Positions 1 through 64,000 of a stretch of 64,000 nt of DNA are shown piece by piece; the first letter of the stretch is position 1, and every line of letters begins with the position of its first letter. Below the pieces are notes generated by a model that made no database searches, had not been told where the DNA came from, and worked only from the letters and a program-made list of their open reading frames with translations. The stretch lies in the NCBI GenBank assembly GCA_900114885.1, contig FOUN01000007.1, positions 124,001 to 188,000 of the forward strand, read 5' to 3'. This stretch comes from Psychrobacillus psychrodurans. GTDB taxonomy: Bacteria; Bacillota; Bacilli; Bacillales_A; Planococcaceae. A program made the translations under genes and the position numbers.

Positions 1-660
1 TCTTTTTAATTTTGCCACTTCAAGCTTTAATAACTTGTTGTTCCAGATTGCTTCTACTTCGACTTGTAATGCAGGTTCAAAGTCATTTGTTTCATGGTCA
101 AAAAAAGGATCGGTAAAGATTAAATCCTCTGTGATCTTACACAATTCCGGATTTGAAAATTCTATTACAAGCGCTTTTTTCTCAAAGGGGTGAAGAGCAA
201 AATCAGAAGTATGATAAAGTGTTAGAGCTAGGTAGTTCCCTATATCTGTCGATAATTTAGGGTAGGACTCACCTTTTATCAATCCTTCACGTACGATTGT
301 GAGATGAGATAAATCTTCCATGACTGTGATAGCTAAATTTTCATCCGTTTCATAGACTTTTGGAACTAGATTGGCAGCATATTCTCCATGTTTTTTTAAG
401 GCACTAGCTTCAATTTTTGCCCTTTTTAGAGTTAGCGGCCAGCTTTCCCCTATTACTTTTGCATAGGGCAAGGCCTGTTTAATAATAACTCCACTGCCAC
501 TCGTTTGATCTGTTATAAGAAAAACATAATTTAGATTTCCATCACCAATTTCTTCGCAAGTTAATTTAGCTGTATTCGGGAACAAAGATAATTCGCTTGC
601 TAGAGAAATTGCAGATTCTGGTGTTAATGATTGATATTGTTTTGTCGCTACTACCGCCAT
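1..660 (-). CDS. mtnK: 5-methylthioribose kinase, C-terminus cut by window edge
   Basis: Phosphorylates 5-methylthioribose to the 1-phosphate in methionine salvage. The first 220 codons are visible, reading leftward from ATG at 660; the gene runs off the window. The N-terminus MAVVATKQYQSLTPESA, the segment EEIGDGNLNYVF and the following VIIKQALPY (nucleotide-binding lysine region of the aminoglycoside-kinase-like fold) fit MtnK. A GGAAG ribosome site precedes the ATG. The gene lies behind its own SAM riboswitch and is divergent from mtnWXBD, as in Bacillus subtilis. mtnA would be expected next on this strand, outside the window. Family assignment is strong; the C-terminal half cannot be seen. 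Confidence 0.9.
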   Translation of the reverse strand, partial: MAVVATKQYQSLTPESAISLASELSLFPNTAKLTCEEIGDGNLNYVFLITDQTSGSGVIIKQALPYAKVIGESWPLTLKRAKIEASALKKHGEYAANLVPKVYETDENLAITVMEDLSHLTIVREGLIKGESYPKLSTDIGNYLALTLYHTSDFALHPFEKKALVIEFSNPELCKITEDLIFTDPFFDHETNDFEPALQVEVEAIWNNKLLKLEVAKLKR

Positions 661-684
661 TTAATTCTTCCTTTCATTCTCAAA

Positions 685-713
685 ATAAAAAACCTCTTTC
701 CAAAAGAAAGAGG
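685..713 (-). terminator. Leader terminator of mtnK
   Basis: An 8-bp stem (CCTCTTTC / GAAAGAGG) followed on the minus strand by a T-run lies between the SAM riboswitch and the mtnK ribosome site. It is the expression platform: SAM binding should favour this hairpin and stop transcription. Confidence 0.85.
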
Positions 714-735
714 CCAAGAATAAGAGATTCTGAAC

Positions 736-892
736 CTCTTATCTCTCAGAAAGTAAACTTTCTGATGGAATTAGCACCGTGCCTTACGGAATCTTACATT
801 CCGGCGCATAAAGCGCCCCGTCTCACAACGGTATTACGGTCGGTTGCTGGGCGTCATCGGGCCATTATCCCTCTGCCTGCTCTTGATAAGAG
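736..892 (-). promoter_or_regulatory. SAM-I riboswitch (S-box) upstream of mtnK
   Basis: Read on the minus strand, this leader has the S-box core: GCAGGCAGAGGGATAATGGC, then CCCGATGACGCCCAGCAACC, then CACGGTGCTAATTCC, closed by P1 arms CTCTTATC (885-892) and GATAAGAG (736-743). Downstream sequence can form an alternative pairing with the P1 3' side before the terminator. SAM should repress mtnK. Confidence 0.95.
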
Positions 893-1048
893 TGCGGTAC
901 AAGTATGATGTTTGATTAGAATCCTAGCATAATAGAAAAAGTTATGTCAACAGTATTTTGAATATATATACTTTTTAATTTTCTTGTTGACAGAAGTTTT
1001 ATTGCATGGAATAATCAATATAATTTATTAAACATCAACTGAATATTT

Positions 1049-1153
1049 TTCTTATTTAGAGCAGGTGGAGGGACAAGCCCTATGATACCCGGCAACCGAT
1101 TCATTTTTGAACACGGTGCTAATTCTTGCAGCCAATAGGCTGAGAAATAAGAA
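1049..1153 (+). promoter_or_regulatory. SAM-I riboswitch (S-box) upstream of mtnWXBD
   Basis: S-box core on the plus strand: GAGCAGGTGGAGGGA, CCCGGCAACCGATTC, CACGGTGCTAATTCTTGC and a closing GAGAAATAAGAA that pairs with TTCTTATTT at the 5' side. It lies divergent to the mtnK S-box, so both arms of the salvage pathway respond to SAM. Confidence 0.95.
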
Positions 1154-1169
1154 GTTGTTAAACTATTAA

Positions 1170-1195
1170 CCCCTTCTTATTTGAAGAGGTTTTTT
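1170..1195 (+). terminator. Leader terminator of mtnWXBD
   Basis: The hairpin CCCCTTC-TTATTT-GAAGAGG is followed by TTTTTT, directly after the S-box. The sequence CTTCTTATTT can alternatively pair with AAATAAGAAG from the P1 3' side, giving the usual terminator/antiterminator choice. Confidence 0.85.
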
Positions 1196-1205
1196 ATGTT
1201 ATCTG

Positions 1206-1240
1206 GTCAGCGCTAGTCTGGGCTACATAGACGCTTGCGC
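1206..1240 (+). repeat. Partial copy of dispersed repeat
   Basis: The sequence around CTGGGCTACATAGACGCTTG matches the right end of the repeat copy at 63846-63979 with a few mismatches. Only this end is present, between the leader terminator and the mtnW ribosome site. Confidence 0.6.
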
Positions 1241-1265
1241 ATTTATTTTAGTTAGGAGTGAAAAA

Positions 1266-2483
1266 ATGAGCGGAATCACTGCGCACTACCAACTATATGG
1301 AAAATCTGGCTCTTTTGAAAAAAAGGCAGAAGATATTGCACTTGGATTGACTATTGGTTCTTGGACTGACTTAGCTTTGTTAGAACAAGAACAGTTAAAA
1401 AAACATAAAGGAAATGTAATATCCGTTACCGAATCCAAGGATATCCAGCACCCCTTTCACCCTGAAAAAATAAAAGCAGAAATTAAAATATTCTACCCTG
1501 CTGCAAATTTTTCTACTGATATTCCAGCAATATTAACAACGGTCTATGGCAAACTATCCCTAGACGGTGAAGTGAAGTTATTAGATTTAGAATTCGATAC
1601 GAATCTTTTGTCTCATTTCCCCGGACCACGCTTTGGCATTAAGGGTGTTCGAGAAAAATTAGGAGTTTATGAACGTCCGCTAATCATGAGCATATTCAAA
1701 GGAGTCATTGGAAGAGACATAGAATATTTAGCAGAACAACTTAAACAACAGGCATATGGTGGAGTTGACCTTGTAAAAGATGACGAAATCCTATTCGATA
1801 ATCCACTAACTTCTTTTGAATCACGTATTGCTACTGGACGAGAAGTATTGAGACAGGTGTATGAAGAGACAGGACATCGTACTTTATATGCAGTAAATTT
1901 ATCAGGACGTACATTTGAATTAAAAGATAAGGCCAAAAAAGCCCGAGAACTTGGGGCAGATGCACTTTTATTTAATGTTCATACTTACGGATTAGATGCC
2001 CTTCAGATGTTAGCAGAAGACGATGAAATTCAATTGCCACTTATGGCACATCCAGCTTATAGTGGAGCATTCACTTCCTCAGCATATTATGGAGTTTCAA
2101 CATCACTTGTTCTAGGAAAACTTACTCGTTATGCAGGAGCAGACTTTTCATTATTCCCTTCTCCTTATGGCAGTGTTGCACTAGAAAAGTCTATAGCTCT
2201 TTCTTTAGGTGAAGAACTAACAAAAGCCAGTAAAGTTAAACAAAGCTTTCCAGTTCCATCTGCAGGCATTCACCCGGGTCTCGTACCCCTTTTAATGAAT
2301 GACTATGGAATCGATAGCATTATTAATGCTGGAGGTGGTATACATGGTCATCCAGCCGGTGCAACTGGGGGCGGTTTGGCTTTTAGGCAGGCAGTAACAG
2401 CTGTTTTAGAAGAAATTCCATTAGTACAGGCAGCAAAACAACATAGTGAGTTAAAAACTGCACTTGAATTATGGGGGTTATAA
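1266..2483 (+). CDS. mtnW: 2,3-diketo-5-methylthiopentyl-1-phosphate enolase (RuBisCO-like)
   Basis: Enolises 2,3-diketo-5-methylthiopentyl-1-phosphate in methionine salvage. At 405 residues it has the usual length of the RuBisCO-like MtnW family. Visible landmarks are the barrel start [15 protein letters not shown], the segment [15 protein letters not shown] (the region equivalent to the RuBisCO carbamylated-lysine site) and the phosphate-binding [18 protein letters not shown] near the C-terminus. The ATG follows TTAGGAGTGAAAAA. It is the first gene of mtnWXBD; mtnX begins one base after its stop. The reason for choosing MtnW over true RuBisCO is the operon context and length. Confidence 0.95.
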
Positions 2484-2484
2484 T

Positions 2485-3150
2485 ATGAGTAAACTTGTAG
2501 TTTTTTGTGACTTCGATGGAACTATAACCAATCAAGATAACATTATGGCAATCATGGAAAAATTCGCTCCACCCGAATGGACTCCAATTAAAGAGGATAT
2601 TTTAAGTCAACGTATTTCCATACGAGATGGTGTAGCAAAGATGTTCTCTCTCCTCCCTATTGAATCAAAAGATGAAATTATTTCTTTTGTACTTGAACAG
2701 GCTGTCATCCGCGATGGTTTTAGTGAATTTGTATCTTTTACAAAAAATCATAACATCCCACTTTACATCGTAAGTGGTGGTATAGACTTTTTCGTCCATG
2801 AGCTACTAGAACCTTTCAGGCCATTTGCAGGAGTTTATTGTAATGTATCCGATTTTTCTAAGGATACAATTCACATTGAGTTTCCACATAGTTGTGATGA
2901 ACAATGTACTAGCCAAGGATGTGGTTGTTGTAAACCATCTATTATTCGTACACTTCTTGACCAAGATGCTATGAGTGTTGTAATTGGGGATTCCATTACC
3001 GATTTAGAAGCGGCAAAATTAGGAGATATCATTATTGCAAGGGATTTCTTAATCGAAAAGTGTGAGGAATTAAATATTCCTTATGAACCTTTTGAAAACT
3101 TCCACGATGTGATAGACATTATGAACGCTAGGTTAGGCGTGAAATTATGA
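2485..3150 (+). CDS. mtnX: 2-hydroxy-3-keto-5-methylthiopentenyl-1-phosphate phosphatase
   Basis: HAD-family phosphatase that dephosphorylates the MtnW product to give the acireductone precursor. The catalytic motif DFDGT is near the N-terminus (residues ~9-13), [10 protein letters not shown] is the late acidic motif, and a Cys-rich stretch ([13 protein letters not shown]) typical of MtnX lies near residues 140-152. An upstream in-frame ATG at 2464 exists inside mtnW, but the ATG at 2485 follows GGGGGT at proper spacing and gives [13 protein letters not shown], the normal family start. Its end overlaps mtnB by four bases. Confidence 0.93.
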
Positions 3151-3761
3151 CATTACAAGATAAATGGGATGAACTTGCGGACATAAAAGATGAACTCGCT
3201 GCAAGAGATTGGTTTATGGGAACTAGTGGAAACCTCGCTATTAAAGTACGTGATAATCCTTTGGAGTTTCTAGTAACTGCAAGTGGTAAAGATAAAAAAA
3301 AGAGGACATCGGAAGACTTTTTGCTTGTTGATGCTACTGGAAAACCAGTAGAAAATACTCCTTTAAAACCATCTGCTGAAACATTACTCCATTGTGCAAT
3401 ATATCGAGAAACAAATGCTGCTTGCAGTCTTCACATCCATACAGTTGCAAATAACGTTATATCTGAGTTGTACGGTGATAAAGGTTCAGTAGATTTTCAA
3501 GGCATTGAACTCATTAAAGCTTTTGGTATGTGGGAAGAAGATGCAATACTCTCCATACCAATTATTCCTAACTACGCTCATATTCCCAAACTTGCGGAAG
3601 TGTTTACAACTTATATTTCTGCTGACAAAGGAGTAATCCTTATTCGTAACCATGGTATAACTGTTTGGGGAAAAGATGGGTTTGAGGCAAAAAAATTACT
3701 AGAAGCTTGTGAGTTTTTATTTCAGTATCAATTAGCATTACACCAAATACACTTAAAATAG
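3147..3761 (+). CDS. mtnB: Methylthioribulose-1-phosphate dehydratase
   Basis: Class II aldolase/adducin family enzyme that dehydrates methylthioribulose-1-phosphate. The 204-residue length is usual. [10 protein letters not shown] near residue 26 is the substrate loop; the zinc-binding histidines are in [10 protein letters not shown] and [10 protein letters not shown]. The ATG overlaps the mtnX stop (ATGA), a sign of translational coupling. The position in the mtn operon decides MtnB over other class II aldolases such as fuculose-phosphate aldolase. Confidence 0.93.
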
Positions 3762-3776
3762 AAAGGAAGATTCTTG

Positions 3777-4310
3777 ATGGCTATTATTAAAATCCAAGAA
3801 ACAAGTGAAACAATTGAAGCACAAAACGAGGTAGAAGCATTTTTAGAAAGTCAGGAAGTAATTTATGAACATTGGGATATAGACAAGTTACCAGAAAACC
3901 TTCGTGAAAAATTTAACTTAGACGACGATGAAAAGCAAGAGATTCTAAAAGCTTTCAAAAGTGAAATAGACGACATCTCAACTCGTCGCGGGTACCAGTC
4001 CGCCGATATTATTTCTCTATCTGACTCAAACCCTAACCTAGACGAACTGTTAAAAAATTTCGAACGAAAGCACCTTCATACCGACGATGAAGTTCGTTAT
4101 ATTGTAAGTGGTCACGGTATCTTCATCATACAAGGCAAGGATGAACGCTACTTTGAAGTTCATCTTTCACCTGGTGATTTGATATCTGTGCCCGAGAATA
4201 TTACACACTACTTCACATTATCTGAGGATCGTAAAGTTGTTGCTGTTCGCATTTTTGTAACAACAGAGGGATGGGTTCCAGTTTACCAAGATGAAGTAGT
4301 AGAACAATAA
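3777..4310 (+). CDS. mtnD: Acireductone dioxygenase
   Basis: Cupin enzyme that oxidises the acireductone to 4-methylthio-2-oxobutanoate plus formate (iron form), the last ring of methionine salvage before transamination. The metal-binding motif HLHTDDEVRYIVSG and the later histidine in ITHYFTL are present. A TTG at 3774 is in frame, but the ATG at 3777 lies at good distance from AAAGGAAG and begins the usual MAIIKIQ. It is 15 bases after mtnB and is followed by a terminator. Confidence 0.94.
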   Translation: MAIIKIQETSETIEAQNEVEAFLESQEVIYEHWDIDKLPENLREKFNLDDDEKQEILKAFKSEIDDISTRRGYQSADIISLSDSNPNLDELLKNFERKHLHTDDEVRYIVSGHGIFIIQGKDERYFEVHLSPGDLISVPENITHYFTLSEDRKVVAVRIFVTTEGWVPVYQDEVVEQ

Positions 4311-4391
4311 AAATACCTACTTACCCTAGGAATAAATGAATAACGATAAGGTAGTCAATTACTGCTTCTGCGGCTATTTCTTTCTAAAACA

Positions 4392-4428
4392 AAAAAAGTG
4401 GACTCATTTTATGAATTCCACTTTTTTA
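4392..4428. terminator. Bidirectional terminator between mtnD and the GNAT gene
   Basis: The stem AAAAAGTGGA / TCCACTTTTT has A- and T-runs on both sides, so it can end the mtn operon on the plus strand and the leftward gene on the minus strand. It overlaps the last codons of that gene. Confidence 0.85.
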
Positions 4429-5134
4429 TGTCTATTCGGTAAATTCCTTTTATATCTCGTAATATACATCCATTAGCCTCAAAAATACGTCTCATGGGCT
4501 TGTTATTTGTATCTGTGCTTCCCACATATACCTTCGCACCAAAATTTTTCAAGAGTTCTAATGAAATAGCATGAAATATCGTTCCGTATCCTTTGCATCG
4601 TTGTTCTGGTACAACCCCAAAGTAAAACATTCTTCCCTCATCAGTAGTCCCTTGTTCAATATGTGGAATACTAATACCGTAGTTCATTGCATTTTGAGAA
4701 AAGATAAAGCAATGGTCTCGCCACTTAACACCTATTTCACTTTCAAGTGATTCCATTATTTGATTGATAGTAAATATATTATTTTTGTTAGCTGAACCAC
4801 TCCTACATGAATCGTACAATGTAGCAAAAGCCAAATCAGTCATATGACTATCGGAAAGAGATTGTACTTGAAAGCTACCAGAACTTATAAATGGTCCTTC
4901 CAATGTCTTTGTGTATTCTACAATAGAAGACACTTTTTTAAAATGACGCTTGAAGATCCAGTCCTCATTCTCTTCATCTATTAATAGTGATAAATATGCT
5001 ACTTTTTCTTCTTTCCACTCTGCTAATATTTTATCAAATGCAATTAAGTAATCAATGTTTGGAACATAAGATACTTTTAGTTGATCCACAAGCCAGTATT
5101 CCTGATCTTTTTTAATCAGATTGAAAAGGTTCAC
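4409..5134 (-). CDS. GNAT-family N-acetyltransferase
   Basis: A 241-residue protein whose C-terminal third carries the GNAT acetyl-CoA site: FGVVPEQRCKGYGTIFHAI (the R/QxxGxG/A-type loop) and GSTDTNNKPMRRIFEANGC, typical of motif B. The N-terminal ~110 residues are not recognised and may be a second, degenerate GNAT half. The substrate is unknown. It is transcribed leftward, 24 bases after the lysine-type ABC transporter ATPase gene, so it may be the last gene of that operon. Its 3' end lies inside a bidirectional terminator stem. Confidence 0.8.
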   Translation of the reverse strand: MNLFNLIKKDQEYWLVDQLKVSYVPNIDYLIAFDKILAEWKEEKVAYLSLLIDEENEDWIFKRHFKKVSSIVEYTKTLEGPFISSGSFQVQSLSDSHMTDLAFATLYDSCRSGSANKNNIFTINQIMESLESEIGVKWRDHCFIFSQNAMNYGISIPHIEQGTTDEGRMFYFGVVPEQRCKGYGTIFHAISLELLKNFGAKVYVGSTDTNNKPMRRIFEANGCILRDIKGIYRIDIKKWNS

Positions 5135-5157
5135 CTATCGATTCCCCCATGCTGTTG

Positions 5158-5892
5158 TTAGCTTAATGTTCGTTTTAAGAAAGCCTTTGTTCGATCTTCC
5201 TTTGGATTGTTAAAGATTTGTTCAGGCGTTCCTTCCTCAGCAATTACTCCTTTATCCATAAAAACAACTCGATCAGCAACTTCTTTAGCAAACTCCATTT
5301 CATGTGTAACTATTAACATAGTAAGTCCTGTGCCCGCTAACTCTTTCATCACCTTAAGCACCTCTCCAACCATTTCTGGATCAAGTGCGGAAGTTGGCTC
5401 ATCAAATAACATAACATCTGGTTCCATCGATAGCGCTCTCGCTATGGCAACACGTTGCTTTTGACCACCCGATAATTGCTTAGGTTTAGCGTTTACATAT
5501 TGATCCATTCCAACTACTTTTAAGTATTTTAAAGCAACTTTTTCGGCATCTTCTTTAGAGCGTTTTATCACTTTTACTTGTCCAACCATACAGTTGCTCA
5601 GCACGTTATGGTTGTTGAATAAGTTAAATTGTTGGAAAACCATTCCTAACTTTTTTCTGTAAGCATGGATATCGTGTTTTTCATCTAAAATATTCTCTCC
5701 ATGATAGATGATTTGCCCTCCACTAGGCTTTTCTAACAAATTTATACAACGAAGTAAAGTAGACTTTCCCGATCCAGAGGAACCAATGATGCAAACAACC
5801 TCTCCTTTGTTCACTGAAAAATCTATATCTTTTAAAACCTCATGATTTCCGAAGGATTTACTTAAATGTTGAACTTCGATGACATTTTGCAT
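5158..5892 (-). CDS. Amino-acid (probably lysine) ABC transporter, ATPase
   Basis: ATPase of a polar-amino-acid importer (GlnQ/ArtP/HisP type), 244 residues. Walker [10 protein letters not shown] (near 36-44), Q-loop FQQFNLF, signature [15 protein letters not shown], Walker [14 protein letters not shown] and the switch histidine in LIVTHEME are all intact. It follows the permease gene by 18 bases with GGAGGAG before the ATG. The lysine riboswitch ahead of the binding-protein gene indicates a lysine or close-analogue substrate; that is inference. Confidence 0.9.
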
Positions 5893-5910
5893 AGATTTCT
5901 CCTCCTTCGT

Positions 5911-6672
5911 TTAATCTATATTAGTATTACTTTTTGTTAACATAAGTTGCGGTGGTGGTTGTCCAATCATGCTATAGTTTTCTGGTCCATCTAGTTTTCT
6001 TTCTATATAACGTAATATTAATGTTACTGTAAAAGTCATGACGAAATATAAAATACATGCTATAAAGAACGGTTCAAAATACTTAAAGCTTATTCCTGCA
6101 ACTGTTTTTGCTTGAAAATATAGTTCCGTAACACCAATCACATTTAATACCGATGTATCTTTAATATTAATGATAAATTGGTTGCCTGTTGCTGGCAGTA
6201 TATTTCGGATGACTTGAGGTAAAACAACACTCCACATTGTTTGGAAGTGATTCATACCAATTGCTTGTGCTGCCTCGAATTGTCCCTTATCAATCGAAAT
6301 GACACCACCACGTACAATTTCTGCCATATAAGCACCCGTGTTAATCGAAACGATAAATATTGCAGCCATTGTACGGTCCATATCTATTCCAAAAGCTAGT
6401 GCAGAGCCATAGAATATTACCATTGCTTGTACAAGCATTGGTGTTCCTCTGAAAAACTCAATATAAACAGAAAGAATCAGATTAACTATTTTTAATACAA
6501 TACGTTTTAGCTTTCTCTCAGGCGTAGGAATTGTACGAATAACTCCTGCCAGCAAACCAATAACTGCTCCAAAAATCGTACCAATTATAGAGATTAACAG
6601 TGTCATTCCTGCTCCACGAAGGAACATCGGCCAGTTATTTGTAATCATCGAAATAATATATTCAATGCTCAT
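5911..6672 (-). CDS. Amino-acid (probably lysine) ABC transporter, permease
   Basis: HisM/GlnP-type membrane permease with about five hydrophobic segments. The EAA-loop coupling motif is EAAQAIGMNHFQTMWSVVLPQ and the region MVRGTPMLVQ-like FFRGTPMLVQAMVIFYGSAL is typical of the family. A longer in-frame start exists at 6702, but ATG at 6672 follows AAAGGAGGGAAATGT and begins MSIEYII. It lies between the binding protein and ATPase genes of the same system, separated from the former by a terminator and a dispersed repeat. Confidence 0.9.
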   Translation of the reverse strand: MSIEYIISMITNNWPMFLRGAGMTLLISIIGTIFGAVIGLLAGVIRTIPTPERKLKRIVLKIVNLILSVYIEFFRGTPMLVQAMVIFYGSALAFGIDMDRTMAAIFIVSINTGAYMAEIVRGGVISIDKGQFEAAQAIGMNHFQTMWSVVLPQVIRNILPATGNQFIINIKDTSVLNVIGVTELYFQAKTVAGISFKYFEPFFIACILYFVMTFTVTLILRYIERKLDGPENYSMIGQPPPQLMLTKSNTNID

Positions 6673-6689
6673 ACATTTCCCTCCTTTCT

Positions 6690-6911
6690 TAGAAAAGCAC
6701 AAGCGCCTATGCTTTGGAAGTCAGTCTAAGTTCGCGACATCGTGGTGCTCCTGCGCAAAGCTCGTCGCAAAATAAAAAAACATTTCGCAACGACTGACTG
6801 ACCCACATCCTGTGACCCTCAGACAATCGCTGGAAGGATTTCACGTAAAGGCGACCTTTGCCTTTGCTGAAGTTCTGAAGCAACTCGAGGGGCTAGGCGC
6901 TTGAGCTAGAC
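6690..6911 (-). repeat. Dispersed repeat, long copy with internal extra sequence
   Basis: Read on the minus strand, it matches the copy at 63846-63979: both contain AGCGCCTAGCCCCTCGAGT, then an AAAGGCAAAG segment, CCTTTACGTGAAATCCTTCC and a terminal GGCGCTTG next to CTTTTCT. This copy has about 100 extra bases (roughly 6708-6820) inside the right third. It sits inside the lysine-transporter operon, between binding protein and permease. Confidence 0.75.
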
Positions 6912-6932
6912 AGATAATTAGTAAAATTATTA

Positions 6933-6963
6933 TAAAAACCGACTGCAAAGAGATGCAGCCGGT
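6933..6963 (-). terminator. Terminator after the binding-protein gene
   Basis: The stem ACCGGCTGCA / TGCAGTCGGT with a 6-base loop, then TTTTTA on the minus strand. It lies between the binding protein and permease genes and may attenuate, so that binding protein is made in excess over the membrane parts. Confidence 0.85.
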
Positions 6964-6975
6964 ATCACTTCATCC

Positions 6976-7833
6976 TTATTCCGCCGCTGGTTGGTTATTA
7001 ATGGCAGCATCCATAATTTCTTGTCGCTCTTCTTCAGAGATTTCCGCTAAAATTTTATTTATTTCCTCTGTTAACTCACTACCTTTTTTCAAACCTACTG
7101 CTACCGCTGTTTCTTCTTCTTTTGCTTTAAATCCTTCTGTGAACTCCACCATTGCAAAGTTTTCGTTTGCAGAAGAAGCACTAATTCCTTCTGGGCGCTC
7201 TGATACATAGCCATCAATAACTCCAGATTCCAAAGCTACACGCATCGCTGAGAAATTATCAGATGCAGGTTGTTTTTGAACATCTTTAATTTGATCGATT
7301 ACACCATAATGTGATGTATTCAGCTGACCTGTAATTTTAGCACCACTAAAATCTTGAATAGAAGTAGCCCCTTCAAAAGGACCACCTTTTTTCACAACCA
7401 TAACAAAGTTAGATGTGTAGTAATTTTCCGAGAAGTCGATTGTTTCTTTACGTTCTACTGTAGGTGACATTCCCGCTATGATTGCATCGATTTTATCTGA
7501 TTGCAATGATGGTACAAGCCCATCCCATTCTGTTTTGACGATTACTAATTCTTTTCCTAACCCGTCTGCAATACGTTTAGCAATTTCAACATCATAACCA
7601 CCGGCATATTCTGCGTTTCCATCAATCTTCACTCCACCATTGGAATCATCCAGTTGTGTCCAGTTAAAAGGTGCATAACCAGCCTCTAAACCTACTGTAA
7701 ATGTGTCTGCTGCTACTTCCTTATTAGAATTATCAGATGAAGATCCTGAAGTCTCTGTAGCATCCGTTCCACATGCTGCTAATAAAAATAATAAGCTTGC
7801 GAATATCGTTAAAAATACTAATCTCTTTTTCAT
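6976..7833 (-). CDS. Amino-acid (probably lysine) ABC transporter, substrate-binding lipoprotein
   Basis: 285-residue family-3 solute-binding protein. The signal peptide ends in the lipobox LLAACG (Cys at residue 21), so it is anchored outside the membrane. Domain landmarks are TFTVGLEAGYAPFNW, GGYDVEIAKRIADGLGKEL, DAIIAGMSPTVERKETIDFS and YVSERPEG. AAGGGGAG precedes the ATG. It is the first gene after a lysine riboswitch, which is the main evidence for lysine as ligand. The amino-acid class is certain from the fold; lysine is inferred. Confidence 0.9.
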   Translation of the reverse strand: MKKRLVFLTIFASLLFLLAACGTDATETSGSSSDNSNKEVAADTFTVGLEAGYAPFNWTQLDDSNGGVKIDGNAEYAGGYDVEIAKRIADGLGKELVIVKTEWDGLVPSLQSDKIDAIIAGMSPTVERKETIDFSENYYTSNFVMVVKKGGPFEGATSIQDFSGAKITGQLNTSHYGVIDQIKDVQKQPASDNFSAMRVALESGVIDGYVSERPEGISASSANENFAMVEFTEGFKAKEEETAVAVGLKKGSELTEEINKILAEISEEERQEIMDAAINNQPAAE

Positions 7834-7894
7834 CTAAATTACTCCCCTTTATTCTTAATGTATGTTCTTACCTATAAAAAAAGACAACTTGTAC

Positions 7895-7922
7895 AAAAAA
7901 AGACCTGAGATGAACTCAGGTC
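7895..7922 (-). terminator. Leader terminator of the lysine riboswitch
   Basis: The perfect stem GACCTGAG / CTCAGGTC with the loop between is followed by a T-run on the minus strand, between the lysine aptamer and the binding-protein start. Confidence 0.9.
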
Positions 7923-7960
7923 GCAATATGTATAGTTGCCCTTAATCCTCTACTTGTCCC

Positions 7961-8143
7961 AAATGAGATAGCACACCATTATAAACAGGGATGTTCATAA
8001 TGGACAGTCCTGCAATTATTAACTGCAGACCCAGCAAGTAATATCGAGAAATATTACAAACTTCGGCGACATTTCCTTCTCCATAGAATCATAGCTTCTC
8101 AAACTCCACTAAGGACTGTTAAATATCGCGCCTCTACCTCACT
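7961..8143 (-). promoter_or_regulatory. Lysine riboswitch (L-box)
   Basis: On the minus strand the leader has the L-box signatures in order: AGTGAGGTAGAGGCGCGA, GGAAATGTCGCCGAAG, CTTGCTGGGTCTGCAG, GGACTGTCCATTATG and GTGCTATCTCATT. P1 forms between AGTGAGGTAG and CTATCTCATT. With the terminator at 7895-7922 it should shut the transporter operon when lysine is abundant. Confidence 0.93.
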
Positions 8144-8587
8144 ATACTAAGTGAGGTCGTATTCAATTATGTTTCATAGTCTACATTAGACATACTTATC
8201 TGTCAACTGACTCTCGAAAAAACTATTTATACGTTGAGATTAATAGCTACATGATCAGATATACCAATTTTAGAGTAAAGATACTGCTAATGATTCTTCT
8301 AAAAAGATTCAAATTGATAAACATTTCCATAGTTGTTATTTACTTATCTGGCGTTCGGATAGGACTATCTAGTTTTGGATTCAATTAATTCCTATGGATA
8401 AACTTATCGGTACTATCCTTCTTGAAACAAGACAAGATTTCTACTGCATAAGAAAAATTAATTTTGGATTGTGGGCTTACGTAATCTATTTGGTAAGTTA
8501 AATCGTCAATAGAGGGATAACCAATTTTTTGAAAGTAGAAGTAATTGTGGAAAATAAACTAAAAAATTATATTATGATTTACATGAA
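8144..8587. other. Intergenic stretch without recognised feature
   Basis: About 440 AT-rich bases upstream of the lysine leader. The CCTCACT/AGTGAGG inverted pair next to 8137-8155 is part of, or adjacent to, the riboswitch P1 region. No gene, RNA or repeat was recognised in the rest. Confidence 0.4.
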
Positions 8588-8633
8588 AAAAGTAATCCAT
8601 TTTTTGAGTTAGCACTCGGGATGGATTACTTTT
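8588..8633. terminator. Bidirectional terminator downstream of yvrJ-like gene
   Basis: The 13-bp perfect stem AAAAGTAATCCAT / ATGGATTACTTTT with a 20-base loop has T-runs on both strands. It lies downstream of the small leftward genes. Confidence 0.8.
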
Positions 8634-8766
8634 CACTTCTGTCATTTTCGTTAAAGAAAATCGTAGGTTCAGAGTGAAAATAAGCTTAACTTCCATTCTT
8701 AAAAAAGAGTTTTTTCTCTAGCAATTTATATAATCAACAGGATATCAGTTTCATCCATGTTACATG

Positions 8767-8931
8767 TTACTTTCTTTTTTCAATGCTATTGTTAACAACA
8801 TTTGCTATATTGTGAATGGTATTTTCTAGAGCGTCTATTTTATTTTCAAATCGATGCAATAAGTAAATAGTGACTACAATGGGAAATCCAAAGTTTCCAA
8901 TTAGTTGTACAATGTTTCCCTCGCCAATCAT
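8767..8931 (-). CDS. YvrJ-family small membrane protein
   Basis: A 54-codon gene starting MIGEGNIVQLIGNFGFPIV and continuing with a single hydrophobic segment (TIYLLH) and an amphipathic, probably coiled C-terminal tail (FENKIDALENTIHNIANVV). The NFGFPIVVT-YLLHRxE pattern is the hallmark of the YvrJ family, whose function is unknown. AAAGGGGG precedes the ATG at good spacing. Related genes are often grouped with other tiny genes; one candidate is at 8949-9050. A terminator follows at 8588. Confidence 0.8.
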   Translation of the reverse strand: MIGEGNIVQLIGNFGFPIVVTIYLLHRFENKIDALENTIHNIANVVNNSIEKRK

Positions 8932-8948
8932 GCGTTATCCCCCTTTCT

Positions 8949-9050
8949 TTAATTTTTACCATTCCTTAAGCGTTGATATACCTGTTGAGTAAACCCCTTC
9001 GAATTGTATTCTAATGAGCTGACTTGTCCGAAAAGAGGAAAATCATCCAT
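8949..9050 (-). CDS. Possible 33-residue peptide upstream of yvrJ-like gene
   Basis: An open frame MDDFPLFGQVSSLEYNSKG... ending 17 bases before the yvrJ-like start, on the same strand. No strong ribosome site is visible (TTGGAATAG is weak). Its position after a plausible AT-rich promoter (TATAAT-like near 9098-9110) suggests it could be the first gene of a two-gene unit, or chance. It is not assigned to any family. Confidence 0.3.
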   Translation of the reverse strand: MDDFPLFGQVSSLEYNSKGFTQQVYQRLRNGKN

Positions 9051-9380
9051 CAGTCTATTCCAAAATCACCTTGGATTTAAATTAATTGATATTTATCATA
9101 TTATACTAAATATTTAGTATTTTTAGAATAACTATAAGTTGGGAAACACGCTCTACTATCTTAGATTATTAATACATATCTAATACTAATTTCTTAATTT
9201 AATGAAATTTTACTATATTTTAATAAAAATTGGATAAGTAAAAATCCTATATTCTACAACTTTCTACTACTTATTATGCTTTTCAACCAAGTATCAGTCG
9301 TTTCAAGTCGAACGATTGAAAAAGGATATTTTGTTTTTTTCAAGAATTAGTACATTACTAATTCATAAGGGGTGAAGAAA

Positions 9381-10685
9381 ATGAGTAGTATAGGTCATAT
9401 AATAAAATCGGAAAGATTAAACCAAAGTATGAAACAAACCACATTGGCCAAGGGAATCTGCTCTACATCCTACTTAAGCAAAATAGAAAATAATTTAACT
9501 ATTCCAAGTGACGAAGTAATAACGTTTTTACTTAAAAAACTAAATATAGAAATAGATCAAGTATCCAGTGAAAAGGAAAATAAAGTTATTGCATCGTTAT
9601 CTGAACTGTACAAAATGGGAGTATTAAAAAGGGACAAAAAATTTATAAGAGAATCCTTGCAAAAATACACTAATAAAAATCAATATTTTTTACAACTAAA
9701 TAATTATTATAATTATCACCTTTATCTATTTCGTCTCCTATTAATACTTGATGATAAGGAGGATAGCCTGCAATCCACCTATAACGTAATTGCAAAAATA
9801 AGAGATGGTATGGACGAGAAACAAAAGTTTATCATTAATCTAAACTTAGGACTTTATAGTTATTTGGATGGAAATTATCAAGAAGCATTAAGTCGATTAG
9901 AGATGTCTTTAAGATTTATAAATAATGGTAAAAATGAAGAATGGGAAATAGCTGATTTTTATAATGTACTAAGCTTAACTTACTCTAAATGCAATGAATT
10001 TTTTAATGCAATAAATTACGCTTCAAAATCATTACTTTTTTATAAAGACAATCTTTTATTTGAAAGAGCAATTGATAATTACATCGTTATAGGAATTGCA
10101 CATAAAGAAATGAGAAAATTTCAAGAAGCAGAAAAGAACTATAATTTAGCGATGAAACTGGCAAAAGATTATAAACTGATTAATTATGAGGAGGTGATTT
10201 ATCAAAATCTAGGTTCATTGCATGCAATTCAGGGGAGCCATGAAAAAGCAATTGAATTTTATAAGCTTAGTTTAAAAATTAAAGAAGAGGATTGTAACGC
10301 TGAAGGTTATTTACTAACAATTCTATCTATTATAAAAGAGTACTCCAAACAGTCTGATCATGAACAGGTCCTCAAATGGTGTAAGAAAGGCTTAAATAAA
10401 ATAGTAGAAGAAAAAACCTCTAGCGAAGAAAATAGTTCTTATTATTTTCACTTACAAATTTATATAAATTACCACAATTTTAATGATGAACTAGAAATTG
10501 TATTAAAGGAAGCTATAAGTTATTTCGAAAAGGAACAGGATGAACGACATGTCCAAAAGTATTCCATTTTACTAGCAGACTACTTTTTTAAACATAATAA
10601 ATTTAAAGCAGCAAGTTTATATTATCAAAAAGCAAATCAGTTTATTTTCAAACAAAAGTTTATTAATAATTGGGAGGATTTATAA
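9381..10685 (+). CDS. RRNPP-type quorum-sensing regulator (HTH + TPR)
   Basis: Cytoplasmic transcriptional regulator of the Rap/Rgg/NprR/PlcR/PrgX type, 434 residues. Residues ~5-60 form a Cro/C1-type helix-turn-helix (IGHIIKSERLNQSMKQTTLA, then STSYLSKIENNLTIPS). The rest is TPR-like: repeats such as ALSRLEMSLRF, AINYASKSLLFYK, AEKNYNLAMKLAKDY, AIEFYKLSLKIKEED and ASLYYQKANQF are visible. The length is close to NprR. An in-frame GTG lies at 9372, but the ATG at 9381 is 8 bases after AAGGGG. One base after its stop comes a gene for a short secreted peptide (10687-10818), the classic regulator-pheromone arrangement. Target genes are not known. Confidence 0.85.
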   Translation: MSSIGHIIKSERLNQSMKQTTLAKGICSTSYLSKIENNLTIPSDEVITFLLKKLNIEIDQVSSEKENKVIASLSELYKMGVLKRDKKFIRESLQKYTNKNQYFLQLNNYYNYHLYLFRLLLILDDKEDSLQSTYNVIAKIRDGMDEKQKFIINLNLGLYSYLDGNYQEALSRLEMSLRFINNGKNEEWEIADFYNVLSLTYSKCNEFFNAINYASKSLLFYKDNLLFERAIDNYIVIGIAHKEMRKFQEAEKNYNLAMKLAKDYKLINYEEVIYQNLGSLHAIQGSHEKAIEFYKLSLKIKEEDCNAEGYLLTILSIIKEYSKQSDHEQVLKWCKKGLNKIVEEKTSSEENSSYYFHLQIYINYHNFNDELEIVLKEAISYFEKEQDERHVQKYSILLADYFFKHNKFKAASLYYQKANQFIFKQKFINNWEDL

Positions 10686-10686
10686 A

Positions 10687-10818
10687 ATGAAAAAAAAGAT
10701 AATATTGTTAACTCTATCAAGTATTGTTGTCCTGTCTTTGAGCTTTACAATAAACACAAAGCAAATAAGTGAAAACGAACTTCCTAGACCTACATCAATA
10801 GGGAATTCATATATTTAA
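10687..10818 (+). CDS. Putative signalling-peptide precursor (pheromone)
   Basis: A 43-residue protein: lysine-rich start MKKKIILLTL, a hydrophobic signal segment to about residue 21, then a short polar tail ending ENELPRPTSIGNSYI. GGGAGG lies 9 bases before the ATG. It begins one base after the TPR regulator's stop, so the two are co-transcribed, as papR with plcR or nprX with nprR. Expected route is Sec export, proteolysis of the tail, re-import by an oligopeptide permease and binding to the TPR domain. Which 5-8 residues of the tail are the mature signal cannot be told from sequence. Confidence 0.75.
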   Translation: MKKKIILLTLSSIVVLSLSFTINTKQISENELPRPTSIGNSYI

Positions 10819-10886
10819 AATTAGCTGCTCGACAAGCTCAAGAGGTCAATTCGTTGGAACTATCCACTCAAGCTAAGCAGAGATTT

Positions 10887-10919
10887 AAAAACCGGCCATC
10901 CAAATAGATAGCCGGTTTT
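10887..10919. terminator. Terminator after the regulator-pheromone unit
   Basis: The stem AAAACCGGC / GCCGGTTTT has T-runs on both strands. It ends the regulator-peptide transcript on the plus strand and may also serve the minus-strand remnant that follows. Confidence 0.85.
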
Positions 10920-10933
10920 ATTGTTTACAGTTA

Positions 10934-11119
10934 TTATGTTGAACTTCCTTTACCCCAAATAGCGCAAATTTCATAATAATGTTTGTGACCCAGAACACTC
11001 CATCGGTGGTACTTGAAGAAAGCTTGAACAGGCTTTACTTTATCACCGATTGCTGCGATGCCTAATCCGAATAATACTGAGAAGAAAGTAGTTGGAGGCA
11101 ATACTCCTGCTGCAATCAC
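10934..11119 (-). pseudogene. Frameshifted remnant of a dicarboxylate/amino-acid:cation symporter
   Basis: The minus-strand frame reads PTTFFSVLFGLGIAAIGDKV then KPVQAFFK, typical of the middle of DAACS-family symporters (GltP/DctA). One missing base after KPVQAFFK shifts the frame; the other frame continues STTDGVFWVTNIIMKFALFG, again matching the family. Both the N-terminal and the C-terminal parts of the ~420-residue gene are absent and there is no start site. It lies just downstream of a GlnK/GlnL-type system, where the regulated transporter gene would be expected. Confidence 0.75.
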
Positions 11120-11152
11120 TTAAATATTTACGGAAGCAACTTAATCATAAGT

Positions 11153-12031
11153 CTATTTATAATTTTCAAGTACTTCTAAATAGAGTGCTTGAAGAAATTT
11201 TTTAATATTTACCTTTACTTTAGAAGAGTTTAACTTATCCTCAACTATTTCTATTGATAACTTTCGAATTTCTTGAAAATCGAAATATCGTGGTGCGTAA
11301 TGTTCAAATTCTGGAGTGGTATAGTCAATTGCCCCAAGTGTAGCTAAATGTTGCATAGCTAATAATATCGTTCTTCGTAGTCGCTGTTCAATCGCCTTCA
11401 TTTCTTTTTTAATATCCTCCGCGTCCAGTTTCATGGCAAGCGATTCATATATATCTTTTAAGGATGGAAATGTATTTAAAGGATTATTTTGCTGAATAAG
11501 TATTTCCACTATTGAGATTAGATCATTACTTCCTATTTCACCCACTATCCCCATGCCACTTAGCTTTGAGCTAACCATCTCTCTAACACTTTGCTTTTTT
11601 AGCACTGGTTTTAATGGAACGATATTTGCTAAGGAATCTTTTATTGCCAATAAAGAATCCTTCAATTGAAATTGTTCTGTTATTTTCGTTAATATACTCT
11701 GAACCTCAACACGATTAATGGGCTTATGTATAAAAAATTCAATACCTTTTATATATGCTTCTCCTACCATCTCTTTATTGACGACTTGAGAAATCATTAT
11801 GAATTGCCCTTTAAATCCCGTGTTTTTCAATTGTTCAATCGTTTCAAGTCCATCTAATTTGGGCATTAGAAAATCGATGAGAACAACATCTGGTTCTGTT
11901 GTGAGAATGGGTGATATACATTCCCCCCCATTTTCCGCTTCGCCAATAACTAACCCCAACTCTCCCTCTGTTATAATTTTTTTAAGCATCAATCTGCTAG
12001 CTGCATCATCATCTACAATATAATATCGCAG
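11153..12031 (-). CDS. GlnL (YcbB)-type response regulator, likely CTG start
   Basis: Response regulator with an N-terminal receiver (phospho-acceptor Asp in VVLIDFLMPKLDG) and a long C-terminal region like YcbB/GlnL, the regulator of glutamine transport in B. subtilis. The first ATG is at 11989, but that would remove the conserved acidic pocket. The frame is open upstream and encodes YYIVDDDAASRLMLKK from a CTG at 12031, four bases after GGGAGG. I therefore take CTG as start (292 residues). It follows the sensor kinase gene by 10 bases. The partner transporter seems lost (10934-11119). Confidence 0.8.
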   Translation of the reverse strand: MRYYIVDDDAASRLMLKKIITEGELGLVIGEAENGGECISPILTTEPDVVLIDFLMPKLDGLETIEQLKNTGFKGQFIMISQVVNKEMVGEAYIKGIEFFIHKPINRVEVQSILTKITEQFQLKDSLLAIKDSLANIVPLKPVLKKQSVREMVSSKLSGMGIVGEIGSNDLISIVEILIQQNNPLNTFPSLKDIYESLAMKLDAEDIKKEMKAIEQRLRRTILLAMQHLATLGAIDYTTPEFEHYAPRYFDFQEIRKLSIEIVEDKLNSSKVKVNIKKFLQALYLEVLENYK

Positions 12032-12041
12032 TGTTCCTCCC

Positions 12042-13301
12042 TCACCTTCTTAAGTTTTTTGTTGGAATATTAATATTGAAAACAACACCATTTTCAAGAG
12101 ATTCAATTAGTATATTCCCTTCCAATATATGTACAATTTCTTGAGTGTGGGATAGCCCAATACCTGTTGCAGCTACTCCCTGATCATTAAACTTAGTCGT
12201 ATAGCCTGGTTCAAATACAATTGCTTGATCTTCCTGTGAGATACCTTCGCCAGTATCTCGAATAACAAACCATATATTTTGAGACTCCTCATACACATTT
12301 ATATTAATTTCTCCGTTAATTAAAATTGCTTCCACTGCATTCGCAACCACATTATTCAATAATGCCAATAATGGAACTTGCTTCTCTGTTTCAAAATCAA
12401 TTGAAATAGCAGAATGAATGGCAACTTGCTTTTTTAGCAATTCACTATATTTTTCATTGGCATGAATAACAAGTTCGAGTACCTCTGAGAGAAAGTAATA
12501 CTCTCCCCTTTTTGTCTTTGTAATTTTCTCCATTCCCGCCAAAATACGTTGTGAATCCTTTTTCACCTCATGGATTTCCTGTGCAATATGAAGTGCTTGG
12601 ACACTTAAAGAATGATATTCATGTTTTTTTAGCTGACGATATAAATCATAGCTAGATGCAGTAATTTGTTCAATATGATTCATCGATTTCTGTAAATAGA
12701 GTGTTTCTGCGTATAGATTTGAGCCAACCTTCAGCATCTCCCGCATACGCTTGTTATGTTCCATTATTGTAATTGAACTATATAAGCCCACTACAAAATA
12801 GCTTCGAAAAATGGCTACTAACGCGAGTAATACCCATTCTCGAAACTCAAAACTCACATGATTTAATAATAAATAACGAACAAAATACTCCATACTATTC
12901 GCCGTAAACTCGAGTACTGTAGCAATCGCACCAAGTAAAAGAGGTGCAGTTTTAAATCTATCTATCGGTATAACACTTAAACCAACTGCAAATAGAAAAT
13001 AAAACAAAAATGCTGGCAAATGATTTTCGAGAACCCACCAAAAAGGGTTACTAGTAAATAACATATCTTCTCCGATTCGTACTACCACAACAGCAACTCC
13101 TGTTAAAAAACCAGTGAAGATAATCGAAGCTGGTTGAAATATTAACAGAAGAAAGAAAAAAGCAGCACTCCCTAAACCAAAACGGAAATCCTCTCCATTA
13201 AAAGGAATAACTTTAAACTCACTAGCAATTACAGTGATTAAAATTGTTATAATCAGAGCACTCCATTTGTTGGAGGCTAATTGATGTCGCTTAAAAAACA
13301 T
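12042..13301 (-). CDS. GlnK (YcbA)-type sensor histidine kinase
   Basis: 419 residues. The first ~190 form about six membrane segments with an acidic FKVIPFNGEDFRFGLGSA near residue 31, as in YcbA/GlnK-like kinases. The C-terminal ATPase domain shows the N-box LLNNVVANAVEAIL, G1 IRDTGEGIS and G2 GIGLSHTQEIV. The dimerisation segment is non-canonical: it lacks the common HExxxP box, which is usual in this family. It pairs with the downstream YcbB-like regulator. In B. subtilis the pair senses glutamine; here the ligand is unknown and may be glutamate or a dicarboxylate, judging by the symporter remnant. Confidence 0.8.
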   Translation of the reverse strand: MFFKRHQLASNKWSALIITILITVIASEFKVIPFNGEDFRFGLGSAAFFFLLLIFQPASIIFTGFLTGVAVVVVRIGEDMLFTSNPFWWVLENHLPAFLFYFLFAVGLSVIPIDRFKTAPLLLGAIATVLEFTANSMEYFVRYLLLNHVSFEFREWVLLALVAIFRSYFVVGLYSSITIMEHNKRMREMLKVGSNLYAETLYLQKSMNHIEQITASSYDLYRQLKKHEYHSLSVQALHIAQEIHEVKKDSQRILAGMEKITKTKRGEYYFLSEVLELVIHANEKYSELLKKQVAIHSAISIDFETEKQVPLLALLNNVVANAVEAILINGEININVYEESQNIWFVIRDTGEGISQEDQAIVFEPGYTTKFNDQGVAATGIGLSHTQEIVHILEGNILIESLENGVVFNINIPTKNLRR

Positions 13302-13438
13302 AAAACTCTCCCGTATGGATGTATTTAATAGTATGAGTATAACATTTTAAGGTCAACTATAAACGATGGGCACATAAGGAACGTTGTATTTTCTATACTT
13401 TCAAAACATACTAATATATAGTGAAATTAGGTGATAAT

Positions 13439-14200
13439 ATGAAGATAAAAATGTATGTAAACAATGAAAAGATAATTGCAGGGATGACAATGAAGGATAG
13501 AGATGAATTAGAACAAGGCAATATGGCTCTACATGTATGTATAAATCCAGAGCACGTTCTAGAAAACCGAAAAAAATTAGCCACTTCTTTATCTAGTAAG
13601 ATCGATAATTTCGTTTGTGCCAATCAAACTCATAGTGTTCATTTTCATCGAGTAGGATTGACAGACAAAGGGCATGGGGCCATTACTAAAGATACAGCTA
13701 TAGCCGATACTGATGCCTTGTATACTTTTGAACCAAATATTGTTCTATCTAGCTTTACTGCGGATTGTGTTCCAGTTATCTTTTACAATAAGATGAATGG
13801 TATAATTGGTGTCATTCATTCGGGTTGGCAAGGAACTATTAAAGAAATCACCCCCAAGTTGTTGAAACACTTAAAAGAGGTGGAAAATTGTAATCCAAGT
13901 GACTTCCACGTGCAAATAGGAGCTGCACTAAGCCAAGAGAAATTCGAAGTCGATGAAGATGTCTATATAAAATTTGACAACTTGGGCTATGCCAATGACT
14001 TTATGTATTATAAGGAATCTACTAATAAATATCATATTGACAATCAGTTGACCGTGAAAAAGCAATGCGAACTTGCTGGAATCCCCTCTGAACAAATTAC
14101 AATAGATCCTACCTGCACATTTAAAAGCCCAGATGGTTTCTCTTATCGAGAGGATAAACAAGCCGGACGGCATTTAAGCTTTATTGTGAGAAAAGAGTAG
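13439..14200 (+). CDS. pgeF: Peptidoglycan editing factor PgeF (laccase-domain, YlmD/YfiH family)
   Basis: 253-residue multicopper-polyphenol-oxidase-like (YfiH) protein. The metal-site motifs are present: NQTHSVHFH, TADCVPVIF (Cys) and GVIHSGWQGT (His). Family members are reported to act on purine nucleosides and to correct L-Ser misincorporation in peptidoglycan precursors. An in-frame GTG at 13421 has no ribosome site; the ATG at 13439 follows TTAGGTGATAAT. It stands alone with its own terminator, unlike the ylmD copy in the ylm cluster, so it may be a second paralogue of the genome. Confidence 0.85.
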   Translation: MKIKMYVNNEKIIAGMTMKDRDELEQGNMALHVCINPEHVLENRKKLATSLSSKIDNFVCANQTHSVHFHRVGLTDKGHGAITKDTAIADTDALYTFEPNIVLSSFTADCVPVIFYNKMNGIIGVIHSGWQGTIKEITPKLLKHLKEVENCNPSDFHVQIGAALSQEKFEVDEDVYIKFDNLGYANDFMYYKESTNKYHIDNQLTVKKQCELAGIPSEQITIDPTCTFKSPDGFSYREDKQAGRHLSFIVRKE

Positions 14201-14207
14201 TCATCTG

Positions 14208-14235
14208 AAAAGCACATCGATTTCGATGTGCTTTT
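14208..14235. terminator. Bidirectional terminator between pgeF and ogt
   Basis: A 13-bp perfect stem AAAAGCACATCGA / TCGATGTGCTTTT with a two-base loop lies between the 3' ends of two converging genes. Confidence 0.9.
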
Positions 14236-14254
14236 ACTTATTCCCAGTTTTCTT

Positions 14255-14743
14255 TTAAAACCTCTTATTTTTAACCTTCTGCTCATGCTGAAGTAACCAT
14301 TCTTTTCTCCAAAGTCCTCCGGCATAGCCTGTTAACTTTCCATTTGTCCCAATTATTCGATGACAAGGTACTACTATAGTTAACTTGTTCCTACCATTTG
14401 CACTTCCTACCGCACGTATAGCTTTTTCATTTCCTATTGAAATCGCAATATCTTTATAAGACCCAGTTTTGGCATAGGAGATACTTTTTAGAGCATTCCA
14501 TACAGATTTTTGGAATATTGTCCCATTCATTACATAAGGAAAGGTAAATTCATGAAGCTCCCCTTTAAAGTACTCATCTATTTGAACTAGACAATCCTTT
14601 AGGACTTGAGGAGTCTCCTCCTGCACCTTATTTTCCATTTCTTCTCTTTCTACAAACAGAATAGAACTTATGGCTTGATCTGTCCCTATTATCTCTAAAA
14701 TTCCAATTGGTGACTTGTAGTCTAGTGTATATAATTTATCCAT
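14255..14743 (-). CDS. ogt: Methylated-DNA--protein-cysteine methyltransferase
   Basis: Suicide repair protein that moves the methyl group of O6-methylguanine to its own cysteine. The active site VPCHRIIG and the preceding AVGSANGRN (helix-turn-helix and Asn hinge) are intact, as is the C-terminal GYAGGLWRKEWLL. 162 residues is the usual length. Its start overlaps the end of the upstream Ada-type activator by 8 bases, so the pair forms an adaptive-response operon like adaA-adaB of B. subtilis. Confidence 0.92.
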   Translation of the reverse strand: MDKLYTLDYKSPIGILEIIGTDQAISSILFVEREEMENKVQEETPQVLKDCLVQIDEYFKGELHEFTFPYVMNGTIFQKSVWNALKSISYAKTGSYKDIAISIGNEKAIRAVGSANGRNKLTIVVPCHRIIGTNGKLTGYAGGLWRKEWLLQHEQKVKNKRF

Positions 14744-15323
14744 CTAACTCATCCTTACCTGTTTGTTTTCTATACTCACTTGGAGAGCAGTTTTGTAAAC
14801 ACCGAAAAATTTTATAAAAATTTGAAGGACTTTGAAACCCAGTTTCATAGCAAATCTCCAAGTTAGTTAAGTCGGTATTTTTCAATAGATAGACTGCTTT
14901 ATCAATTCGGATTTTTTCTAAATAGCTACGCGGTGTTTCCCTAGTTTCCTCTTTAAATAATCGTTCCAAATAATACGGACTTAGCCCAACATGATTTGCG
15001 ATATGCTGTAACTCTAGCTTTTGTTTATAATGATTGACTAAGAAGCTAATAACATCTTGTACAACTTCTATATTAGGCGAGTGTTCTACCTCTGGTTTAC
15101 ATCTTTTACACGCACGATATCCCGCTTTTTCAACTTCTAGAATATCCTGATAAAATTCAACGTTTTTCATCTTTGGCTTTCTCGATCTGCAGGAAGGACG
15201 GCAATATATTTTTGTCGTTTTTACTGCGGTATAAAATAAACCATCATATAATCGATCGCAGGCAATAATTTTCTCCCACATTTCCTCGAAGGAAAAATGA
15301 ATGGTATCCGTCAAAATATGCAC
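14736..15323 (-). CDS. adaA: AdaA-type methylphosphotriester repair protein and activator
   Basis: 195 residues. The N-terminal Ada zinc domain has the four cysteines (YCRPSCRSRKP and GYRACKRCKPE); the first takes methyl groups from DNA phosphotriesters. An AraC-type helix-turn-helix follows (LELQHIANHVGLSPYYLERL, and ICYETGFQSPSNFYKIFR). Once methylated it activates its own operon with ogt. The start is uncertain: GTG at 15323 lies very close to AAAAGGAC; a TTG three codons later has better spacing. Confidence 0.92.
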   Translation of the reverse strand: MHILTDTIHFSFEEMWEKIIACDRLYDGLFYTAVKTTKIYCRPSCRSRKPKMKNVEFYQDILEVEKAGYRACKRCKPEVEHSPNIEVVQDVISFLVNHYKQKLELQHIANHVGLSPYYLERLFKEETRETPRSYLEKIRIDKAVYLLKNTDLTNLEICYETGFQSPSNFYKIFRCLQNCSPSEYRKQTGKDELDG

Positions 15324-15376
15324 CGTCCTTTTTTGATATCTTGTAATTCATTCTATCAATAGTTCTATAATACCGC

Positions 15377-15400
15377 GACCTCATTCTTGCTCTTATGGTC
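15377..15400 (+). repeat. 24-bp dispersed repeat, copy 1
   Basis: GACCTCATTCTTGCTCTTAT plus GGTC occurs here and, with one change, at 23666-23689. Both copies lie upstream of leftward genes. The ends GACC/GGTC are inverted. Confidence 0.5.
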
Positions 15401-15496
15401 GGAAGAATGACTAGACCTTCGTATTAACTCCTCACTTTTTGAGGATTAGTTTCATATACTTTTATGATTAGTTTTTTATCGAAAGGTGGGAACGAC

Positions 15497-16687
15497 ATGG
15501 AAGTATACGTTAGATCCGGGGACTCGGTTTGGTATTATAGCCAATTATTCAAGATTCCTTTTAAACTTATTATTGATTCTAACCGAGATATTAATCCACA
15601 AATACTTTCGGTAGGTGTGCGTATTCAAATTCCAGGATACGTTACTATAGATTATCAAATTGTATCTGGGGACTCCTTATGGGCTATTGCTAGTAGTAGA
15701 AATCTTCCGCTAGATGCACTTCTTCTCGTCAACCCTACTCTCAATCCAACACGTCTACAAATCGGACAGACAATTAAAGTTCCTGTAAGAGTTACATGGA
15801 GAATTGTGAATGGAAAACAAAATTATGATTACAGTACGATGATAAATAACATTAGGCAATTACAAACTGTTTATCCATTCTTACAGGTATCCTCCATTGG
15901 TACTTCAGTTGTAAATCGACAAATACCCGAAATCTTAATAGGTAGTGGAGAAAAAAGAGTCCATTACAATGCTTCTTTTCATGCGAATGAATGGATTACG
16001 ACACCTGTTCTATTAACTTTTTTAAATGATTACGCATTATCGGTAACTAACCAAACTCCTATTCGAGGGCTTGATACATTTCCGTTGTATTTACAAACTT
16101 CCTTGTCCATAGTTCCAATGGTTAATCCTGATGGAGTGGATCTTGTACTAAATGGTATTCCTGAGGAAAGCCCTTGGGGAAGTAGAGTAATTGAATGGAA
16201 CGATGGCATCTCTGATTTTTCTGGATGGAAAGCCAATATTCGTGGAGTTGATTTAAATGATCAATTTCCTGCGAAATGGGATTTAGAAAGAGCACGAAAT
16301 CCCAAATCTCCGGGTCCTAGAGATTATGGTGGGGAAAGCCCATTATCGGAACCAGAATCAATTGCAATTGCTGACTTAACAAAGAGACGTGATTTTGCAA
16401 GAGTATTAGCATTTCACACACAAGGAAAAGTTATTTATTGGGGATTTGATAACCTCGAACCACCAGAGTCTGAAGCAATGGTGGCTGAGTTTAGTAGAGT
16501 CAGTGGATACGAGCCTGTACAGACCATTGATAGCTACGCTGGCTATAAAGATTGGTTTATCCAGGATTGGCGCAGACCTGGCTTTACAGTCGAACTTGGC
16601 ACAGGAACAAATCCGCTGCCACTCTCTCAATTTGATGAAATCTATGAAGAAGCATTGGGAATATTCTTGGCAGGACTGTATGTATAA
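15497..16687 (+). CDS. LysM-M14 gamma-D-glutamyl-L-diamino acid endopeptidase (ENP I-like)
   Basis: Zinc carboxypeptidase-fold enzyme that cuts peptidoglycan stem peptides between gamma-D-Glu and the diamino acid. Two LysM repeats (residues ~2-45 and ~50-96: VRSGDSVWYYSQLFKIP, IVSGDSLWAIASS) precede an M14 domain with zinc ligands in SFHANEWITTP, VDLNDQFP nearby and catalytic Glu in VELGTGTNPLP. 396 residues, the size of endopeptidase I described from Lysinibacillus sphaericus sporulating cells. No signal peptide, fitting a mother-cell or spore role. An earlier in-frame ATG at 15464 is less likely; ATG 15497 follows AAAGGTGGGAACGAC. Confidence 0.88.
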   Translation: MEVYVRSGDSVWYYSQLFKIPFKLIIDSNRDINPQILSVGVRIQIPGYVTIDYQIVSGDSLWAIASSRNLPLDALLLVNPTLNPTRLQIGQTIKVPVRVTWRIVNGKQNYDYSTMINNIRQLQTVYPFLQVSSIGTSVVNRQIPEILIGSGEKRVHYNASFHANEWITTPVLLTFLNDYALSVTNQTPIRGLDTFPLYLQTSLSIVPMVNPDGVDLVLNGIPEESPWGSRVIEWNDGISDFSGWKANIRGVDLNDQFPAKWDLERARNPKSPGPRDYGGESPLSEPESIAIADLTKRRDFARVLAFHTQGKVIYWGFDNLEPPESEAMVAEFSRVSGYEPVQTIDSYAGYKDWFIQDWRRPGFTVELGTGTNPLPLSQFDEIYEEALGIFLAGLYV

Positions 16688-16697
16688 AACTTAAAGA

Positions 16698-16744
16698 CAA
16701 AGCCGGAAGGAGGTGCTGATCTCTAACACCTTTTTACGGCTTTA
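16698..16744. terminator. Terminator between converging genes
   Basis: An imperfect stem AAAGCCG...GGTG / CACC...CGGCTTT spans the gap between the endopeptidase stop and the next, convergent gene. Confidence 0.6.
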
Positions 16745-16754
16745 TTTGGTTGAC

Positions 16755-17585
16755 TTAAAAACTCGTGAGCAATGCGCCAAATAGAGCTATTAACCATATA
16801 AAGAAAGTTACTCCTACAATAATAATTTCCATAAAATGAATTAATAACACCTTATAATAACTCTGGTTTGCCTGACGAATTCCGAAGAAATCGCTGTGAT
16901 GAATGATATAGAGGAACGCACAATAAAAGATAATTCCCGATAAGCAAAATACACCAGATTGTAAAGTCATAACATACCGAGGATTACCGCTTACTTCAAA
17001 AGCTAAAGTATATCCAAACTCCTGCGATAATAAATAAGAGAATATAATCATTATAAACAGCGCCAAGGACAGACTAAAGAAATGGGTTCTATAATCTATT
17101 AAATTCATAAGCCCTCGGATTTTATCACTTTTTGGTTTAAGATTCTCTTCATCTGCCATTTCACCATCATAATGGTACATGATGTATAGAAAAGCACTTA
17201 AAATAATTACGCAGAATAATATTGGTTGCAGTAACCGAAAGGCTACTACAGGATTAACAATATAAATAATTATTAAAATGATTAGGAGCACAACGATTAA
17301 CCTGTTTCCAAGTTTCTCCCTTTTCTCCCATACTTTTCGAATATATATACGGTTATCTTTTTCTTTCCCAGAACTCTCCTTTACCTCTTCCTTATTAAGA
17401 TTTTTATTGAAAAACAATATAGATATAGAGGTCAAACATATTCCAAAGATCAGATAGATAAATGCCTCTAATGGGTAGGCAACCTTTGAATCATATCTCT
17501 CCACAATCCAAAGTCCATCCAACACAATACAGAAAAGACCAATTAAAAATATATAAGGAGCTGCTTTACTAATAATATTTTTCAC
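16755..17585 (-). CDS. Membrane protein of unknown function
   Basis: 276 residues with about seven hydrophobic segments: two at the N-terminus (residues ~10-65), a charged cytoplasmic stretch (KEEVKESSGKEKDNR, ~70-95), then two (~98-140), two (~175-225) and one at the C-terminus (~245-275). I recognise no family. The frame opens with GTG at 17585 overlapping the only purine-rich site (AAAAAGGGAG), so the start is unsure. It stands alone between the endopeptidase and an ECF transporter gene. Confidence 0.7.
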   Translation of the reverse strand: MKNIISKAAPYIFLIGLFCIVLDGLWIVERYDSKVAYPLEAFIYLIFGICLTSISILFFNKNLNKEEVKESSGKEKDNRIYIRKVWEKREKLGNRLIVVLLIILIIIYIVNPVVAFRLLQPILFCVIILSAFLYIMYHYDGEMADEENLKPKSDKIRGLMNLIDYRTHFFSLSLALFIMIIFSYLLSQEFGYTLAFEVSGNPRYVMTLQSGVFCLSGIIFYCAFLYIIHHSDFFGIRQANQSYYKVLLIHFMEIIIVGVTFFIWLIALFGALLTSF

Positions 17586-17939
17586 TCCCTTTTTACAGGT
17601 GTTGGATTATTAAATTGTATCATGTATCTAGAATCTCACTTTCCACTACTATTAGAATTTTTTAATTATTATAATAATTTAGACATCTGAAGTTGTTAAC
17701 TTGGAGATACCTCTTAATTCAAATTCGATAAGATCTTTAAAAGTCCTCCTATTATGTAATGTCAATAATAAATATAACCCCCTATTATTCCCAAACGTAT
17801 AGAAAAGCGTATTATTCTCGGGATTCCCCCACAAACTGACCACTACAATTTTCGTTAAATTGATACTTTTAAAAACATCAATTCCTTGCTAATGTAATCA
17901 TTAACTCTTATAAATGATTTGAAAAGGAAGGTTTAAACT
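17586..17939. other. Intergenic region between divergent genes
   Basis: About 350 AT-rich bases holding the divergent promoters of the membrane-protein gene and the ECF S component. No riboswitch fold (preQ1, TPP, FMN) was recognised in front of the S-component gene. Confidence 0.4.
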
Positions 17940-18473
17940 ATGCAAAAAACAACAAGTTATTCCCAGGCACGTACTTTCGATTTAATTATTACGTCTATGT
18001 TAATAGCACTAGTCTTCGTTGCTACGATCTTGTTAAACATTAAATTACCTATCACGGCAAATGGTGGTTTAGTTCACCTCGGGACAGCAGTACTCTTTAT
18101 CTCTTCTATTTTATTTGGTCCTAAAAAAGGTGCTATTGCTGGTGCAGTTGGGATGGGGTTATTTGACTTAGTATCTGGTTGGACATTATGGGCACCTTTC
18201 ACTATTTTAACTCGCGGCCTACAAGGATATATAGTGGGGAAAATTGCTTGGTCGAACGGGCGCAACGGAAGTAGTTTCGCACTCAATTTATTCGCAACGA
18301 TTATTTCGATTCCTTTTATGTTAGGTGGTTATTACATTTGCGAAGCGGTTCTATTTAGTAGTTGGATATTACCAGCAGCCTCTATCCCTGGAAACATCGT
18401 ACAAAATGTTGTAGGACTCTGTGTAGCCATTCCCATTTGTGTAGTACTGAAAAAAATTCCATATTTTAAATAA
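17940..18473 (+). CDS. ECF transporter S component, substrate unknown
   Basis: 177-residue membrane protein with five or six hydrophobic segments. The pattern GGLVHLGTAVLFISSILFGP, then GAIAGAVGMGLFDLVSGWTL, is typical of the ECF-type S components of the riboflavin/HMP-like group. It should bind a vitamin and dock on the shared EcfAA'T module encoded elsewhere. AAGGAAGG precedes the ATG. It faces the thiamine operon (convergent with thiW); a thiamine-related or pyridoxine-type substrate is possible but not shown. Confidence 0.8.
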   Translation: MQKTTSYSQARTFDLIITSMLIALVFVATILLNIKLPITANGGLVHLGTAVLFISSILFGPKKGAIAGAVGMGLFDLVSGWTLWAPFTILTRGLQGYIVGKIAWSNGRNGSSFALNLFATIISIPFMLGGYYICEAVLFSSWILPAASIPGNIVQNVVGLCVAIPICVVLKKIPYFK

Positions 18474-18531
18474 TTTATAAAAGCAGGGCAATAGCACAAA
18501 TAGTTACTTGTTATGATTATTAAATTACACG

Positions 18532-18568
18532 AAAAAGGAAAATGCATTTTATAGGCATTTTCCTTTTT
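18532..18568. terminator. Bidirectional terminator
   Basis: The stem AAAAAGGAAAATGC / GCATTTTCCTTTTT lies between the S-component gene and the end of the thiamine operon. Confidence 0.85.
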
Positions 18569-18615
18569 GTATTGGCTATGCTAATGAACGTTCTTGATAA
18601 TGAATAAGAAATGCT

Positions 18616-19104
18616 TTAATACAGAACATTATTCGTTTTAATTTTCCTTAATTTATACATTAAAAGGACACCTAGCAAGGAGCCGCTAATACTCGACACC
18701 AGAAATGCCGGCATAAAGAAAAAGAAAGCCGCTTCTGTTCCCATTAGTATCCGTGCATATGGTACCGCCACTACTGACGCTATGATTCCGGTACCAATAA
18801 TTTCTCCAGCGGCTGCAAGCCATAGTCTTCCTGAATGAATGTAAAGAATTCCTGCCAAAAATGCCCCGATCATCCCACCAGGAAATGCTAATAGTGACCC
18901 TGTTCCTGTTAGTACTCGTACAGCACCAGTCAGAAAAGCAATTATTACCGCTGGCACTGGGCCGAAAAGCACCGCTGCCATAACATTGATAGCATGCTGA
19001 ACTGGATAGGCGCGTGCTATTCCAGTGGGAAGGTACACGAAAGCGGAACCGGCAACTGCTATGGCGACAAACATCGCCATAAGTACAAGCTGCTTGGACT
19101 TCAT
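18616..19104 (-). CDS. thiW: ThiW, ECF S component for a thiamine precursor
   Basis: 162-residue membrane protein with about five segments. LPTGIARAYPVQHAINVMAA and the Gly-rich FPGGMIGAFLAGILY fit ThiW, the predicted S component for the thiazole precursor. It is the last gene of the TPP-controlled operon, two bases after thiE, with AAAGGAGAAGG before the ATG. Together with ThiM (thiazole kinase) upstream it forms a thiazole salvage route. Confidence 0.88.
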   Translation of the reverse strand: MKSKQLVLMAMFVAIAVAGSAFVYLPTGIARAYPVQHAINVMAAVLFGPVPAVIIAFLTGAVRVLTGTGSLLAFPGGMIGAFLAGILYIHSGRLWLAAAGEIIGTGIIASVVAVPYARILMGTEAAFFFFMPAFLVSSISGSLLGVLLMYKLRKIKTNNVLY

Positions 19105-19105
19105 A

Positions 19106-19747
19106 CTACCTTCTCCTTTCGCTTGAAGCCTTGAATTTGTTTATTTGCATCGCTATATCTTTAGCCTCTGCCAAAGCTGAAATCACCGCAACACCCGCTG
19201 CTCCTGCTTTCCAAACAGCTCTTGCGTTATCTGGTGTAATCCCACCAATACCTACAACGGGGATTTCTGAGAACAGCTGAGAAATCTCCATGATTCTATT
19301 AACTCCAGCTGGTGCCTTGGCATCATGTTTCGATTGGGTTTCGTAAACTGGACCTACTCCCAGGTAATCAGCTCCCTCTTTAACTGCGATTTTCGCTTCC
19401 TCCATAGAATGGACCGAAACACCAATGATTTTCCCTTCTCCAATACGAGAACGGACCGACGCGCAGTCAAGATCCTCCTGCCCAACATGGACCCCGTCAG
19501 CTCCAATCATGCATGCTAGCTCGACGTCATCGTTTACGATGAAAGGCACCCGATGAGTATTACAGAGCTTCTTGCATTCCAAAGCAAATCTTCTCAATGC
19601 ATCTCCTTTTAACGCAAAGGGCCCTTTTTCCCTCAACTGGAAAAGACTGATTCCTCCAAGAAGTGCTTGTTCAAGAAGCACAAGTGGCTCTTTTCCTTTG
19701 ACGTTGGCAGTGCCCATAATAAAATAAATAGCAGGTTTACTGAACAA
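19106..19747 (-). CDS. thiE: Thiamine-phosphate synthase
   Basis: Joins HMP-pyrophosphate and thiazole phosphate. Landmarks: FQLREKG, VPFIVNDDVELA, GADGVHVGQEDL, GVSVHSMEEA, YLGVGPVYETQSKHDA, and GIGGITPDNA near the phosphate site. The open frame begins at 19813, but the likely start is TTG at 19747, nine bases after AGGAGG, giving MFSKPAIYFIMG. With that start the gene overlaps thiD by 11 bases and has about 213 residues, normal for ThiE. Confidence 0.93.
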   Translation of the reverse strand: MFSKPAIYFIMGTANVKGKEPLVLLEQALLGGISLFQLREKGPFALKGDALRRFALECKKLCNTHRVPFIVNDDVELACMIGADGVHVGQEDLDCASVRSRIGEGKIIGVSVHSMEEAKIAVKEGADYLGVGPVYETQSKHDAKAPAGVNRIMEISQLFSEIPVVGIGGITPDNARAVWKAGAAGVAVISALAEAKDIAMQINKFKASSERRR

Positions 19748-20570
19748 GCTGCACTTCCTCCTTAGTGCCGAATTTATGATATGCTGCATGATTCGTAGGT
19801 CCATGTCCAGCACCGATATTTAGAGGATGGGAAATAGCCGCCTGTATAAACTGTTTTGCTGTATATAAGGATTTCTGCAACGGATTTCCTTTAGCCAATT
19901 CTGCTGTCAATGCGGCTGAGAAAGTGCAACCAGTTCCATGCGTATGGTTAGTATGAATCCGTGGTGAGCGCATTGTTAAAGTGTCGCCATTCCGGTGCAG
20001 ATAAAAATCCTCTGTAAAGTTTATGTCTGTACCATGTCCACCTTTTATCACCACTGCCTCGGCTCCTGTCGCTAAGATCCACTTTGCCGCTCTTAACCTG
20101 GAAACAGAATCATGGATTTCCAAGCCACTTAAGACTTCAGCTTCTGGAATATTTGGCGTTACAACTGTGGCTAGCCGCAGCAAACAATTCATCAACGCAT
20201 CTACCGCTTCCTGCTGTAAAAGAGAAGCTCCCCCTTTTGCAATCATGACCGGATCGACGATGACGTTCTGCCATCCGTACTTCTTTATTCCCCGGGCTGC
20301 TTCTTCAATAATGTCCGCATTGAATAGCATTCCTGTTTTTAATGCGGAAATCTGAAAATCTGTGCCTATAGCCTTCAGCTGATTTTCTACTGCGGTTCTA
20401 TCCATCGGATAAATACCAGTGAGGCCAAGTGTATTCTGAGCTGTCACTGCTGTAATAACTGAAGTTGAATAAACCCCAAGCTCCTGGAATGTTTTGATAT
20501 CTGCTTGAATTCCAGCTCCGCCTCCAGAATCAGATCCTGCAATAGTCAAAACTTGTTTGATATTTCCCAT
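19737..20570 (-). CDS. thiD: HMP / HMP-phosphate kinase
   Basis: Phosphorylates 4-amino-5-hydroxymethyl-2-methylpyrimidine and its monophosphate. Ribokinase-fold landmarks are TIAGSDSGGGAGIQADIKTF, VIDPVMIAKGG-like VDPVMIAKGGASLL and THGTGCTFSAALTAELA with the conserved Cys. The ATG at 20570 follows GGGGAGG; an earlier in-frame ATG at 20597 lies inside thiM's end. It overlaps thiE at its 3' end. Confidence 0.93.
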   Translation of the reverse strand: MGNIKQVLTIAGSDSGGGAGIQADIKTFQELGVYSTSVITAVTAQNTLGLTGIYPMDRTAVENQLKAIGTDFQISALKTGMLFNADIIEEAARGIKKYGWQNVIVDPVMIAKGGASLLQQEAVDALMNCLLRLATVVTPNIPEAEVLSGLEIHDSVSRLRAAKWILATGAEAVVIKGGHGTDINFTEDFYLHRNGDTLTMRSPRIHTNHTHGTGCTFSAALTAELAKGNPLQKSLYTAKQFIQAAISHPLNIGAGHGPTNHAAYHKFGTKEEVQLVQ

Positions 20571-20593
20571 ATCGCAACCTCCCCTAAACGGAT

Positions 20594-21352
20594 TCAATTA
20601 TCATAATTTCCTTGTGGCTTTGATGCCAATCCATCCAGAAAAGCAATCTGGAAGCTGCCCGGCGCTTGTGAATGTGGAGCTACTTTTTCTCCGCACATTG
20701 CATAAAAGCGTAGTGCCTCTACAGTAGCAACCATAGGTTGACTTGGCGATGTTGCCAAAAACGCTGCCACCACGCCACTTAAAAGACATCCCATTCCAGT
20801 CACAAACGACATAAGTGGTGTACCATAAGGAATCTCCTCCACGTCTTCACCGTCAGTTACAACATCAATTTCACCAGTTACCGCAACGATCAACTTATAT
20901 TTCCGTGCCATCTGCTTTGCAAGTTCGACGACATCTACATTTCCCTCTCCAGCATCAACGCCTTTTGCCTGCCATTCAACACCGGCAATTGCTGCCAGTT
21001 CCCCGGCATTGCAACGAAGGACGGTAATGTTAACATCTTCTATCAACTGACGGATAGCCGATAATCGGAAGGCGGTTGCACCTGCTCCCACAGGATCCAA
21101 AACGATTGGAATGCCCTTACTGTTTGCAGTTTTCCCTGCTAAGAGCATACTGCTTAAAGTAAGTTTATTTAAAGTCCCTATATTAAGCGACAAGGCATCA
21201 GCTAACATGGCAAGTTCCTCTACCTCTTCGTATGCTTCTCCCATAATTGGAGAAGCTCCGAGTGCTAATAGCCCGTTTGCTTGGAAATTTGAAACGACGT
21301 GATTAGTAATACAATGGACTATAGGCCGTTTTGTACGTAATGATGCAAGCAT
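20594..21352 (-). CDS. thiM: Hydroxyethylthiazole kinase
   Basis: Thiazole salvage kinase, 252 residues. RPIVHCITNHVVSNFQANGL, ALGASPIM, LDPVGAGAT and the anion-hole region FVTGMGCLLSG are typical. It is second in the TPP operon, two bases after tenA. Together with ThiD, ThiE, TenA and ThiW the cell is equipped mainly for salvage; no thiC or thiG is in the window. Confidence 0.94.
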   Translation of the reverse strand: MLASLRTKRPIVHCITNHVVSNFQANGLLALGASPIMGEAYEEVEELAMLADALSLNIGTLNKLTLSSMLLAGKTANSKGIPIVLDPVGAGATAFRLSAIRQLIEDVNITVLRCNAGELAAIAGVEWQAKGVDAGEGNVDVVELAKQMARKYKLIVAVTGEIDVVTDGEDVEEIPYGTPLMSFVTGMGCLLSGVVAAFLATSPSQPMVATVEALRFYAMCGEKVAPHSQAPGSFQIAFLDGLASKPQGNYDN

Positions 21353-21354
21353 AG

Positions 21355-22038
21355 TTACACCTCCGCCTTACTCGAGACATTTACTGACCAAGTTTCCATC
21401 GTCCATGCTTGTTCCCAGAAATTCCATTCATAATAGCTGCTCCTGCGAAATCGATCTTTCAATTCCTGTCGCCGTTTTTCAGGTAAATTCACTGCGAGGT
21501 GATCCATTCGGGTAATCTGTTCATTAACAAGCTCCTTGAACCATTCTGATCCATATGTTGCAATCCATTTTTGATAAATGGGATGTTTTGGAGTTGCTTC
21601 TTTCAATCGTTCACCTATTTCATAATAAAGCCAGTAGCATGGGAGAATTGTAGCTAACACATCTGCAAGATCTCCTTCTGCTGATCGGTACATATGAGAA
21701 ACATATGAATATGCAGTTGGAGACGGCTCAAACGTAGCCCAGTCCGTTTCCTTTACATTAAGCAATTCCATAAACGATTCATGCAAAGCCATTTCTGCGG
21801 CGCAGGTTTGTTCGGAATGGTATGCAAATCTTTTCGTTGTCTCCAAATCCGTAGCTTTTACCGCCCCGATTGCCTGAACTTTTGCAAAATGTGTTAAATA
21901 ATAGGCGTCTTGCATGACGTAATACTTGAACACATCAAGTGGCAATGTTCCTTTCTCTATCCCTTTCACAAACGGATGGTGGAAACTCGCTTCCCATAAA
22001 TCATTGCACTCATTCCTTACTTCTTTGCAAAATGTCAT
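21355..22038 (-). CDS. tenA: Aminopyrimidine aminohydrolase TenA
   Basis: Hydrolyses degraded-thiamine pyrimidines to HMP. 227 residues from the ATG at 22038 (AAGGAGATGG upstream; the frame extends to 22062 without a better start). Landmarks are HPFVKGIEKGTLPLDVFKYY, QDAYYLTHFAK, the catalytic-Cys region EQTCAAEMALHESF and LPCYWLYYEIGERL, all matching TenA class II enzymes. First gene of the TPP-controlled operon. Confidence 0.93.
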   Translation of the reverse strand: MTFCKEVRNECNDLWEASFHHPFVKGIEKGTLPLDVFKYYVMQDAYYLTHFAKVQAIGAVKATDLETTKRFAYHSEQTCAAEMALHESFMELLNVKETDWATFEPSPTAYSYVSHMYRSAEGDLADVLATILPCYWLYYEIGERLKEATPKHPIYQKWIATYGSEWFKELVNEQITRMDHLAVNLPEKRRQELKDRFRRSSYYEWNFWEQAWTMETWSVNVSSKAEV

Positions 22039-22061
22039 TTTTCTCCATCTCCTTTTTGGCA

Positions 22062-22095
22062 AATAAAAACACCGCTTTCCAGAAAAGGAAAGCGG
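22062..22095 (-). terminator. Leader terminator of the thiamine operon
   Basis: The stem CCGCTTTCC / GGAAAGCGG with a six-base loop is followed by a T-rich run on the minus strand, between the TPP aptamer and tenA. Confidence 0.85.
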
Positions 22096-22139
22096 CGATT
22101 AGTAAGCAGAAGAAAATAAAAATAAGCATACGTTCGCCC

Positions 22140-22222
22140 ACTTCCCTCCGCTGGTATGATCCAGATCAGGTTCAAAGGGTCCAAGCTCTGCTTGTCTCAG
22201 CCGTTAAACGGCTCCCCTAGTG
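22140..22222 (-). promoter_or_regulatory. TPP riboswitch (thi box)
   Basis: The minus strand reads CTAGGGGAGCC, GGCTGAGACAAGCAGAGC, ACCCTTTGAACCTGATCTGG and ATACCAGCGGAGGGAAG, the canonical thi-box core. It controls tenA-thiM-thiD-thiE-thiW through the terminator at 22062-22095. Confidence 0.97.
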
Positions 22223-22341
22223 GATAGCGATATTCTTTTGTCAAAATCACTATAGCATAAAAGAAAAAATTATTCAAAAATTCCAGAAAATTTTTACGAG
22301 TTTACCAAATTTGTAGAGTACACCTTTTCCGATAATCTAAA

Positions 22342-22373
22342 GAGGGGCTAAAGAAATTTCTCTTTAGTCCCTC
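22342..22373. terminator. Hairpin, possible terminator of the DUF1540 gene
   Basis: The inverted repeat GAGGGGCTAAAGA / TCTTTAGTCCCTC (one mismatch) lies between the TPP leader and the 3' end of the DUF1540 gene. The T-run is weak. Confidence 0.5.
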
Positions 22374-22454
22374 ACCCTCAATGTGTAGACCAGCATTGCC
22401 TATCTCTAACCTAATTGGTTCGCACCCATTTTAGTATTATTAAATTATATAACA

Positions 22455-22676
22455 CTACTTTCGGCCTTCTTCAGGTTTGAATGTTTTACAGCACGTATCT
22501 GCAGAATGACCTGCTTCCTCAGAAATAGTGCGGTAATCAAATTCAGAAGCAAACTCTGTATTATTGTGTTTTGCATGGTAATCCATATCTATTTCGATTT
22601 TTTCTGCTCCACAAACATTTCCTTTTGCATGGAAAATACAATTTGATACAGTACATTTCACTTCTACATTTGGCAT
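22455..22676 (-). CDS. DUF1540 small cysteine-rich protein
   Basis: 73 residues starting MPNVEVKCTVSNCIFHAKG, with two Cys-rich clusters (CTVSNC...GNVC and DTCCKTF) that would bind a metal; this is the DUF1540 pattern. GAGGAGGACAG precedes the ATG at 22676. A few DUF1540 proteins are sporulation-linked in Bacillales; the function is not known. It stands alone. Confidence 0.8.
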   Translation of the reverse strand: MPNVEVKCTVSNCIFHAKGNVCGAEKIEIDMDYHAKHNNTEFASEFDYRTISEEAGHSADTCCKTFKPEEGRK

Positions 22677-22836
22677 AACTGTCCTCCTCATTGAGATTTA
22701 TTGAGAAGTATAAAAATGAACTCCTCATAGATTATCTTGTCCAATTCAACGTTATTAATTTATATAAGATGTTTTCTTTCTGCAAATTTTGGTTCCTCAC
22801 TCTTAACTTTTATCAACTTTTACCCCATTACGCAGT

Positions 22837-23607
22837 TTAGTCAATATATAAATGCGCAGTATCTTTACATTCTATTAATTGTTCTGTATTCTTTTCTAAA
22901 AAAGTAATATATTTATCGGATAATGCATTTCCAAAGCTAAATCGTTTAACTCCTAACTCTTTAAGCTTGTTACAATTCGTTAGTCCCGGTAAAGATAATA
23001 CATTAAGTGGAGCTTTTATTTTCAATGCAACTTCTCTTATATCTTCTTCTAATTTCATTCCGGGAACAAAAATTCCACTAGCTCCACTTTCTACATAGGA
23101 TTTTGCTCGATCAATTGTTTCCAACAGAGGATTTTCCCTCTGAAAATAAGTGTCAGTTCTAGCATTGATATAAAAGTTTTTAAAACCATTTGTATCTAAA
23201 GCGATTCTTATTTTTTCTAATAGGTTGCAGTGTTTAGATATTCCTCTTAACCCTTTCTGCTTTTTTAGTGAATCCTCAATATTGATACCTACAACTCCAA
23301 TATCTGCGGTTTTCAAAACGTTATTAATAACAATCTCCACGTTTTCACTATAGCCTGCCTCAATATCCGCGGAAACGGGTATATTCACATTCTCAGCAAT
23401 AGTTTTTATGATTGATAAATGTCTATCAAAATCAATTAATTCACCATCAATATAACCAAGGGAATTAGCAATCCCCCAACTCGTTGTTCCTATAGCTTTG
23501 AACCCTACTTTCTCGAGTGTTAAGGCCGATAATAAGTCCCAAGCATTTCCTAAGAATAGTAATTCTTCGGATGTATGAAGGTCATTAAATTCTTGTATTT
23601 TAGTCAC
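22837..23607 (-). CDS. PEP mutase / isocitrate lyase family enzyme
   Basis: 256 residues of the ICL/PEPM TIM-barrel superfamily. Landmarks are FLGNAWDLLSALTLEKVGFKA at the N-terminus, VSADIEAGYSEN (magnesium-binding acidic strand), VGINIEDS and YINARTDTYF. The Cys-containing loop of true isocitrate lyases (KKCGH) is absent, so the enzyme is more like phosphonopyruvate hydrolase or the uncharacterised PEPM-like group. GTG start after AGGAGGAGCAAAT. The substrate is not predictable from sequence; it stands alone. Confidence 0.8.
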   Translation of the reverse strand: MTKIQEFNDLHTSEELLFLGNAWDLLSALTLEKVGFKAIGTTSWGIANSLGYIDGELIDFDRHLSIIKTIAENVNIPVSADIEAGYSENVEIVINNVLKTADIGVVGINIEDSLKKQKGLRGISKHCNLLEKIRIALDTNGFKNFYINARTDTYFQRENPLLETIDRAKSYVESGASGIFVPGMKLEEDIREVALKIKAPLNVLSLPGLTNCNKLKELGVKRFSFGNALSDKYITFLEKNTEQLIECKDTAHLYID

Positions 23608-23665
23608 ATTTGCTCCTCCTAACTATTGTTGTACCTTATATTAACAAGTTATTTACAACCACTTC

Positions 23666-23689
23666 GACCTCATTCTTGCCCTTATGGTC
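23666..23689 (+). repeat. 24-bp dispersed repeat, copy 2
   Basis: Same sequence as 15377-15400 except C for T at one position. The rest of the 23608-23863 gap holds no recognised feature. Confidence 0.5.
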
Positions 23690-23863
23690 CTAGCGATCAA
23701 AAAAGAGAAGCTTTTACAAGAAAGCGTTTTGTTAGGGAAATGACTAAGTTCGTAAAATCATGGACCTTTCTGAACTACTGACTATAACTAAATTCTGTGG
23801 ACCTTCGACCATGTTCTAAGATAGAAAGAAAATGAGTAAAAGGCATACAATTTCTATATAAAT

Positions 23864-23907
23864 AAAAAAAGACCCTTTAATCTATCTATGGACAGATTAA
23901 AGGGTCT
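23864..23907. terminator. Terminator downstream of mqo
   Basis: The stem AGACCCTTTAATCT / AGATTAAAGGGTCT with a short loop has a T-run on the minus strand. It is the likely end of the leftward mqo transcript. Confidence 0.85.
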
Positions 23908-24059
23908 ATGTTGTATTTCTAATACTATTCATTATTACTCAATTCTTTAATTCTCTATTTTTAATTTAGCCTGTTAAATCTCTTCATTATAGAAACATTG
24001 TCATTAGTTAAAAATGTTACTAAAATTCCTAAATAAGCATTGATGCTACATCTAAAGAA

Positions 24060-25562
24060 TTAACTATAGACCTGCTCTTTTTTGCTTAGACCAAGGGCTT
24101 CTGCGGTTGAAGTATGAATTTCGTCCAAAAGCTCGGGGTTGTCCATTAATGACACTCCGTAAGATGGAATCATCTCTTTAATTTTTGGCTCCCATTCTTG
24201 CATATGTTGTGGGAAGCATCTACCAAGAATTTCAAGCATGGCATGAACAGCTGTAGAAGCACCTGGAGAGGCACCTAGTAATGCTGCGATTGAACCGTCA
24301 GCGGCAGTAACAATCTCTGTACCAAATTGAAGAGTTCCTTTACCACCGGCTTCTGTATCTTTGATGACTTGTACACGTTGGCCTGCTACTACTGTATCCC
24401 AATCCTCCAGTTTAGCATTCGGTATAAACTCTCGAAGCTCTTCAATACGCTTTTCTTTCGATAACATAACTTGCTGGATTAAGTATTTTGTCAATGACAT
24501 CTCTTTGGCACCTGCCGCCAACATAGTTACAACATTGTCCGGTTTTACGGAAGTTACCAAATCAAACATGGAACCCGTTTTTAAAAATTTTGGCGAGAAA
24601 CCAGCAAATGGTCCGAATAGCAACGACTTTTTATTTTCGATAAATCGAGTATCTAAGTGTGGTACAGACATTGGTGGAGCACCAACCTTAGCTTTGCCGT
24701 ATACTTTAGCATGATGCTGCTCTACCACTTCCGGTTTGTTACACACTAAAAATAGTCCGCTTACCGGGAATCCTCCAATATGTTTTCCTTCAGGAATACC
24801 GGATTTTTGTAGTAGATGAAGACTACCACCACCACCACCGACGAAGACGAAGTCCGCAGTGTGGTTTTCGATTTTGCCTTCTGCGTTATTTTTCACTTTT
24901 ATTTCCCACTTGTTATCACTCGTACGTTTAACATTATCTACACTACTATTAAATTTAATCTCAACGTCTTTAGTCATTAAGTGGTCAAGTAACATACGAG
25001 TTAAAGCACCAAAATTAACATCCGTTCCAGAGTCTATTTTTGTTGCTGCAATAGCCTCATTAACTGGACGATTTTCCATAATAAGTGGTATCCATTCCAT
25101 AAGTTTTGCTGGATCATCTGAAAATTCCATCCCTTGGAACAGGGGATTTTGTGACATTGCTTCGAAACGTTTCTTTAAAAACGCTACATTTTCTTCTCCC
25201 TGTACCATACTCATATGAGGCAATGGCATAATAAAGTCTTTTGGATTATCTATTAGCTTACTATTAACAAGATAAGACCAAAACTGCATAGATAGCTGGA
25301 ATTGTTCATTTATATTGATAGCTTTGTTAATATCTACAGAGCCGTCTGGTTTTTCAGAAGTGTAGTTAAGCTCGCACAGTGCAGCATGACCTGTACCTGC
25401 GTTATTCCATTCGTTAGAGCTTTCCTCACCTGCTTTATCGAGCTTTTCAAATACTTTAATATTCCATTCCGGTTTTAATTCTTTCAGCATTGTCCCCAAA
25501 GTAGCACTCATAATTCCGGCACCTATTAAGATTACTTCTGTTTTAGTTTCTTTGTTGATCAT
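24060..25562 (-). CDS. mqo: Malate:quinone oxidoreductase
   Basis: Membrane-associated FAD enzyme that oxidises malate to oxaloacetate and passes electrons to quinone. The N-terminal FAD fold reads [21 protein letters not shown], followed by [19 protein letters not shown], both strongly conserved in Mqo. [12 protein letters not shown] and [12 protein letters not shown] support it. 500 residues is the usual length. Start ATG after GTAAGGAAGG. Single gene with its own terminator. Confidence 0.95.
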
Positions 25563-25846
25563 ATTAACCTTCCTTACTCCGTATATTTGTATAGAGGATG
25601 TATACTACTTAGGCATAACAATATGTCAAGTTGAATTACAGGAATACATCTTTTTGTCTACTATAACCATATCATATATTAGAATTATTTATTGATAAAT
25701 TATCTTCTATTATAAGCTATTTGAAAGCGATTTAAAAGCTAGTAAATAGTGAGAAGTTCATCTGGTAAGACCTAGAACACCAGGAATTCCCAAAGTATAG
25801 ATGAGGATTCCAAATGATAAATAATTATTAAAACTCAATAAATTCA

Positions 25847-26260
25847 TTAACTATTTAACTTCCTATAAATCCCCACTAATTGTTCCCTTTCCTCCTCTGT
25901 TAGCTTTTCAAATAGCTTCCTACGCAGTAATTGGCCCTCTTGGTTGGCTCTATAAACCATATCAATACCCATATCGGTAATTTGTATATAGATAATTCTA
26001 CGGTCAAACTCATCCGTTAATCTAACTGCTAATTTTTTCTGTACAAGTTTTTCCGATAAGTGCGTTAGGGTGGCAGGAGTCAGTCCTAGAGACTTCGCAA
26101 TATCTGATGGTCGACTTTTTCCTTTTGCCTGTAAATGACCAAGAACAAGAATATGAGATACACCTAGCTCTTCATTGAACGTCTTATTCCACTGAATGAT
26201 TAAGTTATTTGTAAAGTTATCCATACTATGGATTAATTCAAAAATTGTTTGTTCTTTCAT
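25847..26260 (-). CDS. MarR-family transcriptional regulator
   Basis: 137 residues with a winged helix-turn-helix: KSRPSDIAKSLGLTPATLTHLSEKLV (recognition helix) and the wing RLTDEFDRRIIYIQITDMG. It lies downstream of and in the same direction as an SDR/MFS cluster, but after a terminator, so it has its own promoter. The palindromic promoter elements at 27845 and 30243 are good candidates for its targets; that is inference. Confidence 0.85.
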   Translation of the reverse strand: MKEQTIFELIHSMDNFTNNLIIQWNKTFNEELGVSHILVLGHLQAKGKSRPSDIAKSLGLTPATLTHLSEKLVQKKLAVRLTDEFDRRIIYIQITDMGIDMVYRANQEGQLLRRKLFEKLTEEEREQLVGIYRKLNS

Positions 26261-26290
26261 AAGAAATGTTCCTCACTTTCAATAAGTAAA

Positions 26291-26314
26291 AGCCCCTAAT
26301 CAAAATTAGGGGCT
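26291..26314 (-). terminator. Terminator of the two-SDR operon
   Basis: The stem AGCCCCTAAT / ATTAGGGGCT with a short loop precedes TTTTA on the minus strand, just after the first SDR gene's stop. Confidence 0.85.
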
Positions 26315-26329
26315 ACTTTAGCATACGCA

Positions 26330-27064
26330 TTATTGAGCTGAGAATCCACCATCAATAACCAACTCTGCACCTGTAATGTAAGATGAATCATCAGAAGCTA
26401 AGAACAAAGCTGCTTTTGCAATATCTGTAGGTTGGCCTAATCGTTGCAAAGGAGTCATTTGAATTAAGCGACCAAGAAGTTCTTTTGATGAGTTTAAAGA
26501 TTGAGTCATTGGTGTTTCTATAATCCCAGGGAATAGGGCATTGACGCGAACCCCTTTAGTACCAAAGGTTGTTGCTGCTGCTTTAGATATAGCACGTACA
26601 GCTCCTTTAGATGCGGAATAATGATTAAACCCTTGTCCAATTTGAGCTGTATAAGATGAAATATTAATAATTGAACCTTTCCCTTGTGCTGCCATATACG
26701 GAGCAATATGCTTCATGCCAGAAAATGGACCAAAGCCATTAATAGATAGCATCTTTTGCCAATCATCTAAATCGATTTCTTGGAATGGTTTTTCTGAAGA
26801 AATTCCGGCATTATTTACTAAAACATCAATTTTGCCAAAACGATCATTCACTTCTTTTGCTAATGCTTCCCAATCGTTATCTGAAGCAACGTTTAACTTC
26901 ATCCCATAGACGTTTTCTTTTTGACTTGCTCTTGCAAGTGCTTCTTCATTAATATCTGCTGCAATGACGATAGCGCCTTCTTTACTGAACAAATCAACCA
27001 TACATTCGCCAATACCTGAAGCTCCTCCAGTAATAATAGCTACTTTATTATCTAATCTTCCCAT
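26330..27064 (-). CDS. Short-chain dehydrogenase/reductase
   Basis: 244-residue classical SDR. Cofactor motif TGGASGIGE (residues ~12-20), NNAGISSE, catalytic Ser/Tyr/Lys in INISSYTAQIGQ and YSASKGAVRAISKA, and the C-terminal AELVIDGGFS. D in VIAADINEEA suggests NAD preference. It follows the second SDR gene by 12 bases. Substrate unknown; the set of three SDRs with an OFA-type transporter suggests breakdown of a hydroxy or keto compound. Confidence 0.85.
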   Translation of the reverse strand: MGRLDNKVAIITGGASGIGECMVDLFSKEGAIVIAADINEEALARASQKENVYGMKLNVASDNDWEALAKEVNDRFGKIDVLVNNAGISSEKPFQEIDLDDWQKMLSINGFGPFSGMKHIAPYMAAQGKGSIINISSYTAQIGQGFNHYSASKGAVRAISKAAATTFGTKGVRVNALFPGIIETPMTQSLNSSKELLGRLIQMTPLQRLGQPTDIAKAALFLASDDSSYITGAELVIDGGFSAQ

Positions 27065-27076
27065 GCTAATCTCTCC

Positions 27077-27826
27077 TTAACGTAATTTTATTGATCCACC
27101 ATCAACCATAATGGTTTGACCAGTTATATAATTTGAATCTGCACTTGATAAAAATACAGCTACTTGTCCAATATCTTGCTCTGGATCACCAAGTCGACGT
27201 AATGGAATCTTGTTAATCATGGCATCATATAATTGCGGGGCATTTTCACGCCATTGCTCAACTCCTGGAGTTAAGGCAATTGGTGAAATCAAGTTAACAT
27301 TGATACCGTCTGGACCCCATTCATTTGCTGCAACACGTGATATTGCTCGAATTGCTTCTTTCGCTGCAGCATAAGAAGTTTGTGTGACTTGTCCATCAAT
27401 ACCAGCACCTGAAGCAAAGTTAATAACTTTACCTTGTGATTTCTTTAACTCAGGATAAGCTGCCTGCATAAAGTGGAATGTAGGATAAAAGCCTGTTCCA
27501 AATGATAGATCAAGGTGATCTTGTGTTGTTTCTATAAAAGGTGCTTGTCTTGAGACATGCGCATTATTAACCATAATATCTAACTTGCCAAATTTCTTTA
27601 CAACTTCGGCAACAATTTCGTAAACATTTTCTGTTATAGAGATATCTTTAATAATAAGTAATCCTTCTGTATATTGACTGACCTCAGCAAGAGTTTCTTT
27701 TCCTTTTTCTTCATTGACATCGACGATTGCAATATGTGCACCTTCTTTGGCCATTGCAAGTGCAATTCCTCTGCCAATACCTCCAGCACTACCCGTTACA
27801 ATTGCAACTTTTCCTTGTAACTTCAT
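27077..27826 (-). CDS. Short-chain dehydrogenase/reductase
   Basis: 249-residue classical SDR with TGSAGGIGRGIA, NNAHVSRQ (His for the usual Gly in NNAG), SGAGIDG and YAAAKEAIRAISRVA, and C-terminal IMVDGGS. The NNAH variant and the absence of the usual catalytic Ser context (VINFASGAGID) are small departures from consensus. D in IAIVDVNEEK points to NAD. First gene of a two-gene unit whose promoter (27845-27890) carries the palindromic element shared with the operon upstream. Confidence 0.85.
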   Translation of the reverse strand: MKLQGKVAIVTGSAGGIGRGIALAMAKEGAHIAIVDVNEEKGKETLAEVSQYTEGLLIIKDISITENVYEIVAEVVKKFGKLDIMVNNAHVSRQAPFIETTQDHLDLSFGTGFYPTFHFMQAAYPELKKSQGKVINFASGAGIDGQVTQTSYAAAKEAIRAISRVAANEWGPDGINVNLISPIALTPGVEQWRENAPQLYDAMINKIPLRRLGDPEQDIGQVAVFLSSADSNYITGQTIMVDGGSIKLR

Positions 27827-27844
27827 TAGAATAACCTCTTTCTA

Positions 27845-27890
27845 TTTATATTTAGATATCTAAATATATTACATCTAAATAATATCAAAT
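27845..27890 (-). promoter_or_regulatory. Shared operator/promoter element, copy 1
   Basis: The perfect palindrome ATTTAGATATCTAAAT and a second half CATCTAAATAATATCA are arranged as in 30243-30290. About 38 of 44 positions agree between the two copies. It lies right upstream of the second SDR gene. A MarR-type dimer is the likely reader. Confidence 0.6.
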
Positions 27891-27956
27891 TCTTTTCTTA
27901 AAGTGCAAGTAAAAAGATTCAAGTATTTGACATAACTTAAGTTGAAAGAAAGCAAA

Positions 27957-27993
27957 ATGCACAGGCGATTTTTTATACAAATCACCTGTGCAT
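27957..27993 (-). terminator. Terminator of the MFS gene
   Basis: The stem ATGCACAGGTGAT / ATCGCCTGTGCAT (one G-T pair) is followed by TTTTGCTTTC on the minus strand. Confidence 0.75.
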
Positions 27994-28020
27994 TAGTAGT
28001 TTTTTATATAAGTTACTTAG

Positions 28021-29286
28021 TTAATCCCAGAAGCCTTCTTGCTCTAATTTCTTTTTTCCTCTAAAAGCAATAAGTACACATACAATATTAATGATCAACA
28101 TAATAACTATTGCATATAAAACGGACGTATAACTTCCCGTAAAGTCGAATACAAAACCATAGGCTGGTAAAACAACAATAGATGCTATTGCTAGCCCCAT
28201 GGAAGCGTTTGAATATATTTGACTGTATTCTTTGTTCCCAAATAGACTTGAAGTAAGTGCTGGACCTAATGTTCCTATAGAGGAAGATATTAAACCGAAT
28301 AGGCCTACTGCAACTGTTATTACAACTGTGCTAGATGCGGAGAATAATAACAGACAAATCGCTATCAAACCACCACTCATGGCAAAAATAGCTGTATTTT
28401 TGGAGCCAATCTTATCACTTAAGATACCAATAGCTAATGATCCAATAAGAACACCAACCATATAGGTTCCCATTACATTACCAGCAAAGGTTACATCAAA
28501 ACCTTTAGCCATCAAATAGGTTGGAATGTGCATCGAAAAGCTTGCAATAGATGTAATTAGAAAGAAAAAGATTACTAGTGCATAAAAAGCCGAAGATTTT
28601 CTCGCTACAGCCATTGATACCCCTTTATTGCTAGTTTCACTCGGTGTACCTGTACCGTTATCTTCCACTTCTTCTATACCATAAGGAAGTAGTCCCTTGT
28701 CCTGAGGTAATTTTTTTATAAAAAGTAATATAATTGGAACAACAATAATAATGATTGTGATCCCAACAATCATATAAGAGGTTCTCCACCCTTGATTGGC
28801 AATAAGGTTCCCGATAATTGGTTGCGAGATGGCACCAAGTGCTCCTCCTGCTGCACTCATGATTCCAAGTGCTAGACCATTGTTCTTTTTAAACCACTGA
28901 TTAATTAGGACTGGACCAGCAATTACAGTTATAAACACACCACCAACTGCTAGTGGTACTGCGAATATATACCAGCCCCATACAGAATTCATTAAACTAA
29001 ACATTGCAAATGCTCCAGCTTGTAAAACTATCGCAACACTTAGGAGTAACCGTGTATCATATTTCGCCATTAGTTTACCGCCTATCGGTAAAAAGACCAT
29101 TGTGACAATTGCAGATACACTAAAATATAATGATAGACTTCCCATTCCAATTCCAAGCTCTTTCGTGATAGGTGACAAAAATAGCCCGGAGGAATTATTT
29201 AAACCGCCTTTTCCTAAACCGACGATAATACATAGTGCTAATAAAATCCACCAAGCATAGTGAATTTTCTTTCTATTTTGACCCAT
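28021..29286 (-). CDS. MFS transporter, OFA (oxalate/formate antiporter-like) family
   Basis: 421-residue major-facilitator protein with 12 hydrophobic segments. The start YAWWILLALCIIVGLGKGGL and GPVLINQWFKKNNGLALGIMS are typical of the monocarboxylate/OFA group. Loop 2-3 carries GGKLMAKYDTRL. The cytoplasmic middle loop has GIEEVEDNGTGTPS. Transcribed from the same promoter as the SDR gene upstream (29379-30185). It probably takes up the organic acid or polyol that the SDRs oxidise; this is inference from neighbours. Confidence 0.85.
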   Translation of the reverse strand: MGQNRKKIHYAWWILLALCIIVGLGKGGLNNSSGLFLSPITKELGIGMGSLSLYFSVSAIVTMVFLPIGGKLMAKYDTRLLLSVAIVLQAGAFAMFSLMNSVWGWYIFAVPLAVGGVFITVIAGPVLINQWFKKNNGLALGIMSAAGGALGAISQPIIGNLIANQGWRTSYMIVGITIIIIVVPIILLFIKKLPQDKGLLPYGIEEVEDNGTGTPSETSNKGVSMAVARKSSAFYALVIFFFLITSIASFSMHIPTYLMAKGFDVTFAGNVMGTYMVGVLIGSLAIGILSDKIGSKNTAIFAMSGGLIAICLLLFSASSTVVITVAVGLFGLISSSIGTLGPALTSSLFGNKEYSQIYSNASMGLAIASIVVLPAYGFVFDFTGSYTSVLYAIVIMLIINIVCVLIAFRGKKKLEQEGFWD

Positions 29287-29378
29287 GTAGTTTCTCCTGT
29301 TTCTATATTTCTATTATTTATTTCTGTTAGAATATTGCTAGATTTTTTAATTATGTCCAAGCACTAGTAGGCTTTTAT

Positions 29379-30185
29379 TTAGCTTTTTGCTTTTTTCATA
29401 TATTCGTTAAAATCTGGAACACTTGGATTTGCAATATAATGTCCGCCTTCTACTTGGATTGTTTGGCCAGTAATAAACTTAGATTCATCTGAAGCTAAAA
29501 ATAACACTGTATATCCAATATCATCCGGTTCACCATGGTATGGTAGTGTATTATATTTTGCAAATATATCTAGTACCTCTGGTGTCATATTGTTCTTAGC
29601 AGCAGGGGTCAAAATTAAACCAGGTGCAACAGCATTACAACGGATCTTATCCTTCCCGTATTGGGTAGCAATATATTTCGTAAGATTTACTACAGCTGCT
29701 TTCGATGCTCCATATGCAGCACGAATAGTATCACCAGTAAATCCTGCCATTGATGCTGTATTTATAATAGAGCCACCACCAGCTTCAATCATATGCGGTA
29801 TAGCAAATTTACTACCTATTAAGACACTCTTTAGATTCACGTTCATAAGTCGATCCCACTCATCAAGATCTATATTAACGACATCTAAATCCTTCTTAAG
29901 ATTAGTCAAACCAACGTTATTAAATAGAACCGAAATTTTGCCAAAGTTCTTAACGGTAAACTCAATAGCTTCCTTAATAGAATTTTCATCGCCAGCATCA
30001 AGGAAAATACCGAAAGCATCTCCTCCATTAGCATTAATATTCTCTGCTGCTTCTCTTGCACCTTCCATATTAAAATCGGCAATAACTACTTTTGCACCTT
30101 CTTTTGCCAATAATGCGGCTGTTGATAATCCTATACCTGATGCTCCCCCTGTTACTAGTGCCACCTTACCTTGTACTCTTCCCAT
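29379..30185 (-). CDS. Short-chain dehydrogenase/reductase
   Basis: 268-residue classical SDR: TGGASGIGLSTA, NNVGLTNL (Val for Ala), IINTASMAGFTGD, YGASKAAVVNLTKYIA and IQVEGGHYIA. D in VVIADFNME suggests NAD. First gene after the upstream copy of the shared operator and followed by the MFS gene. Substrate unknown. Confidence 0.85.
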   Translation of the reverse strand: MGRVQGKVALVTGGASGIGLSTAALLAKEGAKVVIADFNMEGAREAAENINANGGDAFGIFLDAGDENSIKEAIEFTVKNFGKISVLFNNVGLTNLKKDLDVVNIDLDEWDRLMNVNLKSVLIGSKFAIPHMIEAGGGSIINTASMAGFTGDTIRAAYGASKAAVVNLTKYIATQYGKDKIRCNAVAPGLILTPAAKNNMTPEVLDIFAKYNTLPYHGEPDDIGYTVLFLASDESKFITGQTIQVEGGHYIANPSVPDFNEYMKKAKS

Positions 30186-30242
30186 TGTTTAATAACTCCC
30201 TTCTCCAGTTACACCAAAATCAATTAGTGTCATCTCTATTCA

Positions 30243-30290
30243 ATTATAATTAGATATCAAAATATTTGGCATCTAAATAATATCAGAAAT
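30243..30290 (-). promoter_or_regulatory. Shared operator/promoter element, copy 2
   Basis: Reads ATTAGATATCAAAATATTTG followed by GCATCTAAATAATATCAG, aligned base for base with 27845-27890. It lies about 60 bases upstream of the SDR-MFS operon start, in the promoter position. Confidence 0.6.
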
Positions 30291-30404
30291 TTTTTTCTAC
30301 TGCAATGAGTTCTTTGTTTAAACTCTTATAAAAGAATCGTTTTTGCACTATCTTAGTATGGAATAAATATATTAGTATAGATAAAACGTTTACCGAATGT
30401 ATAA

Positions 30405-30449
30405 CTAAAAAAGGACCATTCTTAGTTGTAAACAACTTGAATAGCCCTT
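30405..30449 (-). terminator. Terminator after metQ-like gene
   Basis: An imperfect stem (AGGGCTATTC-AGTTGT / ACAACT-GAATGGTCCT) followed by TTTTTTAG on the minus strand. Confidence 0.65.
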
Positions 30450-30462
30450 CATTATATTTATA

Positions 30463-31290
30463 CTAGAACGCTGGAATTGCAGTTTCATCATAATTTTCTT
30501 CTAAAAACTTTCTTACTTCTTGACTCGTCATAGCTTCCGCTAGCTTTTGGATGGCGTCTGATTCAGCATTATCCTTGCGTGCAACTAGTGAAATTGCAAA
30601 ATCATTTTCGGATCCTTCCGTAAGGAGAGCATCACTTTTTGGCGTCAATCCAAGTGGTGCAGCATATGCAGGTGTCATGATTACTGCATCTGCATCATCA
30701 TACATTCTCGCCAACATTAACAAATCTACTTCTTCAAATTTATAATTTTTTGGGTTGTCCACAATATCAGCTTTCGTGTAATATGGACCAGTTTTTTCTT
30801 GTAAAGTGATGGCATTATGTTGAGCTAACAATGCCAATGAACGATCTATATTAGAAACATCGTTCGCAATGGCGATTACGGAATCCTCCGGTAATTCATC
30901 CATTGAATTATAGTCTTTAGCATATACACCATAATTCGCAAAATATATAGGAACAATAGGGACTAGTTCTGCATCATTGTTTCTATTGAATTGCTCCATA
31001 TAAGGAACATGTTGAAAGAAGTTTGCATCTACTTCATTTGCTGCAAGCGCACTATTAGGCTGAACGTTATCACTTAATACAACAATTTCAAGATTAATCG
31101 ATTCTTCTGCTAGTTTTGGTTTAACAAGCTCAAGAATTTCCGTCATCGGAGGGATTAACGAAGCAACTTTCAATGTAACTTCTTCTTGATCATTACCTTG
31201 CACTTTTTTCTGGTCCTTAACTTCTTCCTTTTGCCCACAACCAGTTAATATTAAGGTGATCATTGTAATTAGTAAGAATATTTTTTTCAT
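30463..31290 (-). CDS. MetQ/NlpA-type substrate-binding lipoprotein
   Basis: 275 residues. Signal peptide ending in lipobox LILTGC (Cys near 18). NlpA-family landmarks are ANEVDANFFQHVPYMEQFN, VIAIANDVSNIDRSLALL (usual P-D/N-R-L motif) and MTPAYAAPLGL. It is the last gene of a metN-metI-metQ set. No S-box precedes the operon, so the substrate may be methionine or a different compound linked to the neighbouring catabolic genes. Confidence 0.88.
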   Translation of the reverse strand: MKKIFLLITMITLILTGCGQKEEVKDQKKVQGNDQEEVTLKVASLIPPMTEILELVKPKLAEESINLEIVVLSDNVQPNSALAANEVDANFFQHVPYMEQFNRNNDAELVPIVPIYFANYGVYAKDYNSMDELPEDSVIAIANDVSNIDRSLALLAQHNAITLQEKTGPYYTKADIVDNPKNYKFEEVDLLMLARMYDDADAVIMTPAYAAPLGLTPKSDALLTEGSENDFAISLVARKDNAESDAIQKLAEAMTSQEVRKFLEENYDETAIPAF

Positions 31291-31308
31291 TTTATTTCCT
31301 CCTATTAT

Positions 31309-31971
31309 TTATCTTTTATCAATCAATCTGGATATAGTTGTTCCAACGAATTGCAAGAGCTGTACAAGTATGACCATAATAATAATCACATAAATCATTA
31401 AATCTGTTTTGAATTGCTGGTATCCATACCGAATGGCAAAGTCTCCTATACCACCACCTCCGACAACTCCCATGATCGTCGAGTACGAAATAAAGCTAAT
31501 AATCGAAGTTGTTAATCCAAGAACAAGTCCAGAACGGGCTTCAACATACAGAAATTTAAAAACAACTTCTTTAACAGAAGCACCCATTGAAACCGCCGCT
31601 TCAATTACACCTTTTGGTACGTCCAATAAAGACTGCTCGACTAATCGTGAATAATGCGCGATTGCTATTATCGATAGTGGAATAGTTGCAGCCGCTGTGC
31701 CAATGGCTGTTCCCATGATTAGCCTTGTAAAAGGGATTAAAAATACAACTAGTAATAAAAATGGAAAAGAACGTACTATATTTACCAATAAATTTAGTGA
31801 CGAGAAAACAAACTGGTTCTCAAGTATTTGGTCCTTCCTGCAAAGAAAAAGTAATGTCCCAACTGGAAGACCTACTAGAATCGCCGCTAAAACAGAAACA
31901 CCAACCATAACAAAAGTTTCTCCAATAGATGACCAAATTTCAGCTTCATATTGAACTAATATATCAGGCAT
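31309..31971 (-). CDS. MetI-type ABC transporter permease
   Basis: 220 residues with five hydrophobic segments, typical for MetI. Landmarks are SFPFLLLVVFLIPFTRLIMGT and the coupling loop IEAAVSMGASVKEVVFKFLYVEA. The frame extends to a GTG at 31983; ATG at 31971 follows GGTGAGATGG and overlaps the metN stop (ATGCCTGA). Middle gene of the operon. Confidence 0.88.
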   Translation of the reverse strand: MPDILVQYEAEIWSSIGETFVMVGVSVLAAILVGLPVGTLLFLCRKDQILENQFVFSSLNLLVNIVRSFPFLLLVVFLIPFTRLIMGTAIGTAAATIPLSIIAIAHYSRLVEQSLLDVPKGVIEAAVSMGASVKEVVFKFLYVEARSGLVLGLTTSIISFISYSTIMGVVGGGGIGDFAIRYGYQQFKTDLMIYVIIIMVILVQLLQFVGTTISRLIDKR

Positions 31972-32713
31972 GATCCATCTCACCGACCTTTGTTAATTGT
32001 TCTACAAAGTACTTTGGACTATTGTCTGTATTTAGAATCCTTTTTGGTTTAATTGTTACGGTGTCATAGACTTCTCCATCCGCCATTACAGTTACTCGGT
32101 TACATATACTTTTAATCACTTCCATCTCATGGCTGACAATGACAATTGTAACCCCAAAGCTTTTATTTATGTTTTCCAATACACTTAATATTTCTGCAGT
32201 CGTATTAGGATCTAGAGAAGAGGTTGGTTCATCACACAACAAAACTCGGGGGTTATTCGCTAACGCTCTTGCGATCGCAACGCGTTGTTTTTGTCCACCA
32301 CTTAATTGTGCGGGATACTTATCCTTTAAACTCTCTAACCCAACAAATTGAAGACATTCTCCTACACGGCTCTTGCGTTCTTCCCTCGGAAAGTTTGCCA
32401 ACTCTAAGGATACAGCAACATTTTCGTAAACCGTTTTATTTGCTACTAGATTATATTGTTGAAAAATCATCCCTATGGATTTCCGAGCTTGTCGGAGTTC
32501 TTTGCTATGTAAATTTGTTAACGTTTGACCATTTACCTCAACTTCTCCTTCTTCAGGAATTTCCAACAGGTTCATCAACCGTAGCACGGTAGATTTACCT
32601 GCTCCACTTGCTCCGATAATTCCATGAATCTCTCCTGCATTTACTGTTATAGATATAGATTTAATGGCCTGAAACCGGGAATAACTTTTACTGACCTTAT
32701 GTAACTTAATCAT
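31964..32713 (-). CDS. MetN-type ABC transporter ATPase
   Basis: 249-residue ATPase: Walker A GASGAGKST, Q-loop FQQYNLV, signature [15 protein letters not shown], Walker B VLLCDEPTSSLDP and switch His in IVSHEMEV. It lacks the ~100-residue C-terminal ACT-like domain that allows methionine feedback in longer MetN proteins. First gene of the operon; a TATAAT box is visible about 50 bases upstream on the minus strand. Confidence 0.88.
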   Translation of the reverse strand: MIKLHKVSKSYSRFQAIKSISITVNAGEIHGIIGASGAGKSTVLRLMNLLEIPEEGEVEVNGQTLTNLHSKELRQARKSIGMIFQQYNLVANKTVYENVAVSLELANFPREERKSRVGECLQFVGLESLKDKYPAQLSGGQKQRVAIARALANNPRVLLCDEPTSSLDPNTTAEILSVLENINKSFGVTIVIVSHEMEVIKSICNRVTVMADGEVYDTVTIKPKRILNTDNSPKYFVEQLTKVGEMDHA

Positions 32714-33155
32714 AAAAAAAACCCCTTTCTAGTAGTTGAAGGGTGATTACAATAGCTTCAATTATAGACTAATATGCTTGGGCTGTCATTTTACCAGATA
32801 ATTTCGTCAACGGGAAAATAGTCAGGCAGCCTTCTGTGGTCTAATCCCTGGAAGGTTGACTATAGAATTCAAAGAAAGGTGCAGTACATGTAAATTAGTC
32901 GAACAAACGAATAAGTGTAAGAAAAATATTAAAAGAAAGAAAAATAGTTATCCAACCATAACTCCTTTAAGAAGAGATATGGCTAGACAACTATCGTTTC
33001 CCTTTTTACCATAATTCACTTTGGTAATGGAGTCTTTTATTTTGGACTAGAACTGGGCTAATATTTATAAAACGATATAGTCTTTCAAGTACTTTTTCAT
33101 TTTTATACGAGTCGAGCATTGACTAATGGGAACAATAATTCCCTATCTTTTGTCA
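32714..33155. other. Intergenic region, promoter of the MetNIQ-type operon
   Basis: About 440 bases. On the minus strand TATAAT near 32763-32768 is a probable -10 box. No S-box, T-box or gene was recognised. A weak inverted repeat (AGTTATCCAACCATA / TATGGCTAGACAACT) at 32946-32992 might be a terminator. Confidence 0.4.
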
Positions 33156-34064
33156 CTACTTTTGCTGGTACTCCATTGAATATAAATCATTTAGTGTCAA
33201 TTTACCAAAGCTAAAATCAGTCAACTGTTGAGCTATTAAATACTGTGTGATGCTACCTAACGTTTCTGTGTCCTGCTTACTTACATCGATAAGTGTTTTG
33301 CCACTTGGTAATGTCTGCACATGTAGTCCTGAAAATTGCTTTTTAAATACTTCAAGATGCTCTTGTGAAAAATTGGAGACTCGGACCGTTGTTACCTTAT
33401 TGTCAGTAAAGCCAGGTACCAATTCATCTACTAGCTTTAGTTCCCCAGTTTTCATAAAAAATATACGGTCTGCATATTGCTCAAGGTTTTCTAATAAATG
33501 TGAAGCAATAATAATTGTTTTACCTTCCGCTTTCTTTTGCAAAAGTATTTGGGATATTAGCTCTACATGCGTTGGATCTAAGCCATTCATAACTTCATCC
33601 ATCAGCATCACCTGTGTGTCAGAGACAATTTGCATAGCAAAGCATAACCGTTGGCGCATTCCTAAAGAATAGGTGCCTGTTTTTTTCTTCACATACGATT
33701 CCATTCCAAGCTGTACAATCGTGTCTTCAATTAACTTGGGATTACTATTCCACATTGCTTGATAGATCTTCAGATGGTTCTTTCCAGATACATGATTATA
33801 TAAATCACTTTGGTCCGGCATCATAGATACACCTTGATGTATCTTCACCTCGTTTGCTTTACTTGAATATTGCAATTCATGATTTAAAATCACCTGTCCT
33901 TGATTGGGAGACAAATAGTTCATGATTACATTCATCAGTGTCGATTTCCCAGTTCCATTGGGGGCTACTAAACCAATGATTTCCCCCGGTTGGAACTTAA
34001 TCGATATATCCTTTAATACCTGTTTGTCTCCAAACTGAACGCGTATTTTCTTTAATTCCAACAT
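33156..34064 (-). CDS. ABC exporter ATPase
   Basis: 302 residues: Walker A GLVAPNGTGKST, signature YSLGMRQRLCFAMQI, Walker B VMLMDEVMNGLDP (Val instead of Pro, so DEVM rather than DEPT) and switch His IIASHLLENL. The LGMRQR signature is typical of bacteriocin/antibiotic exporters. The frame reaches 34073, but ATG at 34064 follows AAAGGGTG. Last of three genes, with two large permeases upstream. No export substrate can be named. Confidence 0.85.
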   Translation of the reverse strand: MLELKKIRVQFGDKQVLKDISIKFQPGEIIGLVAPNGTGKSTLMNVIMNYLSPNQGQVILNHELQYSSKANEVKIHQGVSMMPDQSDLYNHVSGKNHLKIYQAMWNSNPKLIEDTIVQLGMESYVKKKTGTYSLGMRQRLCFAMQIVSDTQVMLMDEVMNGLDPTHVELISQILLQKKAEGKTIIIASHLLENLEQYADRIFFMKTGELKLVDELVPGFTDNKVTTVRVSNFSQEHLEVFKKQFSGLHVQTLPSGKTLIDVSKQDTETLGSITQYLIAQQLTDFSFGKLTLNDLYSMEYQQK

Positions 34065-34080
34065 ATTTAACACCCTTTCT

Positions 34081-35271
34081 CTATGCTATTAACTTAAACC
34101 TTTTAAATTTACTCACAATCAGCGTCAATATCACCAAGAAGAGTGTACAACATCCTATAATTGTTAACCCGTGTTGGTAAGTTAAGTCAGGCGACTGATA
34201 AACAAAATTTCTATATCCTGAAATGACTTGTCCTACCTGCACATATGATGTTGGATAGCGCTCAATATCTGAATACGCTCCCATTACTCGTTCAAAATAA
34301 AACCACTCAGCTGCAATTATGATAAAGCTGACAAATAAATTAGCAAACTCAGCTTTTACAATGATACTTAGGAACAAAATGATTGCTATTAAGAATAAGA
34401 ACCAAACACCAATAAACAATATATTTTTCAATAGAAATGTACTCATAGTCATATTGGTAAAGTTTTGTTCTATGTAAGAATAGAAAGGCACCGGGAGTGA
34501 AAAATCACCAAAACCATTTTGTAATCCGATAGCTATTAAAACTACGTATAGAGGAACAAATGACAAAATACTTCCTACAAAAGCAACTAGCCCTTTCATC
34601 AATAGCTTTTTCCAATCAGAAATCGGAAATCCTTTTAATAAACTAGGGTTACGACGATCTTTCAACACAATATCTACAGATAAAAGAATACAACTTATAA
34701 ACAGTACAATTGGTAGATAATCATTTAACATACGTTGTAACGTTTGTAGAGCAGTTCTTTCTTCAAACAAGTCCATCGACAGCTCAGAACTTCCTTCTAC
34801 ATAACCAGTAAAACGGCTAGCCGTATAGCCATAACCATAATGACCATCAGCATGGGCATAATTATTACCATAGGTATAATAGAGAGGATTATAGAAGAAA
34901 GAGTCACCGTTAACAGTCAGTTGGTCTGAATATAGGTACCATCCCGCTGTTGCTTCTGCATACTTTAAATAATCCTTTTCATTAATTGCATCAATTCTTG
35001 CCCGATCATATTCATTCCACTGAGGGAATACTGCAAGTGCAAAAGCAACTGAAGGATGTATATTATCTTTTCCTTCTACACTTTTGATAAAATCATCTCT
35101 CGTCGTGAAACGTGCTTCCATCTCAGCTACATCGACTTTTTCAATAGGTTCATACGAAGGTGCAACTTTTAATACAAAATATAAACCTAAAAAAAGTAAA
35201 ATAACATAAACAGCTATGTTTTTCTTATTCGTAAAAAATTGCTTAAACTCCCATTTAAAATAAGCCCACAT
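34081..35271 (-). CDS. ABC-2-type permease
   Basis: 396 residues: one N-terminal membrane segment (~20-38), an extracellular domain of about 140 residues rich in Tyr/Gly/His (YGNNYAHADGHYGYGYTASR), then five or six segments in the C-terminal half. This layout is usual for ABC-2 exporters of peptides or lipids. GGGAGGTGTAAGAC precedes the ATG. It is 16 bases upstream of the ATPase gene and follows another permease. Confidence 0.8.
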   Translation of the reverse strand: MWAYFKWEFKQFFTNKKNIAVYVILLFLGLYFVLKVAPSYEPIEKVDVAEMEARFTTRDDFIKSVEGKDNIHPSVAFALAVFPQWNEYDRARIDAINEKDYLKYAEATAGWYLYSDQLTVNGDSFFYNPLYYTYGNNYAHADGHYGYGYTASRFTGYVEGSSELSMDLFEERTALQTLQRMLNDYLPIVLFISCILLSVDIVLKDRRNPSLLKGFPISDWKKLLMKGLVAFVGSILSFVPLYVVLIAIGLQNGFGDFSLPVPFYSYIEQNFTNMTMSTFLLKNILFIGVWFLFLIAIILFLSIIVKAEFANLFVSFIIIAAEWFYFERVMGAYSDIERYPTSYVQVGQVISGYRNFVYQSPDLTYQHGLTIIGCCTLFLVILTLIVSKFKRFKLIA

Positions 35272-35284
35272 GTCTTACACCTCC

Positions 35285-36403
35285 CTATATTTTCTGAAGC
35301 TTACCTGTCGATAAAAACCATTTAATAACTGCCATCAGCAATACTATGCTAATGCATAAATAGACCAAGCCTGCATTGCTATTCAACGCGACCGGGGTTT
35401 CTAAATTCAGAGTATCTCCATTTAAAACACTTGGAAAGTTTACATAGTTAAACGGATTAAATGGTAAAAGCTTAATTAGGGATGGAAACAAAATTGGTAT
35501 GACGACAAGGATGATCTGTACAAATAAAGTTAAATAAACATTTCTTAATAATACATTTAAAATTACGGACAATAAAATTGCAAAAACTGCCAAGCAAATC
35601 ATATATACAATCGAAACTGCTATGTATTTATAAATTGGATAAATTGTTACTTCCCCATTAAAAACAGCTACTGGATATGAAGCTTGTCCCAGTCCTTTAA
35701 AATAGATTAGCGGCAAACTACATACAATAAGCTCTATAATAAAGATAAAAACAATCCCCATTGAAGTCATACATTTCGCTAATACATACTTGGTAAAAGC
35801 AATAGGATAACCTTTAATAAGAGAGGTATGTCGGAAATCATCTATCATAATGTTAGATGCGTAAATACAGATAAGAACAAACCAAACTGATCCTACTATG
35901 CTAAATAAAAACGCTAAAAATGGATAGAAGCTCAGTGAGCCAAAAGACAATACTAAATCGTTCTCCTTTAAATATTGGTAATAGTAGGAATCCATTTCAT
36001 TTTCTATTTTGGAAGGCAAGTTTACAGCGACCAGATCATAATCATCCATTTCAAATGCTTGTTTGCGTAATTCGGTTAACTCTATTGCTGTTTCTATAAA
36101 TAACTCTGGCTGCTCTGTTTTTAATGCCATCCCTTGTTTTGGGTAAGTGTAATATTGTTTCACGATATTTTTGTATATATCACTACCATCCCCGTATTCA
36201 CTAGCATCAACAATTTGAAATTTATTCATAGCTACCTTGGCTGGTAACGATTCAATTGATTTTTCCTTAATCGGATTGCCTAACTCTGTTGCATTCGCAT
36301 AAACAACCATCCCAATAATACTAAGCGCTACAATTAAACAAGCAAAAATATTCTTCTTATCTGTCCTTTCTATTATAAAAAGCGTTTTCAACATACTTCT
36401 CAT
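35285..36403 (-). CDS. ABC-2-type permease
   Basis: 372 residues with the same layout as its neighbour: one N-terminal segment (~20-35), an extracellular domain to ~150, then about six segments. The two permeases are probably paired in one exporter. First gene of the three-gene unit, divergent from a TetR gene across 360 bases. Confidence 0.8.
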   Translation of the reverse strand: MRSMLKTLFIIERTDKKNIFACLIVALSIIGMVVYANATELGNPIKEKSIESLPAKVAMNKFQIVDASEYGDGSDIYKNIVKQYYTYPKQGMALKTEQPELFIETAIELTELRKQAFEMDDYDLVAVNLPSKIENEMDSYYYQYLKENDLVLSFGSLSFYPFLAFLFSIVGSVWFVLICIYASNIMIDDFRHTSLIKGYPIAFTKYVLAKCMTSMGIVFIFIIELIVCSLPLIYFKGLGQASYPVAVFNGEVTIYPIYKYIAVSIVYMICLAVFAILLSVILNVLLRNVYLTLFVQIILVVIPILFPSLIKLLPFNPFNYVNFPSVLNGDTLNLETPVALNSNAGLVYLCISIVLLMAVIKWFLSTGKLQKI

Positions 36404-36687
36404 ACGATTTCACTCCTCCAGCAAAAGCATGATGAAAGTAATTCATCATCTGTATTATTCACTAAATTTCACATACTTTATTAATACTCCGTTTATTTAA
36501 GTTACATATAGGTCTTTGAAATGAGAGGATTAACAAGAATATTTTAAATTCTCTATCAATAATTCTATACTCATCCGAAATATACCTTCTTTAGAAAAAA
36601 AAGTAACATTATATTATATACTTTTCGTTAGTTAAAATTTATAAAAGTGATAATTTTAAAAGCATGTGATTTAGCTAAAATTGCTTT

Positions 36688-36740
36688 TTGACAAAATTTA
36701 TAGTTTACTTTAAGTTAGTAAGTAATTAACCACTTACTAA
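36688..36740 (+). promoter_or_regulatory. Promoter with TetR-type operator
   Basis: TTGACA at 36688-36693 is a consensus -35 box. At 36715-36740 the perfect inverted repeat TTAGTAAGT - 8 bases - ACTTACTAA overlaps the expected transcription start, directly before the TetR gene. This suggests autoregulation. The remainder of the 36404-36687 gap is AT-rich and would hold the divergent ABC promoter. Confidence 0.65.
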
Positions 36741-36763
36741 TAAGGAGAGGAGGTAATAATGGT

Positions 36764-37348
36764 ATGTCTCGACCACGTGAATATTCGGATGAACGAATTT
36801 TTCAAGGTATTCATTCAGCCTTAAGCAAATATGGTTACACAAAATTGACTCTAGATAATATCGCGAAAGAAATTATAATATCTCCTGCTGCACTCTCTAA
36901 ACGATTTGGATCTAAAAAAAATCTACTCCTTTTCTATATGGATACTGTCATTAAGTTGACCACTCAAAGTTTTGTGACTTCGCGTTCTGTATCTGGCTCT
37001 AAATTGCACGCTTTAAAATCTCTCCTTATTCAATCTCTTGGAAAGGTAGAAGATGCGCAGACACTCGCTAACATCACTTCACTTTTTATTGAATCTGTTT
37101 CTGATATGGACTTTCTAGAATATTCTCAACGTCGTTTGCAGCTTATTGACGAAGAGGTTCAATACTTCCTTCGTGCAGCTATAGAGGACGGTGAGCTTTT
37201 AAATATCGAACTAGACCAAGTGGAAACAACAGCTCGCATTCTACAAGGCGCTATAGCTGGATCCCTCATGATTTGGCTAAATAATTCTACACGTACATTG
37301 GAGCAATGGCTTGATGATTGCTTCAATATAATATTGAAGCAGTCTTGA
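36764..37348 (+). CDS. TetR/AcrR-family regulator
   Basis: 194 residues. The N-terminal helix-turn-helix reads YTKLTLDNIAKEIIISPAAL then SKRFGSKKNLLLFYMD, the typical TetR form. The ligand domain (60-194) is not conserved enough to predict. GAGGAGG lies upstream; a nearer ATG at 36759 is out of frame. It is divergent from the ABC exporter and co-directional with an alpha/beta hydrolase, so both are possible targets. Confidence 0.88.
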   Translation: MSRPREYSDERIFQGIHSALSKYGYTKLTLDNIAKEIIISPAALSKRFGSKKNLLLFYMDTVIKLTTQSFVTSRSVSGSKLHALKSLLIQSLGKVEDAQTLANITSLFIESVSDMDFLEYSQRRLQLIDEEVQYFLRAAIEDGELLNIELDQVETTARILQGAIAGSLMIWLNNSTRTLEQWLDDCFNIILKQS

Positions 37349-37374
37349 GAATGTGAAAGAAAGGAATGAATCTT

Positions 37375-38151
37375 ATGCCGGTATATGAGGTAAATAACGT
37401 TAAGCTTTTTTATAAAATTAACGGATCAGGGGAACCTATTATTTTCACTCATGGACATTCGATGTATCACAAACAATGGGAACCTCAGGTAAATGAGTTG
37501 TCAAATGACTATCAAACCATCGTTTGGGATGTGCGAGGCCATGGATATTCTAGCTTGCCCTCTGGCAAGGTAGACCCTGAGGATTTCTCGAGAGATTTAA
37601 TTTCACTACTGGATTATCTCGAAATCCAGTCAACAGTCTTATGTGGCTTATCCATGGGCGGACATATTTCGATTCAAACAGCTATTCGTTATCCGGAAAG
37701 AGTAAAAGGTCTTATTTTAATTGGTACTCCGTTTACAAACACTTTTAACTGGTTCGAAAAATATTCAACACCTATTAGTAAGTTTAGCCTTCGTTTTCTT
37801 CCGTTTAATATGACTGCAAAATGGACCGCTGATGTTATCTCAAAGATTAATCCAGAAAATCACGCTTTTGTTATGGAATCCTTCTCTAAGATGACAAAAG
37901 ATAATTTCTTACGTCATTGGAGTGGAAATTTGCGAATGGAAAGTAAAAATGATCTAAATAAAATTCAATGTCCAACTATGATTTTGCATGGTGAAAAGGA
38001 CAATATGGTCAGAAGACAACAGCAATATTTGAAAGCGAACATCAAAGATGCCGAATTTTATACAATTACTAATGCGCATCATCTAACGAACAGAGATAAT
38101 CCGGAGGATGTTACGGATTATATTCAAAATTTTATGAAGCGCTTAAAATAA
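37375..38151 (+). CDS. Alpha/beta-hydrolase
   Basis: 258 residues. Oxyanion region HGHSMYHKQWEP, nucleophile elbow LCGLSMGGH (GxSxG), acid in LHGEKDNMV and histidine in NAHHLTNRDNP complete a catalytic triad. Start ATG at 37375 after AAAGGAATGAATCTT; the frame extends 9 bases further. It is 26 bases after the TetR gene and is likely co-transcribed. Esterase or hydrolase of unknown substrate. Confidence 0.85.
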   Translation: MPVYEVNNVKLFYKINGSGEPIIFTHGHSMYHKQWEPQVNELSNDYQTIVWDVRGHGYSSLPSGKVDPEDFSRDLISLLDYLEIQSTVLCGLSMGGHISIQTAIRYPERVKGLILIGTPFTNTFNWFEKYSTPISKFSLRFLPFNMTAKWTADVISKINPENHAFVMESFSKMTKDNFLRHWSGNLRMESKNDLNKIQCPTMILHGEKDNMVRRQQQYLKANIKDAEFYTITNAHHLTNRDNPEDVTDYIQNFMKRLK

Positions 38152-38306
38152 AATATATTAAATTTGTTTGGTTCTTCTTCTATCTTTTTAATTGCCACCC
38201 TCAAGTGCATTTTCCTTTGAAAGTTCAGTTGCATTATTTAAGAATTATTACGTATTGATTTTAGGAGATCTGTACGCATAATTGTTACTAAGGAGGGAAT
38301 TTCAAA

Positions 38307-38684
38307 TTGAGTGGACAAAATATTAGCACTACAGTTTCAGGAGATCTAATTGTTACGCATCTTATTGGTAAGATTAATACAAACGATGTCAGTGAATGGT
38401 TTAACGGCTTTAATCAGGCTTGTCAGCTTTTTATTTCCGAGGGTCGTAAATTCAAATTGTTAGTGGATAGAAAAGGATACACTCCCGATCATTTTTCTGT
38501 TCAAAAAGCATGGAAAGATAAGTTCTTCAATGAAGACATTTTGAATCATAGCAAGGCAATTGCGTTTCTCCTTGAAGAAGGGGAAATAATGAATTATTTA
38601 CAGCAAACCAATACAAAAGAATCCGTAAACTTCTTCAGTAATTATGAACAAGCATTAATTTGGTTAAATGAATATCCATTATAA
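38307..38684 (+). CDS. Small soluble protein, possibly SpoIIAA/STAS-like fold
   Basis: 125 residues from a TTG start nine bases after AAGGAGGG. The pattern of the sequence (TVSGDLIVTHLIGKINTNDV, then KFKLLVDRKGYTP and a C-terminal EQALIWLNE) resembles the STAS/SpoIIAA-like group, in which a strand ends in a D-R/x-x-G turn, but I cannot assign it firmly. It stands alone between a hydrolase and a MarR gene and is followed by a terminator. Confidence 0.65.
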   Translation: MSGQNISTTVSGDLIVTHLIGKINTNDVSEWFNGFNQACQLFISEGRKFKLLVDRKGYTPDHFSVQKAWKDKFFNEDILNHSKAIAFLLEEGEIMNYLQQTNTKESVNFFSNYEQALIWLNEYPL

Positions 38685-38693
38685 ATCCTATTG

Positions 38694-38723
38694 AACCAGT
38701 TGCTTAATTCGACTGGTTTTTTT
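38694..38723 (+). terminator. Terminator after 38307-38684
   Basis: The stem AACCAGT / ACTGGTT with an 11-base loop precedes TTTTTTTG. Confidence 0.85.
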
Positions 38724-38923
38724 GTCCGTATTTCTTTTCCAAATTGCTTAGCAACTCTAAAATAATACGGGGCACATTGATAGTACAAGTGAGTTCTTTA
38801 TTGTAAATACTATTTCCTCTTGCATCATAAAGTTAATATTGTAAGGATATTTGCAATAACCAAAATTAAATATATACTTGCTATATAATTAAACTAGTAA
38901 ATATTATAATGGGCAGTGATTAA

Positions 38924-39346
38924 ATGACAATTAATAGTCAAATGTACAATGTGGAAATAATAATGAGAGAGATGCTTGAAGTACAGCAAAAATCTATGAT
39001 GTTCGTCAACATGCTCTCTGAAGGAGAATCATTATCTCAAAACCAGCTTATACTTCTTCTTCAATTGAAAATTAAGGGTGGAATGAAAGCAACTGAAATT
39101 GCTGATTTTTTCAGTGTAACACCTGGAGCAGTTACATCAATGTGCGATAAACTAGAAAAATTAGATCTATTAGAGCGAATTAGAGAGACTGAAGATCGAA
39201 GAGTAGTGAAAATGGTTTTAACGAAGGATGGAGAAATTAAAGTACAAGAAATATTTTTAAAATTTCCACAAGAAAAACTAACAGATATTGCACAAGTTTT
39301 AATTGATGTAAATCTGTTAATGGGAAAACTTTTAGGGATTTCATAA
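38924..39346 (+). CDS. MarR-family transcriptional regulator
   Basis: 140 residues with winged helix: MKATEIADFFSVTPGAVTSM, CDKLEKLDLLERIRETEDRR and VVKMVLTKDG wing. The ribosome site before the ATG is weak (GGGCAGTG). It precedes a bactofilin-like gene with its own promoter region; the two may be functionally linked. Confidence 0.85.
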   Translation: MTINSQMYNVEIIMREMLEVQQKSMMFVNMLSEGESLSQNQLILLLQLKIKGGMKATEIADFFSVTPGAVTSMCDKLEKLDLLERIRETEDRRVVKMVLTKDGEIKVQEIFLKFPQEKLTDIAQVLIDVNLLMGKLLGIS

Positions 39347-39366
39347 AAATGAAATCCTTTTTTTAT
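39336..39366 (+). terminator. Terminator overlapping the MarR stop codon
   Basis: The stem GGATTTCAT / ATGAAATCC with a four-base loop before TTTTTTT. The stop codon lies in the loop side of the stem. Confidence 0.9.
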
Positions 39367-39512
39367 TGTCTCAATATGTGGCCTGCCTATTTAAAATTGC
39401 CTTCTATGTACAATTTTTTGTTATTGACAAAACAAACCTGCATATAGTTTAATTGAAATATATTTTAGTAATTAAAATATTTACTAAGTAAATTAATGTG
39501 GGGTGTTTATCC

Positions 39513-40178
39513 ATGACAAGTGAACGAATTACAAAGCTCCGCAGTTTAACATTTACAAGTGGCAATATTAAAAACTTAGCCACAGACTGTGAACAATTAA
39601 ATATTCGAGGTTCTGTAGCTTTACACCAAGAAGTACGATTAAGAGAAATTTCCTCACATGGTCATAGCTCTTTTCATTCTCTCGTTTCAGCGAATATTTT
39701 TAAAAATACAGGAGCTTGTGTCATCAAAGATTTTTGTGAAATTGATGAGCTTACAAATGCGGGAGACTTAAAACTGCGGTATGGAAAAATAACGAAGATT
39801 AACAGTTCAGGAAAGCTAACAATTGAACAAAGTTTACAGGTAAAACAGTTTCATGTAATTGGCATTATAAAAGCAAAGGAGATACAAGCAGAACAGTTTC
39901 ATTTAAAATTGTCTGGTAGAAGTGACATCGAACAACTTATTGCAGATGAAATATGTGTAGATAAAAAAAAGTTATCTATCTCTTTATTGAAGAAAAACCT
40001 GATTTGCAAATCCATAAAAGGGAAAAGCGTGCATCTTTCCAATACAAATGCGGAAATTGTTGAAGGGGATATTGTGACGATAGGTGATAATTGTATTATA
40101 CACACACTTTATTACACAGGGAGCTATTCAATTTCGCCAAATGCCAAAGTACAGCATATTAGGAGTAAAAAGAAATGA
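39513..40178 (+). CDS. Bactofilin-like (polymer-forming) protein
   Basis: 221 residues with a beta-helix-like pattern of short strands and regular turns (NLATDCEQLNIRGSVAL, IDELTNAGDLKLRYGKI, INSSGKLTIEQSLQVK, IIKAKEIQAEQFHLKLSG, VEGDIVTIGDN) as in bactofilins of the YhbE/YhbF kind. It ends in a basic tail. The ATG at 39513 follows GGGGTG; the upstream in-frame GTG at 39498 overlaps this site. The next gene, a small membrane protein, overlaps it by four bases, a possible anchor. Family assignment is moderate. Confidence 0.6.
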   Translation: MTSERITKLRSLTFTSGNIKNLATDCEQLNIRGSVALHQEVRLREISSHGHSSFHSLVSANIFKNTGACVIKDFCEIDELTNAGDLKLRYGKITKINSSGKLTIEQSLQVKQFHVIGIIKAKEIQAEQFHLKLSGRSDIEQLIADEICVDKKKLSISLLKKNLICKSIKGKSVHLSNTNAEIVEGDIVTIGDNCIIHTLYYTGSYSISPNAKVQHIRSKKK

Positions 40179-40447
40179 AAATAATCCAATCATTTTTTTG
40201 TTTATTAGCAATTCCGGTTCTATCTATTCTATATGTAGGGTTGATGGCAAGTGCATTAATATCAATCTTAGCAGGCATTTTGCGTACATTTGGACTGGAC
40301 AAAATAGAAATGAGTATTTGGCAAGACGTTAACATTCCAGTGCCTTTAAGCATCCCTTTCTCACTAATTGTTTCTTTATTGCTTTTCTTTTCCTCACTTT
40401 ATGTAAAACGTTCTATAACATTCTGTATTTCCAAGCTTAGGTATTAA
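40175..40447 (+). CDS. Small membrane protein coupled to the bactofilin-like gene
   Basis: 90 residues with two or three hydrophobic segments (7-40, 57-75) and a short loop IEMSIWQDVNIPVPLS. Its ATG overlaps the upstream stop (ATGA), so it is translationally coupled. I recognise no family; by position it may hold the polymer at the membrane. Confidence 0.65.
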   Translation: MKIIQSFFCLLAIPVLSILYVGLMASALISILAGILRTFGLDKIEMSIWQDVNIPVPLSIPFSLIVSLLLFFSSLYVKRSITFCISKLRY

Positions 40448-40482
40448 ACTTTTGTACACCTACACCTACTTGCTGATTTTAA

Positions 40483-40550
40483 TGCCTGTAACGCTCTTTT
40501 TTTAGAGTAGTGACTAAACCACTAATCATCTAGGAGAAGAGCTACAGGCA
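40483..40550. repeat. Long imperfect inverted repeat
   Basis: TGCCTGTAACGCTCTT and AAGAGCTACAGGCA form the outer arms around a 38-base interior that itself holds TAGTG / CACTA. No T-run follows, so it is not a clear terminator. It lies between a rightward unit and a convergent leftward one. Confidence 0.5.
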
Positions 40551-40661
40551 CTTCAATCGACTATCAATAATATCAACATTGAAACATAAAAAAATTTTGA
40601 TTTATACATAAAGCTAGCATTGCTTGGAGTAAAAGGTCCGTTAACATGGACTAATCAATTC

Positions 40662-41762
40662 TTACCCCTTCCCTCGTTCTCCCAAGTTAATCCCAATCCC
40701 CATATACATTACACCAATCAACAGCAAAAATGAAAGGGGTAACGAAATATCACTCCACCCTGCACCAAAGAGAGCAACATCCATCATTGCATCGACTGCA
40801 TAACCTAGTGGAAAGATATCCGCTAGGAAGTTGAATACTGGGTTATCCATTGCTCCTGGTTGCATATATACCCCACTAATAACTGGAATCATCGGAACAA
40901 TAGACGGATAAATCATATTAAATTTTTCAGGTGTTTTAGCAATTCCAGCAATAAGCATAGCCAAGCTTACTGAGCTCATTGTATATACTGCAGCTATCGT
41001 TAGAATCATCGGAAGTGATCCTATCTCGTAGTTCAAAGCATATTTAAAAATGAGAAAAACAACGACTAATTGGATAAATCCAATGAAAAAGCTATATAAT
41101 AAGTGGCCAACATACATATTTATTTTACTGACAGGGGAAAGAATCAGGCGGTTCCATACTCCACTTACCTTATCTTCATTAATACCATTTACTCTAAAAC
41201 CAATAGTAAACATTACGATAAACAGTGTAAAACCAAATAGTAGCTGAGTACCCATATCATGACTTGTAAGTTTTCCACCATTAATATTTTCCGTTTGAAC
41301 AGTTATTGGTGAATTTTCCAAATAGTTTTTGAGTTGTTCTCTTAAATTTGTTGTATTTTCCGAACCGGCTATCGCTTGAAGTTGGGCCTCTTCTATAAAG
41401 ACTTGATGAATCTCTTGCTCTACTAACAAGATGTCAGGCATATCCGATGCAGTAATTAAGCGATAATCATTGTTCATTAAATGAATCGCTACATCCCTTT
41501 TTCCTTCTCTAACCTGTTCTCGAGCTTCTCTTTCTTCTGAAATGACAAATTCCGTTTCACTATTATCATTTAATAGCTTAACCCACCGTTGTTCAATTTC
41601 CTCTGCATTTGAACCAGATGCAAAAACATCAACAGTTATTTCGGTTTGACGAGATGTATCCCCAAAAATTAGGGTTGCTAAAATACTGAGGGCAATAAAT
41701 AAAAGGACAAGTAGCGGTTTTCGTTTATCTTTTATAAATTGTGCATACAAAACTGGATACAT
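40662..41762 (-). CDS. ABC-2-type permease (LnrN/YfiN-like)
   Basis: 366 residues: N-terminal segment (~20-37), extracellular domain, then five to six segments with the family pattern GFRVNGINEDKVSGVWNRLI and a GVYMQPGAM-like hairpin. The frame opens at 41810, but ATG at 41762 follows GGGGGCG and shares an A with the upstream stop (TAATG). Third of the ATPase-permease-permease set typical of the linearmycin exporter LnrLMN of B. subtilis. Confidence 0.8.
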   Translation of the reverse strand: MYPVLYAQFIKDKRKPLLVLLFIALSILATLIFGDTSRQTEITVDVFASGSNAEEIEQRWVKLLNDNSETEFVISEEREAREQVREGKRDVAIHLMNNDYRLITASDMPDILLVEQEIHQVFIEEAQLQAIAGSENTTNLREQLKNYLENSPITVQTENINGGKLTSHDMGTQLLFGFTLFIVMFTIGFRVNGINEDKVSGVWNRLILSPVSKINMYVGHLLYSFFIGFIQLVVVFLIFKYALNYEIGSLPMILTIAAVYTMSSVSLAMLIAGIAKTPEKFNMIYPSIVPMIPVISGVYMQPGAMDNPVFNFLADIFPLGYAVDAMMDVALFGAGWSDISLPLSFLLLIGVMYMGIGINLGERGKG

Positions 41763-43024
41763 TAAATACGCCCCCTGTTTGGAAAGATAGACATACTGAT
41801 AGCAAAACAAACGATAGAAATAGCAGTAAGAACAGTAAGGGGAAAGAATAAGTCACTCATATCGCTAAACTGAATCCATTTTATAGCTGTTGTCTGTGTT
41901 AAACCATTTGGAGTCCATTCCCCAATTTTTTGAAATACGTTTGGAAGTCCTTCAAGTGGAAAAAAGCTACCACCTAGAACCCCTAGCCCCATAATGATTA
42001 GAGTAAAAAGTCCACTTGCTGTATTACTATCACTCAGATGAAGAACAATTGAGGTAAACAACGATGATAGTCCAGCAACCGTTAAGGAAAAAGCAATCAT
42101 TATTACAACGAGTCCCACCCAAAATTCCAACGTCTTTCCAGGGAATACGCTTAATAACAGTTGAACAGCTGTAAAAGTAATAACCATCTGTATACAGACC
42201 AATATAAAGGTAGATACTGTTTTTCCTAATAAAAAGTTTATTGGATTACTATTTGTTAATAGAATTCTATTAACAACTCGTTCACGCTTTTCTGTAACGG
42301 TTTTTAAAGCTACAGTTTGAGCTAAAAACAAGGCAAACAAAGTACTAATCGCAATCGTAAAGTATTGAGAAATGCTATACGTATCAATTCCTTCAACAAC
42401 TTCTCTTCCCCCCTGTGGCAATACGGGTTCAGCGTACACAGTTTCTCCTGTACTTCCTAAGGCAAACTGCACATTTAATGAATGAACAAAGTTATGAACG
42501 ATATCTTGAAGTGCACCTACCTCAGTAGATGGATCTTTCGCTAAAATATTTACAGGTATATGATTGGGCCGCTCGTCTAATAAGACAACGGAAAGTACCT
42601 CATACGTAAATCCTTCTGGAATCCTTATAATCGCGTCAAGATCCCCGTTATTTACTTGTTTTGTTGCTTCCTGTTCGCTGATTTCCTTTATAGTAATCCA
42701 GTCTTGTATTTCGGGATTTATTAGAAAATCATGTATTAGACCAACGGGGTTAAGGTTTGCTGCTTCATCAAGGACTTTCTCTTTTTCAGTAGGAGATAAT
42801 TCTGTTTCTTTCACAGCATGTTCAAATTGTTCTTTCCCGACCTTCTCGTCATCTGCTACCAATAATGCTATATCGATATGAATCGCTTCTTCATCATCTT
42901 TAAAAAGACCTGAAAAGGCGAAGTTTAGTATGACAATAAGGATAATCGGAAGTAATAGAGCCATTAAAATCTCTTTGCGGTCTCGCCAAAAAACTAGTAT
43001 GTCTTTTTTAATAAATGAGCTCAT
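41762..43024 (-). CDS. ABC-2-type permease (LnrM/YfiM-like)
   Basis: 420 residues with the same architecture: FIKKDILVFWRDRKEILMAL at the N-terminus, an extracellular domain to ~230, then membrane segments including KTVTEKRERVVNRILLTNSN and GGSFFPLEGLPN. Start ATG at 43024, eight bases after AAGGAG (an ATG at 43030 is too close). Overlaps the next gene by one base. Confidence 0.8.
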   Translation of the reverse strand: MSSFIKKDILVFWRDRKEILMALLLPIILIVILNFAFSGLFKDDEEAIHIDIALLVADDEKVGKEQFEHAVKETELSPTEKEKVLDEAANLNPVGLIHDFLINPEIQDWITIKEISEQEATKQVNNGDLDAIIRIPEGFTYEVLSVVLLDERPNHIPVNILAKDPSTEVGALQDIVHNFVHSLNVQFALGSTGETVYAEPVLPQGGREVVEGIDTYSISQYFTIAISTLFALFLAQTVALKTVTEKRERVVNRILLTNSNPINFLLGKTVSTFILVCIQMVITFTAVQLLLSVFPGKTLEFWVGLVVIMIAFSLTVAGLSSLFTSIVLHLSDSNTASGLFTLIIMGLGVLGGSFFPLEGLPNVFQKIGEWTPNGLTQTTAIKWIQFSDMSDLFFPLTVLTAISIVCFAISMSIFPNRGRI

Positions 43025-43036
43025 TTTCATCTCTCC

Positions 43037-43969
43037 TTAATCCCGCAATGTTTTGCCTGTAAGGTGTAAGAAAACATCCTCTAAACTTGGAATTTCTACC
43101 TGATAGTTAACGATCTGAATTCCCTCTTTTTCTGAAGCAAGTACTAGCTTACTTAATAAATTACTATTCTTTTTAGAGATAATTCGAAGTCCTACATTCG
43201 TTTCATCCAATTGAAAAACATTTGAAAAGGATTTAATCGTGTCAATTAACGATTCACTTCTATTGCTAAGTTGAACTTGGATAGTATCCTCAGTAGATAA
43301 AATACTTAGTAATTCTTCCTTACTACCAGAAGCGATAATCTTTCCACGATCCATAATATAAACCCTCTTACATAGTTGCTCCACCTCTTCCATGTAGTGA
43401 CTTGTATAAAGGACTGTTGTACCAGAGGTTTTATTTAATTCTCGAACAGTCTCTAAAATATGGTTTCTTGATTGGGGATCAATTCCAACAGTAGGCTCAT
43501 CTAAAATTAGAATCTTGGGTTGATGCAAGAGAGCTGCAGCTATGTTTATTCTTCTTTTCATCCCACCAGAAAATGTTTTAATAAGTTCCTTTTGTCGCTC
43601 CTTTAGTCCAACCATTTCTAGCACTTCTTGAATCCTTCCTTCTAAAATATCTTTTTTCACTTGATAGGTTTGACCGAAAAATTTCAAATTTTCATATGCC
43701 GTGAGTTCTTCATATAATGCAATTTCCTGCGGCACAACTCCTAATACTTTTCGAATTTCAGAAGGGTCTTTTATTGTACTTTTTCCATCAAGCTTGATAT
43801 CCCCAGAAGTAGGTCGAATTAAAGATGATATCATTGAAATTGTAGTTGATTTCCCAGCACCATTCGGTCCGAGTAATCCAACCGATTCTCCTGCATCTAA
43901 ATAAATATTAATTTCATCTACAACCTTTTTACCTTTAAAACTTTTACTAAGCTTCACTGTTTCGAGCAT
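43037..43969 (-). CDS. ABC transporter ATPase (LnrL/YfiL-like)
   Basis: 310 residues: Walker A GPNGAGKST, signature FSGGMKRRINIAAAL, Walker B ILILDEPTVGIDP and switch His LYTSHYMEEV; C-terminal extension ending IPSLEDVFLHLTGKTLRD as in drug-export ATPases (CcmA/DrrA type). First of the exporter genes, downstream of a two-component pair in the order known from the lnrJKLMN cluster. A polyene-like or membrane-active compound is a guess only. Confidence 0.85.
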   Translation of the reverse strand: MLETVKLSKSFKGKKVVDEINIYLDAGESVGLLGPNGAGKSTTISMISSLIRPTSGDIKLDGKSTIKDPSEIRKVLGVVPQEIALYEELTAYENLKFFGQTYQVKKDILEGRIQEVLEMVGLKERQKELIKTFSGGMKRRINIAAALLHQPKILILDEPTVGIDPQSRNHILETVRELNKTSGTTVLYTSHYMEEVEQLCKRVYIMDRGKIIASGSKEELLSILSTEDTIQVQLSNRSESLIDTIKSFSNVFQLDETNVGLRIISKKNSNLLSKLVLASEKEGIQIVNYQVEIPSLEDVFLHLTGKTLRD

Positions 43970-44007
43970 TGATCCGCACCCCTTTATCGATTGTTAAGTT
44001 CAATATA

Positions 44008-44038
44008 TAAAAAAAGAAACAGTATCACTACTGTCTCT
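44008..44038 (-). terminator. Terminator between regulator and exporter genes
   Basis: The stem AGAGACAGTA / TACTGTTTCT is followed by a T-run on the minus strand. It separates the two-component genes from the exporter genes, so these have separate or attenuated transcripts. Confidence 0.8.
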
Positions 44039-44081
44039 AGTCACGACTTATTTATTTATCCATTACTTTTGTTTATATTAT

Positions 44082-44714
44082 TTATACAAGATTGTGTCGA
44101 ATGGCATAAATAGCTAGTTGAGTACGATCCCTTAAGTCTAATTTACTTAAAATTTGACTTGTATTATTTTTCACAGTACCTACAGAAATAGCTAGTCTTT
44201 CAGCTATTTCATTATTATTAAGTCCATCACCAATACATTTTAATATGGCTCGTTCCCTTGGGGTTAAAGTGGAGTCTGGTTCTTTAGTGTCCTGCTGTTT
44301 CATCAACTGGGGAACGACTTTTGCTGCTATTTGCTCTTCCAACGATAATCCCCCCTTCAATGCACTACGGATTGAACGGAGTAAAGAACTGGTATCACCA
44401 TTCTTTAAAATGTAACCATTCACCCCAATACGAAGTGCCTCCATTACATAATGATCATCATCAAAGGTAGTTAACATTAAAATCTTCGTATTGGGCCAGC
44501 GAGATTGAATGACCTTTGCTGTTTCCAATCCATCCATAATAGGCATCCTAATATCGAGTATTGCAATATCAAATTGCATTTTTTCACATAGTTTCACAGC
44601 TTCTTTTCCATTGTCTGTTTCCCCAGTAACATTATACTCATGCTCTGTTTCAATCATCATTTTTAATCCCTGTCTCACCATTACTTGATCTTCTACCAGT
44701 AGTATCCGAATCAT
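44082..44714 (-). CDS. LuxR-type response regulator (LnrK/YfiK-like)
   Basis: 210 residues. Receiver with phospho-acceptor Asp in DIAILDIRMPIMDG and conserved MLTTFDDDHYV; NarL-type helix-turn-helix LTPRERAILKCIGDGLNNNE, IAERLAISVGTVKNNTSQIL. ATG at 44714 after AGGTGATAAGC; it overlaps the kinase gene by 65 bases, a tight coupling. Presumably drives the exporter genes. Confidence 0.88.
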   Translation of the reverse strand: MIRILLVEDQVMVRQGLKMMIETEHEYNVTGETDNGKEAVKLCEKMQFDIAILDIRMPIMDGLETAKVIQSRWPNTKILMLTTFDDDHYVMEALRIGVNGYILKNGDTSSLLRSIRSALKGGLSLEEQIAAKVVPQLMKQQDTKEPDSTLTPRERAILKCIGDGLNNNEIAERLAISVGTVKNNTSQILSKLDLRDRTQLAIYAIRHNLV

Positions 44715-45852
44715 GCTTATCACCTATATTTGTCATTTTAATATAACCACTAACTGTAAACTGTACTTCTGTTTGATATACTTTTAATTCACCATTATAT
44801 TTTTCTAATCGTTCTCTCATGGATCTGAGTCCAAATCCTTCTTGATAGCCTCTCTTTTGAGAGACTAGATTACTAATTTCAAAACGAAAAATACTACCAC
44901 CCGGTGCTTCAAAAAGAATATTTGCTTCTTTGACTTGACTATGCTTCATTATATTTGTTAATGCCTCTTGGACAGTACGATAAATTACAAAAGATTGTTC
45001 ACCGTTTAAAGGGGCAGAAAAAGCACCATATTTTACAGAAAAATGAATGCGCATCATATTTTCCAGTTCTAATTTTCGAATTAAACGTAAAATACCAGGA
45101 AGCCCACCACTATCATTTGCCTTGAGTGATTTTACGGCCCTACGTGTTTCATCTAGACTATCACTAGCTATTTCTTTTAAGGACTGTACACTTTCCTTGT
45201 AGTCCTCAGAAATTTGCAAACGAAACATTTCTAACTGCATTATTAGTGCTGTCAATTTATGACCAACTGAATCATGTATTTCATGGGCAATCATTGCCCT
45301 TTCCTCTTGTCTTGCTAACTCCTCATCCGAAACCGCTCTTCGCTTTAGGTCACGACTTCCACTTAAAATCTTCTGATATCGTGCATCTAAGTCCATTAAC
45401 TGATACTTTGTTTTTATATAAAATATTAAAGCAATGAAAAGCAGAACTGTATATATGGCTATGAGGAATTGGATGAGCGGCGCTAAATTACTATATAAAA
45501 CGGTTATCGATAATCCAAATACTCCAAATATCCCATTAACTATACTATATCTAAACGGCATTCGATAAAATCCCTCTGCTATTAGAAGGGAAATGATAAG
45601 GATAAGAAATGGATTAAACTCTTTATTGAAGGGAAACAGGATAGCTATTGCAATAATGCTATTCATACATAAAAGTAAAAACAGTAAATATAGCTTTTTT
45701 TCGATTAGTGGAACGATAAAAAAGAGCAGAAAGTATAATGAAACCCCAAATATACTAGTAGTTAAAAGGTCTTTATTCATTTTCAAAAGGTAACCAATAG
45801 CAAATGGCCAAACACTCATGTTTATCAGAATCCACAACCAGTAGAATTTCAT
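44650..45852 (-). CDS. Sensor histidine kinase, NarL/DesK type (LnrJ/YfiJ-like)
   Basis: About 400 residues: four to six membrane segments with almost no extracellular domain (residues 1-150), then HisKA_3 with the phospho-site IAHEIHDSVGHKLTALIMQL and an ATPase end QEGFGLRSMRERLEKYNGE. The intramembrane-sensing layout fits kinases that detect membrane-active antibiotics. ATG at 45852 follows ATGGGGTC; the frame extends to 45870 without a ribosome site. Confidence 0.85.
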   Translation of the reverse strand: MKFYWLWILINMSVWPFAIGYLLKMNKDLLTTSIFGVSLYFLLFFIVPLIEKKLYLLFLLLCMNSIIAIAILFPFNKEFNPFLILIISLLIAEGFYRMPFRYSIVNGIFGVFGLSITVLYSNLAPLIQFLIAIYTVLLFIALIFYIKTKYQLMDLDARYQKILSGSRDLKRRAVSDEELARQEERAMIAHEIHDSVGHKLTALIMQLEMFRLQISEDYKESVQSLKEIASDSLDETRRAVKSLKANDSGGLPGILRLIRKLELENMMRIHFSVKYGAFSAPLNGEQSFVIYRTVQEALTNIMKHSQVKEANILFEAPGGSIFRFEISNLVSQKRGYQEGFGLRSMRERLEKYNGELKVYQTEVQFTVSGYIKMTNIGDKHDSDTTGRRSSNGETGIKNDD

Positions 45853-46060
45853 AGTATGACCCCATTTCATACAGGGAATATATTAACAATATTAGCACTT
45901 ACCTCTCTATTTCACCATATATACTGGAATAACTCTAAAGGAATCCTTATCACGATCTCCAATCTATCTCATGGTGTAAAAAAAACTTTCCTAGCTGTAC
46001 TAGAATAAGCTCTATGGATTCCACATATAAAATGGCATTGGCATCTTATCATTCACTAAT

Positions 46061-46082
46061 TTACTTATGAGACGGTTCACTG
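46061..46082 (-). repeat. rlmH-end repeat (att-like), copy 6, outermost
   Basis: The minus strand reads GTGAACCGTCTCATAAGTAA, 18 of 20 bases as the end of rlmH (GTGAACCGTACCATAAGTAA). It has the same orientation as the other copies and bounds the gltS segment. The surrounding gap 45853-46215 holds no other gene that I can support. Confidence 0.7.
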
Positions 46083-46215
46083 CTACTAATACTTATCATA
46101 TAGAAGGTGTTGATAGGTGTGCGAGAAGTGTATTTAGTGGATATAAAAAATACTGTTGACGTAAGGATTCTCTCTTTTGGAAGAAAACTTTTTTCTTCCT
46201 CAGTCTTATCTATAC

Positions 46216-46258
46216 AAAAAAGCTTCTAGCCGATAGACAAGGACTAGAAGCTTTTTTT
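46216..46258. terminator. Terminator after gltS
   Basis: The 14-bp stem AAAAAAGCTTCTAG / CTAGAAGCTTTTTT has T-runs on both strands and follows the leftward gltS gene. Confidence 0.9.
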
Positions 46259-46302
46259 ATTAAATCAGAAATAGTTAATCTGAAAACAGTCATTTCAATA
46301 AA

Positions 46303-47487
46303 TCACTTGAACAAGTTAATGGTCGTGATAATGATTGGTGCGCTAAATACAACATCGATCAGGAATGCACCAACAATTGGCACGACTAGGAAAGCCGTAC
46401 GAGAAGGACCATACTTGCTCACGGTCGCGGACATGTTCGCCATTGCGTTCGGTGTTGCTCCCAGCCCGTGGCCTAAGAATCCCGAGATCATAACAGCTGC
46501 ATCGTAATCCTTGCCAAGCAATGGAAACATCACAAAGAGGGCATACAAGACGACGACGATAACCTGGATGAGTATAATGCCGATGAGTGGTAGTGCGAGA
46601 TCTGCTACTTCCCATAGCTTGATGCTCATCAGTGCCATCGAGAGAAAAATCGCAAGCGAAACATCACCGATTAAGTTGATCTCCTTCATGTTCACCGTGC
46701 CCTTTATAAAGTGATCGGCAAGATTCCTGACCATGACCGCCACGAACATCGCCCCGATATAGGACGGTAGGACGAAGCCGGTCACATTCGTAAACAAATC
46801 ACCTAGATACGTTCCCACTGCCATCGAGAACGTGATGAGGGCAACCTGAACCATGAATGACCACTCTTGAATCGGTCTCTCATCTTTCTCTACATACCCT
46901 TCTATTTTACCTGTTGCTGGCTTCAAGTCATGTTTTTTAATCAGGTACCGTGCAACTGGGCCACCAGAAAGGCTACCGCAAATCAGTCCAAGTGTAGCGG
47001 CGGCCATCCCAATTGTTAAAGCTGAGGAAATGCCCAAGTCCTCAATCGTCTGTCCATATGCCGCAGCACCGCCATGTCCTCCGTTCATTGAAACTGCTCC
47101 AGCCATGACACCTAATAGTGGGTCAATTCCAAACAATCCGGCAAACGAAACGCCGATTACGTTCTGCAAGAACACCGTAACTCCACACAAGAGTAAGTAG
47201 ATGACTAAGAGTTTCCCACCCAGTTTGATGAGCTTGAAGCTTGCCCCAAGGCCGACCGTCGTAAAGAAGGCGATCATAAACAGCGTCTGTAGCGATGTAT
47301 CCAAGGAAACCTCGACTATCCCCGTAGTTTTCAACACGAGCGCTAAAGTAGCGAATATCAAACCGCCGACGACAGGAGCAGGGATTAGAAACCGGTTAAG
47401 TAATCCGATGCGGTTGACAAGTGCCATTCCAAACAAATAGAGAGCTACTGCAAGGAACAAAGTTGTAATTTGATTGAGTTCGATCAT
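46303..47487 (-). CDS. gltS: Sodium/glutamate symporter GltS
   Basis: 394-residue ESS-family carrier with about ten to twelve hydrophobic segments and the two inverted re-entrant loops: AGAVSMNGGHGGAAAYGQ in the first half and GFLGHGLGATPNAMANM in the second. AAAGGTGAAG precedes the ATG. The G+C content is clearly higher than in neighbouring genes by eye, which suggests recent transfer. It lies between two copies of the rlmH-end repeat (46061 and 48178). Confidence 0.92.
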   Translation of the reverse strand: MIELNQITTLFLAVALYLFGMALVNRIGLLNRFLIPAPVVGGLIFATLALVLKTTGIVEVSLDTSLQTLFMIAFFTTVGLGASFKLIKLGGKLLVIYLLLCGVTVFLQNVIGVSFAGLFGIDPLLGVMAGAVSMNGGHGGAAAYGQTIEDLGISSALTIGMAAATLGLICGSLSGGPVARYLIKKHDLKPATGKIEGYVEKDERPIQEWSFMVQVALITFSMAVGTYLGDLFTNVTGFVLPSYIGAMFVAVMVRNLADHFIKGTVNMKEINLIGDVSLAIFLSMALMSIKLWEVADLALPLIGIILIQVIVVVLYALFVMFPLLGKDYDAAVMISGFLGHGLGATPNAMANMSATVSKYGPSRTAFLVVPIVGAFLIDVVFSAPIIITTINLFK

Positions 47488-47501
47488 ATATCTTCACCTT
47501 T

Positions 47502-47741
47502 CTAAAAAGCCTTTACCGCTCCATTGATGAAGTTCCCCCAGCCGAACCGTTCAGCCGTTATCATCAATATCTTAGTTAACTTTGGATATGTTAAAGCTTG
47601 TCGTTTTGTCATTTTCGCATATGTGCTGAATGAACGCAGCCAGCTAATCACTGCATAATTCGAATTTCGTTTCCTCTCGAACACATATGTGACACCGAGC
47701 CCATCTGCACGGTAAAAATGCTTTGACGAGTTGCAATCGTC
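47502..47741 (-). pseudogene. Possible 3' remnant of a gene upstream of gltS
   Basis: A frame open from a stop at 47742 to 47502 encodes ADGLGVTYVFERKRNSNYAV and a basic C-terminal part ending WGNFINGAVKAF, just before the gltS ribosome site. It has only a GTG at 47684 and no ribosome site, and shares the higher G+C of gltS. I do not recognise the family. It looks like the tail of a truncated gene that was once co-transcribed with gltS. The rest of the gap (47743-48111) is AT-rich and empty. Confidence 0.4.
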
Positions 47742-48111
47742 TCACTGTAGATTTACTACTTATCCAAAGACTGCAACTCTTTCCTTACACAAAAGACTCA
47801 ACCTAAACTAATGCCGATATACAAGGACCATCCTTATACTCCAACAATAAATCCTAGTATTAGCACGGTAAAAATTTAATATGCCTTAGTAAATTTTAAT
47901 TTTTTCATCAACAATAAGTTTCCCTCTACACTTGGTAGCGCTTTCACGCGTAGGAGGTAGCTTTATATTAGTATTTTACAGGATACTTATCGAATCCTAC
48001 AAAATCCGACATATACAGTAGTATATTTAAAAAAATCGATAAATTTTGTTCATTTAGGCTTCTCTATATTTTTCTTTTGCTTCAGCATTGTTCGATTTGA
48101 CAATTGCATAA

Positions 48112-48169
48112 TATAAAGGAGACCACCTGGAACGTTGTTATACCAACGTTCCAGGTGGTCTCCTTTATA
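48112..48169. repeat. 26-bp perfect hairpin, copy of the rlmH terminator
   Basis: Two perfect 26-base arms with a six-base loop. The inner part GACCACCTGGAACGTTG matches ACCACCTAGAACGTTG of the hairpin after rlmH (52553-52592), and the flank (GCGGTTTATAAAGG versus GCGGTTAATAAAGG) also matches. It lies directly next to the rlmH-end repeat at 48178, in the same relative order as at rlmH. Confidence 0.85.
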
Positions 48170-48177
48170 AACCGCAC

Positions 48178-48199
48178 TTTCTTATGATAAGGTTTTTGA
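48178..48199 (-). repeat. rlmH-end repeat (att-like), copy 5
   Basis: The minus strand reads ACCTTATCATAAGAAAGTGC followed by GGTTTATAAAGG. It is the most diverged copy in the GGTGAACCG half, but keeps CATAAG and the rlmH downstream flank with its terminator hairpin. The TTATCATAAG core is like the staphylococcal SCC site. Confidence 0.65.
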
Positions 48200-48258
48200 C
48201 ACATCATGAAATAAAAATCGTCTAATAAGCAGAGACCTATATAGGAGGATCAAAATTA

Positions 48259-48783
48259 ATGCAAAACGAAAGAGAGATTATTTCCAATTGGTTTTTTCTC
48301 TATAGCCAAGATGTTTTCAATTTTTTAGTTTACTATTCAGGAACTCGTGATGTAGAAGATCTCGTACAAGAAGTGTTTATTAAGGCAGCTAAAGGTATGA
48401 GCACCTACCGAAACCATGCGACGCCCAAAACTTGGCTCTTTAGCATTGCCCGTAATCTAGCCATCGACAAAGCGAGAAAGAACAAAACGAAGATCAGTCG
48501 AACGAATGTGGCTTTCCATGAGGAAACTTTGGATCAGCACATCGGATTTTCTCCTGAGCAAATTCTGATAGGCCATGAGGAGAAACAAGAATTGTACAGT
48601 AGGATCAATCAGCAAAAAAAGAAATATCGGGATGTGCTAATTTTAAGGGGCATTCAAGGATTGTCCGTGAGTGAAACAGCACAAATACTAGGATGCAAAG
48701 AAACCGCAGTTCGAACCAACTATCATCGTGCAGTCAAGGCATTACAAAATGAACCGAATTGGAGGGAATCTCATGAAGGATAA
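48259..48783 (+). CDS. ECF sigma factor
   Basis: 174-residue extracytoplasmic-function sigma-70 factor. Region 2 reads VYYSGTRDVEDLVQEVFIKA and TPKTWLFSIARNLAIDKARK; region 4 reads YRDVLILRGIQGLSVSETAQ then ILGCKETAVRTNYHRAVKAL. TAGGAGG lies before the ATG. It overlaps the downstream anti-sigma candidate by 11 bases. The pair fills one segment between two rlmH-end repeats, so it may be an acquired regulatory unit. Confidence 0.9.
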   Translation: MQNEREIISNWFFLYSQDVFNFLVYYSGTRDVEDLVQEVFIKAAKGMSTYRNHATPKTWLFSIARNLAIDKARKNKTKISRTNVAFHEETLDQHIGFSPEQILIGHEEKQELYSRINQQKKKYRDVLILRGIQGLSVSETAQILGCKETAVRTNYHRAVKALQNEPNWRESHEG

Positions 48784-49600
48784 TCTAAAAAATGTCCAGG
48801 AGAAATTAAACGAATTTCCGTCATATCACATGAGCCAGTCTACTCAAGCTCTCCTCCATCAACAAGTGATGGACACCATCGAAGATTCTGAAATCCGACA
48901 AAAACGAAAAGGAGTGTTTCTCATTAAAGCCAAAGTAGGGATTCTTACGGCAGCTGCTGTCATAATAATTAGTATTCTAACCGTAAATCTATTAAATGAT
49001 AATCCAAACTCATCCAGTGGAGAGAATCCTATACCCATTAATCAGGACGTTGACCAAGAAATCGAACAGACGCCTGGCGAAGAAGAGGACAACAATTTGT
49101 ATGATCCCCTCCTGCTCGAGCAACAAGCTACAGAGATTCTTCAAGCGATCTATGACCATGATATGGATGTACTATCCAGTCATGTACACACAGAGAAAGG
49201 TTTACTGTTTTCCCCTTATTTTTCTGTGATGGACGATACAGTAAGATTTGAAAAGAATGAGGTACCATCACTATTAGAAAGTGAGGCAACGTATTTGTGG
49301 GGCTATGGAGAAGCGAACATGGAAATACAATTGACGCCAGCGGACTATTTCGACAAGCATCTTCAAGTAAAGCGATTCTTTAAATCGGATGAAGTCTTTG
49401 TCGATACACAAAATCTAGAAGTGGACCCTACCAATTATTTAAAAACGGTTTTTCCTGATTCAAAAATTGTTGAGTTTTATCATGCTGGTACCGAACAATA
49501 TAGTGGAATGGATTGGAGAAGTCTCAACCTGGTTTTCGAACAAGATGAAGAAGGTGCGTGGCGTCTAGTGGCAATAATCAACAATCTCTTTACTCCTTAA
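48773..49600 (+). CDS. Probable membrane-bound anti-sigma factor
   Basis: 275 residues: a cytoplasmic N-terminus of ~55, one membrane segment (GILTAAAVIIISILTVNLL, ~60-78), an acidic linker (QEIEQTPGEEEDNN) and an extracellular domain of ~170 residues. This is the layout of ECF anti-sigma factors (RsiX/RsiV type), though no ZAS His-Cys motif is present. ATG at 48773 follows GGAGGGAATCTC, within the sigma gene's end. The sensed signal is unknown. Confidence 0.75.
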   Translation: MKDNLKNVQEKLNEFPSYHMSQSTQALLHQQVMDTIEDSEIRQKRKGVFLIKAKVGILTAAAVIIISILTVNLLNDNPNSSSGENPIPINQDVDQEIEQTPGEEEDNNLYDPLLLEQQATEILQAIYDHDMDVLSSHVHTEKGLLFSPYFSVMDDTVRFEKNEVPSLLESEATYLWGYGEANMEIQLTPADYFDKHLQVKRFFKSDEVFVDTQNLEVDPTNYLKTVFPDSKIVEFYHAGTEQYSGMDWRSLNLVFEQDEEGAWRLVAIINNLFTP

Positions 49601-49665
49601 CCGTGCTTATGCAAATTAGATATCTGCTTTAGGGGTTTTTTAACATCAAAAGTAAAACAAGAAAC

Positions 49666-49703
49666 AAGCCATCAGACTAGGAACAGTACTAGTTCGATGG
49701 CTT
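49666..49703. terminator. Terminator after the sigma/anti-sigma pair
   Basis: The stem AAGCCATC-GACTAG / CTAGTTC-GATGGCTT with an eight-base loop, followed by AATTTGT. A second T-run (GGGGTTTTTT at 49632-49641) is nearer the stop. Confidence 0.65.
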
Positions 49704-49718
49704 AATTTGTATTTATTT

Positions 49719-49740
49719 TTATTTATGGTACGGTTCACCT
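49719..49740 (-). repeat. rlmH-end repeat (att-like), copy 4
   Basis: The minus strand reads GGTGAACCGTACCATAAATA, 19 of 20 bases as the end of rlmH. It encodes the same GEPYHK codons but lies in no gene. Confidence 0.85.
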
Positions 49741-49814
49741 CATCATATTAACTAGGAATTTTCATAACCGAAACTTTTTCCATTATTTTACGTAGTAAGA
49801 GAAAGGGAGTGGCT

Positions 49815-50270
49815 ATGGTGCGAAAAATTATATTAAGCGTAATCATGATACCTATTTTGTTTCTAACTTATTATTTGGTGGAACAATATCACCTTAGTGA
49901 AACATCGAAAATTCTGGAAGATTTTCAATTTGTAACGCCGGAACGTCTCAATTCATTGTCGATTGTGCAATATCCGGAAAAACGAGTATATACAAGCTTT
50001 CATGATGATGAAGTACAACAAATGCTAAAGACGTTTAATAAATTAGATTTAAAGAAAACGAAGCGTTTATCAATGAGTGAAAATTATACGAAAATAAGAT
50101 TTATGGAGGACGGCTTGCAATATTGTATTGAATATCATTTATATGACAATGGTTTTATAAAATATGTAGAAGATGGGTTAGCTGGTGGTAAGAACATCAC
50201 TTATAAAATGGAAGAAGAAAAATTAAATACAATCCTTGCCTCATTATTGATGGGAAAAACATTAGAGTAA
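49815..50270 (+). CDS. Membrane-anchored protein of unknown function
   Basis: 151 residues. One N-terminal membrane segment (IILSVIMIPILFLTYYLV) and an extracellular domain of about 130 residues without recognised motifs (KTFNKLDLKKTKRLSMSENY, CIEYHLYDNGFIKYVEDG). ATG at 49815 after AAAGGGAG. It is the only gene of a 0.65-kb segment between rlmH-end repeats 49719 and 50372. Confidence 0.7.
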   Translation: MVRKIILSVIMIPILFLTYYLVEQYHLSETSKILEDFQFVTPERLNSLSIVQYPEKRVYTSFHDDEVQQMLKTFNKLDLKKTKRLSMSENYTKIRFMEDGLQYCIEYHLYDNGFIKYVEDGLAGGKNITYKMEEEKLNTILASLLMGKTLE

Positions 50271-50311
50271 GAAAAAATAAGCCTACTTGCAACAAATGTT
50301 TACTAAACGAA

Positions 50312-50347
50312 AACAGCACCTTCCATTTATTTTGGAGTGGTGCTGTT
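50312..50347 (+). terminator. Terminator after 49815-50270
   Basis: The stem AACAGCACC / GGTGCTGTT with CCA/TGG inside, followed by a T-rich tail. Confidence 0.8.
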
Positions 50348-50371
50348 GCTATTTTTCAAAAAAAACCGCAC

Positions 50372-50393
50372 TTACTTATGATACGGCTCACCC
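50372..50393 (-). repeat. rlmH-end repeat (att-like), copy 3
   Basis: The minus strand reads GGTGAGCCGTATCATAAGTA followed by AGTGCGGTT. It agrees with the rlmH end and flank at about 26 of 30 positions. The flank AACCGCACTTA forms an inverted repeat with TAAGTGCGGTT at 50403-50414. Confidence 0.85.
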
Positions 50394-50420
50394 TGATGTG
50401 GCTAAGTGCGGTTTGAAAAT

Positions 50421-51293
50421 TTATTTTGAATCCATAAATTTTACTCTTACTAAAGGTGTATTATTTTCATAAACTATATTCCATCTATCTAATAAGCGTC
50501 TATTAAATGCTTCTGGCGTTTTACTTAAAAACAATAATTTAAAGAGTTCTGTTAAATCAAGAATATGTAATAGACCTAAGTTTTCCGCTCCAAACTTCAT
50601 GATATCTTGATAAAGCTTATCCCAATCTAGTTCATGACGCATTTCTGAAATTAAAACTATACAATGTTTGGGTACATTATTATTCAATGTTAGATTAATT
50701 AAATCATTTTCTGAAGTATAAACTTTTTTACTTTAAATTTATTGATTTTATAGCCCCCCTTAATTGTTTTATTGCTTTTTCTATATTATTATGTATTTTT
50801 TATAAGCCTGTCTGAACTCAATTCTTTTTTCCTATTCAACACCTGTGAAACTTTGGACTCAATAATAACTAAATGATTCTCTTTAAATGCTAATATATCA
50901 GTTAATTCTCTCATTTTATTTTTTTCAATCTGAGGAGAATGGTGACAAGTTTCATGATAATACGAATTCAATAATGAATGAATAGATAATTCTAAGCCTA
51001 GCCCTTCATCCAACTGTGACAATTTAGTTTCTCCTACACTAATATCAATAACTTTTGTAGGTTCGTTAGGAGTAAATTTTAGTTTAATAATAATTAATTC
51101 TATAGGGAGTTTTGTATTACCAGAAAAAAATTCCTCCATATATTTAATAAATCTATTCTCAGTCTCTATTTTTTCTTTATCATTAATGTCCGTATTTATA
51201 GAGGAAAATAATTTCAAAAATCTCTTGGAAAAAAAGGCCACTATTCTCATTAATCATTTTCTCTTGCATGTCAAACGTAGGTATATATATCAT
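50421..51293 (-). pseudogene. Decayed gene with a PD-(D/E)xK nuclease-like core
   Basis: Three or more minus-strand frames join into one protein of about 290 residues. The ATG at 51293 has a good ribosome site (AAAAGGTGATAACT) and encodes MIYIPTFDMQEKMINENSGL. After a T-run the frame moves to INDKEKIETENRFIKYMEEF... and includes RELTDILAFKENHLVIIESK, a D...ExK pattern like PD-(D/E)xK nucleases. After another shift at an A-run it continues NIEKAIKQLRGAIKSINLK, and after a third, VYTSENDLINLTLNNNVPKH to the stop at 50421. The nuclease idea rests on the motif only. Confidence 0.65.
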
Positions 51294-51336
51294 AGTTATC
51301 ACCTTTTAAATTATTTTAGAAATCACAAAATCTCAC

Positions 51337-51358
51337 TTACTTATAATACTGTTCTCCC
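51337..51358 (-). repeat. rlmH-end repeat (att-like), copy 2
   Basis: The minus strand reads GGGAGAACAGTATTATAAGT then AAGTGAGATT. It agrees with the rlmH end and flank at about 22 of 30 positions, including ATAAGTAA. Confidence 0.7.
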
Positions 51359-51387
51359 ACTATAGTATGGTAGTTTAAAATAAGATA

Positions 51388-52260
51388 TTATGAATAAATT
51401 GCAATTGGAATTACTAATATAGCAGGGTTGGATATTCTTGAAATTATATTTGGAATTTCTAATTGTTCATCCATTCCGGTATTCATTGAACCAAAAAGTG
51501 TATCTAGAGCTTCTTGTTGAAATAGCTTAAATGCTGTATTTCTAAATAAATTTATGCTATCTGAATCATCAGTTACAACTTTAACTACTTTTCCAAAAAC
51601 TGTGTAGTTCCCATCAATAATTTCATTTGTATTCTTGTGAATAAAATAATTTAAATATACTGGTAGCACAGCTTTTAGACTCTCATTCGCATTAATTGAA
51701 CAGATTAAATCAAAATTATCATTTTCTGTTAAACTACCTTTCATACTTTTTATTTGCTTTAATATTTCTTGTTCGTTACTCTTTTTTCCACCTTTTTGTG
51801 GTGACTGAAACGCCATTGCTACAACCATCATTTGCTCAAAAGATTCCAAAAGGGAAATTAATGGATTTCTCTCTAGTTTACTCTCGAATCTTACAAAGCT
51901 ACCATGTGATAATTTATCTAAATCACTTATATTATTTACTTCTATAATTAGCTCTTTTTCTTCTAGATAGGAGAATAATTTTGCAAATAATGATGTGGGC
52001 GTATGAACTCTTTCCTCATTAGAACTTTTTTCTTCTGTTGTACTTTTCTCTATGCCCATAGCAGCCTTTATCTTAGTTTTAATTCCATACATTCCAAATC
52101 CAGCTTCACCGTCTACATTACTATTTGTATTTTTTCCTTCTATATTAGAAATGTTTAAATTGGTAACTTTGGAAAACCCATCTTCAATTACGGCTAATAA
52201 ATCAAAAACAACATTTTGAATTAAATAAGTTGTAACTGGAAACACACTTCTAGTACGCAT
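51388..52260 (-). CDS. Orphan 290-residue protein of unknown function
   Basis: Soluble protein without signal peptide or membrane segment. It starts MRTRSVFPVTTYLIQNVVFD and ends RISNPAILVIPIAIYS; in between a polar linker (KSTTEEKSSNEERVHTPT), VRFESKLERNPLISLLESFE and YTVFGKVVKVVTDDSDSINL. The pattern of a mid-protein GKV-V strand and a C-terminal PA-VIPIAIY resembles a family that I recall as DUF6414, but I cannot confirm this. AAGGAGAGA precedes the ATG. It sits in the rlmH-proximal cassette with a YjzC-like gene on the other strand. Confidence 0.7.
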   Translation of the reverse strand: MRTRSVFPVTTYLIQNVVFDLLAVIEDGFSKVTNLNISNIEGKNTNSNVDGEAGFGMYGIKTKIKAAMGIEKSTTEEKSSNEERVHTPTSLFAKLFSYLEEKELIIEVNNISDLDKLSHGSFVRFESKLERNPLISLLESFEQMMVVAMAFQSPQKGGKKSNEQEILKQIKSMKGSLTENDNFDLICSINANESLKAVLPVYLNYFIHKNTNEIIDGNYTVFGKVVKVVTDDSDSINLFRNTAFKLFQQEALDTLFGSMNTGMDEQLEIPNIISRISNPAILVIPIAIYS

Positions 52261-52374
52261 CTAATCTCTCCTTAAATAAAATTCATTATAAGTAACAAAC
52301 TTCAGTTATACTTTTGTATTCTTCAATTTAATTATAACAAAATATGGTAAAGTATAAATATTGGAGGTGATAAA

Positions 52375-52539
52375 ATGAGTGACTTAAAAAAACCAGGAAT
52401 GGATAATCAACCACCAGGAAAATATAAAGAAGTAGGTCCAAGAGGTGGTGAAGTACCTAAACCTCGAACTATTGAAATTGATAGAGGAGACCGACTTCCT
52501 CCAACACAAGAAAAAGGACGTAAATGGGAGAAACAATAA
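52375..52539 (+). CDS. YjzC-like small protein
   Basis: 54 codons: MSDLKKPGMDNQPPGKYKEV, GPRGGEVPKPRTIEIDRGDR and the C-terminal LPPTQEKGRKWEKQ. The pattern 'KPG...PGxYxEVG...G...P..I....GDxxPPT...GRxW' is that of YjzC-type small proteins. Ribosome site TTGGAGGTGATAAA is excellent. It is divergent from the 290-residue gene and convergent with rlmH. Function unknown. Confidence 0.75.
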   Translation: MSDLKKPGMDNQPPGKYKEVGPRGGEVPKPRTIEIDRGDRLPPTQEKGRKWEKQ

Positions 52540-52552
52540 TAAATAAAATTTA

Positions 52553-52592
52553 AACCACCTAAAACGCTGATAAATCAACGTTCTAGGTGGTT
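52553..52592. terminator. rlmH terminator hairpin (proximal copy)
   Basis: Arms AACCACCTA.AACG.TGA and TCAACGTTCTAGGTGGTT form an 18-bp near-perfect stem right after rlmH. The same hairpin in a cleaner form lies at 48112-48169. Confidence 0.8.
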
Positions 52593-52608
52593 CCTTTATT
52601 AACCGCCT

Positions 52609-52630
52609 TTACTTATGGTACGGTTCACCC
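52609..52630 (-). repeat. rlmH 3' end, reference copy of the att-like repeat
   Basis: The last codons and stop of rlmH, GGGTGAACCGTACCATAAGT plus AA. In staphylococci the homologous end (CTTATCATAAGTAA) is the SCC attachment site. Five similar sequences follow to the left in the same orientation. Confidence 0.85.
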
Positions 52631-53088
52631 TTCATAATCCTAAAAGCTCGGTAAACCTGCTCTACCAACACTAACTTCATTAACTGATGTGGCAATGTCA
52701 TTTTACTAAAGGACAATTTTTCGTCAGAACGTTTCAATACATCTTCGTGTAAACCAAGAGATCCGCCAATAACAAAAGCGATTTTACTTCTACCATAAGT
52801 CATGAGAGACTCCATATCGTTTGCTAGCTGCTCCGAACTTTTCATTTTCCCTTCTATTGCTAAGGCAATTACATATGTGTCCGATCCTATTTTAGCTAAA
52901 ATTCGATCACTTTCTTTTTTCTTAACAATTTCCATATCGGCTTCACTTAAATTTTCAGGTGCTTTTTCATCTGGTACTTCCACTAAATCGATTTTGGCAT
53001 ATGCACCTAATCGCTTTGTATATTCCTCTATCCCCATTTTTAAATACTTTTCTTTTAATTTTCCCACCGATACAATTTGTATATTCAC
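52609..53088 (-). CDS. rlmH: 23S rRNA (pseudouridine1915-N3)-methyltransferase
   Basis: SPOUT-class methyltransferase that methylates pseudouridine 1915 of 23S rRNA on the assembled 70S ribosome. 159 residues, the usual length. The SAM knot reads [45 protein letters not shown] and the C-terminus is IMKGEPYHK. (key parts [19 protein letters not shown] and YRAFRIMKG). An intact reading frame confirms that the leftward insertions kept the end codons. It is the orfX of staphylococci. Confidence 0.96.
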
Positions 53089-53175
53089 AGGTTATCCACC
53101 TTTACATTTCGTTTACAAACAAGTTATGCACATCACTTATACACATATCCACAGCACTTATCTACATATTGTGTT

Positions 53176-53343
53176 TCAATTTTCATTAGCCACAATATAT
53201 AATGCAGAGCTTTCACAGTATGAACAAACTGTGGATAACTTTTCTTCATTCTTAATCTCTTCTAGCATTGGAAATGTTTTTTGTTCCGCTACAAACATGT
53301 CTAAAGCGTGATTTATATGGTTTTCGCAACTGAATATTCTCAC
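53176..53343 (-). CDS. CxxH/CxxC protein (BA_5709 family)
   Basis: 55 residues from GTG at 53343: MRIFSCENHINHALDMFVAE, then KNEEKLSTVCSYCESSALYI. The CxxH and CxxC pairs would bind one metal ion. AAAGGAG lies eight bases before the GTG; the open frame extends further upstream without a better site. Usually found between rlmH and htrA in Bacillales, as here. Function unknown. A DnaA box lies in its coding region. Confidence 0.85.
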   Translation of the reverse strand: MRIFSCENHINHALDMFVAEQKTFPMLEEIKNEEKLSTVCSYCESSALYIVANEN

Positions 53344-53433
53344 TTCTATCTCTCCTTTCGTTGTCGGAATACTTTTAATAGTTATACACAAAACACCTAT
53401 CGTTATCCACAACCTATTTTACCAAACAAAAAA

Positions 53434-53468
53434 CGAGTAGGAAAGACAAGCCTTTCTTTCTCTACTCG
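53434..53468 (-). terminator. Terminator of htrA
   Basis: The stem CGAGTAG..GAAAG / CTTTC..CTACTCG is followed by TTTTTTG on the minus strand, after the htrA stop. Confidence 0.8.
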
Positions 53469-53510
53469 CTGTGTAAATCTTTCATTTACATTATTAAGTT
53501 ATCCACATGT

Positions 53511-54743
53511 TTATAATTCAGATGATTCTTTTAAAACGAGTGTTAATTCGACTAACTTTCCTTGTCTGTATACTTTGACTTTCAGTTCGTCTCCAGTTTC
53601 CTTTTCATTGTATAAGTGTTTTCGTAACTCAATCGTATTCTGTACTTTTTCTCCATCCATTTCTACAATAACATCATATGATTTCATCCCTGCTGATGCA
53701 GCTGGAGTTCCTTCCACTACCTCGTCAACTACTACACCAGTTGTAACTTCCCCTGGTAGTTTTAAAGTTTCTTTTTGATGAAATGCAGGTACATTCGTCA
53801 AGTCAATAAGGGTGATTCCCATCGATGGACGATTTACTTTTCCATTTTGCTCTAAATCCTCAATGATTGGAATAGCCGTATTGACTGGAATAGCTAGACC
53901 AATTCCTTCAATTGTAGATTCAGATATCTTCATCGAGTTAATACCGATAAGCTGACCTGCCAGATTGATCAAAGCTCCTCCACTGTTACCAGGGTTAATC
54001 GCTGCGTCTGTTTGTAAGACCTCTGACTGCCAATCCTCTAAACCATCTCCGTTTAAATCAACTGGTACCGCACGATCTTTACCTGATACCACACCTGTCG
54101 TAACGGAGCCATAAAAATCAAGTCCTAATGGGTTACCGATAGCAATAACAGTTTCTCCTTGCTTTAATACTTCTGAGTCTCCAAATTCTATAACCGCTTC
54201 TACACCGGCATCGTCAATTGCCAGAACCGCTAAATCTGACCAAATATCTCCGCCTACAATACTTGCTTCTACTTTCGATCCATCAGCCAATGTTACTTCC
54301 ACTGATTTTGCATCTTCAATAACATGATAATTTGTAATTACATATGCTTTACCATTTTCTTTCTTATAAATAACACCTGATCCTGTGCCTGCATCCTGAG
54401 TAGCTTCTGATTGACTCCAGAAGTTTGTAACGGATTGAATGTTCGTTATTCCTACAACCGCACTAGAAGCTTTTTCTACAGCACCTGTTACATCTGTCGT
54501 GACATCTACTGAAAGCTGCTCGGTTTGTTTGATTGTTTCACTCGATTTTGTTTCACTGTCTGAAGGTAGGTTGGTCACCACGGAAGGTATTAAAAACCAA
54601 ACAAGTAATGCACCAACTAATACACCTGCTAGTCCACTAAAGAAATAGCCAGCAACTCCTCGCTTTTTCCCTCCTCGTTTTTCGGGTTCTATTGGAGATT
54701 GTTCATTAGGTAGCTGTGGTCCATACGGGTTATTTGTATCCAT
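53511..54743 (-). CDS. htrA: HtrA-type membrane-anchored serine protease
   Basis: 410 residues (HtrC/YycK position). A cytoplasmic proline-rich N-terminus, one membrane segment (~50-72), trypsin-like domain with catalytic His (ITNYHVIEDA), Asp (WSDLAVLAID) and Ser (INPGNSGGAL), and a C-terminal PDZ domain (VVVDEVVEGTPAASAGMKSY). Degrades misfolded proteins outside the membrane. ATG at 54743 after GAGAGGAAG; the frame extends to 54800 without support. It follows walJ after a terminator. Confidence 0.92.
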   Translation of the reverse strand: MDTNNPYGPQLPNEQSPIEPEKRGGKKRGVAGYFFSGLAGVLVGALLVWFLIPSVVTNLPSDSETKSSETIKQTEQLSVDVTTDVTGAVEKASSAVVGITNIQSVTNFWSQSEATQDAGTGSGVIYKKENGKAYVITNYHVIEDAKSVEVTLADGSKVEASIVGGDIWSDLAVLAIDDAGVEAVIEFGDSEVLKQGETVIAIGNPLGLDFYGSVTTGVVSGKDRAVPVDLNGDGLEDWQSEVLQTDAAINPGNSGGALINLAGQLIGINSMKISESTIEGIGLAIPVNTAIPIIEDLEQNGKVNRPSMGITLIDLTNVPAFHQKETLKLPGEVTTGVVVDEVVEGTPAASAGMKSYDVIVEMDGEKVQNTIELRKHLYNEKETGDELKVKVYRQGKLVELTLVLKESSEL

Positions 54744-54835
54744 CTTTCTCTTCCTCTCTGTTTCTAATAATCCTGTATTAACAATGTACCCATTCCACAT
54801 TAAAATAAGATGAAAATTACTTGAAAAATAAATAA

Positions 54836-54873
54836 AAGTTCCAAATACTATTCATTCATAGTATTTGGAACTT
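54836..54873. terminator. Terminator of the wal operon
   Basis: The perfect 15-bp stem AAGTTCCAAATACTA / TAGTATTTGGAACTT with an eight-base loop and T-rich tail on the minus strand, right after walJ. Confidence 0.9.
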
Positions 54874-54880
54874 CGATTTT

Positions 54881-55669
54881 TTAGACATGCACTAGCTCTG
54901 TTGGTTTATTTGCATCCGTGTCATGAAGATGCACATATTCTCCTACAATCACACCACAGGACTGAAGTGTTTGTGCCACACTCATACGAGCCAGGTCCTT
55001 CATATTATTATCTTTGCTTAAATGTGATAAGTAGATATTCGTATTTTTCAGATCAATTACTTCACTCATGGCAACTGCAGCATCCTCATTGGAGACATGT
55101 CCCACGTCACTTAATATTCTTCGCTTAACTGACCAAGGATAACGCCCCATCTGCAGCATACTAACATCGTGATTGCTTTCAAAGACAAAGGAGTCTGCCC
55201 CTTTAATAAGACCTTTCATCCGATCGCTCACGTAACCAGTATCTGTTATTAAAACAAGCTTCCTGTTGTTTTCGTGAAAAATGTAAAACATCGGGTCTGC
55301 TGCATCATGAGATACAGCAAAAGATTGGATATCAATGGACCCAAACTGTTTTACTGTTTCCATATCAAATTGAAACCGCTGGTCTAGTGGAACTTTTCCG
55401 ATAAGCGGATCCATTGCAGACCAGGTTTTTTGATTTGCAAAAATAGGAACTCCATACTTTCTAGCTAAGACCCCTAATCCTTTAATATGATCACTATGCT
55501 CATGTGTTATAAAAATCCCTGATAGCTTTTTAATATCACGATCTATTTCCTGAAATAGCTCATCCATCTTTTTGCCACTTAGTCCTACGTCTACTAAAAA
55601 GGAATGCTCTTCATTTTCCACATAAACAGCATTACCGCTACTACCACTTGCTAATACACTGAACTTCAT
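54881..55669 (-). CDS. walJ: WalJ (YycJ) metallo-beta-lactamase-fold exonuclease
   Basis: 262 residues. Metal ligands in [20 protein letters not shown] (HxHxDH) and ISHDAADPM-like [24 protein letters not shown] holds the bridging Asp. Linked to DNA repair/replication-cell division coordination in Bacilli (5'-3' exonuclease activity in B. anthracis). Last gene of the wal operon, 12 bases after walI. Confidence 0.92.
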
Positions 55670-55681
55670 TGTTAAAACTCC

Positions 55682-56485
55682 TTATTCTACTACTGTTTGT
55701 TCCGTCTCTTTTGGTATCTTAATAACTCTTCCTTCTACTGCATTTACAAAATGTTCCTCAGTTTTTCCATCTATTAGTTCTACAACAATATGCCATGTTG
55801 GTGCAAAAACTTGTGTCTCTGTTACCTGAGCCAAAGTCGAGTATCCAAGTTCAATTTCTTTTATTGTTGAGTCTGGTTTTAAAAGAATATTATCATACAA
55901 TATTTTAATCACCTGTAAATGCGGCACCAATTTTTGCGACACATTATAATTCTCTAAGTCGTCTAGTATAGTCTGTTCATAACCAATAAGCTCGTTTTTA
56001 TCATTCCAATGAACTACCAGCCTTGCATTCGAATTATAGTAAACCAGTCGTTTATCAACTTGTTGAAAGAACGTAGCTGTTTTACTTTCTTCATCTATAT
56101 CCCAAAGGCCATAGGCTGATCCTCTTATTACTTGGTCATGTACTATTTTTTCTAGTGTATTTTCATCGGTTATTTTTATAGGTTCATTAAGAGTGCTGAC
56201 TAGTTTGACGCTGTCATGTATTTCGACTGTTTGATTTTCCATTCCTTCTATTTCTTCCAGTTTAAAATTATGGACGGTGCCTGAAACATAAGAAGCTTCA
56301 TGGATCCCTTTATCTGTCTCCAAAATTTTTATATTATCCAAAAAAAGCTTTTCCGAGATAGGTGTATCATTAGGAATGTCAATTTGTTGAGATTCAGTAT
56401 ACCGATTCATATATAGCGAAAGTAAGAATACGTTTAAAATAGAAAATACAATAATAAATATAGTCTTTGTTTTATTCCAATCCAT
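55682..56485 (-). CDS. walI: WalI (YycI), regulator of WalK
   Basis: 267 residues: one N-terminal membrane segment (TIFIIVFSILNVFLLSLYM) and an extracellular YycI-type domain. With WalH it holds the WalK kinase in check through membrane contacts. ATG at 56485 (MDWNKTKTIF, the family start) after AGGAGGTGC; it overlaps the walH end by 14 bases. Confidence 0.92.
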   Translation of the reverse strand: MDWNKTKTIFIIVFSILNVFLLSLYMNRYTESQQIDIPNDTPISEKLFLDNIKILETDKGIHEASYVSGTVHNFKLEEIEGMENQTVEIHDSVKLVSTLNEPIKITDENTLEKIVHDQVIRGSAYGLWDIDEESKTATFFQQVDKRLVYYNSNARLVVHWNDKNELIGYEQTILDDLENYNVSQKLVPHLQVIKILYDNILLKPDSTIKEIELGYSTLAQVTETQVFAPTWHIVVELIDGKTEEHFVNAVEGRVIKIPKETEQTVVE

Positions 56486-57797
56486 ATTTTGCACCTCCTA
56501 ATAACTCGGGAGATATACGTATCCAGCTTCCACTCTCCACGTAGTACCAAGAAGGTTCCAGATTAAACTGAGACTCGGTCTCATCTCGGGATAAATAATA
56601 TCCAATTACAACATCATCAATAGTACTCGTATCAGTATCTGTTGCAGTAGATAGAAAATCATAAATTGACTGTCCTGAAGCTAGCTGTACTTCCCTTGTT
56701 TTCAAAGGAACAGCAGCAGTAAGCGTGTAAAGAGGGCGCATATATTGATGCACTCGATCAGTTCCCCACTTTAGTGAGATTTCATATATCTCCCTACCAA
56801 AAACCGGTAGGCCAGCAAAATACAGTTGATAATTAATTTGACGATTTTCAGTATTCATTCGGGAATAGCGGTAGTCATCTGTCCATCCGTTATGCTCATT
56901 GACAAAATTTAAGCTATTTTGAATGAGATCTACAGACTTTGCTGGGTTTTCATTCTCCGAAGCAGGATGAACATAGTTTAAACTTCTAGTACTAAAATTC
57001 ACTTTCATTAACGCACTATCATCCGTGAATTGTTGTTCATTCATACTAACAGGATTACTTCTCACTAGGTTTGGATTATTAAATAGAGCATCTTTAAATT
57101 TATCGGTATTAATGTCTTTAATGGAATAAGTATAACTCAGGATATTTTCTGGTGTCGATGAAACGTATACCGATAATTTATCGTCTGTAATTATTTCATT
57201 ATACACTTGCATAGTTTCTGTATGCTTTAAAATACGATTGGTAAACCCTGCATTATTTACTTTTTCTGCAGTTGCCGTATACATCTTCTGCTGTGATGTA
57301 CTAATAAAATAAATGTTTAAACTATCCGAGGTTTCCACATTCCAATCGATTATTAAACGATTAAAATGAGCATCCGGAAAAACCTGTTCTGTAAAAGTTA
57401 AGCTAGTGCCTAAAACTTCAACAGGGACATCTGCTGCAAAAAAGAAACTTGCACGATTAGGTGTTTTTATAAACTCATTTATTTGATCGGTACTTAACTT
57501 ATTACTAGATAACTCGACCTTTTGAATTTCCCATTTTTTCATGTTAATGAACACTGATTCGATTGGTTGACTGTTAAAAGTTCCTTTTAGCCCATCCTTT
57601 TGGCTAACAATCATACGATACGGTTTGATAATGTCTTCCATTTCCTTTTTTTCAGCAATGGCTATATCTACAGTTGTTCCTTCATTTGACTGGATAACCG
57701 GTGAATATGTCCATATAGCAAAAGTTAAGGAAAAACTGAGGAGAATAAGTAAGACTAAAACAACTGATTTTACTTGCTCAATATATTTCAATCCCAT
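56472..57797 (-). CDS. walH: WalH (YycH), regulator of WalK
   Basis: 441 residues: one N-terminal membrane segment (SVVLVLLILLSFSLTFAIW) and a large extracellular domain with the two-lobed YycH fold. Its start overlaps the walK end by 10 bases. Third gene of walRKHIJ. Assigned by position, length and the N-terminus MGLKYIEQVKSVVL. Confidence 0.92.
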   Translation of the reverse strand: MGLKYIEQVKSVVLVLLILLSFSLTFAIWTYSPVIQSNEGTTVDIAIAEKKEMEDIIKPYRMIVSQKDGLKGTFNSQPIESVFINMKKWEIQKVELSSNKLSTDQINEFIKTPNRASFFFAADVPVEVLGTSLTFTEQVFPDAHFNRLIIDWNVETSDSLNIYFISTSQQKMYTATAEKVNNAGFTNRILKHTETMQVYNEIITDDKLSVYVSSTPENILSYTYSIKDINTDKFKDALFNNPNLVRSNPVSMNEQQFTDDSALMKVNFSTRSLNYVHPASENENPAKSVDLIQNSLNFVNEHNGWTDDYRYSRMNTENRQINYQLYFAGLPVFGREIYEISLKWGTDRVHQYMRPLYTLTAAVPLKTREVQLASGQSIYDFLSTATDTDTSTIDDVVIGYYLSRDETESQFNLEPSWYYVESGSWIRISPELLGGAKYGLE

Positions 57798-59611
57798 TCA
57801 CCTACCTCATCCGTTAAAATATCCAATGTGAAGAAAATGGTCGTTCCTTGGCCTTCTTCGCTTTCTGCCCATATTCTACCACCATGGGCTTCAATCATTT
57901 CCCGGGCAATTGCTAAACCTAGCCCTGTACCACCCATAGATCTTGCTCTTGCTCGATCTACTCTGTAAAAGCGATCAAAGACTCGATCTACATTTTCAGA
58001 TGGAATCCCCATTCCATCATCAGAAATCATTACTTTCAAAATGGAATCCGTCACAACTACTCCAAAACGTATATTCCCACCATCTGGAGAATATTTAATC
58101 GCATTTGAGATAATATTATCGATTACTTGTGTTAACTTATCAGTATCGATATCCACATAATAGGCTTTATCTGAGAGCATGCGGACAAAGGTAACATGAT
58201 CAGACTTGGAAAGTTCAAATCTGTCTATAATCCGGTTGAAGAACTGATTAAAATTAACAATCTCTCGATTCAAATCATAGTCTCTGCTATCCATTTTAGA
58301 TAATTGTAGAAGATCATTTACAAGTCGAATCATTCGATGGGTCTCTGTTTGAGTTACTTGTAAGAAAGAGGGGGCTATTTCCTCGTCTTTCCAAGCACCA
58401 TCAGCTAACGCCTCCAAGTAACTACTCATTGTAGTAAGTGGTGTACGTAATTCATGGGAAACATTCGCTACAAATTCTCTTCTTTCTATATCCACTTTTT
58501 CTTGTTCGGTATTATCGTGTAATACTGCGATTAAACCGTTAACGAAGCCAGTTTCTTTTTGAATAACCGAAAAATTGGCACGTAAGATAAATGGCCGTTC
58601 ATTGGAGCTTAAATCCAAGTTAAGAGCTTCTTTTAAGTGTATTAAATCTTCAAAGGAGTGTTCGGAGTCTATTCCAAGCACAGATATAATCGGACGATTT
58701 AATACCATTTCCCTTGGTATACGCAATAATCTAAGTGCAGGATCGTTTATCAATATAACTCTACCTTTACGGTCAGTTGCTAATACCCCATCTGTCATGT
58801 TGGTTAAAACGGAGGCTAGCTTTCTTCGTTCTGCTTCCGTTGTAGATTGAGATTCTTGCAGTCTATTCGTCAAATGATTAAAAGCAATTGCCAGTTGTCC
58901 AATTTCATCACTTCCATATACTCGTACTTTTCTGGAAAAGTTACCTTTTGCCATGGCTTGAGCTTGTCGTCTCATATCGGAAATTGGACGTGTAATTGTC
59001 TGGGCAATTAGTATTCCTAATATAACTGTAATGACTAAAGCCATTGCAGTACCTCCGGCAAGTATTCGATTAATTTCATTCATCTGTCCAAACACATTTT
59101 CAATATTAGATTCTATATATAATGTTCCAATTACTTCTCCTTTTGAAATAATAGGTGTAGCTAAAACCCAAATTCTAACATCACTTTTTCTATCTAACGA
59201 TATATTTTCTTGTGCAGCTTCTGCTGTAATGGATTTACGAACTAGATCATCCATTGATCGTTGGCCAACAATCGACTGGTTGTTTGAATCTGAGGTTGCC
59301 AAAATCTGATACCTAGCATCTATAACGCGTACTTCTTTAATATCAATTGAATTGAGACCAGCCAAAATAGAATATAAACTTTGTTCTGGTGTTTGGTCTT
59401 CTTCGCTCCGTATTTTTATCATTTCTTCCCGTGCACTATATTCTATTAAGCTAACTCGATCAGTTATTGATTCTTGAAAGTTTTCTCTTAATGTCTTCTC
59501 TAGGCCACGAACAAAATATAATCCTATAATTTGCATAGCAATAATAATAAGTAATACATAAATCAGCACAATCTTTACGTGAATCGATTTAAAGTATCCA
59601 ACCTTTTGCAT
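57788..59611 (-). CDS. walK: Essential sensor histidine kinase WalK
   Basis: 607 residues: membrane segment (~13-33), extracellular PAS-like domain, second segment (~185-207), HAMP (QTITRPISDMRRQAQAMAKG), cytoplasmic PAS (VLTNMTDGVLATDRKGRVIL), HisKA with phospho-His in FVANVSHELRTPLTTM, and HATPase (NIISNAIKYSP, DDGMGIP, GTGLGLAIAREM). Senses cell-wall state and phosphorylates WalR. Six bases after walR. Confidence 0.96.
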   Translation of the reverse strand: MQKVGYFKSIHVKIVLIYVLLIIIAMQIIGLYFVRGLEKTLRENFQESITDRVSLIEYSAREEMIKIRSEEDQTPEQSLYSILAGLNSIDIKEVRVIDARYQILATSDSNNQSIVGQRSMDDLVRKSITAEAAQENISLDRKSDVRIWVLATPIISKGEVIGTLYIESNIENVFGQMNEINRILAGGTAMALVITVILGILIAQTITRPISDMRRQAQAMAKGNFSRKVRVYGSDEIGQLAIAFNHLTNRLQESQSTTEAERRKLASVLTNMTDGVLATDRKGRVILINDPALRLLRIPREMVLNRPIISVLGIDSEHSFEDLIHLKEALNLDLSSNERPFILRANFSVIQKETGFVNGLIAVLHDNTEQEKVDIERREFVANVSHELRTPLTTMSSYLEALADGAWKDEEIAPSFLQVTQTETHRMIRLVNDLLQLSKMDSRDYDLNREIVNFNQFFNRIIDRFELSKSDHVTFVRMLSDKAYYVDIDTDKLTQVIDNIISNAIKYSPDGGNIRFGVVVTDSILKVMISDDGMGIPSENVDRVFDRFYRVDRARARSMGGTGLGLAIAREMIEAHGGRIWAESEEGQGTTIFFTLDILTDEVGEWD

Positions 59612-59617
59612 TAAATT

Positions 59618-60322
59618 CTACTCCTGTTCAGGACTTCGTAAATAGTATCCTACACCTCTTCTAGTTACTATCCATGTTGGATGACTTGGATTATCTTCAA
59701 TTTTTTCACGTAATCGTCGAATTGTTACATCTACTGTACGGACATCACCAAAGTAATCGTACCCCCATACTGTTTGTAGTAAATGTTCACGAGTCATGAC
59801 TTGTCCTATATGTTTTGCCAAGTAATGCAAAAGCTCAAATTCTCGATGCGTAAGCTCTATTGTTTCTTCCCTTTTTAACACCAGATACGCATCTGGTTGA
59901 ATAGTCAGTGGACCAATAACTATTTCATTTGTCAATACTTCTGCATCTTCTTGAATAGTTTGGTGTCTACGCATATTTGCTTTAACTCGAGCGATTAATT
60001 CTCTAGTACTAAATGGTTTTGTAACATAATCATCTGCACCTAGCTCTAGTCCCAGCACTTTATCTATCTCTGAATCTTTTGCAGTCAGCATGATAATAGG
60101 AAAATCATATTTTTTTCGAATTTCTCTACAAACTTCCATTCCATCTTTGTTAGGAAGCATAATATCTAATAACATTAAATCTGGTTGATCCTCTTCTACC
60201 TTCTTTAATGCCTCATCGCCATTATATGCACAGGCTACTTGATACCCTTCTTTTTTTAAGTTAAATTGCAGTATGTCTGCAATTGGTTTTTCGTCATCTA
60301 CAACTAATATTTTCTTACTCAT
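59618..60322 (-). CDS. walR: Essential response regulator WalR
   Basis: 234 residues: receiver with DD at 9-10 and phospho-Asp in [15 protein letters not shown], then an OmpR-type winged helix ([36 protein letters not shown]). Controls cell-wall hydrolases and growth. First gene of the walRKHIJ operon, downstream of an M23 endopeptidase gene with its own terminator. Confidence 0.97.
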
Positions 60323-60483
60323 TTTTAGTCCCCCTTATTCTCGTATTCTATATTTAACTCAATTGAATTATTTTTAACAATAATAATATTAACTTTAACA
60401 TTGTTTTAGGCTTCATGCATCTCTCAAGAAGCGGTGGTGCTATAGTTCGACTTACTTTGACAAATTATTTCCCAGGAAATTCA

Positions 60484-60517
60484 TAAAAAAGAGACAGTCC
60501 ATATTGCGACTGTCTCT
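60484..60517 (-). terminator. Terminator of the M23 endopeptidase gene
   Basis: The 10-bp stem AGAGACAGTC / GACTGTCTCT with an eight-base loop and T-run on the minus strand. Confidence 0.9.
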
Positions 60518-60522
60518 ATATA

Positions 60523-62001
60523 TTATTTATTTAATACAGTTAAAGGATTAATTGTAACACCATTTTTTTCCACTTCGAAATGTAGATGTGTTCCTGTAGA
60601 ACGCCCAGTACTTCCCATTACACCAATTTTAGTGCCTGTTGGAACTACTTGCCCTACTTCCGCTGTAATAGAAGAAAGATGTGCATACGTTGTTTTGTAC
60701 CCATTTTGATGATCGATGATTACACGGTTGCCATATGTACCATCCCAACCAGCCGCAACTACAATTCCATTATCTGCTGCTTTTATTGTAAAACCACTTG
60801 GTCTTGCGATATCGATACCTTCATGTTGGCGGCCCCAACGATATCCCATTTTACTAGAAATATATCCACCTTCAGCTGGCCAAGCAAATACTCCCGAGCC
60901 GCGTGAAGGAATTACTTTCGTTCCTTTTAATACAATGTGCTCTTTTGGTTCTACAAGAATTTTTTCTTCTACAATAGATTGACCAACTTGTACTCCATTC
61001 TCTTTGCGAATTAAGTAAGTTGCCTCTTTTTGACCATCCGAACCTTCTTGTTTTACCTTCGTATCACCTTTATACATATCCTCTGTTTCTTCTACTTTTT
61101 TCGTATGTATTATGGCTTCTACTGCTTTTTTCTCATACTGTACTTCTATATTAATAAGTGGTTTTAGAACTGTTACATTTAACTCTTGACCTATTTGTAA
61201 TACGGTAGAATCCGTTACACCAGGATTAAGTGCTATAAGTTCTGCAGATGTTAAATTATGCTTATTAGCAATAGTACCTAAAACATCGCCTTCTGCCACA
61301 GTATATAACTCTTTTTCTAATGTTCCTTCTAAAAGTAGTTTCACAGCATCGTCTGGTGAAACAATCCGATTAGGAGCTGTGTCTACTGTAACTCCTGATA
61401 CTTTTTCTTTTAAGATTAAATTAGCAATACGAGTTTCATTTTCTTTTAACTTGGGTAAAGATTCACTAGTATTATTTCTAGCTTCCAGTGTGTTCAGCTC
61501 TTCTTCTGAAACAAAATGTAACTTTAGTTTTCTTAAAGCTTCATCGTAAGCCTCTAAGTCTTTGACGTAGACTGCCATCTCGTCATTGATCGATAATGCA
61601 AATGCTTTTGCCTCTACATCTATTAAGCCATCCAGCTTTTGAAGTGTAGTCTCGTCATTTGTATTGGGAGTAAATACTTGTTCTGGTACTACCGATAAAT
61701 TAGATCCAGCTGTTAAAGTCATGTTTTTAAACTGGGAGCTAGATTCTTCAATCTTTTTGTCGAGCATTGATTGTATTTTGGTTTGATCCGAAATAGCCCC
61801 TACATATTGACCATCCGTATATATATGGTATATTTCTTTTAATGTATTGCTTTCACTTTCTTTTGCAAAAGCCATATTAAACGAAATACTTGAGATAAGT
61901 AAAACTGATACGGCTGCTTTTTTCACCATATTTGACTTTCCGTTTGAAAGAACATCCAGTTTTGATACCTTTTGTTCCTCATTCTTACTTTTCAAAAACA
62001 T
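60523..62001 (-). CDS. Secreted LysM-G5-M23 peptidoglycan endopeptidase
   Basis: 492 residues. A signal peptide or anchor lies at ~28-47 (AAVSVLLISSISFNMAFA). LysM near 230-280 (YTVAEGDVLGTIANKHNLTS), G5 domain near 285-355 (YKGDTKVKQEGSDGQKEATY), and an M23 domain with zinc ligands in RQHEGIDIARP and GTHLHFEVEKNG. It cuts peptide cross-bridges. Adjacent to walR, as in many Bacillales, and plausibly in the WalR regulon, but I found no clear WalR box upstream. Confidence 0.9.
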   Translation of the reverse strand: MFLKSKNEEQKVSKLDVLSNGKSNMVKKAAVSVLLISSISFNMAFAKESESNTLKEIYHIYTDGQYVGAISDQTKIQSMLDKKIEESSSQFKNMTLTAGSNLSVVPEQVFTPNTNDETTLQKLDGLIDVEAKAFALSINDEMAVYVKDLEAYDEALRKLKLHFVSEEELNTLEARNNTSESLPKLKENETRIANLILKEKVSGVTVDTAPNRIVSPDDAVKLLLEGTLEKELYTVAEGDVLGTIANKHNLTSAELIALNPGVTDSTVLQIGQELNVTVLKPLINIEVQYEKKAVEAIIHTKKVEETEDMYKGDTKVKQEGSDGQKEATYLIRKENGVQVGQSIVEEKILVEPKEHIVLKGTKVIPSRGSGVFAWPAEGGYISSKMGYRWGRQHEGIDIARPSGFTIKAADNGIVVAAGWDGTYGNRVIIDHQNGYKTTYAHLSSITAEVGQVVPTGTKIGVMGSTGRSTGTHLHFEVEKNGVTINPLTVLNK

Positions 62002-62314
62002 GATAAAGCCCCTTCCAAACTATCTGTAAAATCTTCAATCATTTTCATGCTTCTCTAATTTAACATATTTGAAATGAAGATGTGTAGCTTTCTAGACGGT
62101 TGTAAAGAAACTGTAGTATTGGTTCCATATATTACATTATTTTTTCAATTTATGGAAATATATAATCGTTTTTACCTAATAATTCGATTTTTATAAATTA
62201 GTTTTCTCCAAATTATTCATATTTTATACATAAAGCAGTAAAAATCTTTGTTATATTTGTCATAATAGAAGATTCACATAGTGAAGCTTTTTCAAATTTC
62301 TACATTAACAGACA

Positions 62315-62350
62315 AAAAACCGTCAAAAAGCTTATGCTTCTTGACGTTTT
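62315..62350. terminator. Terminator of purA
   Basis: The stem CGTCAA-AAGC / GCTT-TTGACG is flanked by A- and T-runs, so it can work on both strands. It lies right after purA. Confidence 0.9.
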
Positions 62351-62359
62351 TTTTGTTCA

Positions 62360-63646
62360 CTATTTCCAAACACTTGTAATGATATTAGTTTGGGTACGAT
62401 CTGGTCCAACTGAGAAAATGGATATTTGTACTCCTGTAAGTTGAGAAATACGCTCTAAGTAATGACGAGCTGTTTCAGGAAGTTCATCTAAAGATTTACA
62501 GTTAGTAATATCTTCACTCCAACCAGGCATTTCTTCATAAACTGGTTCACATTCACTTAAAATACGAAGATTAGCTGGATATTCTGTAATTAATTCACCT
62601 TTATACTTATATGCAGTACATAATTTAACTGTATCTAAACCAGTCAATACGTCAATAGAGTTAACTGTTAAATCAGTTAAACCACTTACGCGTCGAGCAT
62701 GTCTAATTACTACTGTGTCAAACCAACCAATACGACGTGGTCTACCTGTAGTTGTCCCATATTCTTTACCAACTTCACGGATTTGATTTCCTATTTCATC
62801 AAATAACTCCGTTGGGAAAGGACCATCACCTACACGTGATGTATATGCTTTACAAACACCTACTACATGGTTTATTTTTGTTGGACCTACTCCCGCACCA
62901 ATTGTTACTCCACCAGCTACTGGATTTGAAGAAGTTACAAATGGATAAGTACCTTGATCGATATCCAACATAACTCCCTGTGCACCTTCAAATAAAACAC
63001 GACGACCATCATCTAATGCGTCATTTAATACTTTTGAAGTATCCGTAACATATTTGGCGATCTCTTGCCCATAGGTATAGAATTCTTCTAGTATTTCCTC
63101 TGAAGTAAATCCTTCTGTTTCGTAAAACTTCTCAAACATTCTATTCTTTTCTTGTAAGTTAAGTTCTAATTTTTCTTTAAACACTTCATAGTCCAGAAGG
63201 TCAGCAATACGGATTCCAACACGTGCAGCTTTGTCCATATAAGCCGGTCCAATACCTTTACCTGTCGTACCAATTTTATTTGCTCCTCTGCGAGCTTCTT
63301 CCACTTCATCTTGTTTTAAGTGGTATGGAAGAATAACATGTGCACGATTAGAAATACGTAAGTTTTCGGTTGTTACTCCGCGTTCATGCAATCCTTTTAG
63401 TTCTTTCACAAGTGCTCTAGGATCTACTACCATTCCGTTTCCTATAACAGAAATTTTATCTTTATAGAAAATTCCTGATGGAATCAAGTGAAGCTTGTAC
63501 GTTTCTCCTCCAAAAATAATTGTATGACCTGCATTATTACCGCCTTGGTAACGTGCAATTACTTCTGAGTTTTCGGATAGAAAGTCTGTGATTTTCCCTT
63601 TACCTTCGTCTCCCCATTGTGTTCCAACTACTACTACTGATGGCAT
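62360..63646 (-). CDS. purA: Adenylosuccinate synthetase
   Basis: Converts IMP plus aspartate and GTP to adenylosuccinate. 428 residues, the usual length. GTP loop [14 protein letters not shown], catalytic His in [11 protein letters not shown]-site [14 protein letters not shown], the signature [20 protein letters not shown] and [12 protein letters not shown] are all present. GGAGGTGCTGGCAA precedes the ATG. Single gene. Confidence 0.98.
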
Positions 63647-63737
63647 TTGCCAGCACCTCCGTCAGACATTTCATATGTCCTGATTCAAACAGTGTAATTG
63701 TACCAATCTAAATGCACTTAGTCAACTGATTTAATGC

Positions 63738-63785
63738 AAAAACACGAACACAAAATGCACTATTACATTTATTGTTCGTGTTTTT
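63738..63785. terminator. Inverted repeat upstream of purA, probable terminator
   Basis: The 13-bp perfect arms AAAAACACGAACA / TGTTCGTGTTTTT with a 22-base interior and T-run on the minus strand. It would end a leftward gene beyond 64000. CGAA/TTCG recalls a PurBox, but the spacing does not fit. Confidence 0.65.
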
Positions 63786-63845
63786 ATCATCAAGTTCTGC
63801 CATTATTAACTATTTTTTAAAAGTACTTACCAAAAAGCTTAAACA

Positions 63846-63979
63846 CTTGCACTTTTCTAGTCTAGCTCCAGCGCCTAGCCCCTCGAGTCGCTTCAGGCTT
63901 TCAAGTAAAGGCAAAGAGCGCCTTTACGTGAAATCCTTCCAGCGCTTGTCAGGGCTACATAGGCGCTTGCACTTTTCTT
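63846..63979 (+). repeat. Dispersed repeat, complete short copy
   Basis: Contains AGCGCCTAGCCCCTCGAGT, then AAAGGCAAAGAGCGCCTTTA and CGTGAAATCCTTCCAGCGC, and ends GGCGCTTGCACTTTTC. It is bounded by direct copies of CTTGCACTTTTCT (63846-63858 and 63966-63978). Related copies are at 6690-6911 and, in part, 1206-1240. Confidence 0.75.
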
Positions 63980-64000
63980 ATTACGCTGGGGGTGCTGCTT

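Follow-up and report, generated by a model that had tools for sequence, protein, structure and literature searches.

Small cassettes without recombinase genes in a row at the rlmH 3' end of Psychrobacillus psychrodurans: a probable case of serial SCC-type insertion

In the window analyzed here, a stretch of 64,000 nucleotides of contig FOUN01000007.1 from the soil bacterium Psychrobacillus psychrodurans, the last bases of rlmH recur downstream of this gene with unrelated genes between the copies, and the question arises how such a row was formed. SCCmec made MRSA, and its resistance island inserts at the same spot of rlmH; SCC elements measure tens of kb. To our knowledge, the origin of cassette chromosomes and their way of gaining genes are unsettled. 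An initial annotation of the locus had proposed nested SCC-like insertions without ccr, bounded by copies of the rlmH end.

Copies of the rlmH end and the cassettes of the window

All five copies of the rlmH end listed in the initial annotation were found at their places and on the claimed strand (Table 1). The 22-mer TTTACTTATGGTACGGTTCACC, searched with at most 3 mismatches, gave 4 matches in the window, at 46061, 49719, 50372, and 52609, where 0.00 were expected by chance (100 shuffles). In the 4.0-Mb genome the same pattern matched at these four window sites and once on contig C37, and as a control the pattern read backwards gave 0 matches across the whole genome. The copies at 51337 and 48178 were absent from the 22-mer matches and scored 26.1 and 27.6 with a 29-position matrix derived from rlmH ends of Psychrobacillus (19, with that of the window included); a single strand of 400 kb of simulated sequence contained no matrix site scoring 12 or more. 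As the matrix was trained on rlmH ends, strongly diverged sites escape detection. A chance origin of the copies was ruled out by the shuffles, the simulated sequence, the reversed pattern, and controls upstream and on the opposite strand. An explanation by tRNA or structured RNA was rejected, as there is no tRNA in the window and no Rfam family in the array at gathering thresholds. The copies are concentrated at rlmH in this genome and do not form a genome-wide element unrelated to it; in some other genomes scattered copies away from rlmH do occur.

Table 1. Features of the rlmH region (window coordinates)
Feature	Position	Strand	Description
rlmH, 159 aa	52609..53088	-	PF02590 SPOUT_MTase, E=7e-59; 3' end is the attachment site
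att site at rlmH end	52601..52628	-	attL of cassette 1; matrix score 42.0
Cassette 1, 2237 bp	50372..52608		YjzC-like, DUF6414, broken third gene
YjzC-like small protein	52375..52539	+	PF14168, E=7e-14
DUF6414 protein, 290 aa	51388..52260	-	PF19952, E=5e-37
att-like copy reported at 51337	51329..51356	-	inside cassette 1; core TATTATAA; dyad 2/11
Broken gene	50421..51250	-	two open stretches, 88 and 153 aa
attR of cassette 1	50364..50414	-	score 42.5; full dyad, 11/11 arm positions paired
Cassette 2, 653 bp	49719..50371		one orphan gene
Orphan gene of cassette 2	49809-50270	+	no Pfam match
att copy	49711..49738	-	core TACCATAA; weak dyad, 5/11
Cassette 3, 1541 bp (1861 bp in G014)	48178..49718		ECF-type sigma factor and partner protein
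Partner protein, 275 aa	48773..49600	+	start overlaps sigma gene
ECF-like sigma factor, 174 aa	48259..48783	+	PF04542, E=3e-15; PF08281, E=1e-12
Half att site	48170..48197	-	gltS-side half intact; other half apparently lost by deletion relative to G014
Cassette 4, 2117 bp	46061..48177		gltS
gltS	46303-47487	-	PF03616
Outermost att copy	46053..46080	-	core TCTCATAA; weak dyad, 4/11

The proposal that the copies are cassette boundaries had to be corrected at one place and qualified at another. The copy at 51337 has a core without the C reported as essential and is internal, not a boundary, so that the window holds four cassettes instead of five. The copy at 48178 looks like a half-site left behind by a deletion. 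The insertion-site core is present as a direct repeat at both ends of cassettes 1 and 2, and cassettes 3 and 4 share the half-site. Terminal inverted repeats are fully paired (11/11) at 50372 and paired at 2-5 of 11 positions at the remaining four copies, the dyad being present in just one of the five. A terminator-like hairpin beside the rlmH end is also present at some copies.

The contents of the cassettes are unrelated, as had been claimed, and consist of gltS, the ECF-type sigma factor with its partner, the orphan, the broken gene, DUF6414, and YjzC. The 275-aa partner matched no family above its cut-off and is, by position only, a putative anti-sigma factor. The broken gene of cassette 1 has an intact homologue of 401 aa in G111 (genus g13), relative to which about 320 bases are missing and the frame is broken, and cassette 3 is apparently truncated at its distal end. 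In the window, two good sites remain at cassette 1 alone, and the outer part is decaying. A plasmid or phage origin of cassette 1 was rejected, since its DNA was unmatched in PLSDB (blastn) and its DUF6414 protein in INPHARED (tblastn).

Breakpoints and shared cassettes in relatives

According to the site matrix and the comparison with relatives, the window cassettes are inserted at the rlmH 3' end. Relatives do not all carry the same genes in the same order: cassette 1 is absent from the closest relative G014, in which rlmH is joined to the sequence beyond the 50372 copy. G111 has cassette 1 some 9 kb downstream of its own rlmH, as a unit of 2569 bp from att to att, and homology with the window stops inside the repeat at both ends. 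Cassette 2 is 96.8% identical in G014, and the cassette-4 unit is placed directly at rlmH in G007, behind one cassette in G005, and behind three in G014. Empty or differently filled sites with breakpoints within the repeats, which the initial annotation had suggested looking for, were seen in G014, in G111, and in flank pairs. Of the latter, 41 share the right flank only and 11 the left flank only, and the switch lies within the core, at about -17 to -10; these 52 flank pairs, like the 50 cassette pairs mentioned below, are a non-independent set. The left-shared profile is based on few pairs (11, of which a single cassette family supplies 6), and at some positions to the right of the core it, too, exceeds the level seen for unrelated sequence. 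The window/G014 and G005/G008 junctions fall at about -1 to +7, to the right of the family-wide switch, which may reflect blurring by gene conversion or by a second event. An exact crossover derived from the window and G014 alone was discarded, as it gave +2 to +7 against about -17 to -10 in the 52-pair profile.

A 2188-bp one-gene cassette is 97.3-97.7% identical between locus L137 (Solibacillus) and L090/G069, with rlmH at 77.6-78.3%, and this unit occurs with the same two ends in other neighbourhoods, at 0 in L090, at 356 in L137, and at 12967 in G069. A 3-kb cassette is 98.8% identical in G005 and G008, both Psychrobacillus, with rlmH at 79.4%. In 6 of the 50 cassette pairs the cassette was no more alike than rlmH. 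As far as sequence comparison can tell, these results demonstrate that insertion breakpoints fall within the repeat, that one and the same cassette occurs in more than one genus, and that att sites are shared.

At the family's named rlmH loci, such copies occur in 42 of 80, never upstream and never inverted (score at least 20), and all 65 extra copies reaching this score in the 80 loci lie downstream of rlmH in the same orientation. At scores of 12-20 there are a few inverted copies, several of which lie at a distance of 34 bp from a good site, where dyad arms would be expected. No recombinase is present in 93 of the 107 att-to-att intervals, and 68 of the 93 measure 1-5 kb. At least 8 of 11 arm positions are paired in 49 of 107 distal copies (58 stay below this), in 0 of 103 rlmH ends, and in 0-3 of 107 in eight slid controls; the 103-locus set includes 13 regions picked for holding ccr, omits 9 named loci judged duplicate assemblies, and counts one assembly twice (L131 and G236, identical flanks). 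An enrichment of defence genes was set aside: among the best 25 of 36 PADLOC families, one family had two matching proteins out of 79 and every other family a single one. The array that the initial annotation regarded as notable for Planococcaceae is real. It exemplifies a pattern found across the family, and composites of the SCC-like type at rlmH had already been published.

Candidate helper elements and alternative explanations

It is probable that the array arose by site-specific insertion at the rlmH 3' end, one cassette after another, and that the inserted units are SCC-type mini-cassettes without ccr that were moved in trans. The SCC-like interpretation is supported by the empty and filled sites and by the concentration of copies at rlmH. 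Mobilisation in trans or relics had both been suggested; the former is the best reading, and partial decay is seen, but mere relics rank lower. We infer a circle, a Ccr as enzyme, a supply in trans, and an order of events: each cassette would be a DNA circle with one att site, which a Ccr-type large serine recombinase would join to the site at the rlmH end. Insertion at this end would leave the newest cassette adjoining rlmH and displace older ones outward, with a copy of the rlmH end between each. Because the cassettes hold between one and three ordinary genes but lack a recombinase, they would depend on an enzyme supplied in trans, and the suppliers may be SCC-type elements of related genera that use the same site and carry a Cch helicase and one CcrB/C-like recombinase.

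The segments contain no ccr, as had been stated, since none was detected in the interval by frame list and profile search, and the window's genome has no NF047343 match at E<=1e-60. The genome's two PF07508 matches were rejected as an own ccr, being short frames of 258 and 236 aa, the first of which reaches 100.7 bits to CcrB where the cut-off is 900; the frames beside both we take to be IS110-type transposases. Long serine recombinase genes of five other Psychrobacillus genomes (G004, G005, G009, G016, and G018) never lie on the rlmH contig. A search for Ccr in the genome and its relatives, as originally advised, found CcrB-like recombinases in the family and none in Psychrobacillus (NF047343, E<=1e-60; 26 of 261 genomes and 0 of 19, one genome per species), and with no helper in these 19 genomes, movement in trans within the genus is inferred. 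The best matches are located on the rlmH contig, downstream of rlmH, in 25 of the 26 cases, in related genera. All four Ccr-like proteins tested gave 409-454 bits to CcrB over nearly full length, the NCBIfam cut-off being 900 bits, and none of the 261 genomes has a CcrB above it. In 9 of 13 fetched rlmH-linked ccr regions the Ccr-like gene is flanked by att sites, one at rlmH and another beyond the gene; two have no second site within the fetched stretch and two show another arrangement. Small recombinase-free cassettes lie directly behind the Ccr-bearing interval in G060 and G069. All three proteins tested from near ccr were recognized as Cch/DUF927 helicases by PF06048 and PF18662, and in the 4 putative helper elements with frames listed no second recombinase-sized frame lies beside the Ccr-like gene.

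Alternatively, the row might be the relic of larger composite SCC-type islands from which ccr and other parts were later deleted (pseudo-SCC), and the small cassettes would never have moved by themselves. The signs of decay in the window, namely the truncated cassette 3, the half-site, and the broken gene, are in line with this, and so are the truncated Ccr-like frames (154 and 119 aa) in the L119 and L128 intervals, fused-looking intervals such as L082 0-4729, which includes the 2.1-kb unit of L086, and the composite and pseudo-SCC known from staphylococci (excerpts of PMC3637587 and PMC10061031). The 2188-bp unit of L090, L137, and G069, with the same two ends across neighbourhoods and genera, makes such a relic unlikely. 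That another recombinase is the mover, either from a second class of rlmH-targeting serine integrases (Lysinibacillus, Ureibacillus, Planococcus) or a tyrosine recombinase, appears quite improbable: CcrB-like genes do abut rlmH in L089, L092, L096, L106, L118, and L138, as pairs in L096 and L106, and in both elements tested a XerC/D-like gene adjoins ccr, but the abutting class has GTAATGG, AGGCAAAAA, or ACACATAG after rlmH instead of the usual GTGCGGTTT/ATGAGGTTT, and between cch and ccr of G071 there is no such frame. Local duplication or slippage of the rlmH end and its terminator, without recombination sites, is disfavoured and hardly credible, because the hairpin is common to some copies but unrelated genes lie between them, dyad arms are restricted to distal copies, and near-identical cassettes with ends in the core occur across genera.

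Relation to known systems and significance

According to excerpts of PMC6222049 and PMC10061031, SCC/SCCmec and the window have in common insertion at the rlmH 3' end, direct repeats, and tandem composites, and the TATCATAA core of window-type sites is the core of SCC and ECC. SCC also have inverted-repeat arms, which in the window are complete at the 50372 copy. Unlike SCC, the window cassettes have no ccr, measure 0.65-2.2 kb, hold 1-3 genes, and reside in another host family. ECC share the rlmH target, the core, and a dyad in attR, and 16 of 32 elements have multiple attR, but they measure 21-78 kb and were identified via ccrAB (excerpts of PMC6222049), a pair which the window, having no ccr, does not contain. 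The composite/pseudo-SCC of S. haemolyticus WCH1 likewise has ccr-less remnants between repeats at orfX/rlmH, but it is a single region of 40 kb that holds five copies of IS431 and an internal repeat, for which the excerpts of PMC3637587 describe no recurring single-gene units. Bacillota SCC-like islands with PolA-SSB primases encode large serine recombinases and lie mostly downstream of rlmH; Planococcus antarcticus is tabulated, tandem composites are noted, and predicted empty sites were found for 3 islands (excerpts of PMC10061031). These islands have recombinase and replication genes, whereas the window cassettes are recombinase-free and small, and the same excerpts make no mention of arrays of such cassettes. 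For Bacillota other than staphylococci, SCC-like islands at rlmH and tandem composites there are already published (PMC10061031, PMC6222049, in excerpts).

What is new is the one-gene, integron-like scale of the cassettes. Integron gene cassettes are likewise single genes stacked at one site by an enzyme from elsewhere, the newest by the anchor, but they use IntI, attI, and attC, whereas a serine recombinase and rlmH-end sites would serve in the window. Since related genomes hold different packets, or hold the same ones at another place in the array, the row beside rlmH in this soil bacterium looks like a shared swap-slot for single genes without an insertion enzyme of their own. Tentatively, the rlmH end of Caryophanaceae/Planococcaceae might be an integron-like exchange platform run by a Ccr-type serine recombinase, in which single genes (sensor kinases, transporters, chemoreceptors, sigma factors) cross genera as recombinase-free mini-cassettes, and SCC elements might be the helper-bearing form of a wider pool. 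With sites at 42 of 80 sampled rlmH loci, this largely environmental family, in which small cassettes keep their ends across genera, offers a simple and testable system for studying how cassettes arise, are captured, and move in trans, and cassette contents become predictable from sequence alone.

Repeats of the rlmH end and the cassettes they bound

With an att matrix trained on the rlmH ends from 19 Psychrobacillus genomes, all five recurrences of the rlmH 3' end (att copies) listed in the initial annotation were recovered downstream of rlmH and in its orientation, and 400 kb of simulated sequence contained no site scoring 12 or more. Genome-wide, the 22-mer of the rlmH end (up to 3 mismatches) matched four times at the array in the window, counting the rlmH end, and at one place on contig C37, and the reversed pattern gave no match; in this genome the repeat is concentrated at rlmH. 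On C37, away from rlmH, two overlapping frames lie between two att-like sites about 1 kb apart and may form a cassette inserted at a secondary site.

Coordinates of rlmH, its att copies, the cassettes and further loci (window positions unless a locus or contig is named)
Feature	Position	Matrix score	Remark
rlmH	52609-53088		minus strand
Cassette 1	50372-52608		YjzC-like gene, DUF6414, broken third gene
att copy	51337	26.1
att copy	50372	42.5
Cassette 2	49719-50371		orphan gene
att copy	49719	23.2
Cassette 3	48178-49718		sigma cassette
att copy	48178	27.6
Cassette 4	46061-48177		gltS unit
att copy	46061	24.0
att-like site, L049 (G000:C37)	3523-3543	25.8
att-like site, L049	about 4575	15.3	inverted
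L146 (G012:C1:1140000-1158000)	8576, 9442		distant rlmH-like frame
rlmH fragment	G005:C5:111308-111517		degenerate
rlmH fragment	G013:C4:122185-122394		degenerate
L139 (G004:C1:505001-525000)	7866-10842, 14587, 17305		region without rlmH
L090	10610-12625		GAF-HisKA sensor kinase
L099	11465-13513		GAF-HisKA sensor kinase
L086	10572-12644		GAF-HisKA sensor kinase
L048 (G003)	3578-4642		RlmN-type rRNA methyltransferase

Window DNA from 50394 to 52608 matches a genome of another genus (G111, genus g13) at 84-88%; the homologue of cassette 1 is located there about 9 kb downstream of rlmH between att sites 2569 bp apart, and both ends of the homology stop inside the att core. Its third gene is an intact 401-aa frame in G111. 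The 51337 copy falls within this unit and, as a site, lacks conservation in G111; it carries TATTATAA in place of TATCATAA and shows pairing between its left and right arms at only 2/11 positions. According to Wang et al. (cited in PMC6222049), the C of TATCATAA was the sole base at which a change led to complete loss of CcrAB function. In place of the five repeat-bounded segments proposed initially, four cassettes are therefore counted, and 51337 is internal to cassette 1 and not a boundary.

The closest relative is G014, with 98.7% identity in the rlmH protein. Its rlmH end is joined directly to the sequence found after copy 50372 of the window, and offsets -22 to +2176 from the rlmH end in G014 align at 97.8% identity with offsets +2215 to +4416 in the window. 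The 2237 bp adjoining rlmH in the window are therefore a repeat-bounded insertion or were lost in G014, and G014 supplies the relative with an empty or differently filled site and breakpoints in the repeats that had been predicted. G014 also contains an extra cassette, which occupies +2514 to +4359 and separates the sigma cassette from gltS; the 151-bp stretch just past the first site of this cassette shares 97% identity with the rlmH-adjoining sequence of Paenisporosarcina sp. HGH0030, and the unit agrees with that strain at 95.9% over 1786 bp (rlmH 77.2%). Both this cassette and the final 338 bp of the sigma cassette are missing from the window, and their absence would account for the single half of the site kept at its 48178 copy; judged from the sequence, this copy looks like a half-site left by deletion.

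Att sites and cassettes in the family

In 80 named rlmH loci (Psychrobacillus, Paenisporosarcina, Sporosarcina, Lysinibacillus, Planococcus, Viridibacillus, Ureibacillus, Solibacillus and others), 65 extra sites scoring at least 20 were detected downstream in rlmH orientation, the rlmH end itself not counted, with no inverted site at this score in the 715 kb downstream and none on either strand in the 770 kb upstream; at scores of 12-20 a few inverted sites are present. At least one extra site (score at least 20) occurs in 42/80 loci (41 of the 71 with at least 5 kb downstream), and 11 of 19 Psychrobacillus genomes have one in stretches of up to 14 kb (only 2.2 kb in G007). A degenerate 26-mer with at most one mismatch is present in 170 of 261 genomes of the Caryophanaceae/Planococcaceae, rlmH ends included, and its reversed control is absent among the matches listed. 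Arm pairing at 8 or more of 11 positions characterizes 49/107 distal copies vs 0/103 rlmH ends and 0-3 of 107 in eight slid-arm controls, and the window's 50372 copy reaches 11/11; inverted repeats in attR and attECC are described likewise in PMC6222049.

Whole genomes G036, G094, G149 and G150 hold 8-11 att-pattern matches each, those in G036 and G094 being scattered over the chromosome, some as pairs spaced by 3-5 kb, a pattern suggestive of secondary-site cassettes. In L146, a distant rlmH-like frame with 37% identity to residues 60-159 has an att-like site at its end, and a second, inverted site lies about 870 bp from this one; two genomes carry rlmH fragments with stops off the rlmH locus (59-60% identity, residues 87-157).

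From 60 of 103 loci (19 Psychrobacillus, 71 named, 13 chosen for ccr), 107 att-to-att intervals with a median of 2380 bp were obtained. Twelve contain a serine recombinase match, two of them by truncated frames alone (154 aa, L119; 119 aa, L128), and the interval test misses two more (L089, L092), in which the recombinase frame reaches into the rlmH-side site. The 93 recombinase-free intervals have a median of 2141 bp, 68 measuring 1-5 kb and 88 less than 5 kb; in 73 of them between one and three frames of at least 90 aa are present. Pfam matches (E<=1e-5) of the largest proteins from 79 intervals below 5.2 kb span 89 families in total, GAF/HisKA sensor kinases being the most common (9/79), and the cargo looks diverse and ordinary. 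Matches of the L099 kinase include sporulation kinase KinD, under the KinD cut-off; the L048 methyltransferase (404 bits vs a cut-off of 290, under the Cfr cut-offs) occupies a 1584-bp one-gene cassette.

When a shared flank was defined as at least 80% identity over at least 80 bp, 41 site pairs in the 103 loci had just the right-hand flank of the core in common, and 11 just the left-hand one. To the left of about -16, right-shared pairs do not exceed the unrelated level, and from -7 rightwards they are clearly higher; left-shared pairs are mostly above that level to about -13 and fall at -10, which places the exchange in the core at about -17 to -10. The left-shared set is thin (6/11 pairs are one cassette family) and also exceeds the unrelated level at a few positions to the right of the core, and for window/G014 and G005/G008 the junctions are situated to the right of this interval.

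A 2188-bp cassette with one sensor-kinase gene is common to Lysinibacillus xylanilyticus SR-86 (L090), G069 and Solibacillus palustris (L137), with 99.5% identity between the first two (rlmH 93.0%) and 97.3-97.7% between either and the third (rlmH 77.6-78.3%); one shared by two Psychrobacillus genomes, G005 and G008, is 98.8% identical (rlmH 79.4%). Of the 50 cassette pairs in which the alignment covers at least 75% of the shorter unit, six show no higher similarity in the cassette than in rlmH. The gltS unit adjoins rlmH directly in G007, follows one cassette in G005 and three in G014, lies downstream of rlmH, at a distance of 5-21 kb, in genomes G180, G222 and G206 of genus g17 and is not on the rlmH contig in G004 and G016.

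Ccr-like recombinases downstream of rlmH

The array had been described as lacking ccr, and NF047343 (E<=1e-60) detected no CcrB-like protein in any of the 19 Psychrobacillus genomes. The proposed search for Ccr in relatives gave CcrB-like proteins in 26/261 family genomes, none over the curated 900-bit cut-off, and in 25 of the 26 the best match is on the rlmH contig, downstream, within about 31 kb (G032: another contig); some genomes have additional matches elsewhere. In 9/13 rlmH-linked regions (G047, G054, G060, G069, G070, G071, G084, G085, G098), the rlmH site and another site at a distance of 9.4-34.8 kb enclose a Ccr-like gene of 550-578 aa; the recombinase of G052 and G236 directly adjoins the distal site, and G083 and G162 have no second site in the examined stretch. 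Against CcrB, all four Ccr-like proteins tested reach 409-454 bits, and against CcrC 324-350 bits; DUF927 plus the helix-turn-helix domain of the SCC helicase Cch was found in 3/3 proteins tested. Directly behind the Ccr-bearing element of G060 and G069, small recombinase-free cassettes with like sites are located.

A second class of CcrB-like recombinase abuts rlmH with other flanks (L089, L092, L096, L106, L118, L138); these genes run from about 10415-10452, convergent to rlmH, with a frame overlapping its 3' end and a different flank past its stop codon, and are paired in L096 and L106. L139 contains a large serine recombinase gene pair and, nearby, a single 824-aa frame bounded by two att-like sites.

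Relation to SCC elements and possible mechanism

SCC, ECC and composite or pseudo-SCC elements are already in print: PMC10061031 reports SCC-like islands across Bacillota, most at rlmH, with Planococcus antarcticus in a table and with tandem composites, and PMC10581047 lists further genera. Recombinase-free one-gene cassette arrays at rlmH in Caryophanaceae/Planococcaceae were found in none of the titles and abstract openings listed, in several searches those of the first 10-20 papers, which is a weak negative given that subscription literature lay mostly outside its scope.

The window cassettes are like SCC elements in their working and, unlike these, have no ccr. Ccr is probably the acting enzyme, supplied in trans; the cassettes would pass through a circular intermediate, and their order from rlmH outward would reflect their age. 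Less probably, the cassettes are relics of larger composites, or another recombinase is their mover; local duplication can practically be dismissed as their origin. In this family, units flanked by copies of the rlmH end form arrays, their breakpoints lie in the repeat, and the same unit is found in different genera.
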